Shown piece after piece: positions 1 to 64,000 of a DNA stretch of 64,000 bases (positions are counted from its first letter, which is position 1; each line of letters begins with the position of its first letter). The stretch spans positions 9,362,168 to 9,426,167 of the forward strand of contig OZ038531.1 of NCBI GenBank assembly GCA_964036665.1, in the 5' to 3' direction. The notes below the pieces were generated by a model. It ran no database searches. It saw nothing but the letters and a program-made list of their open reading frames with translations, and was not told the DNA's origin. Both the position numbers and the translations under genes were made by a program. The DNA comes from Gordius sp. MW1. Its lineage: Eukaryota; Nematomorpha; Gordioida; Gordea; Gordiidae.

Positions 1-178
1 TTTAAAATGCATAAAAATTAAATCTAGGTTATAATGTGTTTTACATTTCTTTAAAAAGATTTGATTTTACTGTATAATACTTAACATTTAAAAAAATTTA
101 AAGCTTCAAAGACGCGGCATCGATTTGTTCTAATTAGCGAGAGAGATCATATTATATAATTATAAATTATTAGCCAAA

Positions 179-2631
179 ATGACGAACGCAATGGACACTG
201 TGGTGGCCGGAAAAAATTGGGATGAGAGGTGTCGCAAAGCTTTCGGGAAAGACGTTAATCAAGATGTTCATTTTTTAGTAAACTATGTTTTTGGATATTA
301 TTTAATTTTATAAAGTTTAATGAATTAGAGGCGACAACAACGCACAAGGCGCACAAACTTTTATTGTCGTTCATTAGTCCAGTTTTTGATAGGATGTTTT
401 ACGGTCCTCTTGCCCTCCCAAATGTTAAGGAAGAAATTACCACCGTCTCGATTCCAGATATAAAAAGCATCATCTTTTATGATCTTTTAAAGTAAAAGTT
501 TAGGTTCATGTGAATATTTCGTTTAAGTACATTTTCTTTATGAGGCATAATTCATTCATATTTCAAATCATGCGCGTAGTCAAGATTTGATTTTTAACAA
601 AGTTTTTAATTTCTCGGAGGGGGAGGGCACAATAGTGTTTTGTAATTAAATTCCAAATATCCCTTTCTATCTTGGCTACGCTTATGGTACAAACTTTGTA
701 ATATAATTTTGGTGTATTATAATAGTTTGATCTATGATATCGAAGTATTGCCAAACATTAGTGTTGGTAACGTTTCTTATTTTGAACGTGTCCAGTACTG
801 GATTGATCTGTTGTATGCTGCCAAAAAATATTTGTTAAAGGAGATACAACTTGCCATCACTGATCATATTAATCTGAATATAGATGTATATACCGCCTAT
901 TACTATCTTAAACATGGATTGTCATTGTACACTGAGATTGATACCGACACTTGTTGGAAGGTGAGATCAAAATTTTTGTAAAGATGTTAAATTTTAATGT
1001 TTAAGCTTAATTATAAAATTGTTTTTTTTTAATTCAGCCCAACAATTTTTAAGTTTCCAGATTTTTAAACATAAAATGTTATATAAATGTTATGCATGCC
1101 TGGCGCGTGCCGCGGGACGATTTCTTTATAAATGTTCTATTAAAAAGCACCTTTCCTTCTTCAATTTTTAAGATTTTTTTAATATTACATATTGCTTAAT
1201 TGTAAAATAAAATGTCCTTTTTGTTTTGTTAAATATGATTGTTGATTTTTATTGCCTTAGATAAATGTATAATTTCCTGATTCAAATTGAAATTTATGAG
1301 ATTTTGGAAAATTCAAACCAATTTAAATTGTTCGTAATGGTGGAAAAATTTTGTAATAAGTGACACTAGGTAGGAGGGTTAGTATCATGTCCAACTTGTT
1401 TTGCTTTGTAAATCACGATTTGAGAATAAATGCCTACGAATAAAGATACATAATGACTTCTGTTTAAATTTAATTTTGACTGACCTCCGGGCCAGCGATC
1501 CAAATCATTTTGAACACTTCAAAATATTTGTACATTTACTAGTTTTTCCAGCTTATTCAACTTGTTAGTTTTTAATTATAAGCTACGATTCTGGCTATGC
1601 TATATATATTTTTAAAAGTTATGCAATTAAAATGTTTATAATATATTAAGAGTTTCCACTGGCCCCTGCTCGGTCCTCATTTAATAATTTTTTGTTAAAG
1701 CCAAAATAGTAGCAGCAATAATTTATTAAAAAATGAGAATTGCTCATAAAAAATATCATCTTTTTAAATATTTAGTTTGAATTAAACTTGAACATAACAC
1801 TAGCATGTAGTAAAATAAACTAAACTTTTCGTATAATTTAAGGTCATGTGTGAAAATGGCGAAGAATTTATAAATTGTGACGCATTTTTGGACCTTTCAG
1901 CGGAAGATCTCTTAAAATTTTTATCTGACAATTAAACAATTGCGCAAGAAGCGGATTTGTTTAAAGCTACCATTAAATGGGCAAAGCATAAAATGGAAAA
2001 AGAAAACGAAGAGGTATCATATGATCAAATAAGAAGTTTTGTTGGCGAAAATACTATCCTTGCCATTAGATTCAATTTGATGAAAAGTAGCGAATTCAAA
2101 GAACTTGTTCACAAATCTAGCCTACTAAATCAAGAAGAAATAATTGAAATTCTTTATTGTTACATTGAAAAGGTAGATTTGGCTTCTAAATTTTGCACTA
2201 AAGTTAGGAGGCAAAAATCAGAATCTTATATTTTTGCCAATGCGCGGTCTTTATCAACAACTACCTTACCACTGGAAGATCAATTTGTTTTTGAAAAGAA
2301 ATCAGCATCAAAATTTTTTATTCATGGCGTATACATGTTACCTGTAATTAATAGCGAAAATTTCAGAATTACCGTTTTTGGAGGCTTATCGACTCCTTTA
2401 ACCTCTGGATTCAGAAAACCGGGGTTGAGCGCTTATGCACCTCTAATTGAACTAACCTTCGATAATCCATTAGAAATTGGCTCACATGTTAAAGGCATGG
2501 CAATAAAAATACAATTGCCTCCAAACATTATAAGTACTTATCAAATTTATGAATTGCATACAATAAATGTGAAATCAGCAACTATCAAACCAAAAGCTAA
2601 TGGTCAATTTTTATGCGGCTTGATAGCTTAA
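179..2631 (+). pseudogene. BTB-BACK-PHR (BTBD3/6-type) gene, copy A, with nonsense codon
   Basis: Four exons can be joined: 179-277, 316-491, 726-960 and 1843-2631, about 432 codons. Introns are GT-AG and phases agree; intron 1 is only 38 nt. Exons 1-3 encode a BTB/POZ fold (NWDERC..., DVHF, THKAHKLLL, SPVFDRMFYG) running into YAAKKY. Exon 4 encodes the rest of BACK and a C-terminal PHR beta-sandwich (LEDQFVFEKK, FFIHGVYMLP, FRITVFG). In the family these are cytoplasmic Cullin-3 substrate adaptors; the function here is inferred from the family. An in-frame TAA at 1933-1935, where copy B has GAA, cuts the product in BACK about 30 codons into exon 4; downstream the frame stays open to 2631. Either a recent pseudogene or a gene making a BTB-only protein. 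The closest relatives are the copies at 8012 and 23212. Confidence 0.8.
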
Positions 2632-2950
2632 ATATATAAAGAAACTTTATTATAAATTAATATCATTCAATTTTAATTTTCCATTGTTACTTAGATTTAA
2701 TTCAATATATTTCTGAATATCCCATATTGTAGCGCCTATGTTAATACAAGTGAAATATTTCATGAATCAATTGTAGCATAAATTTTATAAATAAATAAAT
2801 AAAATAATTGTAAGTTAAATCCACTGATTCACTTATATATAAATACTTAATAAACAATTGATATATAATTTTGATTTTGTTTCAAATTTTGCCAAGGGGG
2901 ACGGGTCCTGCTTCCCCTTCCCCTCCGGCAACGCGCATGGACACATGACA

Positions 2951-3210
2951 GGCGCGTAGCCAGGATTTTCACGAGGGGGGGGGGGAAATCTGGCAAATTT
3001 TTTTTACAACGCATTTTGTCAAAAATTATATCAAATTAAATTAGATGTATTAATTGCTATGCAATTTATATATTATGTTTCTAGGTTTTTATAAGTGACT
3101 TAAAGTCTTTGATTAACTAAACTATAATATTTTAATTCATTTAATTTAGTTATTAATCAAAAAACAGAGGGGGAATTCCCCGTATTTCCCCCCCCCCCTT
3201 AGTTACGCCA
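2951..3210. mobile_element. MITE-like element, GGCGTAGCC family
   Basis: Starts GGCGCGTAGCCAGG and ends AGTTACGCC, an imperfect terminal inverted repeat shared with elements near 38352 and 61326. A G-run just inside the left end and a C-run just inside the right end extend the inverted repeat. It has no coding capacity, and no clear target duplication was found. Confidence 0.6.
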
Positions 3211-3778
3211 CTGGTACAAGACAATTTGCCTGCAAGCAAAAACAAAACACCTTAGATTTTAAGCACAGAATGAAAGCTCTTTTAGGGTGTATTAAAAGGC
3301 AAAAACATTATTAATAAAAAGGGCGAATATTAGGATTAAAATAATTAGGTAATTATTTAGATATCAATATTGAACATATTTTGTTGTTTTTAATATTATA
3401 CAAAATTTTTATTATTTTATTTGGGTGCAATTATAAAATCTTCACTAAGAATTAGGCCTAAAAATCAAAAACAAAAATAGTAATACTCCATCGCTTTTAA
3501 ATATTAATAAAGTTCTATGTACCAAAATTATTTAAAAAATTGTTTTATCTTATAATTAGAAAAAAAAATCTGAAGTGCTTCTTATCTTTTGAATAGCATT
3601 AATGATTGAACTTAGCATCCCATAATGGAAGATATTGTAAATCACCACACGAAGTTTATTAAATCAAGTCTTGAGATCCCACTTAATTTTCGCCTTGGTA
3701 TATTTCTTATAAACTGAATTTTAGAAATATTTTTTATTATTTATAATTACTATCCTATAAATAAATATGATTATGGTA

Positions 3779-3822
3779 TTGCTATTCTAATATATATATT
3801 TTGCTATTCTAATATATATATT
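3779..3822. repeat. Perfect 22-bp tandem duplication
   Basis: Two adjacent identical 22-bp units beginning TTGCTATTCTAATATA. Probably replication slippage. Confidence 0.85.
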
Positions 3823-6490
3823 TTAAAGGGCAACCATGAGCTATGAAAAATTATTGCGCAAATAGTGCAATCCAGATGGTGTCATTTTTCCTAAATTAAA
3901 TTATAAATCTTAGCAATTTTACGATAAAAGAAAATACGAAGGAAAAGTTTAATTGCCAAACAGTAAATTTAAAAGCTTTAAAAATCGGCGTCTTAGCGAT
4001 TTGTTAATCGCTAGAATTTATTCCTCGAGTATTCCTAATCAAGGTAATGTTTGTTAACAAAAATTTTGGTTACGTGAAATTTGATTTAAGAAATTATAAA
4101 CGACAGAATATTTGACATTTCAAACTGCATTTTTTTCATATCTGAATATCTGAAATTAGGTAACTATAAATTTTGATTATAACTATTTTTTTATTATTTT
4201 AATTTATTATACGTTTGTTTTCCCTTAGCGTCTTAATACGCGTATTTTGACTCTAGATTAAAAATGCGAATGCATGTTAAAACATAGCCGCGTCTTAATA
4301 CGAGCGTCACGTCATTCTTGTTCTGTTTTTGAGTTTTTGCTCTTTAAACAAATATTTATCCTTTAATAACGCTTACAAATGCATACTCATATGGTAACTA
4401 AACTAAAATTGTTGATTCCACGACATGTATATCGCACATTTAGACAAACAAAAATATGGCGCCATGAAGTTGAATCGTATATTAAAACGGGTATGTATAT
4501 TTACTTTGTAAAAAAAGTTAAACATAGTATATAAAATAGCTATTGCCTACCTACATGTACAAATATAAAAATTTGCTTATTATATAATACCTTAGCCAGA
4601 TAAAAAGGTTAAACAAATTTATCCCGACCTACTAATAATAAAATGGTAAGATATAGATTAAAAATTGTTTTAGAACTTTAATGATTTATTTCAATTTTTA
4701 ATTGTGAAAATTCATACTAAAATTGTTCGAAGTCATACTTGCTGATTTCTAAGCCTTAAACCTTATGGAAAATACTCGAATTATTAAATGTATGAATGTA
4801 TCTACAATGTCTTCAACCTCACTTTAAGCTTTTTTTATCTTCACTTTTATAGGCCAAAATATAAAGTCATACCTTTTTCAATTAAACAACCCAAAGTTTT
4901 CGCTACCAATTATAGATAAAAACCTTCAAAAATAGGAAATAGTTTTGACTTTTAAGGGTTAATCTGGTAGTGAGAAGCCTTAATAATAATCATTGTCAAA
5001 ATTAGATGAAAATTAGCATCAAGAAATATAAATTCTCTTAATACATACGTCACATATATATTACCATTATTTAACGCGAACTTCTGTATTATGCATTTAG
5101 AAATATTTGGGAGGTTAATATATGTTCGTTTTTGATTTCGGCACAATTACATAATTTAAGTGGCTAAATTAAAGTGATAAAAACTTTATTAAAATTTTAT
5201 CAATTGTCATCATTGTTTAGAATGACGGAGATTATTTAAAGAGTCACGCACTCGGTTAAAAACCCAATTGAGCATTTAGATATTGTTTACGAATTCGATG
5301 TCATTTAATTTTTTTTTATTTTTACACAGACTACGTTTATTTTAAATGAAATTTAAAAATTCATAGGATTTTAAGCTAGCGAGTAGGGCTAGCCCATATT
5401 TATTGACTCAAGGCCCATTTGTGAGAATCGGTTTTCGAGTGGCTCGGTGATTGAAAAATAAGTCTTTTTAGTTTTCACCCAGATATTGGTTACTTAGAAC
5501 GTTTTGGCACTATGGTTATCTAGTATAATAATAAAGAACATTAAGCCGATATTTGTTCTTGTTCATTTTAGATTTTAATTAATGTATTTTTTCCTCGTTA
5601 ATAATGGAAATAAAATAGCTTAAAATATTAATTTATTATGAATTTATGTACTAATTTATTTATTTATCAACTATTAAGCAATTTATTGCCTCTCTCGCTA
5701 GATATCATATATTATTTTTCAGCTTTTTAAAAATATAAGCAATTCAAATTTTTTTATATTGTTTAAAATAAAATAAACAAATTAATTTTAATATTTTTAT
5801 AACATTATATTAAACAAAAATTAAAAAGGAAACTAATCATATCGTAATAATGAAATTTAAATCTCTTATTGGTTTGATTTTTACTCTACCCCAGCCTCAT
5901 AGATAGACTTATAGAACCATAGACTGTCAAACAGTTGATAATTTTTAAAAAAGGGTGTAGTCCGCCATGATGGGCGTACTCATATAAACAAACCAGAGGT
6001 CAGATTTGTTTAAATTTATCTGCCCGAACCCGGCATGGCCAATTTTTTAATTAAATTGCCAGCCCAACCCTTTAAATGGTCCGCCGGACCAAGCCCAAAT
6101 TATTAGGATTTCCCGAATTGCCCGGCCCGAAATGACGATTTTTTAAATTGCTACCAGTAATTTTTTCAATATACTAATCAATTACACTACTAGTCAACAA
6201 ATAATCGTCTTGTCTTGTTTAATCAACCGGAAAACGGTCAACATATTCTGATAGAATTATTTGTGGTGAACACAAATATGTTCTTCGTTTTTTTTATACG
6301 TCAAGTTTTTGAAATATTTAGCTTCAAAGTTGCGAAAATGACCGTTTTTGGCTCTTTTTGACGCTCTATAGGGCGAAATAGAATAGCTAAAATAAAAATT
6401 TCAAACCTCTAAGTGGTTGCACCAACTTAGGGTAAAATATTAAAAAATATTTTTTCCCCCTATTTTTAGTACTTTTTAATATATATCAAA

Positions 6491-7167
6491 AATGCAATTA
6501 GTCCTTATGCGAAATCGGCTTCCTTTGAGCCTCCCTTCCTCTCTATCTAATTGGCTTATAGGCTTATATAACACTATACCCTTAGGACCAATGTTACACT
6601 ATCCAAATTCTTGTACTGTATAAGCGATCTCATATTCCATTTTCTTATTCAATCCAAAAAATAACGAAGCGCCGATATGTATTTTTTGCATTCGGAAAAA
6701 CACGAATCGTAAGAAATAAACAAAATTTCCTACTCACGTTTCATATTGTGATTTCGGTCTCGCAAGGGCAGGTTTTGTAGGGTTAGGGTTAGGTCTTTTT
6801 AGGTTCAAGATACATAATTACTTTCTTTGGATCGACAAAGAAAATGGAATGTCAGATCGCTTATACAATACAAGAATTTGGATCGTGTAACATTGGCCAT
6901 ACCCTTAGTGCATGTGAGTGATTGATGATGAGTGGTGTGAGCAATGGTAGTGGCTTAATACGAGCTATTACTCTAGTAGAGAGGGAGGATGACAGGCGTA
7001 GTAGTAAAATGGCTCGCATTAACCCACTACCCTTGCACCCACCACACATCATCAATCACCCACATATGCACTAAGGGTATAGTGTTATATAAGCATATAA
7101 GCCAATTAGAGAGAGAAGGAGGGAGGCTTAAAGGATGCCGCGATTTCCCATAGGGACTAATTGAATA
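6491..7167. mobile_element. Foldback element with nested inverted repeats
   Basis: The left end (6491-6582; AATTAGTCC, GGCTTATA, ACACTATACCC) is repeated in inverse at 7071-7167. A second inverted pair lies inside: 6582-6646 (CCAATGTTACACTATCC, GATCTCATATTCC) against 6840-6905. A third short pair (GATTGATGATGAGTGGTG and its complement) lies at 6920-7060. Two TTAGGG-like units occur at 6779-6795. No transposase is visible, so this is a non-autonomous foldback element. Confidence 0.75.
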
Positions 7168-8011
7168 TTCGATAAATTGGAAAAAGTAAAAACAATATAT
7201 TTTTAAAAATACATATTTTGTAAAGATGAAATAAATTAATTAAATAAATAAAAGGGAATTATAAATTATGGAAAACATTCCGATATTGCTATTGAATTAT
7301 GTTAAAAGATATTAATGCCGTTTTTCTGTTTTATATAAAACGATTCGGGATTATTATGGAGTAAAGAAATTTGTTTTCCTATTTTTTATATAATTTGTAA
7401 GGCTTGGGAACCAAAGGTTATGAGGGTTATTGTCGCAATGGGCAAAAAATTAATGTAATGTTAATTTCAGAGTAAAATTTTCAATGCCTCGCATGAGTTC
7501 TGATTAGATGTGGCAAATATGTCAGTACATGTATAGTCCCATGCTAAACTGCTTTTCCCAAGTGCCTTTAGTTTGGCCATCGGGTCGTGCGCATATTATA
7601 TTTACATATAAAATGGAAGCCTGAGTTGCTCAATAAATTTCTATCCAAAAAACAGCTGTTTGGCAGTATATGGTTTCTAGTGTTTTGTTAGAACTACAAG
7701 ATGCGTTTTAAAACTTGGTATGAATATTTAAGTCGATATATTTTGACTGAGTTCCGGGTCATTTTATGTGCGGTAAATTCGCCTATACTAAGTTAATATT
7801 AATACGGTCGGCATATATAAAAAATTTAAAGATATTTTAACGTTTTTAAAGTGATTATTTTAGTCTAAGTTTGTTAGAAGTTATTAGTCCGTTGAATAAA
7901 GGATTGTATATTCAGAAATTCGATATTGTAACGAATTAAGTACCTCCCCTCTATCTTGGGTACTACATGCGCTCCTAATTTTTTCGTTTTAATCCGTATA
8001 TTTAGATATAA
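7168..8011. other. Upstream flank of BTB copy B, no gene
   Basis: About 840 bp of AT-rich DNA with no recognisable exon. A promoter for copy B would lie here, but I see no motif strong enough to call. Confidence 0.4.
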
Positions 8012-10596
8012 ATGAGCAATGCATCGAACACTATAATGCCGGGAAAAATTGGGATGAGAGGTGCAGAAATGTTTTTGAGAAAGACTTGTATCAAGACGTT
8101 CATTTTCAGGTATAAATATGCATGAAAATATATATATTAACATTTTAAAGTTTATAGAATCGGGGGCAGTTATAACCCACAAGGCACATAAACTTCTATT
8201 AGCCTTAATTAGTCCCGTCTTTGAAAAGATGTTTTTTGGTTCTATGGCTCAGACAAGTGTTAAAGATGAAATAATTACTATAACGATTTCAGACATAAGA
8301 AGCATCATTTTTTATGATCTTTTAAAGTATCAATTTACTTTATAAATTTTGTCTTAAATTGATTCACACAGATTTTTATATATTTTATTGTGTTAAATTT
8401 GGTTTCATATAAGGTTGTGATTTTTCATTTATTATAGTTTAATCTATGACATAGCAATACTGCCTGACATTGTTGTCGGTAGAGTTTCTAATTATGAGCG
8501 TGCCCAATATTGGATTGATCTACTGTATGCTGCAAAAAAATATATATTAAAAGAGGTTCAAATCGCCATCACCGATCATATAAACTTGAATATTGACGTA
8601 TATACCGCCTATTACTATTTTAATATTGGATCATCATTGCACAGTGAAATTGATATTGACACATGTGGAAGGTCAGATCATATATTAATTGTATATATAT
8701 TTATTTATATATTTTTTTATCAAATAGCTTTATAAGTTATTGTTGGGTTTAAAGTTAGTATTAGTTTATTTGTGACACGCATACCTCGTCGGGCACACGG
8801 CTCACATGCATTAAAGCTTTAGTCTCGATCAAACTAGTTGTTAAAACTGTTTTCTTATTAAAATGTCAGAATATAGGGTTGATTGGGGCGAGTACTAGGA
8901 TGGGGTTATTTTTTCTTTTCAGTGATTTACAAAAAAATATATTAAAAACCTAAGTAATATGTGTATCTTTTCAAGAGCCATATGTAAAAAATGTTTTAAA
9001 GATTAAAAACTGCGGTTAGTGTAGCCCATACAATTTTTGTATTTTTGGACCTAATTTGTTGTAGTTGCATATTCTGCACTTAATTTTATCTAGGCATATT
9101 TTTTCCAAAAACTTTATCGATAAGTAAATTTTGATTTGTATGTACAATGTTAACGTTGTATAATAATAGGGATCGGGACTTGTTGGAGATAAGTTAATGC
9201 TAAACATTCCTCATTTTTTTTTCCTCGCATATGATTTTTATAGTTACATTTAATAAAAAATGCCTATTGAAAAAAAAACATTCCTCATTGTATTTACTTA
9301 TTAAAAACAATTGACAAGATTTAATTTAAAAAAAAACTTTTGTTTATATTTTAACTCATGAAATAAAAAAAGCCTGCAAATATAAATAGACTATTTAAGG
9401 AGTTTTTCATTATAGAGTCTGTCTTTCATGGGTACATTTTTACTTTGTAAAATATAACATATTTGCATTGTCTATGTTTTTTAAATGAATCACCTTTTTA
9501 TTAAATTCTGTTGGCACGCACTCATAAGGTGAAAATATAAAGGCTTTTGTATCATTGGAACGGGGCTATGACTACCCGGGCACTTTAAATTTGTAGGGTA
9601 ATTGTTTTTTACCACTTAATTTATAAAAAAATTATTAATTGTAATTTTTTTTATTCAATATTTCCTATAGTAGAGATAGACCTTAAAACTATTTTAACAA
9701 TTGATTTTTAGTATTGTTTAAAAGGCGATTAAAAGTTTTAAGGCTATGCCAGCCCCGGGCTATAAAAACAATCTCTAATATCGATTCTAAAATTTTATAT
9801 TATATGCAAGGTTATTTGCGAAAATGGTGAAGATTTCATAAAATGTGATGCATTTTTGGACACCACAAAAGAGGATCTTCTTAAGTTTTTATCTGACGAT
9901 GAAACAATTGCCAAAGAAGTGGATTTGTTTCAAGCTACTATTAAATGGGTTAAACACAAAATGGGAAAAGGAAACGAAAATGTACTACCTGATCAAATCA
10001 GAAAATTTGCTGGCGAACCTATTATCCTTGCCATCAGATTTCCTTTAATAAGTAATAGCGATTTCAAGGATATTGTTATTAGCACAGGCCTACTTAGTCA
10101 AAAAGAAATAATTCAATGTCTTTATTATTACATCAAAAAAGAAGGTGCGGGTTCTAAGTTTTGCACTAAATCTAGGAGACAAAATGTAGAGTCCTATTTT
10201 TTTGCTAAGGCGATGTCTTCAGTAAGAACAACTACCTTACCTCTGGAAGATCAATTTGTTTTTAAAAAGAAATCTACATCAAAATTTTTTATTCGTGGCA
10301 TATACATGTTACCTGTAACTAATAGCGAAGATTTAAAAATTACCGTTTTTGGAAGTTCATCGACTCCTTTAACATACGGATATAAGAGGATGAGCGCTGA
10401 GGCACCTTTAATTGAAATAACCTTTGATAATCCAATAGAAATTGGCGCACATGTAAAAGCCATGACGATAAAGATACAATTACCTCCAGACATTAAAAGC
10501 AGCCATCGGATTTATGATTTGCAAACGATAAATGTTAAATCAGCTACTATCAAACCAAATACTAGTGGTAAATTCATATGCGGCTTGATAGCATAA
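8012..10596 (+). pseudogene. BTB-BACK-PHR (BTBD3/6-type) gene, copy B, two 1-nt deletions
   Basis: Same four-exon plan as copy A: 8012-8109, 8151-8326, 8438-8671 and 9811-10596; intron 1 is 41 nt. Exon 1 is 98 nt against 99 in the other copies because an A-run has five instead of six residues before TTGGGATG. Exon 3 is 234 nt against 235 because TGTGGAAG replaces TGTTGGAAG at the exon 3 donor. Each changes the reading frame. Exon 4 is fully open (rest of BACK plus PHR, stop at 10594-10596) and is the only copy with an undamaged 262-residue exon 4. Both lesions are single bases in homopolymers, so assembly error is a live alternative to pseudogenisation. Confidence 0.75.
9370..9790. repeat. 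Dispersed repeat in BTB copy B intron 3
   Basis: This stretch (AATAGACTATTTAA, TTTGCATTGTCTATG, GGCACGCACTCATAAGG) is recognisably related to 25890-26300 and, in shorter form, to 26330-26490 downstream of copy C. It is non-coding. It is either an old transposon or DNA co-duplicated with the gene. Confidence 0.5.
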
Positions 10597-12250
10597 TACC
10601 TTATAAAGAAACTTATATGTAAAATTAGCGTAAATCAATTTTAATTTTCCATTTATGGTCACTTATATTACCATTAATATACTATATATATCCTATAATG
10701 TTGTAGCACTTTTATTAAAATCATTAATATATTTTATGTCAAAATTATAAAACTCATATGAAAAATATTATTTGGTTCTTGTAAGTTTTTGAAATATTTA
10801 ATTATATTTTACGAGTTAGTACAATCCAAATAAAATTGATATAGATTTGTGTCTCTTAATGATATAGCTACTTTTTTATTTGAGGGACTTTTTGTGGGAA
10901 AAATGAATTTTTTTAGAGAATTAAATCGAAATTTTGTAGATAAAAGTGGAGTTCAAAAGTGGGGAAACGAAGAAAATGTCTCTCTATAAAGCTAAATTTC
11001 CCTTTATAGGCAGACGATTGGCTAATGGTCAGTTGCCCGTCCTTTATTTTAGGCATTTGCAATTATACTCATTAAACTTTGTTTGATCCAAATTGTAACG
11101 TGTGCACAATATTATTTTAAGTTCCGATACGCTAAGGACTAATGAAAATTAATTAAAATATATCATTTTAAACCTTGATTTAAAATAAACTTCCTAAATA
11201 ATATTTTTTAAAAGAAACCCTGACCCGAGTTAAAATGTATCGTATATGTTAAATTACTCACTCAAATATATTGAAGAATAAATGGTATTCGAGGTCAGAT
11301 AGATTTCTACAGAAGCGGCTCGGTCCGAATTTATAACTAACTTGTCCACCCGGGATTCCCAGAACTCTATTAAATCTCCGCCCGGCCATGCCCCAAGGTG
11401 CCCGGCCCAAATAATGATTTTTATTTTAGTAATATTTTTGTCACATTTCCAAAGAATTCTAATTTATTCCTCGATTTTTTTTTGATAGGAACTTTGATTA
11501 ATACATATTATACAATCAAATAGGAAAGTGACGAAATAATACATTATATAAAATACGCCCTTCAGCCGTAACTGGGGACTTCGCCCCCAAATTCCCATTT
11601 TCTGGGGGCTCCGCTCCCAGACCCCCGTTGGGGCTACGCCCCAAAAGCCCCGTTACCCGGGGGCGAAAATTTTTTTTAAGATTTTTTAAAACTATTAAAT
11701 TTATTAAAATTTTGGAGTTTTTGCTTAACATATTTTTGCTTCACATCTTCACACATGCATCTATTACTCTTTTATACTACGTATAAACAAAGCATATTTT
11801 CTATGGAATTTATGTTGGACTTGTCATAATTGCATAGCAAATAATGTTACTAACAAAAGCTAAAGTTCATGCCCGACTTGACTCAATCTAAAGCTACAAA
11901 GTTTTACCTATTACCTAGTTTAACGCTGTACTAATTAAATAAAAAATTAAAATAAAAAAAAACAGTTGCCGGTGTTTAAGCTATTGAAAAGAGGGGATTT
12001 AATAGGGGAGAATAGGGATATCTATGGGTAGGATAAAGGATACAGTAATAAAATTAAAAAACTTACTTTATTAAAGGAGAATATAAAAAAGGTTTGCGAC
12101 AAAACTAGCAAAGACTTGCAATAGCTCCGCTATTGCCTGTTACGACCGCGCATCACAAAATGTCATAATGAGCATGCAATAGCTACGCTATTGCCTGTTG
12201 CTACCGCGCATCTAAAAATGTGTATCCTAAGTATATCTCAAAAACTTTAC
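10597..12250. other. Gene-free stretch with GC-rich hairpin island
   Basis: No gene seen. Around 11290-11420 there is GCCCGG-rich DNA like that near 6000-6130, probably an old hAT terminus. At 11553-11668 lies a GC island made of consecutive short palindromes (for example GGGGCTACGCCCC). At 12112-12215 the sequence GCAATAGCTNCGCTATTGC occurs twice, each a perfect hairpin followed by TGTTRCxACCGCGCATC. Confidence 0.55.
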
Positions 12251-14810
12251 AGGTGCTAAATTTATTTCATTGGTCAGTACCAAGTGACGGGCTATTAATA
12301 CATATGAGCCAAAAAAACGAAAATAAATTTTATACACATTTTGGCCAATAATCATTTTTTCCATTGGTCAGCAGCCAGGACACGGTAAAAGTGGATATAA
12401 GAACATAAGAGTAAAAAAAACGGAAAAAAAATTTTGATTCACAATTTGGCCAATGGTCATTTTTTTTATCGGTCAGTACCAAGAGACGGTTTATTAATAC
12501 ATATGAGCCAAAAAAACAAAAACAAAATTGATTCACATTTTGGCTAATGGTCATTTTTTTCTAATTGGTCAGAGCCAAAACACGGTAAAAGTGGATTTAA
12601 ATACATAAAGGTAAAAAAAACCGAAAAAAATTTTGATTCACATTTTGGTCAATGGTCATTTTTTTAATTGGTCAGCAGCCAGGACACGGTAAAATTGGGT
12701 ATAAATCTATAAGAGTCAGAAAACGAAAAAAATTTCGATTCACACTTTAGACAATGGTCATTTTTTTCCATTGGTCAGCAGCCAGCGGACGGCCAAAAAG
12801 TCATATTATCAATGGTAGTAACAAAAACAATATATTAATTTAAAAAAAAAAAATTGGCCCTCTCCGGGTATCGAACAAGCAATTAAGAATTTGCCCTCGC
12901 CGGGATTCGAACCCACACCAGTAGAGGCATAGGCTTTTGTAGGGGGGGGGGGCACAGGAACCCATATCAGTAGAGGCAGAGGCTCTTGTAGGGGGGGGGG
13001 GGGAACGGGGTAATTATCAATGTTAACCAAAAAATAACGAAAAAAAAATTTCGATCACTGGCCAATGGTTATTTTTTTCCATTGGTCAGCAGCCAGCGGA
13101 CGGCCAAAAAGCCAATATTATCAATAGTATTAACAAGAACAATATATTAATTAAAATAAAAAATTTGGCCCTCTCCGGGTATCGAACCAGCAATTAAGAA
13201 TTTGCCCTCGCCGGGATTCGAACCCACATCAGTATAGGCAAAGGCTTTTATAGGGGGGGGGGGGCACAGGAACCCATATCAGTAGAGGCATAGGCTCTTG
13301 TAGGGGGGGGGGCACATGGTAATTATCAATGTTAACCAAAAAAAAACGAAAAAAAAAATCGATTCACACTTTGGCCAATGGTCATTTTTTTCCATTGGTC
13401 CAGACTGGACATAAATACATAAGAGTAAAAAAAACGAGAAAAAAAATTTCGATTCACACTTTGGCCAATTTTTTTCCATTGGTAAGCAGCCCGGACGGCC
13501 AAAAAGTCATATTATCAATGGTACAAGAACAATATATTAATTTTAGAAAAAAATTAAAAAAAGTTTGGCCTCCCCGGGATTCGAACCCACATAATTAGAG
13601 GCATTGGCCTTCTTTGTAAGGATATCGTACTCAGGTTGGCTTATTACCTCGACGAAAAGCGTGATATTCGGTGCAAGGCATTCGGTGCGTGACAAGACAT
13701 CGGAAAATGGAAAGTGAGCCCATAAATTGCATAGCAATTCCATTTGGCCCTCTCCGGGTAGCAAACCAACGATTAAGAATTTGCCGTCGCCGGGATTCGA
13801 ACCCACATCAGGAAAGGCATAGGCTTTTGTAGGGGCGGGGGGGGGGGGTACAGGGACCCATATTAGTAAAGGCATAGGCTCTTGTAGGGGAGGGGACAGG
13901 TTGATTATTAATTTTAACCAAAAAAACGAGAGAAAAAAAATTTCGATTCACAATTTGGCCAATTGTTATTTTTTCCATTGGTCAGCAGCCAGCGGACGGC
14001 CAAAAAGCCAATATTATCAATAGTATTAACAAGAACAATATACTATTTTAAAAAAAAAGCAAAAAAAAATTTTTGGCCTCTCCGGGTATTGAACCCACAT
14101 CAGGAGAGGTATAAGCGTTTGTAAGGTGCGGACGCGTTCGGCGTGATATCGGAAAATGGAAAGTGAGCCGATAAATTGCATAGCAATTAAAATATCATTA
14201 AAGCCCGAATCTTGTTATGGTGCCCGCCCAAAAATCTAAATTTAAGGTTCGTTTTTTTATATTTAAACAACATTATCTCCCTTCAAAGTCGCAAAAAACA
14301 AAGTTTTAATTATAAAAATGACTTAATCGCAAAAATTTCTTAAATTTAATTAATAAAATTAAATCGATTCATAGATCAAAAACTCGGGCCTTCGGCCCTC
14401 GTGGGAAGGGGGAAAAGGGGGGGGGGGGGGGGGTTGGGAAGGGGAGGGGGGGAAGGGAAGGGGGGACGACTCACCTATACTCCGTATAAATGTATCATAT
14501 TTGCTATGCAATTTATGGGCGAGAAAAGTGGGAAGGGGCGAGAATGCCTATAGGGGGTATTAAATGCCTAATGATTAATTAATTATTTATACAAATTTTC
14601 CATCACTTTGGCCAGTGGTGATCTTTTTTAATGGTTAGCAGACAGTCAAATAACTAGCCTATAATTATAAGCAAAAAAAATTTCTATTTATTTGGCCAAT
14701 GGTCATTTTTTTCATTGGTCAGTAGCCAGCGGACGGCCAAAAAGTCATATTATCAATGGTATTAACAAGAACAAGATATTAATTTAATTTAAATAAAAAT
14801 TTTGCCCTCT
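12250..14810. repeat. Tandem/dispersed repeat array, forward orientation
   Basis: The sequence repeats blocks built from GATTCACATTTTGGCCAATG, TTTTTTCCATTGGTCAGCAG, AGCGGACGGCCAAAAAG and TATCAATGGTATTAACAAG at irregular spacing, interrupted by G-runs of 8-13. Some units carry a conserved CCGGGATTCGAACCC block. The open frames here are repeat artefacts. The same blocks occur inverted at 15535-16430 and again forward at 17860-19065. Confidence 0.85.
12895..13805 (-). repeat. tRNA-like T-arm / B-box motifs within the array
   Basis: On the - strand GGGTTCGAATCC, identical to the Pol III B-box / tRNA T-loop core, recurs at about 12901-12914, 13213-13224, 13577-13589 and 13792-13803, and again at 18680-18692. 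A second, poorer copy (GGTTCGATACC) lies near 13180 and is followed by a T-run. No full cloverleaf can be drawn: the 5' acceptor and D arm are missing. This suggests decayed tRNA-derived SINEs rather than tRNA genes. Confidence 0.6.
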
Positions 14811-15277
14811 CCTGGGATTGAACACGCTCCAGGTCAGAAAGCTGGGGCAAATAACTTGGTGGACAACGGACGGACGGACACCAAAAAACGAGCCCATAAA
14901 TTGCATAGCAATTAATACAAAAGTATCCAGGAATGTAATCTTTTGGCTAAATAAATTTCAGCACCTATGTTCAAATGCGTTTTTAATTAAAATGTCTCTG
15001 CCTACCTGTTTTTTTATTTTTAATTGCTATGCAATTTATGGGCTCGTTTTTTGGTGTCCGTCCGTCCGTCCGTTGTCCGTCCCTCCGTTGTCCGTCCCTT
15101 ACCCTATCTATTTGCATTGGGTATATTAGGTTATCGCTTTTTTAAATTAATGCATGAGAAAGAGGTGCCCCACCCCTCATCTCTATCTCCCTCGCTGTGT
15201 TATTTTTTAAATTAATGCATAAGAGGTGCCCCACCCCTCATCTCTATCTCCCTCGGTGTGTTATATATAAGATTTGT

Positions 15278-15535
15278 TAAATTATCTATTATATAATAAA
15301 CATAAATAAAAGTTGTTTACTTTTAATTGCTATGCAATTTAACTAGTTATATAATAAACATAAATAAAAGTTGTTTACTTTTAATTGCTATGCAATTTAA
15401 CTAGTTTTTGTTATATAATAAACATAGATAAAAGTTGTTTACTTTTAATGCTATGCAATTTAACTAGTTATATAATAAACATAAATAAAAGTTGTTTACT
15501 TTTTAATTGCTATGCAATTTAACTAGTTTTGGGGT
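15278..15535. repeat. Tandem array of about 60-bp units
   Basis: About four successive units containing ATAATAAACATAAATAAAAG, TTGTTTACTTTTAATTGC and TATGCAATTTAACTAG; one more unit lies at 15757-15817. The palindromic word AATTGCTATGCAATTTA also occurs singly at many sites (14180, 14510, 14905, 16720, 19175). Confidence 0.85.
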
Positions 15536-16512
15536 TAGAATCCCGGAGTTTTTTTTGACTCTTATGATTGTTCTTGTTACTATCATTGATAATAAGAATT
15601 TTTGGCCGTCCGCTGGCTGCTGACCAATGAAAAAAATGACCATTGGCCAAAATGTGAATCGAAATTATTTTTTTTGTTTTTTTTGACTATTATGATTGTT
15701 CCTGTTTCTACCATTGCTATTATGACTTTTTGGCCGTCCGCTGGCTGCTGACCAATGTTATATAATAAACATAAATAAAAGTTGTTTACTTTTAATTGCT
15801 ATGCAATTTAACTAGTTTTTGGGTTAGAATCCCTGAGTTTTTTTGATTCTTATGATTGTTCTTGTTACTATCATTGATAATAAGACTTTTTGGCAGTCCG
15901 TTGGCTGCTGACCAATGAAAAAAATGACCATTGGCCAAAATGTGAATCCGAGTTTATTTTTTCGTTTTTTTTTTGACTATTATGATTGTTCCTGTTACTA
16001 CCATTGCTATTATGACTTTTTGGCCGTCCGCTGGCTCCTGACCGATGGAAAAAATGACCATTGGCCAAAATGTGAATCGAAATTATTTTTTTCGTTTTTT
16101 TTACTATTATGATTGTTCCTGTTCCTACCATGGCTATTATGACTTTTTGGCCGTCCGCTGGCTGCTGACCAATGGAAAAAATGACCATTGGCCAAAATGT
16201 GATTCGAAAATTTTTTTTTCGTTTTTTTTTACTCTTATGAATTTATATCCATTTTTACCGTGTGCTGGCTGCGACCAATGGAAAAAAATGACCATTGGCC
16301 AAAGTGAGCATCAAAATTTTTTTTTCCGTTTTTTTGGCTATCATTGACTTATAGAGAATCTGTTGGTACTGACCAATAGAGAAAAAGTGACCATTGGCCA
16401 AATTTTTGATTTTTTTTGATTAAAAATTGTTCAAATTCAACAAAAAATTTCTCCCAACAATTCTGCAAATTCTTAACATTGTGTTGTTTTATAATATAAT
16501 GTTTGTTAGACC
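15535..16512. repeat. Left arm of about 1-kb inverted duplication
   Basis: This block (GACTCTTATGATTGTTCTTG ... AATATAATGTTTGTTA) is matched in reverse order and complement by 18078-19065. It contains reversed copies of the GGCCAATGG units. The separating DNA, about 1.56 kb, has no gene. Confidence 0.75.
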
Positions 16513-18077
16513 CATAATCACTAAAGGCCATAAAAACTAATGTAATACGCAACTAGATGCAAACACTAAATCTAACCCTAACCCTTGCCTATATTACATT
16601 TTGCCTTTATTACATTTTGCCTATAATGGAAAATTTGTATAAATAATTAATTAATCATTAGGCATTTAATACCCCCCTATAGGCATTCTCGCCCCTTCCC
16701 ACCTTTCTCGCCCATAAATTGCATAGCAAATATGATACATTTATACGAAGTACAGATGAGTCGTCCCCCCTTCCCTTCCCCTCTTCCCTTCCCTTTGGCT
16801 GCAACTTCAATTAATACTTTTTAAGCCGCCTTTCTAATTCGCCAATTGAGTTTGTGAATATTCTATAGTTAGTAGTTGTGATCAATAATATATACGCGAG
16901 CGTAGCCTAGATTCAAATTAAAGGGGGGCAATAACGATTTAGTAAGAGGCAAAATGTTCATATTTTTGAATTATAGTCTAAACTATATTAAATTTAAAAA
17001 AAATTGGATTTAGAGGAGGCAGCCGCCATGGGCGTAGCCAAGGAGGGCTGATAAGTTGGCCCGCATGTTTTGTGCCGATTCATTCCTTTAAGGGGCGAGG
17101 GGGTGGAGCGCAATCGATCAAAAAGCTATGCCCCGCCCCCCCCCCCCCGAAGGGTGGGTATTAATAGTACTGCTGCTGCACTTTGAGGGAGGTTGTGTGT
17201 GTGGTGGCGGATTAGATTAACCTTGGCAATGAATTCGTTTTATGAGCGCTTGCGCTACGCATTTTTGTCACTCACTGCCCCACAATTTTAGTGACATCAA
17301 ATATCCGCGGTAAATTTCTGATGTAAAAAAATCTTTGGGATCGTGTGTAAGTCGAGTGGGGGTAAGGTTTATATAGCCATTTTTTACATATGTGACATTT
17401 AACATCGAGTCATCGACTACACTTGGCTATAGACTTGGTTGCTGCTTACAAACGAGCCAGAACATAAATAAGAGCTCAGTAATTAGTAAAACTTTTTTAT
17501 ATAAAAATTCATAAATAATCTTAAAAGTCGTCCCCATTAAATTTCGCAGCCGATGGCACTAGAATTTATATGCAGCTCTACATATTGTTTTCAAGTATAA
17601 TAATTTTATCAAAATATTTTTATAACAAATTTGTTATACCTTTGTTAGAATATAGCTAATATTTAATTTTATCTCCCTTAAAAAACTTAGGAAGAACGTC
17701 TAGCGAGGTTGTGAGGCGATAACTCACTTCTATTAAAATTCGTGATTTGTGACTATTTGTGTCTCTTACTTGACTAATTAAAATTCCTTTCATACCAAGA
17801 ATTAACAAATAAATAGTAATTTAGAGCGTAATAATATTTTTATTTTACAAAAAGATACACTGTTATTTTTTTCATTGGTCAGTAGCCAGCGGACGGCCAA
17901 AAAGTCATATAATCAATGGTATTAACAAGAACAATATATTAATTTAATTTAAAAAAAATCCTCATAACATATGAAAGAGTTAAGATAAGAGTATAGTGAA
18001 ATGCAGTAAATTAATAAATGGGGTAAATCACTAAGTTTAAAAACGAGTATATGTGCCAAAATTCAAAAATATTTAAA
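16513..18077. other. Spacer between inverted arms, no gene
   Basis: No coding exon seen. It holds the right arm of the 14395-16800 foldback, GCGTAGCC-type MITE fragments near 16897 and 17029, and a C-run near 17140. One forward GGTCAGTAGCCAGCGGACGG unit lies at 17876. Confidence 0.5.
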
Positions 18078-19065
18078 ATTAGGCGTGTAACAAACATTAT
18101 ATTATAAAACATCACAATGTTAAGATTTTGCAGAATTGTTGGGAGAAATTTTTTGTTGAATTTGAACAATTTTTAATTAAAAAAATCAGAACAAAATTTT
18201 AACAGCAATAGAAGATTTTTGGATTCACATTATGGCCAATGGTCATTTTTTTCCTTTGGTCAGCAGCCAGGACACGTTAAAAGTCGATATAAATACATAA
18301 GAGTCAAAAAAAAAATTCGATTTACACTTTGGCCAGTGGTCATTTTTTTCATTGGTCAGTACCAAGAGACAGTCTATTAATATATAAGAGCTAAAAAACG
18401 AAAAAAAATTTTCGATTAACATTTTGGCCAATGGTCATTTTTTTCCATTGGTTAGCAGCCACCAGACGGCCAAAAAGCCATATTATGAATGGTATTAACA
18501 GGAACAATCATAAGAGTCAAAAAAAACGTAAAAAAAAACTTTCGATTCACATTTTGGCCAATGGTCATTTCTTTTATTAGTCAGCAGCCAACGGACGGCC
18601 AAAAAGTCTTATTATCAATGGTATTAACAAGAACAATATATTAATTTACAAAAAAAATAAAAAAAAATTTGGTCTCTCCGGGATTCGAACCCACATCAGG
18701 AGAGGCATAGGCTTTTGTAGGGGGGGGGGGCACAGGGACCCATATCAGTAGAGGCATAGGCCCTACTAGGGGAGGGCATAGGTTAATTATTTATTTTAAC
18801 AATGAAAACGAAAAAAATAATTTCGATTCACATTTTGGCCAATGGTCATTTTTTTCCATTGGTCAGCAGCCAGCGGACGGCCAAAAAGTCATAATAGCAA
18901 TGGTAGTAACAGGAACAATCATAATAGTCAAAAAAACGAAAAAAAACGTGGATTCACATTTTGGCCAATGGTCATTTTTTTCATTGGTCAGCACCCAACG
19001 GACGGCCAAAAGTCTTATTATCAATGGTAGTAACAAGAACAATCATAAGAGTCAAAAAAAACTCA
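18078..19065. repeat. Right arm of about 1-kb inverted duplication
   Basis: Reverse complement of 15535-16512, beginning AACATTATATTATAAAACA and ending with AACAATCATAAGAGTC. The right arm carries an extra tRNA-like T-arm unit (18680-18692) and a G-run absent from the left arm. Confidence 0.75.
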
Positions 19066-19471
19066 CCCAAAAACTAGCTAAATTAACAAAAATTAAAAAA
19101 ACAACGTGACAAGACATTCGGTGCAAGACAACGCAAGACACCGAACAGCGTTACAAACAAAATGGAAAGCGAGCCCATAAATTGCATAGCAATTAACAAT
19201 TAATACAAGCGCGTTAAGAGTCCGCAAATCAGAAAATATCAAAACAGTTTTTTTTGCAATCTCAATCTTAAGCTAACCTTTTATATAAATTTTAAATAAA
19301 GAGCATTTTATATTTGAGAGTAATTACATGTTAAAGTTAGGGAGGCAATTTATTTTATTTAAAAAATTGTCTAGCTAAATTTTAAAAATTATTTTTGTTA
19401 TGGTGGCCAAGAAGACCAGGATTTTGACCTTGGGAAATATTGGCCCGTTCGGCCAACCCCTAGCTAAGTAG

Positions 19472-21501
19472 TAGAGGTGGGCGCGGGCCGTGAAATTACG
19501 CTCACGGCGTGAATGTGAAGAAAGTTTAAATTATTAGGCGTGACTGGGCGTGACGGGCCTTTCCAAAATTTTCCCCGTGCGTGAGTGGGCGTGAACTAGA
19601 GAACTGCACGGGTGACCCGAGACCCGACCCGGACCCGACTTGACTTCGGGTCGGGTTCGGGCAGAAAATTTGAAAATGATTTCGGGTCGGGTCGGGTCGG
19701 GTCCGGGTAGAAAATTTGAAAATGCTTTTGGGTGGGGTCGGGTCCGGGTAGAAAATTTGAAAATACTTTCGGGTCGGGTCAAATTTATAGAGTCGGGTCC
19801 AAGGTTTATACATTGTAAAAAACACGCGAGACCTATTTTTTTAATTAATGTTAATTGCTAAGCAAAGAGTGTTTTTTAATATCGAAATGTACAACTAATT
19901 TGGATCATTCATTCATTTAATTCTCTTCCTTTTTTTTTAAATTTTAAAACTCCTAACTCTGAAGTGCTAGCTAATTCTCATCACTAATTCAAACTACATA
20001 AATTACTCCTGTTTTTAATTTGACTATTAAAAGGTAAATTATTTCAATAAAGTTATATTTTAAATTTTTTTAGTGTTAACCGGGAAGTTTTAGCTAATCC
20101 TCATCGTTAATATAAATTACATTTAATACATATTTAAAAGTTAACTTAAAAGTAAGTTATAATTTTATATAGTTTCATTTGCAAATTTATAATTATATAA
20201 TATTTTTTTTTATAACAACTCATAATTATTTTTAAGTTTCATATCAAATGAATTTATCTTAAAATGCACTTCAAACTTAAAACATTTGAACAATCACTTA
20301 AATTTCATCATATTTACTATATTGATCATAATCAGCTATAATAATGGTTTCATAATAACAATAAATGGATGTTAAATAGTTTTCTCAAGTCCCCGACCCT
20401 ACTCGAAAAATTTTAAAAACAAATTAATTTCGAGCGCGAAAATTGCTAAACACCATGATGATTTGTATTTTTTAAAGGGGATGGTGAAAAAAAAAACTCA
20501 TATTTATTTATCTATATTTAGTCCTAATATCAAGTAAACTGCTCCTGGGTTCGGGTAGAAAATTTAAAAATGTCGGGTAGGGTCGGGTCCGGGTAGAAAA
20601 TTTGAAAATGATTTCGGGTCGGGTCCGGGTAGAAAATTCGAGAATGATTTCGGGTCGGGTTCGGGTTGAAAAAAAGTGACTTTGCAGTTAGCGTGAACAC
20701 AAATTTCCATAAATCACGTAAATATTAATTTTGAAAATCGTTTTTTATTAATATAAATTTGCCGATTTATAATTTTAAAATATATATATATTATTTATTA
20801 TTTAATTTAATTTAGTTTTTTTTTTTAAAAATATTAGTTTTTGAAAACAAAAAATCTTTCGCATTTTATAAACAACATCCGAGTGAACCTATTTTTACTT
20901 TTGCTAGCTTTTTCTTTTAAAATTTATATGTTCAAATCAAATTTATCAACAAGCTTATTTACATGTATATAGTGATCTTCTTTCAAGTATTTTATTATTA
21001 TATATATTATTTTACAATGAAAATGTAATTCTTCGCATTAAATTATAAATTTTAGTATTTACAAATGTCATTGAAAGTTTTTACTTTTTATTATTTGTAA
21101 TAAATGCTTTAATGTAATATATGAGTAGTGAAGGAGTAGAATTTATAATATTATATTAATATATAATTTCTTTATTAACAGTTATACTAAAAAAACATGG
21201 ATATTATCTTTTTTTAAATAAAAATTTCGATTTATAAAGTGTAATTATTTTTTGTTATGGAATTATAGAAATAAATAGAATAAATTCAAAAGTGTATAAT
21301 TATAGGTTACCAATTTTGAAAAATTTAAAAACACCGTGAATTTTGGGGCGTGACGTGCGTGAATCAAAATATTGCCTTTCGTGAGCGGGCGGGTCGGGTC
21401 AAAAAATTTTTAGTGGTAAGCGTGAGTGGGCGTGAATTTTTTTTAATACCACCGTGAGTGGGCGGGCCGTGAATAAAAAATTAGGCCCGCGCCCACCTCT
21501 A
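19472..21501. mobile_element. Non-autonomous hAT element (outer)
   Basis: Begins TAGAGGTGGGCGCGGGCC at 19472 and ends GGCCCGCGCCCACCTCTA at 21501. It is flanked by a perfect 8-bp target duplication CTAAGTAG (19464-19471 and 21502-21509), the hallmark length for hAT transposition. The termini also match the hAT pattern YAGNGNTGGG. There is no transposase. A second hAT element is inserted inside it. Confidence 0.9.
19597..20690. mobile_element. hAT-type element nested in the outer hAT element
   Basis: Left end TAGAGAACTGCACGGG, right end CTTTGCAGTTA. Flanked by a perfect 8-bp duplication GCGTGAAC (19589-19596 and 20691-20698) that is part of the outer element, so this insertion is younger. Both ends carry direct arrays of a unit of about 35-45 bp: TCGGGTCGGGTCCGGGTAG followed by AAAATTTGAAAATGATT. 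The G-tracts meet the four-GGG G-quadruplex pattern. Confidence 0.85.
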
Positions 21502-21603
21502 CTAAGTAGCTTGCATATTAAGGTGTTTCAAATTCCAATTTTATAGCATTTTATGGTAAAGATTTGAATGCTCTTAACGTCAATTTTTTTGATTAATGTA
21601 GAG

Positions 21604-22301
21604 CAGTGATTCTTAACCTGGGGGTCGCGACCCCCTAGGGGGTCGCGAGAAGTTTGCCGAAATTTTTTTTTTAATAAAATAAAAATATTCAGAAAAGCTT
21701 TACCAAAAATACTCACCAGGGGATTCGAACTCATTGCCTTAAGATTCATTATTAGAATTAATAAATGATTATAATTTAAAATCTTTGGTTAAAACTAAAA
21801 ATTTGCCGCAATTTTGGATCCAATTCGTGCAAAATATCCTCCATTATTTTCAGCAGCAATTCAAAATTTGCTGCCTTTCGCTAGTACATATTTGTGTGAA
21901 AAAGGTTTCTCTACTATGGTGGATATAAAAACTAAAAAACGCAATCGATTGCGACCATAATTCCTGCATGAGGATAGCATTACAATCAATTGAACCAAGA
22001 ATTAACAAATTAGCTAAAAATGTTCAGCAACAGAAATCTCATTAAATATATTTCCGAATGCATATATTTTTTATTTTAAACATTGTTTTTATGTTATTAT
22101 TATTTCATTATCTATTTAAATTTTAAATAGATAATGAAATAATAAAGTTGTGTTTTATGTTTATTATATAATAAAATGAAAAAATAATAGAAAATCAATA
22201 TATTATAGATAATATAACAAATATAAATTATTAATGGGGGGCCGCAAACAAATTATAAAATGTTTGGGGGGCCGCGTGTATAAAAAGGTTAAGAACCACT
22301 G
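21604..22301. mobile_element. Decayed hAT-Charlie-type transposon
   Basis: Ends CAGTGATTCTTAACCTGGGG (left) and AAGGTTAAGAACCACTG (right), the inverted repeat typical of Charlie-type hAT elements. It encloses a fragment of hAT transposase on +. No intact target duplication was found, consistent with age. Confidence 0.75.
21850..22045 (+). pseudogene. hAT transposase C-terminal fragment (ZBED5/FAM200-like)
   Basis: Reading + gives [20 protein letters not shown] then KKRNRL in one frame and, after a frameshift and stop, LQSIEPRINKLAKNVQQQ in another. This is the dimerisation region of Charlie-type hAT transposases. The frameshift shows it is dead. Confidence 0.8.
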
Positions 22302-22397
22302 TTTTAGGCAACTAAACTATAAAATTTTAACTCGTTTAATTTATAGTCAAAAACAAATTTCAAATTTTGGCCAAGGGCGGCCCGCCTTGGCTAGGCG

Positions 22398-23010
22398 TAG
22401 AGCCCTGCACGGGCCGCCCGAAGCCCGGCCCGAGCTCGACCCGGCCTGATCGGGTTCTGGGCTGGGCTTGGGTAGAAACTAATCGGGCCTCGGGTCGGGC
22501 CGCACCAAATTAATCATTTATAAAATAGGATACAAATAAACTCAACTCGATATTAAATAATTATCTTCGCACAGCGTATATTATATAGCTTCTAAAATTC
22601 AGCCTTTTTCCCTTGTCTATTATAATGTATAACTGACCTGAGTTGCAAATCTTATTATAGTATATAAATAGAATCATAGTAGATGTTAAAACTGCAGAAA
22701 TAAGAAAGTAAATATTTCAAAAAAAGTTTTATTTGGAACTGTTTAAAATATATTTCATAAAGTTAAATTTCAGAAGAAATTGTAACGAGTGAAAACGGAT
22801 TTTTTAATTCGAACTTATCCTAATTCTAAATTACGAGTAAATGCATATCTAGATGATGAAATTTTTAATATAATTTTTCAAAAACTTTATTTGGACGGGT
22901 CGGGCTCGGGTCGGGCCAAAAATAAAAAAAGTCTTTCTGGCTCGGGCCGGGCAAAATGAAAATTGAGAAGTCGGGTTCGGGCAGAAGAAATTTCATTTTG
23001 CAGGGCTCTA
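22398..23010. mobile_element. hAT-type MITE with TAGAGCCCTGCA ends
   Basis: TAGAGCCCTGCACGGGC at the left and TGCAGGGCTCTA at the right form the inverted repeat. Flanks GCTAGGCG and GCTACGCA match at 6 of 8 positions, a plausible diverged target duplication. Internally there are short CGGGTCGGGC-type repeats at both ends. It has no transposase. Confidence 0.7.
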
Positions 23011-23211
23011 GCTACGCACCTGAAGTTACTGAATTCCAGGATAACAATCGTCTGCTTTTTACTCCAGTATAAAAATCTTCTGCTTTTCTTAACATATATC
23101 AGGGCATATTGCCGAACTTCAATATAATATCGTCTAAACGACACATTCTCCAACTAGGACTCGTATACTATAGAGGGATATAAGTTAATTTCTATTTTTT
23201 ACTTAGATAAT

Positions 23212-24984
23212 ATGAGCAATGCACAGAAGACTATGATGCCAGGAAAAAATTGGGATGAGAGGTGTCAAAATGCTTTTGGGAAAAATTTATATCAAGATGT
23301 TCATTTTCAGGTATAAATGTGCATGAAAATATTTATTAAGATCATAAAGTTTATAGAATCTGGGGTAGTTATAACGCACAAGGCACACAAACTTCTATTA
23401 GCATTAATTAGTCCAGTCTTTGATAAGATGTTTTATGGTTCTATGGCGCAATCAACTGCTAAAGATGATATAATTACTGTATTGATTTCAGACATAAGAA
23501 GCATAATTTTTTATGATATTTTAAAGTAATAACTCAAAATATAAATTTGTATGAAAATCTATTTATACCAAATTTTAATGCATTCTAACATATAAAATAG
23601 GTCGCATAAAGTTCTTATTTTTTATTTCTAATAGTTTGATCTATGACATTAAAATATTGCCTCGCATCATTGTCGGTAAAGTGTCTAATCAGGAGCGTGC
23701 CCAATATTGGATTGATCTATTGTATGCTGCTAAAAAATACATTTTGAAAGATATCCATATCGCCATCACCAATCATATAAACCTGAATATTTACGTATAT
23801 TCCGCATATTACTATTTAAATTTTGGATCAGCATTGCATCGTGAAATTGATATTGATACGTGCTGGAAGGTAAGATTATTAATCATGAAGATATGTCATA
23901 GTACATATAATAGACCTAAAATTTAACTATTTTTTTCCAAGTAGCTGACCATTTATTGATAAAGGTTTTTGTTGGTTCATAAATTTATGTTTTATTTAAT
24001 CCGTCGAGCACAATTCGCATGCAATACATTTAAAATTAAGTCTCAATATTATTTTATACAAATTTAGACAGTTGGCTCATCATGGATATTCATACTTATT
24101 CAAAATATGCGCCTTAATAATAAAATCATGAGCTTAGGCTAAAAACCAATTTTTAATATTAATATCAAACTTATTTTCATGTATATGCAAGGTTATATAT
24201 GAAAATGGTGAAGACTTCATAAAATGTGATGCATTTTTGAACACCACAGCGGAAGATCTTATTAAGTTCTTATCTGATAATTACAACTATTGCTCACGAG
24301 GTGAAATTGTTTCAGGCCACTATCAAATGGGCTAAACACAAAATGGGGAAAGAATACGAAAATGTACAACCTGATAAAATAAGAAAATTCGTTGGCGAAA
24401 ATACTCTACTTGCCATCAGATATCCGTTAATGAGTAGTAGCGATTTTAAAGAACTTGTTATTAGCACAGACCTACTAAAGCAGGAGGAAATAATTGAAAT
24501 TCTATATTGTTACATTAAAAAAGAAGGTTTGGCTTCTAAGTTTTGCATTAATCCTAGGAGGCAAAAATCAGAGTCCTATTTTTTTGCCAAGGCGCAATAT
24601 TCATCAACATCTATTACCTTACCACTGGAAGATCAATTTATTTTTGAAAAGAAATCAGCATCAAAATTTTTTATTTATGGTGTATACATGCTACCTGTTA
24701 AAAATAGCGAAACTTTCACAATTACCGTTTTTGGAAGCTCATCGGCTCCTTTAACCTCCGGATTCAGAAAACAGGGGTTGAGCTCTTATGAACCTTTAAT
24801 TGAAATAACCTTTGAAAATCCAATAGAAATTGGCTCACATGTCAAAGACATGACGATAAAAATACAATTGCCTTCTAACATGCAAGGCAACCATCTGGTT
24901 TGTGATTTGCAAACAATAAATGTGAAATCAGCAACTATCAAACCACAAATGAATGGCCAATTTTAATGCGGCTTGATAGCATAA
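23212..24984 (+). pseudogene. BTB-BACK-PHR (BTBD3/6-type) gene, copy C, frameshift and early stop
   Basis: Exons 23212-23310, 23350-23525, 23635-23869 and 24192-24984; intron 1 is 39 nt and all junctions are GT-AG with the same phases as copies A and B. BTB residues are intact in exons 1-3 (NWDERC, DVHFQ, THKAHKLLL, SPVFDKMFYG, YAAKKY). In exon 4 an extra base near 24282 shifts the frame right after LSDN, the place where copy A has its stop codon. The PHR frame then reopens at about 24301. A second lesion, TAA at 24964-24966, removes the last five residues; the ancestral stop is at 24982-24984. As sequenced it cannot make a full BTB-BACK-PHR protein. Confidence 0.78.
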
Positions 24985-27190
24985 TACCCTTTTAATAAGA
25001 TTTCGCGTAATTTAATTTAGATATTCCATTTGTATCCACTTATGTGAAAATTTAAAATTTCTAAATAGCCCTTAGCACTTTTGTGAAAATTAAATATTTT
25101 AGGTCAAAATATAGCATTAAATATAATAAAAGATCTTTGTAGGGTAGACCAGGACTAGTAGACCGTGGTTACTTTTACAAATTATTTTAAAAATAAATGA
25201 TAAAAAATGAAAATTTTGATTATATGTGTATTGTGTCTTCAGGTAAATAAAAAATTGTTGTTTAAAATAATTAACCGGTTAGTGCTAGCCTTTCATCATT
25301 GTATATTACCTCATAAAGACAAATGACAGATTTAAAAAACAAAATTTCGTTTAAAATTTTAACTTATTCTAATTTATAGACTATGATTTCGCATATAAAT
25401 TAACTATTAAAAAAGGAGATTTTATTGCCGAGTCTAATTTGCATAGGTATTAGGGGAGACCGGTGCTAGTCGTAGCCAGGGGTCACAATTATCTTTGTAA
25501 TTATTTTTCAAAATGATAATGATTATAATTAAAATTTAAACCATATATGTGTATTTTTTCATAAGATACAAGTAAAAAATTTTTGTTAATAAAAAATAAA
25601 ATTTTTATAGAGGAAGTTGCTTTGACAAAATTTTGTATTTTGGACATAAAAATTTTTTGGCTGCATATTTTGGACTAATTTAAGTTCTGTCTTATAAAGG
25701 GATATTTTTTATATAAAAACCGTCTAATAATTAAATTTTAATTTGCAATATAACATGTTAAATTATTAATTGTTTATAAAAATAGAAGTCGGGGCTAGTC
25801 GGAGAGGGGCTAGTGCTAGCCATTTTTCATTGCGTAGACAAATGTCACAATTTAAAAAACAATAATTCTATTTAATAATAATATATCTTGGTGTAATGTG
25901 AAATATTAATAGACTATTTAAAGATTTTTTCCAGTGCAGAATTTGTCTTATAAGTACTTAAATCAGATGTCATCTTGACCCTTTTTTATTTGTATTATGT
26001 AAAATACGAACCCTAGTACATTTGCATTCTCTATATTTTTTATAATAAAACATTTTTTTATTGATTTAAGTGAGCATACACCAATAGGAAGTGAAAATGC
26101 AAGCGATAATCTATCCCCGAAAAGGGCTATCCCCGGGTATTTTATAAATTTTTAGTTTTTTTAAATTTAATTTGTGATAAAACTATTAATTTTTTAAATC
26201 CGTTTTTCCTATAGTAAAAATAGACCTAAAAATTACGTTCCAACAAAAAAATTGAAAAAATAATTTTGAGTTTTTTTTAAACGCGAATTAATTTTTTATG
26301 GCTATTTAGTCCCTGGTCTCCTCAAGTCAGGTTGTCATCTTGACCCAATGTTTATTTTTAAAATGTAAAATATAACCATATTGCATATGCATTCTTTATG
26401 TTTTTTATTTTTAAACAAAATTTTTATTGATTTGAGTTGGCATACACTAAAAAGGTAGTGGAAAAAACAAAGTTATGACTAATCCAGGACAATTTTCATC
26501 AAACGTGAGCCCATAAATTACATAGCAATCAAATAAGCGCGTTAATTAATAATATATATTAAAAGATAATTTAAACGATCTCAAAATTATTCATATAAAT
26601 TCCAAACAAATGGCTTCTTTTATTTCAACGTATTTGCATGTAAAGTTAGAGAGGCAATGTAAAGTAATTTTATTAAAAAAGTCGGCTAGCTAAATTGTTA
26701 GGGTGGCCAAGGCCTGGATTTTGATATTAAAAGATCTTGACGCCCCTCGGCTAATCCCTAGCTTAGCAAGCACTAATGTTTCAAATTCTATTTTTTATAG
26801 TATTTCGTGTTAAAGGTTTAAATTCTGTGTAATTAATTCTGTTTTTTTTGTAAATATGGAAAAGCAATGTCTCGGTTTCTTAGGGTTATAAAAATTCATG
26901 TAAAAGTGAGAATGTATATTGAATGTTACCAAATTTATAAATCGTCATTGACACAAATATATTTATATCTTTAATCAAAGTATTAAATTGCAATTTGGTC
27001 ATATCTTATTACATGAACAATGTCATAAATCTTTGGGAGAGATTTACCTCGACTCACCACTGGAGGAACTTAACGAAGTTGCGCCATCAACTAAACTGTT
27101 CATCCACTTAATCTTTATTGTACTAATATGTACATTATACAGCAATTAAATTAAAGATAAAATATTGTGAAATAAAAATACACATATACC
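24985..27190. other. Gene-free stretch between BTB copy C and STEEP1
   Basis: No exon recognised. Degenerate repeats with CTAGTC/GCTAGTG words recur at about 25150, 25450 and 25790. Blocks at 25890-26300 and 26330-26490 are related to each other and to BTB copy B intron 3. A GCCCATAAATTACATAGCAAT word (26504) belongs to the family seen at 14-19 kb. Confidence 0.5.
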
Positions 27191-27197
27191 AAGAGTT

Positions 27198-30100
27198 TCA
27201 TTTGATAGAATTATCGATAAGAGTGCCTTTGGGTCTATTTTTATTGAATTCCGTGAATGTTTCTTCCGCTTTTCTCTTGATGTGTCCTTTATTCTTAAGT
27301 TGATTTTCGATTATAAGTGCATTGGCTGCATACGAATCCTCAATTTCTCTCTGTATTTTTATATTTATAATAAATAAAATTTATTATTATTTTGTCCAAA
27401 TTTGGAAAAAATCTTGATGTGACTCTTATAATAAAAGTAATATAATGAGAATTAAACACATCCAACCCATCGTTTCGTTAAAAGTATATTTAGAACAATG
27501 TACGGAATAAAATGCCTAACTGTATAAAATTTCTGTAAACTGCCGTTAAAAGTCAATATTAAAGCCATAATATAATAAGAGTCCATAATTTATAAATAAA
27601 TCAGAAAATAATAACTTTCAATAAGACATTTTTCAATATGATAGTTTCAAAAACCTAATAAGCAAGCAAATTAACAAGATGTCCATCAAAATATTGTTTA
27701 GTAGTTGTGTTAGTGTAACAATTAATTTAGGCTAATTATAAACACGTTATTTCGATCATTTCCAAAATTCTTATAATATTAGAGCAGTATTGATTAGTGT
27801 ATCAAAACGGCTGGGTTTTGTTTGGTCGACCTATGGTTTTGGTCAACCAAACAAAAACACACCAAAGATTTTTTGGTCTGTGTTTCTTAGTTGCATAAAC
27901 AGACCAAGGGTTTTTTGGTCACACCTTTAGTCTATTTATGTCCAGTTGACTGTAGCCAAATGTCGACCAAACAAAACCCAGCCGTTTTTAAAACTCTAGT
28001 ATTTATTATTAGCAATTTTTGTAACATGATTACCGCTTCAATTTCATCCTCCTCATCCTCGACCGTTGACACCGTAACCGAGCTGAATTTACCCATGTTT
28101 TTCATCGTTCGTTTCGTAACAACCTTTACAACACAAAATTGAATTATTAATAAATTTTAATATGCTAATCACTAATCTACAATATCGATCTTAACGTAGA
28201 TTTCTTTATTTTTAATGGTATATTTTTGGCTAAAGCGATAAACATTTAATATCTTATTAGGCCGAAGCAGAGTTTTTAAGGAAATCACACAGGTGTGGCG
28301 GTAAAGGGACAGTTGGAATTTATTTACAACATAGAGTTTAGTCAGTCGATATTTTAATTCAGAGGGTGGTTTGGACAATTTGACCTTGAGCCAAAATTTG
28401 ACATAAGATCCATTGCTACTTTAATTCCTGGCCTATCAATAAAGGAAATCATAATTTCGATGAACCTTTTGACTGCAATAATTTTAAAATTGAACCCGAA
28501 TTAAAAATTATTAATAGGAAATTCAAAAAAATGTTATGGCAAAAATATTGACAACACGATATGCCATCATTACAATAGCATGGACGAAGCCAGAATTTTA
28601 GTTTGGGGTAAAGGATCTAAGCGTTGTAAGGATAGATTTTAAAGTTTTAGTCACAATTTCGTTAAATATTAAAGCATTTTCAATTTTAGGGAGAGGGGGT
28701 TCCTATAATTTAGATCAGCGGTTCCCAAACTTTTTGGTCATAAAAAATGTCCTATCGCCCTCTTTCATAAATATGTCTTTTTAAGCATTAAATTAATTTT
28801 ATATGATATTGCGTACAAAAAGAAAAAACCTGATATATAGAGAAAAGTTTTTGGTTGTCCACCTCGATATTTGTAAGTTTTAGCCAAAAATAATTTCTTT
28901 TATTGGATATTAGCTGCGTAGAAGAGCTTTTCAGCCAAAATGAAGAAGAAAAGGCTAAAGGTTTGACAAGAGCTTAAAATCATGGGTAAAGAGAGGGGAT
29001 AGGCTAGTTTGAGCTCCCTCATCTAATTTTAATTCTATCGATCCTTTTCTCGATTTATATAACCACATCACTAACTTCCGAAATCCCCTTATCCAGATGA
29101 TCCCAATATAATATTTTGTTGGGGTGGGTAACTGATTTGAATAAATTTTACAAGGTAAAAAATTTCAAATTCCCATTAATTAAACTTCTTTCCCAAATAT
29201 AGCTAGTTTAAATTTAAATATGACTTCTATAATACCAAAAGGGATCGATACTTTCAATCGTGCAATTATCATTTTGTTGTTCTTTATATTTTTTGATTTT
29301 ACTCTAATAAGGCAGTAATTATAGATTTGGCCTAAATTGAATAACCTTCTAATTAAAAATTAAATTGATAAAACTTGCCTTCTTTAAAATATAAATTGCG
29401 TTTAATATTAAACCATACGAGCAGGGGGTGGCACGGAGGGGCGGCTGGCCCCTCTAAATAAAATTTTTATATAATTATAACCATAATTTTAAAAAATTAA
29501 ATCATTATTGCCTCCCTCTAATTCCAATCCTGGCTACGGCCATGAATATGAGTATTTCAAATACAAATTGTCAAATAGAATGATCCAACCTAAGACCTGC
29601 ATAATAGTATACTACGTATGCATTTTAAAATAGGAAGATTTAAATCCCAGCCTGAACTAAAAAGATAGTATATATATTAGGGTATAAAAATCGGTCTTTC
29701 TAATTAAATTTTTTTATGAGTTTGGCGGCAAAAATATGTTTGCAAAGAAATATTTTTTCTACAAAACTCTTTCAAAGGCATTCTCTTTAAAAATAAAAAT
29801 CATTATTTAGGGCATTTTTATTTTTAATATAACTGAAATATGATGACGATAGATGCAGAGAAAACAATGTAAATTGAAAAGTACGATAATATTGCTTTTA
29901 AAGTTTGAAAAATTTTAATAATTTATTGACAAAAATTTTAAATGCTTGGTATATTTTACGTATAAATATTTATATTCCGAGCCAGGCCTAATTTTATAAA
30001 AAAATTGAGGCACGACCATATTATTTTTCCAATTTTTATGCTTGAGCCCGACCTGAACATTGATTTTAGCTTAGGCCTGGTTTTGGACGGCCCTAGCAGA

Positions 30101-33100
30101 TCTCTTAACACATCTCACCCATACGTTTTTGTATACAAAAAGATAAAAAAATCTATCAGGCCAATACATGCCCATCTCCTATTTTTTTTTATTTATCACT
30201 TTGAATATTTAGATCTTAATTGATTCAAAAAATGTGATTTTAAACAATTATAGTCCTATTTCCTTAAATTGATTTATAAATGAATTAGGCACAATTTATA
30301 CTAGTGATGGGAAAACGCTTAGCACGAGCGCGCTTAGCACCTCCCCGCTGATGGGAATAGCCTATTAAATACGCTATGTCTACTAGCACATAGTCACTTT
30401 AAGCGCTATAAGCTATAGGAGATGGGAGGTTTGAGGTGCTAGAGCTATGGGAGATGGGAGGTTTGAGGCGCTATGTGCTATAGGAGATGGGAGTTTGAGG
30501 TGCTATGTGCTATAGGAGATGGGAGTTTGAGGTGCTATGTGCTATAGGAGATGGGAGGTTTGAGGCGCTATGTGCTATAGGAGATAGGAGTTTGAGGTGC
30601 TATAGCCGATTGCACTTAAATGCGCTACTCCTATAGCACCGGCGCTAACACTGGGAATAATTTTTTTAATTGTTTATTTTGTTTTTGTTGAATATTAAAA
30701 TACATCTGAATATAATTTTTTTGCCCTATCTTACCATCTAACTACGACTTATTTTAATATAAATTAAATTAAATGTATGACTTTAATTTTATTTTGCATT
30801 GCTTCTACATTTATTTTATCAATAAGTCGCCCCCCCCCCCTCTGAATGACGGGAAAAAATTTTTTCCAATTAAAAAAACCCTTACAAATTAATAATTTTT
30901 TTTATTTAGCCCCTCCCTAATTCAACTTTTATTTTAACCGTTTGCCCCCTCCCCTTAATTCAAAACCTAGTTATGCCCATAGACTACATAGACTGCCCAT
31001 GTTATAGGTTCCATATGGCAAATTGTGTGTGAAATTTGCCTCCATTTTGAGTAACACTACCGTCCTATATCACATAATGGCGTTTTGCGCTGTACCGTTT
31101 TGTTCGAACAGGAGAGGTAAAGAAAAAAATTTTTGATACCATAAATAAGTAAGATATTACAAAATATATGATATTTTTAAAAATTTATTATTGACACATT
31201 TCATAAAAATTAAAAATGTAAAAACTGTAATGATGTTAAATTTTTTTAAAAATATAATATATTTTGTAATATCTTACTTATTTATAAAATCAAAACCATT
31301 TTTCTTTACCTCTCCTGTTCGAACAAAACGGCAGAGCGCAAAACGCCATTATGTGGTATAGGACGGTAGTGTTATTCAAAATGGCGGAAAAAAACACACA
31401 CATTTTATACCGTGATGAGCAGTCTATGTAGTCTATGGTTATGCCCTACGCCCATGTTTTTGAGAATAAAAAAATTAAACTCCCCCTTTCCTTAAGTTAA
31501 TATGTTTCAATTAAAAGGAAAACAATTTGAAACATAATCGCCCTGATGGGATATGGATTAACTCAAGGGAAGGGGGAGTTTAATTTTTTTATTCTCAAAA
31601 ACATGGGGTAGGGTAGGGCATAACTAGGTTTTGAATTAACCCCCCCCCCTCCCCGATTGAAAAAGAGTATTTTTTTAAATATTAAACATTTTGTTTAAAA
31701 TTCATAATTTAGATTTTTTAAATAAAATACTTAGCATTTTAATAAAAAAAACTTAGCAGTTCAAAATAAAAACTTAGCAATTTAATAATAAAAACTTAGC
31801 ATTCATAAATAAAATACTTAGCATATCCTTTAAAATACTTAGCATAAATTACTTAGCAATTTGTAATTATTTACTTAGCAGTTAAATAACACCCTTTTTT
31901 AATTTTGTTTTTTCGAACAATATATTTTTAATGGAAAATTGTTTATTAGATTACACACAAGTTCATATTATACTCTATTGTTTTCATTGAAATTATTCCC
32001 AGTGTTAGCGCCGGTGCGCGCATTTAAGTGCTATCGGCTATAGCACATAGCACCTCAAACTCCCATCTCCTATAGCACCTCAAACCTCCCATCTCCTATA
32101 GCACCTCAAACTCCCATCTCCTATAGCACATAGCACCTCAAACTCCCATCTCCTATAGCACATAGCACCTCATACCTCCCATCTCCTATAGCACCTCAAA
32201 CTCCCATCTCTAGCTTATAGCACCTCAAACCTCCCATCTCCTATAGCTTATAGCACCTCAAACCTCCCATCTCCTATAGCTTATAGCACTTAAAGTGACT
32301 ATGTGCTATAGCTTTAGCTCCTTAAAAACGCTATTTCCCCATCACTAATTTATACCAACAATAAAAGTGATGAATAGATATTATTATAATGTAAATTGTT
32401 AAAATTAAAATTTCTATTGAGAAATTTATACCTAGTCGACAAAAACTTCCAAATTTAATATTAACTTTATTGAAACAACTTTTCTATATTTATAAAAAAA
32501 TAGTTCACTTATAGCTTTTCTCATATTTTTTTATAGAAAATTAATAAATGTGGGTTAAGTTTAAATGCTTACTTTTTTATCATCCGAAGATAATTGACTC
32601 AAAACATCTGGTTGCCTAATAGGACCCTGACCAGCTTTATAAAGAGCTCCTGCTAAGATGAAAGTTATTGACATATTTTTTGGATCATGCCTATAAAACA
32701 AAGGCAGGGAACACCTAATTTACAAATTTTAGGTGTGTTCAATAAAATTGATTCTTACTTTTTACATTTTAATCTATATTGTTTTTCAACACTTTTTTCA
32801 CCATTCCTTATATGAACAATATCATCATCATCATATGTAATTTTATATGCATGTTTGTTTGAATCAATCACTCTCGAACTATCCCTCTTTCTGAAAGGCA
32901 ATCTCTCCATAGCACAATCTATTATTTTATTAATAAAAAACAATAAAATACAAAATTTATCATTTTATACATGCAAATAATTATAATTTAATTGTAATAC
33001 AATAATAATTCATGAATAATTTTAGTTGACAATAATTTTTTCGATTTGTCATTTAAAATTTCAGATAAAAGTTTTTCTTTTTCTTCTTTTGTAGCACACT

Positions 33101-34354
33101 TTTTTAAAGCATTGCTAAAATCAAAATAGGTTGGGTATTTAGTTAATATGCCATGAGCTTTGTCCATTGAAATTCCATTGAATACCAAAAGTTGTTTGGC
33201 AAATATATCTCTCAGAGTAAGATTTTTATTTTTAGAAGTAAGAGAATTGAATTTTGAAAAGTTTATTAAAGTTATTTCTTTACTATGGATAAAAGATGAA
33301 TTTTTGTAATTTAATAGTTCAGGCATGTCACATTCCTTTAATGACATATTGGTAAAAGTTTTAAGTACTTTTTTATGAAATAAGATTAAAAGATCGACAG
33401 AATTAGCAAGATTACTGCTATATATAATATGAAATTTATCAATGATCATTGTATTGGTTATTGCTTGTTTAAGGGTATCAATTGGCAAACCCCTGTAATT
33501 TATGGAATCCAATCCTTCTACAAGATAAATTGGACTTATAAAAGCATATTTGTTAAGCCTATACTTTTGTTCCCTAAATCTACCATCTTTAATGCTGTGT
33601 GATAAGTCTTCAGCCTTCTTTCTTTCAATTATATAAGGTAACACCAATGGTGGTTTACTACGATCATTTATATCTTGCGCTACCCAGAGAAAATCCCCAA
33701 GAGAAAGCCTTTTAATTTCAAATTTGATGTGACTTTGATTTAAATGACAAATAGCCTGTTTCTTAAATTTTTGATTATTCTCTGAAGAATCTATATATAA
33801 TATTAACTCAAAGTTTTGGGTACAGAGATAATTATTTGATTCTGCATCTAAGGATATTATGTTACGTTTGTCATTGTTTCTATGCTTAACTGAAAGGGAC
33901 TGATATTTCTTCAAGTGCAGTTTTTTATTTCCATATTTTATATTTTTCTTAGGAGTATTATTTAAACTTAAACAATTAGAGCTTGTTGAAAGGCATTCAT
34001 TTAACTTTTCATCTAAAATTTCTGCTAACCCATTTCCAATACCTTTTAAAATAATAGTTTCTTTTCCACTTTTCAATGGAAGTGGATATAATTTTAATGA
34101 CTTAAGAGCTTTAGAATAGGTATATTGTAATTTAGAATTTTCTTTTTGTGCATCCTTTTTAAGCTCCTTGACCCAGCCAATATATAAATTATTAGGATAA
34201 GGATATGATTTTAATGAAGTCATTAAAAATTACCTAGAATAAGAACCATTTTTCCGCATATGCAGTAGTACACATATAAAGGCTTTTCCGATCGAGATTC
34301 TTCTTTGTTTTTCACATCAGTAACTACTATACTTCGCGATACAATTCTGGGCAT
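27198..34354 (-). CDS. STEEP1: STEEP1 / CXorf56 orthologue (STING ER exit protein)
   Basis: Five exons on the - strand: 34354-34234, 32918-32759, 32714-32573, 28123-28034, 27350-27198. They join in phase to 221 residues; the human protein has 222. Introns are GT-AG; intron 2 is 44 nt. Signature stretches: VSRSIVVTD at the start, YYCIC (C31, C33), [20 protein letters not shown] (C92, C95), [30 protein letters not shown] followed by an acidic run, and KGTLIDN near the C-terminus. In vertebrates the protein promotes STING exit from the ER; its role in this animal is not known. Intron 1 (1,315 nt) contains MUS81 on the same strand, intron 3 a 2-kb hAT element, and intron 4 a MITE. The start follows the family N-terminus. 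Confidence 0.95.
27797..27996. mobile_element. MITE, AAACGGCTGGG family, copy 1 (STEEP1 intron 4)
   Basis: TATCAAAACGGCTGGGTTTT at the left and AAAACCCAGCCGTTTTTAAA at the right form terminal inverted repeats, with GTTTGGTCGAC just inside. Three related copies lie at 51640, 53329 and 56241, all intronic. Confidence 0.8.
28579..29545. repeat. MITE and hAT terminal fragments in STEEP1 intron 3
   Basis: CATGGACGAAGCCAGAATTTT (28579) and CCAATCCTGGCTACGGCCATG (to 29541) look like left and right ends of GGCGTAGCC-type MITEs. CAGCGGTTCCCAAACTTTTT near 28718 matches a hAT-type terminus. None can be closed into a whole element. Confidence 0.45.
30978..31437. mobile_element. Foldback MITE nested inside the hAT element
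   Basis: Near-perfect palindrome starting CATAGACTACATAGACTGC and ending GCAGTCTATGTAGTCTATG. It is flanked by an 8-bp duplication GTTATGCC (30970-30977 and 31438-31445). The arms are about 170-200 bp, including GGCGTTTTGCGCTG, TTTTGTTCGAACAGGAGAG and their inverse. A hAT-sized duplication suggests hAT mobilisation. Confidence 0.85.
31729..31880. repeat. Interspersed ACTTAGCA octamer array
   Basis: Eight ACTTAGCA copies within 152 bp, separated by 8-16 AT-rich bases, inside the 30302-32347 element. Possible subterminal transposase-binding repeats; that role is inference. Confidence 0.75.
32926..32931 (-). promoter_or_regulatory. AATAAA polyadenylation hexamer at the end of STEEP1 intron 1
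   Basis: The canonical hexamer lies 57 nt past the MUS81 stop and 5 nt before the AG acceptor (32920-32919) of STEEP1 exon 2. It could supply the 3' end of an intron-retaining MUS81 mRNA. In AT-rich DNA a chance match is quite possible. Confidence 0.4.
32988..34223 (-). CDS. MUS81: MUS81 structure-specific endonuclease, intronless, nested in STEEP1 intron 1
   Basis: 411 residues in one exon. The N-terminal helix-hairpin-helix is clear ([28 protein letters not shown], residues 37-76). Next comes a short linker, then the ERCC4/XPF nuclease domain with D145, GDF at 176-178 and the catalytic ERKKAED at 200-206, followed by [13 protein letters not shown] and [12 protein letters not shown]-terminal HhH region follows (residues 335-410). 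MUS81 pairs with EME1-type partners and cleaves branched DNA at stalled forks and recombination intermediates in the nucleus. Human MUS81 has 551 residues; the shortening is mainly in the linker, where the winged-helix domain should be. The ORF begins 10 nt inside STEEP1 intron 1 and ends 69 nt before its acceptor. Absence of introns suggests retroposition. Confidence 0.95.
   Translation of the reverse strand: MTSLKSYPYPNNLYIGWVKELKKDAQKENSKLQYTYSKALKSLKLYPLPLKSGKETIILKGIGNGLAEILDEKLNECLSTSSNCLSLNNTPKKNIKYGNKKLHLKKYQSLSVKHRNNDKRNIISLDAESNNYLCTQNFELILYIDSSENNQKFKKQAICHLNQSHIKFEIKRLSLGDFLWVAQDINDRSKPPLVLPYIIERKKAEDLSHSIKDGRFREQKYRLNKYAFISPIYLVEGLDSINYRGLPIDTLKQAITNTMIIDKFHIIYSSNLANSVDLLILFHKKVLKTFTNMSLKECDMPELLNYKNSSFIHSKEITLINFSKFNSLTSKNKNLTLRDIFAKQLLVFNGISMDKAHGILTKYPTYFDFSNALKKCATKEEKEKLLSEILNDKSKKLLSTKIIHELLLYYN
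34219..34235 (-). promoter_or_regulatory. TAATG stop/start overlap at the STEEP1 exon 1 donor
   Basis: The exon 1 donor is CTAG|GTAATTTTTAATG on the - strand. If intron 1 is retained, the STEEP1 frame runs three codons further and stops at TAA 34225-34223, whose last A is the first base of the MUS81 ATG (34223-34221). A retained transcript would thus present a 43-codon upstream ORF and MUS81 in a termination-reinitiation configuration. The geometry is seen directly; its use is inference. Confidence 0.7.
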
Positions 34355-34359
34355 TAAAA

Positions 34360-35023
34360 AGCCAATTGGTTACATTTTAATAAATGTGTAGCGTCGGAAA
34401 AATTACAGACAGGGGCGTGTAGGTGGAGAGGGTCCCGAATTAGAACCCACCCCCTTACCATTGGCAAATAGATAAAAAAAATTTGAGTCATAGTGAAAAA
34501 GTCAATGAATAATATATTACCATAATTAAGTTTAGTATTTTTCATTTATACAGTAATTTCATTAACTATCGAAAAATTTCTCGAATTTCCGCTTATTGTT
34601 TTTTTGTACAATAAAGCGATTGATATAAGGTAAACTAATATATATACACACCCCCTACCAAATAACCTACAGTAACCAAAAGAGTGCAGCAACAACGCGA
34701 ACCTTCTTAAAGAACTACAGGGCTGGCGTTTTAAAAATATGTTGCTGTGTTTTTTTCTCCAGCCCCAGCTAACGTCAGTAATCAAAGAAGTGCATCCAAA
34801 CAAATCGAACCGTCTTCCAAGGCTTGTGGCTTAACTAGAGGTCCCCCTTCCCTTAAACTAACGTCCAGTAACCAAAGTAGTGCGATCAAACAAGGCAAAC
34901 TATCTTAAAGTACTACAGAGCTTGCGGCTTGATTATAGGTTATTCCTTTATTTCTTTTTTAACGCCAGTAATCAAAGTGCAAGCGAGTAAGGTAAACTAA
35001 TCCTTAAAGAAACACAGAGCAAA
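34360..35023. other. Upstream flank of STEEP1, no gene
   Basis: No coding exon seen. Near-duplicate phrases (CCAGTAACCAAAGTAGTGC, GTCAGTAATCAAAGAAGTGC, CAGTAATCAAAGTGC, each followed by AAACAA or AAGGTAAAC-like text) recur at about 34670, 34770, 34865 and 34965, a degenerate tandem repeat of roughly 95-100 bp. It would contain the STEEP1 promoter. Confidence 0.5.
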
Positions 35024-35028
35024 GGTAT

Positions 35029-36823
35029 TATCGTGTACCCATACACGAAGAATGAAGTTAGCGTATCCGGAGATACAAGTATACAAAGACTAAGCCAGAT
35101 GTTTACTTTGTTTGTAAAAGGTATAGACGCCGCCGCCACACGTCTCTCCTTTTCTAATTAAGTTTAGTACGCATATGAAATTCCCCCCCCCGACGCGCTG
35201 ATATTATTTATTTTATCTCCATATATGATTGTGTATCACTGATAATATGCCTGAGTCATTATGATAGTACGGGGATATCTTTTAGATATTAATTAATTTA
35301 TTCTTGGTTGTATTTGTGTAATAGAAATAAAGTTTATACACAAGAGAGATTTTAGTTTAATAATACGACATTTTACCGGGGAGAAGGTTGGTTTTCCCCG
35401 GCCCCCTATCATCCAGTAAAATCTCCCCAATATATCTCTAAAAACTCCCCAATATATCCTAAATGACCTATCCCCCTTTTCATCAATTTAATCCCGCCAC
35501 AAATGTTCTTCCCAAGTTATTCTGGGTCCAACAAGTTTTTAATCATATCACATAAAAATGCCTGGATATGAAATTGGCGCCGGATTAAAAAAGTAATCGA
35601 ACCATCCCCATCATAAATTAGACCAAAGGAGATGTACCCAGGCCAAGAAAAACAATTTCTTTAAAAAAAAATGAAATACCCCCGGAAAACAATTCGGTAA
35701 AAACAAATTACCCCTACTATTCGGAATTGAAAAATCATTCTAGACAAATTACCCCTACTATTCTGAATTGAGAAATCATTCTAAGAAATTACTCCTGAAA
35801 TTCCCCTTCATTCAAACCTTCTTTTTAGTATTATTCTCATTTTTCAGGATATAACAGAAGTTCAAAATTCACACCCTCGGATATTCCTATTCAGCATATA
35901 TAAAATCGCATCCTGTACAAATCTAAATTTCATCTGGTTAAAGAAATCAGGAATTATTCAACCAGGAAATAATTAATACGATGCATCATAGGACAAGAGT
36001 ATCCGATAACAGATGGCAACACGCACTGCAAGAAAATGTTTAGGATTCAGAGAGCAGGGATTAGTTTACCACAATTTAAAGAGCGGGGAAAAAGAACATG
36101 AAAAGTCCCACAAGCCATAAATGAGGTAAATCCCGTTGGCCATGGATTCTTCAAAAGAAAATACTGCGTAAATTCATTGAAGTTAGTTTGATATTTTTAA
36201 TGTTAAGACCGGAAAATTTTTCACACCCCCCCCCATCACCCAGAGGGAGCATACAAGTTTGGTAAAGGGAAAGATATCGTGTACCCATACACGAAGAATG
36301 AAGTTAGCGTATCCGGAGATACAAGTATACAAAGACTAAGCCAGATGTTTACTTTGTTTGTAAAAGGTATAGACGCCGCCGCCACACGTCTCTCCTTTTC
36401 TAATTAAGTTTAGTACGCATATTAAATTCCCCCCCCCCCCCGACGCGCTGATATTATTTATTTTATCTCCATATATGATTGTGTATCACTGATAATATGC
36501 CTGAGTCATTATGATAGTACGGGGATATCTTTTAGATATTAATTAATTTATTCTTGGTTGTATTTGTGTAATAGAAATAAAGTTTATACACAAGAGAGAT
36601 TTTAGTTTAATAATACGACATTTTACCGGGGAGAAGGTTGGTTTTCCCCGGCCCCCTATCATCCAGTAAAATCTCCCCAATATATCTCTAAAAACTCCCC
36701 AATATATCCTAAATGACCTATCCCCCTTTTCATCAATTTAATCCCGCCACAAATATTCTTCCCAAGTTATTCTGGGTCCAACAAGTTTTTAATCATATCA
36801 CATAAAAATGCTTGGATACGAAA
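35029..36823 (+). mobile_element. Non-autonomous LTR retrotransposon, about 1.8 kb
   Basis: LTRs at 35029-35573 (545 bp) and 36275-36823 (549 bp) are nearly identical, so the insertion is young. A 5-bp target duplication GGTAT lies at 35024-35028 and 36824-36828. TTGGCGCCGG directly after the 5' LTR fits a primer-binding site, and the purine run AAAGGGAAAGA immediately before the 3' LTR fits a polypurine tract. The ends read TATCG...GAAA rather than TG...CA. The 700-bp interior has no gag or pol, so it must be mobilised in trans. Confidence 0.88.
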
Positions 36824-37731
36824 GGTATTTCAATTTATTTGAATATATAAAATATCTATATAAATTTAGTGTACTATTTACAGATTCATGGTAGCTCTAC
36901 CTGAACATTGCGACTTCAAATCTAATAAGCCACCCGAGGCGAGACGTCGAGCTCGAGACAAAACAAGATCGAAACACTAACAACTTTTTACTAAAAAGTA
37001 CAAAAAATATATGTATTTGCAAAAAATCTATACTAAGTTTTTTAATCAAGCTTATATATCTTTTTAATAGCTATCTATAAACATCTAATATCAAAATTGT
37101 GAACATTGAAAAATATTCAGAAAATATGCATTCAATATAATTATTATGTATGGCACCCACCGCAAAACTTTATTAAATATGGATCACAATCTAAAAGCTA
37201 ATCTGAGCCATCTAAAATTTGATATTAAATGGAAAAATTTAATTAGCACCGTTGACATAGATTTTTACACTTGTCACCTATGTGACCATAACTTGTGTCA
37301 AATATAAATTTTAAATTCGTTAAACAATAAAATTCTTACAAAATTAGTTTTTTGTACTTTTAATATAGGTTATGACAAAACGAATTTTAGAATGATGGCT
37401 TTTTGTTTAGGGTTGTCAGAATCCTACCTGGGCCCAATTTTTAACCCGTTTGGGGTCAAGCCTACCCATGATTAAAATATTTGTCATAATTTAAATATGA
37501 TTTAATTAACCCATTAAAACCTATACATAGAATCCCTCGTTAAAAAAACTTGAAATTCAGGATTTTTATTAATTTTCTACCAAAATAACAACAAATTTTT
37601 ATTTTCGAAAAGACAATTTTAACTATAGTTTTTAAAGCGTCGTATATATCATACGCTGGGAGACTCATATTCACTCCGCTATGTAATAATTTTAAATTAA
37701 ACGTAGTTAGCATATTGTTATCGGTTAATAC

Positions 37732-38233
37732 TAGTGTTGTGAAGGGCGCGCTAGAAGGAGTGCCCTACGGTCTGTTACGGATATCTTGTAATCTTAATAA
37801 AAAGAGCCACACCCACACTGTTAGTCTCCTTCTTGGGAATACATTCAGTGTGAGTGTGTTACAAACAGACCACTAGTGAATTATTTTTTCATAGAGACCC
37901 TGATGGACCATTAGATGTATGCTTAGGGGGTGTTAGGTCATCAAGTAAATAGTACAAAGTACCCCCTCCCCCTCATGCCTTATTCGTTTCATCAATGTGA
38001 TGGTTAATGTAACTAGAAACTATTGCACATGTGGCGGTTCTATAAAAACAAGAGCGCTCGCCCCATAGTAAGTTTATCTACAATTTAGGATCATGGGGGA
38101 GGGAATTAGTAAAAAAGAGACCTTACACTAGGGAAGCGCGTCTTACGGTGGACCTTTATAATGGTGTGGCTACTTAATCTCTTTCTTCCTATTAAAGCGC
38201 TGGTCTAAAATGGCGCGCTGCAATACATCACTA
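37732..38233. mobile_element. MITE with TAGTGTTGTGAAGGGCGCGC ends
   Basis: Left end TAGTGTTGTGAAGGGCGCGC, right end GGCGCGCTGCAATACATCACTA: imperfect inverted repeats of about 25 bp. No clear target duplication. A related fragment sits at 40489-40566. Confidence 0.65.
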
Positions 38234-38351
38234 GCCTAAAGCAACCTTTCCCTATTATTTTATTATAGTGCCTAGCTTAGCTAGTATTAGATTTATACAA
38301 TACACACAGACCACAAAACACCCTTCATCTACATCTATAAAAATTCACCGC

Positions 38352-38490
38352 CATGGGCTTAGCCAGGGGGTCAGGGAGGAGTGTCTGCCCCCTCTAACTC
38401 CAAAAATTATTGCTATAATGAAAATGGTCATTTTGCTTTTCCCTAAATCATTATTGCCCCCCTCTAATTCCAAAGCTGGCTACGGCCATG
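38352..38490. mobile_element. MITE, CATGGGCGTAGCC family
   Basis: CATGGGCTTAGCCAGGGGG at the left and CTGGCTACGGCCATG at the right. 139 bp, the same length as the copy at 61326-61464. Non-coding. Confidence 0.75.
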
Positions 38491-41089
38491 GCTAGATCTA
38501 TTTATCCACTTAATAGTGTTTAGGCTAATTTGCGCTATAGCCTAAGCTCTCTGGCTTTTTATCGCATTCTTAATATGTGGAATTAAACGTCCTAAGGATA
38601 CGATTTAAAAAAAGAGGTTTAGAAGGGAAGAATTATCAGGAATCTATTGTAATAATTGAGGAAAAATATTGGGAGATGGCCGGGCAGTGGACAAAACTAT
38701 ACTCCACCGCCTTATTAATTAACCAATTTCGAACATGGTATTATAATTTATTTATTTATATCCGAGAAAATAAGCAGAAAAAATATATTAATGAATGAAT
38801 AATCAAACAACTCTCGATACACTATGTTGTGTTTAAAAATCAATGATGCGTATTGATGTTGATCGATAATAATACATATATATGGGGAATAAATAACAAA
38901 CACGTATAAGCGCGTGGGGGGGGGGGGGGGGGGTAAAATAACACACGTACTGAAATTAAATGGAAAGGAAAAGTACCTACAGGAAAGGTTACTCAGTGAG
39001 TATGCCTCTGATAGGCAGATGTTTTAAGATCAAAAGACCCTACAATGTTAAGAAGTCTCACAATCAATGAACTTTTGCAATTAATCGAATGAGATACACT
39101 ATTTTACAAGGGGTTGGGGGAAATCCTTAACTTTTTTATAAGGGTACATGGGGGAGGGGAAAATTCTACGCGTATCAAGGGCTACGACACTTTTCTAAAA
39201 TATATCTAAAGGTTTTAGGGTGATTTGAAGCTAATACCCATCTTTATAGATTGAAGCGCCAAGACCTTAAAGGTTTTTAAAAACCTAACCTATGCGATAA
39301 CGTTAAGCGAGCGAAACCTAGCTTTTTTCCATTACTAGTCGTGTGTTTTGAGTTTAGTCTAGTGGTAGACAAAATAATATAAAAGGTAAATTTTTAGTAA
39401 CCCTAAATTTCCGTTTTATTCGTCACGAGCTTTACTGTGAGATTTTTGCTAAAGTATTAGGATTGATCTTTTCTATTCCTTCTGAATCATTCTGGAAAGT
39501 TTTTTTAAAATTGGAAGACCGAAAAATTATATTTAAATTCCATCTTGGATCCAAATATAGGCAAGCATAATTTTCAAAAGTTCTGCTATATATCATGTCG
39601 ATACTCAGCTTCTTAGCGTCCTCCCACCGCTGCTATAATTACCAGTTATACACGGTTTGCGTTGCTTTAGTTCTTCCAACATGTCTTTGAAATACAAGAG
39701 GAGGTAGACAGAGGAACTAAACCCTCACAAACTCACTATAACCAATTCAGTGATTTTTGGATCAGTAAGGATGACAAGAAAGCTCAATACTTTCATGCTG
39801 TATATCAAGACATTTAAAAATTATGCTTGCCTATATCTGGATCTTAGGATGGACAAAAATATGATATCATCGGTTTTTAAATATCTCTCGTATCCGATAA
39901 ATTTTACAACACGTGCAAAGGGTGACAAAATATTAACCAAAATTTCCCGCTAGAAAGCTCACGGTGAAGCTGAATCATCCAAGGGCGAAGCCCAGGGTTT
40001 TTTCTAAAATCAATTATTCAATTTTATGGTTGGCACCAATCTTAACAACCTCCACTTGGATCATGAATGATAATATTGTCGAATATTTTTAAAAATTAAG
40101 AACATCGATTAAAAGCGATGTGTACGCATGGCGCTACAAATGCCAAAGAATTTAAGCCCCAGTCTCATCAATGGCCGCAAAGATGATTTCAAAGGCTTGA
40201 GACAATTTAACGAAAAAACTTTTGCATGTCTACCGGCACATTTCAACATATACTCGTTTAAACGATTGGCTTCAAAATTGTCTTTAATTTCTGTATGTTT
40301 CATTGTGTCTGTCAGGATGGTCGAATCTTTGGGGCGTTTAAGGAATAATGAATTGTGATTATTATTTGTGTTCCGCAGACAACGAATTTAGTAGAATTAA
40401 AGCGGATTTATTAATATAGGATATGGTATTATATACACGTTATTTTTATAATATTTTCATACCGAATGATACAAAATAACTATAATCTCTTGACCTTTAT
40501 AATGGTGTGGGTAATTCAGTCTTTTTACTCCTTTTGATGCGCTGGTCTAAAATGACGCGCTTTAACACATGACTATTATTAAGATGAATGAAATTTAAAT
40601 TAAAATTATTTTCCCTCGTGAGTTGCTGAAAGAATAGGTGGAGGTAAAAATTTTTCAATTATCAATTTAAAAGACGCATTCCTACAAATTGAACTTGATG
40701 AAAAAAATTGGACATATTTGAACATAGCAACGCATGTAGGATATTTTCGTTATAAGCGATTGCCGTTTGGGCTTACAACTGCACCAATCATCTTTCATAG
40801 GTTTATGAGACAATTGGTTGATAACATACCCGTGGTAAGCCTCTTCATGAACCGTGTAATAATTAGCGGTAAAAACGAAAAGGATCACTTAGAAAAATTG
40901 TTAAAAGTATTAAACCTTTCTTAAAATGTCGGTTTAGCAACATCTACGAAAAAATGCAACTCTTCAAAAGTCTTTAAAGTACTTAGGACACGTAATAAAT
41001 CAAGGTATAAAACCAGGATAAGTTTTAGAAATTAAAAGTTTAAAAACAGCAGAAAACAAAAAAAAACTTCGTTTCCTTTGTTAAGTTTA

Positions 41090-42516
41090 TGCCTGTGGAT
41101 TTCGAATTGAATCGAATATTTTTGGTATTCGATTCGGATTCGATTTTTTTTTCAAAAAAATATTCGATTCGAGATTCCTCGAATATTAAAATTAAGATTC
41201 GAATTCGATTCGAAAAAAATTTAAGGATTCGAAATCGATTCGAATATAAATTAATTTTTTTTTAATTATAAATAAACACATTAAAAAGGCTACTGTGATT
41301 TTTAATTTGCATATACATTTGAAATTTTTTTTGAAAGATTTTAAAATAATACACACATTGAAAATAAAAATATTAAAGGCGAACAAAAACTATGGCGATA
41401 TGTGTAAAACAATTAAAAACTGTTTTTAGCCCACTTTTAAAGCAAATTATCATCCTAACATTTTCTTCTTTAAACGATTGCTTGTGTTTAGTCAAAAAAT
41501 TTGTTCCAGTTGAAAATAATTCTTTCGACGGGATAAATGATCCAGGTATATAGGAAGATTCTCTGCCAATTTTTGAATGGCTAGAAAACGACGTTGATTC
41601 GATTTCCACCATGTAAAGACTCAACATTAGAGGCCACATGGTTTGTGCCAAAATGTCTCCAATAAAGACTTCGCCTTGCCGCTCTTAATTGACGGTCCAG
41701 TGTTTATACCTCGTTAGTTGATTCAAATCGGGCTGACTTTCTATAGCAGTTTCCAAGTAATCTTTAATTTCTCTATAGGATATGCCATGTACTTTGACCC
41801 TTAAATCGACGTTGCTAACAAGACTATCCTCTTATTGAATGCCATATATCTTCAATTTTCTGTTTGGCCATCTTGACAGTATGATCTTCTATGCCTGGTT
41901 GATAATATACCGGTAATACCAAGTTAATTGTGTAATATGCCCCCCGGATATTAAATTAGTTACACTGTAAAGGGGAAGGTATTAATTTAACCTTTTAACT
42001 TTGTTTCTATCCAATACTGGATAGTAATTCTTCTTAAGAAAAATTTTAGGGCCAAATCCAATGCCTGCCTTCTAAAATACTTTTCTATCATTATATAGGT
42101 CTGTTCCACTTGACTACCATGTCAAGTTTTGCCTTTATGTAATTAATTGGTGGGTTAAATTGTTTATATATAGCCTTTAATCGCGAAATATTTTTGGGCT
42201 GTCTTGCAATTTTTATCAAAGTCCATAATTTAATTAAATTGTTATTCTCGTTCTCCATAACTTATGTAAGTTTGAAAAATTTTAAATTAAACTTTTTCAA
42301 ATCGTAGCAGGAAAAATAAATAAAATGCGGTGAGATAAAAACAGCTAAATATTTGAGTGTCGTCTATTTAAATTAAACCTTAAAAAAACCTTCAATTTTT
42401 TCAAGGATTCGATTCGGATTTTTGAATCCTAGCAGCGTAAATATTCGATTCGAACTTACACATAAGGATTCGAAATTTCGAATCGAATCCGAATCTCGAA
42501 TATTTCCCACAGGCGT
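41090..42516 (-). mobile_element. Defective hAT transposon inserted in gypsy pol
   Basis: Ends TGCCTGTGG (41090) and CCACAGGCGT (42516), with subterminal ATTCGATTCG repeats on both sides. A 6-bp repeat AGTTTA flanks it (41084-41089, 42517-42522). It interrupts the gypsy frame between the RT thumb segments. Transposase remnants are on the - strand. Confidence 0.75.
41373..41651 (-). pseudogene. hAT transposase C-terminal (dimerisation) fragment
   Basis: The - frame contains IPGSFIPSKELFSTGTNFLT and EENVRMIICFKSGL, matching the conserved hAT C-terminal block (normally IPATSVPSERLFSTAG...LSPENV). Upstream - sequence to about 41880 has short matching pieces broken by stops. Non-functional. Confidence 0.75.
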
Positions 42517-43087
42517 AGTTTAGTTAACTATCTGGAAACTTTAATCCATAATCTTCAAATAAATTGTAGGCCCTTATATAAACTCACTTCTAAAAACACA
42601 AAATGGTGATAAGGCGAAATAGAAAATTTAACTTTTGAAAAGGTTAAAAATATAATATCAAACAAAAAAACAATAGTGCCCTATCAAAAAGATTTGCCTA
42701 TTATTTCGATCGACGCGTCAGATTTAGGTTTAGGAGCAGTTATAGCGCATTCCTCTAGCTAAGAAAAACCTATTGCCTACGCCTCTCGTTCCCTAAAACC
42801 CGTTGAGAAAAATTATTCGGTCATAGATAGAGAAGCATCCGCCCTATTTCAAAAATATAAAGGTTTGCAATTTGGGTTTTTTAACACTTAATTAATATTT
42901 TCATTAGAACAGGAGAAATTTTTATTACATATATATGTTGAGACGATACCGAGATTCTAGACCGAGACGAGATTGAGATTTCATAATTGCTCCCGAGACG
43001 AGACGAGATCAAAACACTAGGAATAACTAAAGGCGGTTATTTTGTAAAATATAAAAGAAGTATTTCAGCATTTGTAGTCTTTCTATT

Positions 43088-43230
43088 ACTTACATCATCC
43101 CCGTCTCTCTTATTAGAGATGTTAAATGCTTATATGCTACAACCAATCCCATAAGAGATGTATGCTACTACCATGGGTTATGGTTATAGCATATAAGCAT
43201 TTTAACATCTCTATTCCTTAATGTAAGTGA
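43088..43230. repeat. Imperfect palindrome (foldback MITE)
   Basis: ACTTACAT...AGAGATGTTAAATGC, TTATATGCTACAACC is inverted as GGTTATAGCATATAAGC, ATTTTAACATCTCT...ATGTAAGT around a centre near 43165. Non-coding. Confidence 0.7.
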
Positions 43231-43645
43231 AACAAGGGCATTAAACACCACGCAAGAAATCCTATTACAAGCCACCCAGATGAGAATGATATGGAGCTTG
43301 GGCCATACTAAACTCGACCATATGCGAATGACTTTCTCATGACAAAAATGGGTATTTAACCTATGGCGAACTTGATTAAAGAAAATCGGCTAAGGTGGTA
43401 TGGGCATATATTTATAAGGGAGATGATGTAAATCAAACTGTACTGAAAAAATAGGTATCGGAAAAAGGAGAAACGCAGTCGAAAAAATAATTAACTCGCC
43501 GCGACCTCGTATCACATGGGAAGGCAAGTAGACAAAATGAATCTAATAAATCAAAACATGACACAATTGATCAAGATGGAAGAAACTCATCAAAAGAAAC
43601 AAGGCTATGGGACCAAATACTTGATAAAGAAGAATAGGGCTGAAA
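43225..43645 (+). pseudogene. LINE ORF2 C-terminal tail
   Basis: Fragments such as QMRMIWSLGHTKLDHMRMTF and ENRLRWYGHIFIRE, followed by the GPNT-stop end, match the C-terminal segment of invertebrate LINE ORF2 proteins. Several stops and frameshifts. The 3' end (GGGACCAAATACTTGATAAAG) is shared with the LINE on - at 61.15 kb, so both are one family. Confidence 0.7.
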
Positions 43646-44911
43646 ATTAACATGTAATTTTTGTAAAATTAATTAACCTTATAGAGATTCCAATTATATT
43701 TGAGATAAAATTTTAGCAGCTACAAGTGTTACTAGTGAAAGTTACAAAGCCAATTGCTTGTTTGAATATAAAAACCTTTGCGGCTGCTGATTTTTAAACA
43801 TGATTATTATTCAACATCAACTCATAGATAAATGTTTCTTTTAATACTGATAAAATATTAAAAAGAAGCAAAGTATAAATGATTTTTAAAGGGGCCAGGC
43901 TGAGTCCGTGCCTTGCAAATTATCAGGGGCTTAGGCCTATAAATTAATCATAACAAGCCTGATTTTGGACGGAAATTCGAAATTGTCGATACTGGTGGTG
44001 GTGTGCTAATAAAGCATATAAGACCCGTGCATATATCTAGTTTAAACAATCGTCATGATTGGTGCATCTATAGAAATTGAAAAAACATATAGAAAATTTC
44101 CTTGGAAGAAAGTGCACTAGAAGATTTACTTAACAAAATTTAGATTGTCTTAGCGTTAATGTTTTTTCTTAGTACGAACAAAATACATAGCATTTTAATG
44201 AAAAACCCTTGCAGATATTGAATAAATACTTTTTAATCCGCTCCGGATTTATTAGTTGTTAAAGTCCAAAGAAAGTTTTATTTGTAATAATATATGTTCT
44301 GGTACAAATACGAGAGAAGCAGAAATTTTATAATATTGAAAATTGTAGGGGAAAATTGGATAATGAATCCAGAATAATAAAATATAAGAATTGTGTTGTA
44401 GGTTGGGGTGGAGTTATGTCAGCAGATGGTTTGCCGATACTCTACTTTTTTCTTCTTCTTTTTAATATCAAAGTTACGCAAACGCGAAAGGGTAAAAATT
44501 AATCATTAATACGTAACCAGCACAAGGCTGTCGTTATAAATTAGTACAAAAATGTCTGTGATGAGGGGGAGAAGGGAATGGCGGGGGGGGGGGGGGGGAA
44601 GGCGGTTATACAACACCTCCCCCTTTATCGAGAAGTCGCAGACATAATGTCCTTAGCAATTTCATTAAGTACGATCATCAATACGTCTACGCTCCGATCA
44701 GGTTACATATGGTTTTTTTTAACTACGTGGTGTGTTGGCGTCTACCACTTTGATTATCGGATAAGGATTGGGTGTTGTTTGTGCTGCATTTGGATAGAGT
44801 TTGCGCTGGATATCAAATTGTTCTGGCCGCAGCCGCGTCGATGTTATCGTTGCGCGTTGTTTTTTTCTTCTTTTTTGTTTTGTTTTTGTTTTGTTTTTGT
44901 TAGGATTGATC

Positions 44912-45079
44912 TTGATGGTGATGGTACTCGTCGATGGAGTTGCCGCCCATCATATCGTATCGGGTTTTGTAGATGGTGTAATATTTTTATATGTGGGTTG
45001 ATGGTGATGGTACGCGTCGATGGAGTTGCCGCCCATCATATCGTATCGGGTTTAGTAGATGGTGTAATATTTTTATATG
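44912..45079. repeat. Tandem duplication of an 86-bp unit in the gypsy 3' region
   Basis: TTGATGGTGATGGTACTCG... starts at 44912 and again at 44998 with a few substitutions (ACTCG to ACGCG, TTTTG to TTTAG). The block is flanked by long G-runs at 44582-44598 and 45079-45092. Confidence 0.85.
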
Positions 45080-45125
45080 GGGGGGGGGGGGGGAAGAAAG
45101 GGTAACAATCGGTGTAGTGTCACTC

Positions 45126-45593
45126 CTACGTCCTCCGTAACTGTGACGTAGACGCAGTCGACTCGTCGATGTTCAGGCCTCCTAAGGCCCCTTCGACGAC
45201 TTCGGCCGTACCGTCTCCTTCGCGGTCGGAGACCGTAGGTATGATGTGTGCCCGGGGTTTGGGGCACAGAGGCGGGAGATGCCTCGCCCTGCATCCCCAG
45301 CACTTCCTCCTTCGCGTCGCTACGGGTTCGGCCACCCGATTTACAAAATTGTTGTTTGTATTCCGATCGTACGGTGCAGCTAAGGGCCTGACAGGCCCGG
45401 TACCTGCCGGCCTAAGCCGGGCAGCCGGTAACCTGTTACCTAACTCACCCAATCGCGGTAATCTGGGAAAAGGGCCGGCGTTCGGGTGCGTAATGCTCAG
45501 CACCCGCTCCCTACCGTCCGTCTCCACAGCATAGGTTATTACCATCGGTTTACGCGCATCCACTGGCGCAGTAGGTGTTACTTCCAGCCGCAC
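45126..45593 (-). CDS. GC-rich ORF downstream of gypsy integrase, zinc-knuckle-like
   Basis: 155 codons, rich in Arg, Pro, Ala and Gly, in markedly GC-rich DNA unlike the rest of the window. It sits between the pol stop (45706) and the 3' LTR, where env or an extra ORF lies in some gypsy elements. Residues 98-110 read CWGCRARHLPPLC, i.e. CX2CX3HX4C, one residue shorter than a canonical retroviral-type zinc knuckle (CX2CX4HX4C). No signal peptide or membrane segment, so not an obvious envelope. It may be a captured or duplicated nucleic-acid-binding Gag segment. The long antisense frame could mean the openness is compositional. Confidence 0.45.
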   Translation of the reverse strand: MRLEVTPTAPVDARKPMVITYAVETDGRERVLSITHPNAGPFPRLPRLGELGNRLPAARLRPAGTGPVRPLAAPYDRNTNNNFVNRVAEPVATRRRKCWGCRARHLPPLCPKPRAHIIPTVSDREGDGTAEVVEGALGGLNIDESTASTSQLRRT

Positions 45594-45705
45594 GTCGCAC
45601 CAAGCGGTTGGTATATTTATCTGATATACAATAAATAAACATCAGAACCAACATTTTATTTATATGAATATATCGCGACTATAAAGCATTATACGATTTA
45701 ATCTG

Positions 45706-46923
45706 TTACTCATGCCTAGTTTCGATATAAAGGGTTGTCAAATTTTTTACTTTGTATAACTTCGAGCCCTCCTGCTTAACAATCTCGCCTATTACCCATT
45801 TAGGTCCCTTTAAATAATTCCTATACCAAACCTTTTGGTTTACTTTAAATTTGGAACTGTTTAACCCAGATAAATCTGACTCGGGACATTGTAAAAAGTC
45901 CGGTGGGTACCTCAATTTTCTATTTAAAAATTCGTAGCTTACGGAGGGACGATTAGGATACCTTGGGGACATATTATGGTATAATTTTAACAGCCAAGTG
46001 CCTCCTTTCGTCTCTTTAGCTACCCTTAACCATTTTTTTACTATCCCTACGTACCTTTCAACCTGCCCATTTGAGCTAGGGTGATAAGGAGGAGTTAGCA
46101 AATGGTTAATTTTAAATTCTAAACAAAAACTTTTAAATTCTACGCTTACGAAAGCCTTTCCATTATCCGTAACCATTACAGTTGGAAATCCGTATGCGCC
46201 AAATAATTCTTTTAAAATATTTATTGTTACTTTACTTGACATGCTAGAAACGTTTTTAAATTCCGTCCAACCGGAAAATGCGTCAACTATTAAAATAAAA
46301 CGTTTATTGTCAAATTCAAAAAAATCTATATGTATTCTCTCCCACGGAGAATTGGGACGCGGCCACCTGGCCTTTTTATTTCTGCGGGGCATAGGTGCAT
46401 CAAGCTTACAAAGCTCGCACTGCCTGACAAATAATTCAATATCCTTATTCATCTTAGGCCACCACGCATATTGTCGGGCTAGTCCTTTCATCTTAACCAT
46501 TCCTGCATGCCCTTGATGCAAAACATTTAACACCTCCTGACGCAGTTTAACAGGAACCACCACCCTTTCATGGCGCATTATAACTTTGTTTTCCAAGTAC
46601 ATTTCATTTATAACATGTTTAAAAGGTAATGGTGTGTCATTACTATCGTCTAGGCCTAACAAAATGTTTTTTACTTTACATATATCTTGGTCAGCATTAC
46701 TTTCGGTTAAGATTTCATCAAAATCCAAAATTTTAATAGCGTTTATTACCTGCCCTCCTATAATATCGCAATATAAAAGATCATCCTTAGCTTCAATGCT
46801 ATCTGCGCCCAAACGCGATAAAACGTCCGCTAAATGATTGTCTTCACCTTTGCAATATATAAGAGTTAAGGTAAAATTGCCTAACATTACCAGCCAACGT
46901 TGTAATCTACTAGACATTAACAA
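45706..46923 (-). CDS. Gypsy pol: end of RNase H plus integrase
   Basis: 405 codons. Residues 1-40 are the RNase H end (NHLADVLSRLG at 29-39). Integrase follows: the zinc-binding HHCC (H136, H139, C169, C172), catalytic D200, D253 and E289 with the D-35-E spacing, then a C-terminal strand-rich domain (KVWYRNYLKGPKWVIGEIV). Integrase inserts the cDNA into host DNA. All key residues are present. The - frame continues upstream (DHKPLVALFKKANDELLMS) to about 46990, where similarity changes abruptly to Gag/protease sequence because the RT is missing. Not autonomous. Confidence 0.9.
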   Translation of the reverse strand: MLMSSRLQRWLVMLGNFTLTLIYCKGEDNHLADVLSRLGADSIEAKDDLLYCDIIGGQVINAIKILDFDEILTESNADQDICKVKNILLGLDDSNDTPLPFKHVINEMYLENKVIMRHERVVVPVKLRQEVLNVLHQGHAGMVKMKGLARQYAWWPKMNKDIELFVRQCELCKLDAPMPRRNKKARWPRPNSPWERIHIDFFEFDNKRFILIVDAFSGWTEFKNVSSMSSKVTINILKELFGAYGFPTVMVTDNGKAFVSVEFKSFCLEFKINHLLTPPYHPSSNGQVERYVGIVKKWLRVAKETKGGTWLLKLYHNMSPRYPNRPSVSYEFLNRKLRYPPDFLQCPESDLSGLNSSKFKVNQKVWYRNYLKGPKWVIGEIVKQEGSKLYKVKNLTTLYIETRHE

Positions 46924-47095
46924 TTCATCGTTAGCCTTTTTAAATAAAGCAACCAGAGGTTTATGATCCGTGATTACAGTAAATGATTTACCAATTAAGT
47001 ATTCGCGACAACGCTGTAATCTACGTTATCAATCTCTATCACCGCAGATGGTGTAATTGATTCGTTAAAAAAATTTATTTTATCCTCGCGGCCAT

Positions 47096-47669
47096 CTAAA
47101 ATTTGATATTTTGTGTTGAGTGGCACCAGTTAATCGTGTGCAGCTTGTCTAATTGACACCGCACTACCTTGATAAACATGCCCTCCACAGCCATCCTTAC
47201 ATCTATTCGCCTCACTGATCCTACCTCTCTCAATCTTAGATGTAGAAGGAAAATCACTACAGTTATAATTATCAGTGGGGTTGTTATATCTAGTAACACC
47301 ACACGGTTTTTCAAAATTATTACCATGATCCCCGTAGTTATTAGCGTATCTATTTTTATAAATATTCTCATTTTGGTTTGTTCTATACGTAAAATTGGGA
47401 TTAAAATTATTTCTAAGTGATTTATTATTAAACCTATCTAGGCAATTAGAACTTAAATGGCCTCGCTTGTTACACCTGTAACAGCGTAAATTCTTAATTA
47501 TAAATCCCTTCTCAACTTTAGTTAATTTATACCAAATACACACTAAGATTAATGCAAACAAAATCGATATTATTATAATTTTATCTGAGCATAAATAATT
47601 AAAAAAATTAATAGCTATTGAAGGAGGGGTAGAGCGAAAAAACATATTGATCAAATATCGACAAATCAA
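47096..47669 (-). pseudogene. Gypsy Gag nucleocapsid / protease-proximal fragment
   Basis: A canonical CCHC knuckle, CYRCNKRGHLSSNC (C63, C66, H71, C76 of the ORF 47669-47130), is followed by an Asn- and Tyr-rich linker. After a frame change it reads on to about 47000. The capsid portion is absent and the N-terminal part is hydrophobic AT-rich sequence that may not be translated. Binds nucleic acid in the parental element. Confidence 0.7.
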
Positions 47670-48639
47670 TAAAATATATTATTATTTTTTTTTACTTATT
47701 ATTTTAAATTTAGACTCAATATATTAAATATTTTTTAATAATTCTACCGTAATCCAAATAATAATACGAATATTTATATATAAATCAAATATACAATTCT
47801 TTATTCAAATACCACATAGATTATATATATATCATTTAAAAATATTTAAAAATATTAATTTTGTATTTAAGAAAAATAAAAATTAAAATCACCTTTAAAA
47901 AAAACGATAAATTATTTAAAATAAATTAAAATTTAAGTAATAAATCTAAATTGTAGTTATTAACAGTTTAATTATGAATATTCTAAAAGATTGAAAAGTG
48001 ATAGCTATATAGAATATTAAAATTCCAATTATAATTAATAAAGATATTAAATGCATTTGATACTTACTATGACTTGGTCCATCCAGAAAATTTTGAAATT
48101 TTTTTTTTGTTCTTTCTTAAATTAGTTCGCTCCCACCAATATAATTTTTTTGCCCAAGATAGTTTTCTTTAAACAATATATCTGTTCTCTTCAAACTAGG
48201 ACTTTTAACAATATATTTGGTTCTTTGGGTTTATTTCTTCACTAACTTCTGACACCAGTTTTTAATCCGCTCCGGATTTATTAGTTGTTAAAGTCCAAAG
48301 AAAGTTTTATTTGTAATAATATATGTTCTGGTACAAATACGAGAGAAGCAGAAATTTTATAATATTGAAAATTGTAGGGGAAAATTGGATAATGAATCCA
48401 GAATAATAAAATATAAGAATTGTGTTGTAGGTTGGGGTGGAGTTATGTCAGCAGATGGTTTGCCGATACTCTCCTTTTTTCTTCTTCTTTTTAATATCAA
48501 AGTTACGCGAACGCGAAAGGGTAAAAATTAATCATTAATACGTAACCAGCACAAGGCTGTCGTTATAAATTAGTACAAAAATGTCTGTGATGAAGGGGAG
48601 AAGGGAATGGCGGGGGGGGGGAAGGCGGTACAACAAATA

Positions 48640-49134
48640 CAATATTAATTAATTTTTGTCTAATCAAATTTTTTAAACCCCTCTCCTTGGGCAATCCAGC
48701 CTACGCCATTGATGTATACAATCTTAAAAATTTTACAACTTTTTGAAACCCCTCTCCCTAGGTAATCCTACCTACGCCATTATGAGAGCGCGTTGGATAA
48801 AATAATTTTACACGTGCATTAATTTGCGAAAACGATTTTGCCGAATTGAATATCCCAAGGTTAAAATGTCCCAATTAAAAAATGTCCCCCGACAAATAAA
48901 CCTATTAATCATTCAATTTTGGATTAAAGTTAAAATTTAGGTATTTTTTTAATAAAATTGATAATTATTATAAAAAGTACTCGATTTTGCGTCTTCCTTA
49001 TAATAATGGAGACTCGTTAATGTCCCAGGGTGAATTCGGTAAGATGGTTTTCGGCGAGTTAATAGGGTACCATTTACAGTACTCAATAGACTCATTAGTA
49101 TTCATCCTTCTGGTGTAGCGGGCTCATAAAGATT
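48640..49134. other. ABCE1 upstream flank
   Basis: No gene. Two MITE right-end fragments (AATCCAGCCTACGCCATT at 48689, AATCCTACCTACGCCATT at 48764) lie here. The ABCE1 promoter and 5' UTR must be within this half kilobase. Confidence 0.5.
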
Positions 49135-55815
<6,681 letters not shown>

Positions 55816-55967
55816 CGCGCTATCCCGCCTCGTCTGACCAGTTATCCCTTTCTCCACGCACACACGATCACGATATTAAATTATAAATCGGCGACGGACC
55901 ATATATTTTGTTATTGATGCTTTTCACGCTACCCACCCGTCCATTGATTGATTAACATTACACCACA
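55816..55967. other. Convergent ABCE1/UBE2J2 3' interval
   Basis: Only 152 bp separates the two stop codons, so the 3' UTRs must be very short or overlap. An ATTAAA hexamer on + at about 55876 could serve ABCE1 polyadenylation. Confidence 0.55.
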
Positions 55968-58354
55968 CTATTGCGTGCCGTACTTATCGTAAGCTATGTA
56001 TGCGACCAATAAAACGATGACGAATAAAAAGGTGTATAAATTTGAAAGGCGTGATGCCTCGTCGGGCGGTTGGGAAATGTTTGCGGGGGATTGTTTTCGT
56101 GTGGGGGGTGAGGGGCGTTCCATACCCTTCATTTCGGGAAATAGCTTACGAAACACCCGGTCCTCCTCGTTGAAATCCCAGCTTTCGGTGGCCAGAGCGC
56201 GTTTCTAACAACGTGTTGTGATTATAGTATTTGTTGACTAGTGTTGCAAAAACGGGTGGGTTTTGCTTGGTCGACCTTTGGTTTTAGTGGACTTGTCCTA
56301 AAAATCTTTACTGTTTATGCGACTAAGAAAAATAACCACCGAAAAACCTTTAGTCTGTCTATGCTTAGTTCACTAAAACTAAAGGTCGACCAAACAAAAC
56401 CCACCCGTTTTTACAACACTATTATTGACAATCGGCTAAAAGTTTTATACTTGATTTTGCCCATAGCTAGGTTTTATATTTCATACTGAGCCTTATTAAA
56501 ATTTTTAATAATTTTTTTAAACTATTCATTTTAGTCGAATACAACCTTAATCGTCAAATAAATTAACGATAACGTAAATTAAACATTTATATTTTAAACC
56601 AATGACAAATCCAATTAAATGAACCTAGTGTGAGTTCCATATAAACTAGCTGTTTTAAGTGCTGTTATAATTACCGTCTCGCTCGGGGTTTCGATGCTTC
56701 CCAGCGTTGCCGTGTTGTCGGTCTGTGGAGCGATAAAAAACAATTAAAATGCATACAAATGTGTTGCATAATTACACGAAACAAGCTACACATAAATTTA
56801 TTTGATGATAAAAAATCACCATTTCCCCTCCATTTGTGGATGTTTTGTAACGTTACATCAATTTATGCCAAAACCACTAAAGGTAGCCTCTCAATAAATT
56901 TTAGGAAGGTATACTCCTTAACTTATTAATGATTATCAATCACTAACTAATTCGATAACTGTGACATGTCTAAATAGACGATATTTAGGTGGTTTTTAAA
57001 ATGCTCTTTAATGAAACGTTTTAAATAATAAATTTATAAAAATGCCACCCACATTATTTATTAATTATTAAAATCTTAAGAAGTGATGTAATATAGATGT
57101 AATATCAGTATTTAAATGTACGATCAAGATCTAAATTGTGAAGTAGGTAACCTAAATCGAAATTTTTAGTAGTGAAAGTAGTTTTTTTATTAAGTTGAGA
57201 CACACATACCATAAAACTTATCAAGCCGTGCATTATAGATGAGACTGACCATGATGGATTCCATGATTCTGGGTGATAGTCACTAATTGATAGGCACAAT
57301 CTGATGAAAAAACATACAATTTAAGACTAGACAACTACTATACACTCTTTTTTATAGCATACTAGTTGGCCAACCTATTTCAACAAAACAAGTGTATTCT
57401 CTACCCCTATACAATGGAAAATTAATTTAATTTTCACCATTAATTTTAAATTGAAGTTTAAACCTATTTAAAAACATTCACTCATCACTTATATTTAGCC
57501 TTGATTATAGCTATTAACCCAACCAATTTTAACTTGGTTTTTAAAAAAATTGTATGTAGTGTAGTTGCCTTTAACTGGTATAAAAACCTTTTTAGTGAAG
57601 GCTATATTTTTTAAAGTTATTTGGCTAAAACAATACCTCATCTCATTTTAAGTTAAATCCAAAGTCAAACACTTCATCTTTTATCAGCCAAGTTATATAT
57701 TACAAACAAAATTTCATATAAACCTTTCAATTATTTCACCTACATTAATCAAATTTGATAAACAACCCTGTTTTAGGTGCTCAATTTTGGCTAATTTTAT
57801 GATAAATATGGGTCTGTTGAGACATGCAAGTTGATTGGTATTTAAAAAAATCATTATTTCAGAGCCACAAAACTCTAAATGTACCATTATATGACTCTTT
57901 TAATTTTTTCCTGTTTATTCTATTATGTTCATTTTGTTCTATAATGTATTAATTAACTATAATATTTTAAAATGTGAGTTTCAATTAATACATTATATTG
58001 TAAACAATTAAATTTTGGTTTTTTTATCTACTTGGTGTTAGTTTTAAACCGTCCATTTGGAGTGAGCATATAGATAGCAGGTGGTTTAAATGGATAATCT
58101 TGAGGAAAGACTAATTTTCCATGGTAAATTCCTCCTTTTAAGATTTAAGTATAATTTTTTTATCCATTACCTTCATAATCAGTATCAGCTGGGCCAAATA
58201 TTATAAAATGCCTACATAAAATATAGTATCTACATAAATATTGATACCATTCATATATATTAGAAGGTAAAGGCACTGCTTTACAGTTTGGAACAGGATC
58301 TGTTTGAAGCTTCAAAAAATCTTTCTTTAGCCTATTTATACCTTGATTACGCAT
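55968..58354 (-). CDS. UBE2J2: UBE2J2, ER tail-anchored ubiquitin-conjugating enzyme (UBC6-like)
   Basis: Six exons on -: 58354-58248, 58211-58171, 58134-58032, 57300-57210, 56722-56675, 56204-55968. They give 208 residues (human 259). E2 fold: RLKKDFLKL, PLPSNIYEW, YHGKLVFPQDYPFKPPAIYM, TPNGRF, then the active-site C86 in TKLCLSISDYHPESWNPSWS, and LGSIETPSET. A polar linker leads to a C-terminal membrane helix (residues 186-202) typical of tail-anchored ERAD E2s, which charge ubiquitin on the cytosolic ER face. The linker is shorter than in human. Intron 1 is only 36 nt and in frame, so its retention would add 12 residues without a stop. Intron 5 carries a MITE. A 5' exon is possible: an acceptor-like TTTATAG lies 7 nt before the ATG. 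Confidence 0.93.
56241..56419. mobile_element. MITE, AAACGGCTGGG family, copy 4 (UBE2J2 intron 5)
   Basis: GTGTTGCAAAAACGGGTGGG at the left, CCACCCGTTTTTACAACAC at the right, GGTCGACC inside both ends. About 179 bp. Confidence 0.85.
58212..58247 (-). other. 36-nt intron in UBE2J2
   Basis: GTATCA...TGTAG between GAATG and GCATTTT. Removal restores the family sequence EWHF...FGP; retention adds 12 residues between W36 and H37 that no relative has to my knowledge. One of the shortest spliceosomal introns plausible in an animal. Confidence 0.75.
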
Positions 58355-61140
58355 GCAACCCTATAAACATATGGTTTTTTAGTTTAGAGTTAATATTGAT
58401 GAATTCAGAAAAATATTGTAAAGTCAACAAACCTATATAAATATTGAAGCGGCTAATAGAGTTTGTGATGTTTTTGAATCATCATTTAATTTAAAAAAAA
58501 CTCATGTGGAATATCTATTATCCTGAACCTTCAAATGAACACCATAACTTTTGCTTCCATCTTTTTATAAATGGACAAAGTTTAGGAGATAAATAGTAAA
58601 GAATTGCCTATTAATAATCTCTTTGAGTTAATTTATGCCCTAAACACGCAAACAGAATCGTGAATTTAATATAACCGTAATTAATTTTTTTTGATCTAAG
58701 GATAAGAATTATTAAATAAATAATTATCATGTAAGTTTAAAACCCGTTTAAAAATCGACAGTGCTTTTATAAAATAACCTCCTTTAGATTAATTTAATTT
58801 TTGCGGCCTAAGTTTGCGCTCTAAATTATCCTTGTCAACTGTTTAAAATAAAGTGTGCTAACCTTTTATTATAAAATCAAATCAATATTCATCAATCGCT
58901 AATTGCATTTAAAATTTATGTGAAAATAGAGCCCTTTAAGGGTTCAGTTTAATATCAAAGTTTTAAATGATTTAGATATAAATTCCTATACTAAACTCTT
59001 ATAGCTTAAAAAACCAGGGGAGTTATAAGGCACAAATTTTGAACAAGTTCTTAAGATTGTGACTGCAGCGCAAGAACGTAATTTCTTCTCTCTGTTTATT
59101 TGATAACTAACCATAGAGCGCAGTCGTTTATTATTTGCTGCATTTAATGTATGTTTAAATGAATTAATTTAAATTAAATAAATACAAAATTTATTTTAAG
59201 CGAATGCCAATAAAGTGATATTCGTTTTAGATATATTTACAATTCTAATTGAAAAGAGCGATGTAATCATACATGAAATCGTGAATTTATCTAAGTTAAG
59301 TTTATAACCCATATATCAAAGAGTTATAACATGGAAATAGACAGCATTTGGTTTTGAATCTTATAAAATTGTAAAGCTTTTGAAACATAAATTAATTGTT
59401 ATCTATATTTAATGGACATTAAAATAAAAATGTATTTATATTTAATCGTCAGATTTTAATCAATTTCTCATTGTAGACCTGTTAAAAATAATCGTACTAG
59501 ATAATGAATTTAATCAAATAGTAAATATTAATGAAACATCCAAATATTAGAAATAAATTTAAAGTTTCCTTGTTAAACTTCAAAAATCTGGATTTAAAAA
59601 AAGCATTTGGTATAATCAAAGAATTGTAGTATTACCACTGGAATACATGATCAGACATATGAAAACTTTATACTTGTCTAATTTCAAATTTATCGCATCT
59701 TTTACAAATATACAATTCTCATATATACCGGAATCAGAATGGGTGGTTATTCAACTTTATTTAATGTTTTGTAAGAATATTTTAATCTCGTACCATCCAT
59801 GCACTTGTTTGCAGCGGAGTGTGGACCATGGGCTTAACTAGCATTGGGGGGGGGGGGGGGGGACAACAATGAATTAAGGAGGGGCAAAATGATCATTTTT
59901 TGAAATTTTAGCCACCATTACAATTATCAACAAATTAAGCAAGTTTGTTATAATTTGTTTTAAAGGCACTATTTCTTTAGAAAACCATTGAGTAAGCAAT
60001 ATTAAATTAAGTGGCGAATTGTTGATTTTTGCGTTGTTAACAAAATTATTTCAAACTCCACCTAAAGATCTATATTTGTCACAAAATTTTAACTATTAAT
60101 GTTAAAGACTAAACTAAAATATATCTATTCATACAAAATCAAATGCAGGAGCCGAGAATGGACTTATTAAATAAAGATTTTAAATAATACAAAAGATATA
60201 ACAATGATTCGATTACAATATTAAAATATATAATTATAGCAATAATATAAAACGATTCATATGTATATAATAATATTAATAAAAGGGATAATTATAAAAC
60301 GTTCATCATACAAAATTCTTCCAATATGTGAACAAGTGGTTTCTAATACACATTTTATATGGTTTAAGCAATGCGTCACATTATTTATTTTGTGTACAAA
60401 CTTCATTAAACTTGACAAACACAGATAGAAAACACGTTCTAACTCGGGGCACTTTGTTCCAACCATATCAATTTCTCTCATCCAAAAAATGTTCATACTA
60501 TATCATTGTCAGAGTAGATAATCCAAAGAATATAAAAGCAAAACCTCCGGTGATAGTCACTAATGGGCGTTGTAAAAAAATATGGCACAAATTATTATAT
60601 AATTATATGCGTTTATCATAACGATAAATTTTCAAACAAGATTACATTCTTTTACACGAATAAAAAAGTTATCTTATTTTTTGACAGATACTATTTAAGC
60701 TGTATATTCTTAAATTAAACAATATTCCCTAATTGATTAAAAACATCTAAAAAACAAAGAAATCAAAGGAAAATGTTTTTTTAAATAAATATGAAAATAT
60801 CGATGGCAGTGCTTTTTCTTTCGCAAAAAGGACTACAACTAACTCGTGCAACCTCAAATAGTGGAGCTTACATTATGTTAATTATATTAGTCAATCTTAA
60901 AAACATATTTAAGCATCAAAGATCTGTAACGGGTCGCAAGCTAGGCCATACACATTATGAAACTTTCCAAGTCAGCCTGAGTCCGTCAGTATTTTTGCTA
61001 TCTACTATATGATCTTTTTGGACCCGTTAGCAAAGCGTTTTTCTCTGCCCGCTGCTAAGATCATTTTAGGCAAAACCCATCAAGTAAATTAGGATTTAAA
61101 AAATAAATTATTGTATCCCCATGTTTTACAATAAATATAA
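58355..61140. other. Gene-free stretch upstream of UBE2J2
   Basis: No exon recognised on either strand. A G-run of about 18 (around 59845-59862) preceded by CATGGGCTTAACTAGCATT is probably the left end of a GGCGTAGCC-family MITE. Open frames near 59.65, 60.3 and 60.8 kb have no recognisable motif. Confidence 0.5.
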
Positions 61141-61149
61141 CGTTCAAAT

Positions 61150-63520
61150 TTTCCCCTCTTCTTAATCAACTATTTGGTCCCAACAGTCGTGGGTTATTTT
61201 TGATGAGTTTTTTTCATCATGATCGAAACCTATCTACTTTTGGGTACTTTAGATGGTCATCTAGCGATGGGGTACCTGTAACGTTCATCTACATGTATAC
61301 CGTTTTTCAGTCGTTCACCATAAAACATGGGCGTAGCCAGGGCTTAAATTACAAAAAAAAATTCAATACAAAAACCCTTCAAAAAAAAATGTGTTTTGCC
61401 CCCCCCCTAAATGAACTTAAACAGCTTTCGCCCCCCCCCCTAATCCAAAACTGGCTACGCCCGTACCATAAAATTATATCCAGCTAAGCGCTTTGACCAC
61501 TTTTCGGCTTCTTTGAATACTTTCCCCTTTGTATCTTCGCATAGTACTATGTCATCGACATATAGCATACACCAAGGAGATGGCTTTTGAATGTCTCTTG
61601 TTATCGTGTCCATTATTATGTTGAATGAAATGGGACTTGAAGCGGATCCTTGATGTAATCCAATATCACCCGAAAAGGAATAGAGTCTCAAACTGTCATC
61701 ATAACGCACGAATTTGAGGCTTATATTTTTGACAAACCGTATTTATGCGTGAGTTGTTTTCTCAGGCACCGCCATATCAAATCGCGAGGGACTGTGTCAT
61801 AAGCTTTCTTGAAATCGATAAAGACCATTTGTAGGACCCTCTCTTTCCCCCGTATTTTTTATCCATCATTTGTCTTAGTGAAAAGATTGGGTCGATCGTG
61901 GATTTGCCGCCCACAAATCCGAATTGATTAGCCTATATTTCCACCTCGTTTTTCAGCCTAGTAACTAAGACCATTTCCACGAGCTTTAAAGAGTGGTATT
62001 ATAATTGCCACAATCCTGAGGGTCTCCTTGAATATGGGTATAATCGTGCTTGCTCTCCATTGATTAGTATTTCCCTCTTCGACCAATTACTTGTTAAGGA
62101 GATTATTATAGTCGTACTCCTTTTCCTCGGTATCCGACCCATGCTTCCATAGGTATTCCATCTGGGTCATTTGCTTTTCCTTTTTGCATCTTGTTCGCCT
62201 CAACTTCATCCTCCTGAAAGAGTTCGACCATACTTATATTTATTTGACTCAATTTTAGGAAAGGAATCCTTGTAATTTGCAATATTCATAAGTTTCTTAA
62301 AATATCCTTTTCACCTTTCCATCACTTCCTTCGGTTTGAATACGGTTTGACCCTTCTCGTTTTTTAAGAACTCCGACTTCGCTACTTTTCTTCTCCCTAA
62401 TCTTGGCCAATCTGTACATAAGCCTATCGCCCCCTTTATGATCCAGTTTGTTTGCCATCTCGGTGTACGCGGCATTCTTCGCTATTGCAACGGCCTTTTT
62501 TGCGGCCCTCTTTGCGTCCCAATATTCTTGATAATCCTCCGACATTTTTGATTTATGCCACAGTCTATATAGATTTTTCTTTCATTCAATGAAATCTTTA
62601 ACCGATTGATCCCACCATCATAGTTCCCCATTCATAGCTTTGCTTCCTTTGGTCGCGCTGTTTTCTTAATGTCCTTAGATAGCGTCTCCCAATCGTCGTC
62701 TACGGTGAGGAGGCTTTTTGATGGTATTCTTCGTTCGTCGACCTATCCTTTAGCCCTTCGTATCAAATTCTAATTTCATATACCTTTCTACTTTCGGGAA
62801 ATACTCTTCTGTCAAGATCCATAATCGATGTTGCCTAGCGATTTCTTCTCCCGGTATTACTTTGTAATCCATACTCCATAAGTCCTTTCGCCGTATAGAT
62901 AGTCAATTTGACTAAAATGCTTCCCACGTCTTTAGGTCACAATATGATCTTCGCGTTTTTGAAAATAGGTGTTAACGATTGCCATGTCATTATGCTTTGG
63001 ATACTTGGAGAAGGTTTTCCCCTTCTTTGTTATTCAGACCATGCCCATAGCCTCCATAATTTCGTTCATACTCAAGGCGATCTTTCCCTATGTGTAAGTT
63101 AAAATCCGCCCCAATAATTAGCCTTTCTTCATGTCCTATGCCATGTATTCCTTTTCGAATGAATCGAAGAATATGTCTTTCTCTGATGTCATACACCCAA
63201 TTTGGGGGGCATACGCGCACATAACGATTAAAAGGCTCCCTTGATCTGCAATCTTCTCCCACAGTAACCTGTCGAAACAACGCTTGACTTCCACCACCAT
63301 GTCCGTAAACAATTCGTTTAGAACGATACCGACCCCGTTTCTAAGATTTGGTGACCCAATGTAGAATAGTTTCTATCCTTCTCCTAATTCCAGAGCTTTG
63401 GTTCCGTTCCATCTTGCCTCTTATAGGCAGGCGATGTGTACCCTTTTAATTTTTTAGCATTTGAGCGTCCTCAATGTTCTTTCCCGTCAACGTGCCCACA
63501 TTCCAACGCGTTATTCGCAT
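61150..63520 (-). pseudogene. Broken LINE (non-LTR retrotransposon) ORF2: endonuclease and RT
   Basis: Reading on -, the start near 63520 gives MRITRWNVGTLTGKN, the start of an apurinic-type endonuclease. Then VGIVLNE-like, VCPPNWVYDIRE, IIGADFNLHIGKDRLEYE and GGYGHGLNNKEGE (63280-62990) follow in shifting frames. A linker (62545-62297; YWDAKRAAKKAVA) leads to reverse transcriptase with GLHQGSASSPISFNIIMD and the active-site box YVDD at 61709-61475. The tail resumes beyond a MITE and ends near 61150 with the 3' sequence also seen at 43.6 kb. Many stops and frameshifts: dead. Confidence 0.85.
61326..61464. mobile_element. MITE, CATGGGCGTAGCC family, inserted in the LINE
   Basis: Starts CATGGGCGTAGCCAGGG, ends CTGGCTACGCCCGT. 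A 9-bp direct repeat ACCATAAAA abuts both sides (61317-61325, 61465-61473). It interrupts LINE ORF2, so it is younger than the LINE. Confidence 0.85.
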
Positions 63521-64000
63521 TTTGTTTGCCGTAACCCTAGTGTATTTTTCACATTGCACGGGCGGGGTATGCAGCGCGCTGCGTTTGTGAAAGACGCCTT
63601 AGCTTTCTGTTTTAAAGTTTTTTTCGAAACTATCATGATTTTGCGGTTGCTTTAAATAGCTAATTTCCAACCTGAAGTCTATTTTTTGGTCTTTTTCGTG
63701 CAGAAATGGTTAATTGATATTTATTAGCAAAAACATTAAGCTTCGTTCTAAAAACCCCTAAAAATAATCTTTGAATGAGCTTAAAACAAAGAGAATATGT
63801 GCGTGAAAGTGAAGTCAAATATTAAGAAATAGAATAGTAGCAAAATGTTATCCAGCGCCAAAAATACAAGAGTGTGATTGTATAAAAAATAAAATAACTA
63901 TTAGTAAAAATTATGTGTTTACTAGGTGTATAGATTACACTATTAAAAATAAAATTATCTTTATTTAAGCCCGTTTGTGGCCATCTTATAATTTACAATG
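63521..64000. other. Right edge, no gene recognised
   Basis: AT-rich DNA upstream of the LINE on its - strand; the first part may be LINE 5' UTR. No exon or repeat recognised. Confidence 0.4.

Follow-up and report, generated by a model that had tools for sequence, protein, structure and literature searches.

An intact single-exon MUS81 gene within the first intron of STEEP1 in the nematomorph Gordius sp. MW1, and its probable expression from the STEEP1 5' region

VAChT and ChAT are encoded on the same strand and serve one pathway. The available text of PMC3053374 describes VAChT as a single-exon ORF lying entirely inside the first ChAT intron, an arrangement conserved in nematode, Drosophila and mammals. 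A second system is found in insects, where Su(var)3-9 is a single-exon guest in an intron of eIF2gamma; the accessible portion of PMC1435931 reports a common promoter, a suggested origin by retrotransposition, and no additional non-fused copy of Su(var)3-9 in any of six insect genera whose genomes are complete or nearly so. In H13/Mcts2, the guest lies within the host gene and the host undergoes intronic polyadenylation, while Mcts2 itself is imprinted and has its own intragenic promoter (PMC13309782, in part). Termination–reinitiation at UAAUG or UGAUG is covered in the consulted extract of PMC5972666, with influenza B segment 7, a GAD splice variant and a SLAMF1 uORF as examples; reinitiation was measured for influenza B, or proposed, in these cases. 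For Nematomorpha, molecular data are called scarce in the available text of PMC10380579.

Here we describe a nested pair in a 64,000-nt stretch of contig OZ038531.1 from Gordius sp. MW1 (the window), in which an intronless ORF for the DNA-repair nuclease MUS81 occupies intron 1 of STEEP1 (Table 1).

Table 1. Positions in the window of the STEEP1 and MUS81 features and of the associated sequence motifs.
Feature	Position	Strand	Description
TTTTTAATG	34360-34352	minus	STEEP1 start; nine bases identical to the MUS81 start
STEEP1 exon 1	34354-34234	minus	121 coding nt; phase-1 end, CTAG
TTCTTATTCTAG	34245-34234	minus	exon-1 end; acceptor-like, could double as MUS81 3' splice site
STEEP1 intron 1	34233-32919	minus	1,315 nt; GTAATT...AATAG
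TAATG	34225-34221	minus	stop of the retained STEEP1 frame overlaps the MUS81 start by one base
MUS81 ORF	34223-32988	minus	411 codons, ATG start, intronless, intact
AATAAA	32931-32926	minus	sole copy downstream of MUS81 within the intron; candidate intronic poly(A) signal
STEEP1 exon 2	32918-32759	minus	gene model and own-genome search
STEEP1 exon 3	32714-32573	minus	preceded by 44-nt intron; gene model and own-genome search
STEEP1 exon 4	28123-28034	minus	gene model and own-genome search
STEEP1 exon 5	27350-27198	minus	stop included; gene model and own-genome search

The STEEP1 gene model contains five exons and four GT-AG introns with fitting phases, giving 663 coding nt and 221 aa. A search of the organism's own 211.8-Mb genome returned one STEEP1 locus, and recovered exon 1 at 98% match (residues 1-41). 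The product matched the Pfam STEEP1 domain (PF25809, E = 2e-36) and 576 homologous proteins at E ≤ 0.001; the 120 listed showed 51-62% identity over 90-100% of the query, and were named STING ER exit protein, CXorf56-like, or unnamed/hypothetical. The domain and the full-length alignment identify the host as STEEP1, and it grouped with STEEP1 of the horsehair worm Gordionus in a tree (support 99/99). The "innate-signalling" role attached to it by the earlier, sequence-only reading of this DNA rests on the vertebrate name. A search of the genome for the STING family gave 0 matches, and was uninformative because its controls were likewise silent.

The nested ORF contains, in order and over cut-off, the Pfam domains HHH_8 (residues 10-75, 1.8e-15), ERCC4 (144-279, 5.1e-27) and EME1-MUS81_C (341-398, 1.1e-8), the HhH, nuclease and C-terminal parts of MUS81, together with GDF at 176 and ERKKAED (ERKxxxD) at 200. 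Seven of the eight solved sequences that matched it are named MUS81 (best 3.8e-44), the eighth being a putative ATP-dependent RNA helicase (9e-5). At its start and N-terminus it matches the Gordionus protein, with which it grouped, as a candidate orthologue, at 100/100 support in a tree made up of MUS81 rows only, where both of these rows are long. At 113 near-invariant columns, defined by at least 95% identity across the 119 other listed homologues, it retains 86 residues, and the Gordionus protein 78.

No MUS81 besides the intronless nested ORF was found in the 211.8-Mb genome (one match, five candidates scored), so MUS81 function depends on this locus. One other ERCC4-domain match was present, on C8; its open frame of 102 aa covers only positions 20-89 of 140 and looks interrupted.

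The sequence-only reading had claimed that exon 1 ends at 34234 and exon 2 starts at 32918 in matching phase to give 221 residues, and all of this was reproduced by the gene model. Its further claim, that the intron holds the whole MUS81 ORF on the same strand, was exact to the base, with 10 nt between the donor and the MUS81 ATG, and 69 nt of intron remaining after the MUS81 stop. This gene content is beyond chance. If the intron is retained, the STEEP1 frame runs for 43 codons to a TAA (34225-34223) that shares its last base with the MUS81 ATG, as had also been noted. A STEEP1-MUS81 fusion protein made by intron retention is ruled out by stops; the MUS81 frame is closed by a stop directly upstream of FLM. 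Scans of the window for tRNAs and Rfam families gave nothing over threshold.

Because the donor lies 10 nt from the ATG, any cis-encoded leader of MUS81 that exceeds 10 nt has to include STEEP1 exon-1 sequence. Only trans-splicing, or a leader of at most 10 nt, would free the MUS81 mRNA of this sequence. The leader may derive from the STEEP1 promoter, from a start site inside exon 1, or from splicing onto the AG at the exon end.

We consider it somewhat probable (about 0.55) that MUS81 is a retrocopied single-exon gene whose parent was lost, and that its expression starts from the STEEP1 5' region, by alternative RNA processing. Splicing of intron 1 would yield STEEP1. When intron 1 is left unspliced, the transcript would probably be cleaved at the intronic poly(A) signal, giving an RNA of STEEP1 exon 1 plus MUS81. 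On that RNA, translation from the STEEP1 start would produce a 43-codon uORF terminating at the MUS81 AUG, to which ribosomes could come either by leaky scanning beyond the weak first AUG or through termination-reinitiation at UAAUG. The gene structures, the single matching locus of each gene, the intact MUS81 ORF and the geometry are observed, while the retro-origin, the shared promoter that the sequence-only reading had suggested, the choice between splicing and cleavage, and the mode of initiation are inferred.

Retention of intron 1 with splicing downstream would leave an exon junction 229 nt past the MUS81 stop, a likely trigger of NMD, and cleavage at the AATAAA at 32931 therefore looks more likely than retention alone. 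The chance of one AATAAA in 69 nt is 0.16-0.23. Depletion of splice-like and AATAAA motifs in MUS81, relative to synonymous shuffles, gave no clear signal: GTAAG occurs 0 times (shuffle mean 0.42), GGTAA 0 times (mean 1.28, as low in 390 of 2,000 shuffles), AATAAA three times (mean 2.85) and acceptor-like tracts once (mean 0.29). These counts do not support selection for a clean intron.

The TAATG overlap itself is within chance and not strong. Randomizing the 8 bases between GT and ATG gives it a probability of 0.15, and a spacer of random length gives 0.03; across the window, roughly 9-10% of ATGs follow a TA. The minus strand carries four copies of TTTTTAATG among 1,114 ATGs, two of which are the STEEP1 and MUS81 starts, and a 45-codon upstream frame from 34491 terminates in the TAA of the copy at the STEEP1 start. 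Since the STEEP1 start has the same bases and an upstream frame of its own, the MUS81 overlap is less special, and TTTTTAATG may be a mere start context. TAATG-coupled translation of MUS81 is unproven on both grounds. The predicted leader fold around the overlap is not unusual (z -1.25).

Exon 1 within a MUS81 mRNA would be a leader with uORFs. It contains five AUGs, and every frame either stops before the MUS81 AUG or overlaps it by one base. The first, the STEEP1 AUG, is flanked by T at -3 and by C at +4. Three further AUGs lie up to 137 nt upstream of the STEEP1 ATG, and are relevant if transcription starts that far up. Poor translation of MUS81 from exon-1 RNA is expected, because the AUG at 34249 is in strong context (AAAATGG) and the MUS81 AUG has T at -3.

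With these AUGs, an RNA beginning at the STEEP1 start would yield MUS81 inefficiently, which favors a reading that we consider unlikely: MUS81 could have its own start site in STEEP1 exon 1, after the STEEP1 ATG, with a leader short enough to lack the 43-codon uORF; the two genes would then overlap but have separate promoters. The available text of PMC3053374 reports more than one promoter for the cholinergic locus, and a title cited there places promoters of VAChT within the first intron of rat ChAT. Against this, the promoter core would overlap the 121-nt coding exon, whose protein is strongly conserved with Gordionus.

As to history, the most likely origin of MUS81 is a retrocopy inserted into STEEP1 intron 1, the parent gene having been lost. 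The absence of introns from MUS81, compared with four in STEEP1, and the seemingly interrupted ERCC4 match on C8 fit this origin. In Gordionus, the one other nematomorph compared, MUS81 and STEEP1 have one member each, on separate contigs of 54,603,052 and 64,442,710 bp, and the nesting is apparently absent. Target-site duplications were not found (the longest word common to both searched flanks, 6 nt, was reached in 496 of 500 shuffles), nor was a poly(A) tract in the 69-nt tail after MUS81; with no such scars, the case for the proposed retro-origin depends on the lack of introns and on the different contig in Gordionus. The lack of scars and the comparison with a single relative also fit an ancient nesting, in which MUS81 lost its introns in place and the Gordionus copy moved out. 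We regard this history as unlikely, retrocopying being the simplest route to complete intron loss and the two genes being separate in human.

It is distinctly unlikely that the AG|GT at 34234/34233 decides between two unrelated proteins, or else that a cellular UAAUG stop-restart couples MUS81 to the STEEP1 start. More specifically, the AG at the end of exon 1 could act as a 3' splice site receiving an upstream alternative exon or a trans-spliced leader, such that the MUS81 leader would end GTAATTTTTA and AG|GT would serve as both STEEP1 5' site and MUS81 3' site. This would eliminate the exon-1 uORFs, and TTCTTATTCTAG has 9 of 10 pyrimidines, a level attained by 2 of 227 coding AGs (synonymous null, 0.043). 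However, much of the tract is explained by its VLIL codons, and pyrimidines fill just 3-6 of the 10 positions at the four real STEEP1 acceptors, so that this measure does not capture the acceptor signal of this genome. An Rfam search for SL1 RNA gave no match (50 of 63,028 candidates scored; controls silent), the C. elegans SL1 exon gave 0 matches at ≤3 mismatches (reversed control, 1 and 2), and no paper in the literature searched combined Nematomorpha, spliced leader and trans-splicing. A leader may have diverged from SL1. The dual use of this boundary appears quite improbable.

That MUS81 is a decaying or silent passenger, discarded with the intron, is very improbable: its end branch of 1.43 (though that of Gordionus is 2.46) indicates fast evolution, and its GC3 of 0.214 is the lowest among the five coding stretches compared, but 411 codons stay open in AT-rich DNA, ERKxxxD and 86 of 113 near-invariant residues are kept, and no other MUS81 match was found in the genome.

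If expression from the STEEP1 5' region proceeds as proposed, each MUS81-producing transcript would be one with STEEP1 unspliced. The animal would face an obligate trade-off, with a conserved trafficking protein on one side and the one MUS81 located in its genome on the other. Testing this would be inexpensive, as the 10 nt before the guest ORF leave no space for a separate leader.

The earlier suggestion that this pairing was undescribed stands for MUS81/STEEP1 (CXorf56), of which the literature searched gave no account, but not for the type of arrangement, which is already known from the available parts of PMC1435931 and PMC3053374; the tight geometry is a variant of it. As in the UAAUG/UGAUG cases excerpted above, stop and start overlap by one base, here known from sequence alone; no UGGGA core was seen by eye in STEEP1 exon 1. 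Like Mcts2 in H13, as far as that source extends, MUS81 is a guest in a host gene with a candidate site of intronic polyadenylation, whereas Mcts2 is imprinted and has its own intragenic promoter. Like VAChT in the ChAT account available, MUS81 is a single-exon ORF fully within the first intron of its host; unlike that conserved arrangement, its nesting is apparently not common to Gordionus, and no joint function of the pair is shown. With Su(var)3-9/eIF2gamma, as described in the accessible text, it shares a functionally unrelated single-exon guest, a phase-1 host intron, the same strand and the lack of any other copy found. The Su(var)3-9 exon joins the host exons via its own acceptor, and the two proteins share an N-terminus (PMC1435931, in part), whereas MUS81 has no room for a private acceptor in 10 nt and no residues in common with STEEP1. 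If the proposed expression holds, the locus would add, beyond the insects, another instance in which two unrelated genes have come by accident to share a start.

Modelling of the locus confirmed that an intronless MUS81 ORF is nested within intron 1 of STEEP1 (CXorf56-like, STING ER exit protein family). The STEEP1 model comprises 221 codons over five exons, with GT-AG introns of 1,315, 44, 4,449 and 683 nt. An acceptor at 32715 gives the peptide CSLPLFY, matching the protein of Gordionus, another horsehair worm, and yields the 221-residue product split as the sequence-only reading had claimed. Its further claims, that the 1,315-nt intron 1 encloses the whole 411-codon ORF and that 10 nt separate the donor from the MUS81 ATG and 69 nt the MUS81 stop from the intron end, were upheld by the ORF coordinates and domain order, the distances being exact to the base. 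Among matches of the ORF to solved sequences, 7/8 carry the name MUS81. The ORF shows no PF21136 domain, which is present in many vertebrate and coral rows among the matches listed and is also absent from the Gordionus and spider rows.

Table. Features located in the window.
Feature	Position	Strand	Basis or remark
STEEP1 exon 1	34354-34234	-	five-exon gene model
STEEP1 exon 2	32918-32759	-	five-exon gene model
STEEP1 exon 3	32714-32573	-	five-exon gene model
STEEP1 exon 4	28123-28034	-	five-exon gene model
STEEP1 exon 5	27350-27198	-	five-exon gene model
MUS81 ORF, 411 codons	34223-32988	-	inside STEEP1 intron 1; MUS81 domain order
AATAAA	32931-32926	-	only one in the 69-nt tail; seven bases ahead of intron end
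BTB-BACK-like gene, three copies	259-2631, 8079-10596, 23579-24966	+	sequence likeness; domains tested in second copy
ABC ATPase pieces	49575-55020	+	domain match; apparently split by introns
Retroelement pol piece (RNase H, integrase zinc-binding and core domains)	45706-47025		domain matches
Reverse-transcriptase piece	61455-61742		domain match

STEEP1 intron 3 contains an element (30373-32312) whose inverted arms are arrays of ~32-nt repeats, up to 98% complementary and separated by 1.4-1.8 kb; the element encloses a second inverted repeat (31020-31406) and looks like a non-autonomous DNA transposon. Two direct copies of ~549 nt (35029-35573 and 36275-36823, 98.5% identical), starting 675 bases upstream of the STEEP1 ATG, may be a recent duplication or an LTR-like element. 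Repeats bearing GGCCAATGGTCATTTTTTTCCATTGGTCAGCAGCC occupy 12260-19109, and a close form lies in reverse complement at the start of stretch L008 on C8, another contig of this genome, indicating a dispersed repeat. In the BTB-BACK-like genes, both domains were tested in the second copy, and piece 646-981 of the first gave no Pfam match. The ABC ATPase is, by eye, presumably ABCE1-like.

In a search of the worm's own genome (211,818,799 bases in 12 contigs, C5 being the one that carries the window), MUS81 gave one match (five candidates scored), and STEEP1 gave five, one per exon of the window gene and none elsewhere. The ERCC4 family gave two, the nested ORF and one on C8 (positions 20-89 of 140, within a 102-aa frame), possibly XPF. 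The genome search turned up no further, intron-bearing copy of MUS81. The nested MUS81 is very likely expressed, because it is the sole match in the genome. Of 113 near-invariant columns (identity ≥95% across 119 of the 120 homologues listed, Gordionus being set aside), it keeps 86 and Gordionus 78; by eye, 13 of its 27 departures are conservative and 14 are not. Residues D145, D177, E200, R201, K202 and D206 are retained.

The closest MUS81 match is Gordionus (42% over full length; 646 matches, 120 listed), and Gordionus STEEP1 (55%) ranks 20 among 120 matches listed, with a 38-letter stretch of the exon 1 peptide reading alike in both. In trees of the window protein plus 17 MUS81 or 19 STEEP1 rows, picked from the 120 listed for each, the window groups with Gordionus at 100/100 and 99/99, respectively. 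Because both worm MUS81 rows were flagged for composition and, with one wasp, for length, this placement rests on the agreement of the two trees; the window is accordingly read as nematomorph DNA. Gordionus has one MUS81 and one STEEP1, on contigs of 54,603,052 and 64,442,710 bp, apparently different contigs, told apart solely by these totals. At the intron density of STEEP1 (one per 166 coding nt), the 1,233-nt MUS81 coding sequence would carry about seven introns and has zero, so retrocopying with parent loss would be the simplest history. Neither a duplication nor a poly(A) scar was found at the locus.

Sharing of exon 1 sequence follows from the geometry, and a one-promoter switch between STEEP1 and MUS81 appears likely. 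Since the donor lies 10 nt from the MUS81 ATG, any longer cis leader must include STEEP1 exon 1 sequence. Five AUGs, from the STEEP1 ATG on, precede the MUS81 AUG (34354, 34317, 34275, 34259 and 34249). Position -3 is T or C in four of them; the one at 34249, which is in frame with STEEP1, carries A there and G at +4. Leaky scanning alone would thus bring few ribosomes to the predicted MUS81 start. Translation could be aided by stop-restart, by transcription beginning within exon 1, or by use of the AG at 34234 as an acceptor. At the 3' end, the AATAAA (chance expectation 0.16-0.23 in the tail) could place the cleavage site at the beginning of exon 2, making poly(A) and splicing choices mutually exclusive. 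Retention of intron 1 with introns 2-4 spliced would leave a junction 229 nt past the MUS81 stop, inviting NMD.

Three upstream frames close before the MUS81 AUG. Those from 34354 and 34249 close at a TAA overlapping it by one base (TAATG, 34225-34221), as had been proposed. Such an overlap arose in 0.15 of trials in random intron-like sequence with phase and 8-base spacer length fixed, and in 0.03 when the spacer length was random. An identical nonamer, TTTTTAATG, lies at both the STEEP1 (34352-34360) and MUS81 (34221-34229) starts, a recurrence noticed post hoc; at the former, its TAA closes a 45-codon upstream frame. It occurs at 4/1,114 minus-strand ATGs, two being these starts, and at 5/1,036 plus-strand ATGs. 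The recurrence of TTTTTAATG may reflect this genome's start context or be coincidental; either way, the presence of the nonamer at STEEP1 lessens the weight for a special coupling role of TAATG. Precedents for stop-restart are described for cells and viruses; coupling of MUS81 translation to the STEEP1 frame is speculative.

As for splicing onto exon 1, the exon ends in TTCTTATTCTAG, among 2/227 coding AGs (five stretches) with 9/10 pyrimidines; an end this pyrimidine-rich arose in 0.043 of synonymous draws under local codon usage. Because the four STEEP1 acceptors are pyrimidine-poor (3-6 of 10), possible use of this AG as a MUS81 3' splice site is a lead only. Known SL1 RNA gave no match, a result uninformative about the presence of a spliced leader.

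No report of MUS81 as a nested gene in an intron was found in the literature searched, which includes few subscription papers, and MUS81 is in no title or displayed abstract among the 12 entries listed, of 18, on nested genes. CXorf56 (the name searched for the host) and MUS81 are co-mentioned in two papers, once each per paper. According to Krauss et al. 2006 (PMC1435931), one-exon Su(var)3-9 sits in a phase-1 intron of eIF2gamma, a common promoter gives two mRNAs, the guest is one large exon in 21/21 species analysed, and retrotransposition is suggested as its origin. Likewise, ChAT intron 1 houses VAChT (PMC3053374), and the H13/Mcts2 nested pair shows intronic polyadenylation (PMC13309782). 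The STEEP1/MUS81 pair, not found in print within the literature searched, is a tighter variant of this known nested-gene arrangement.
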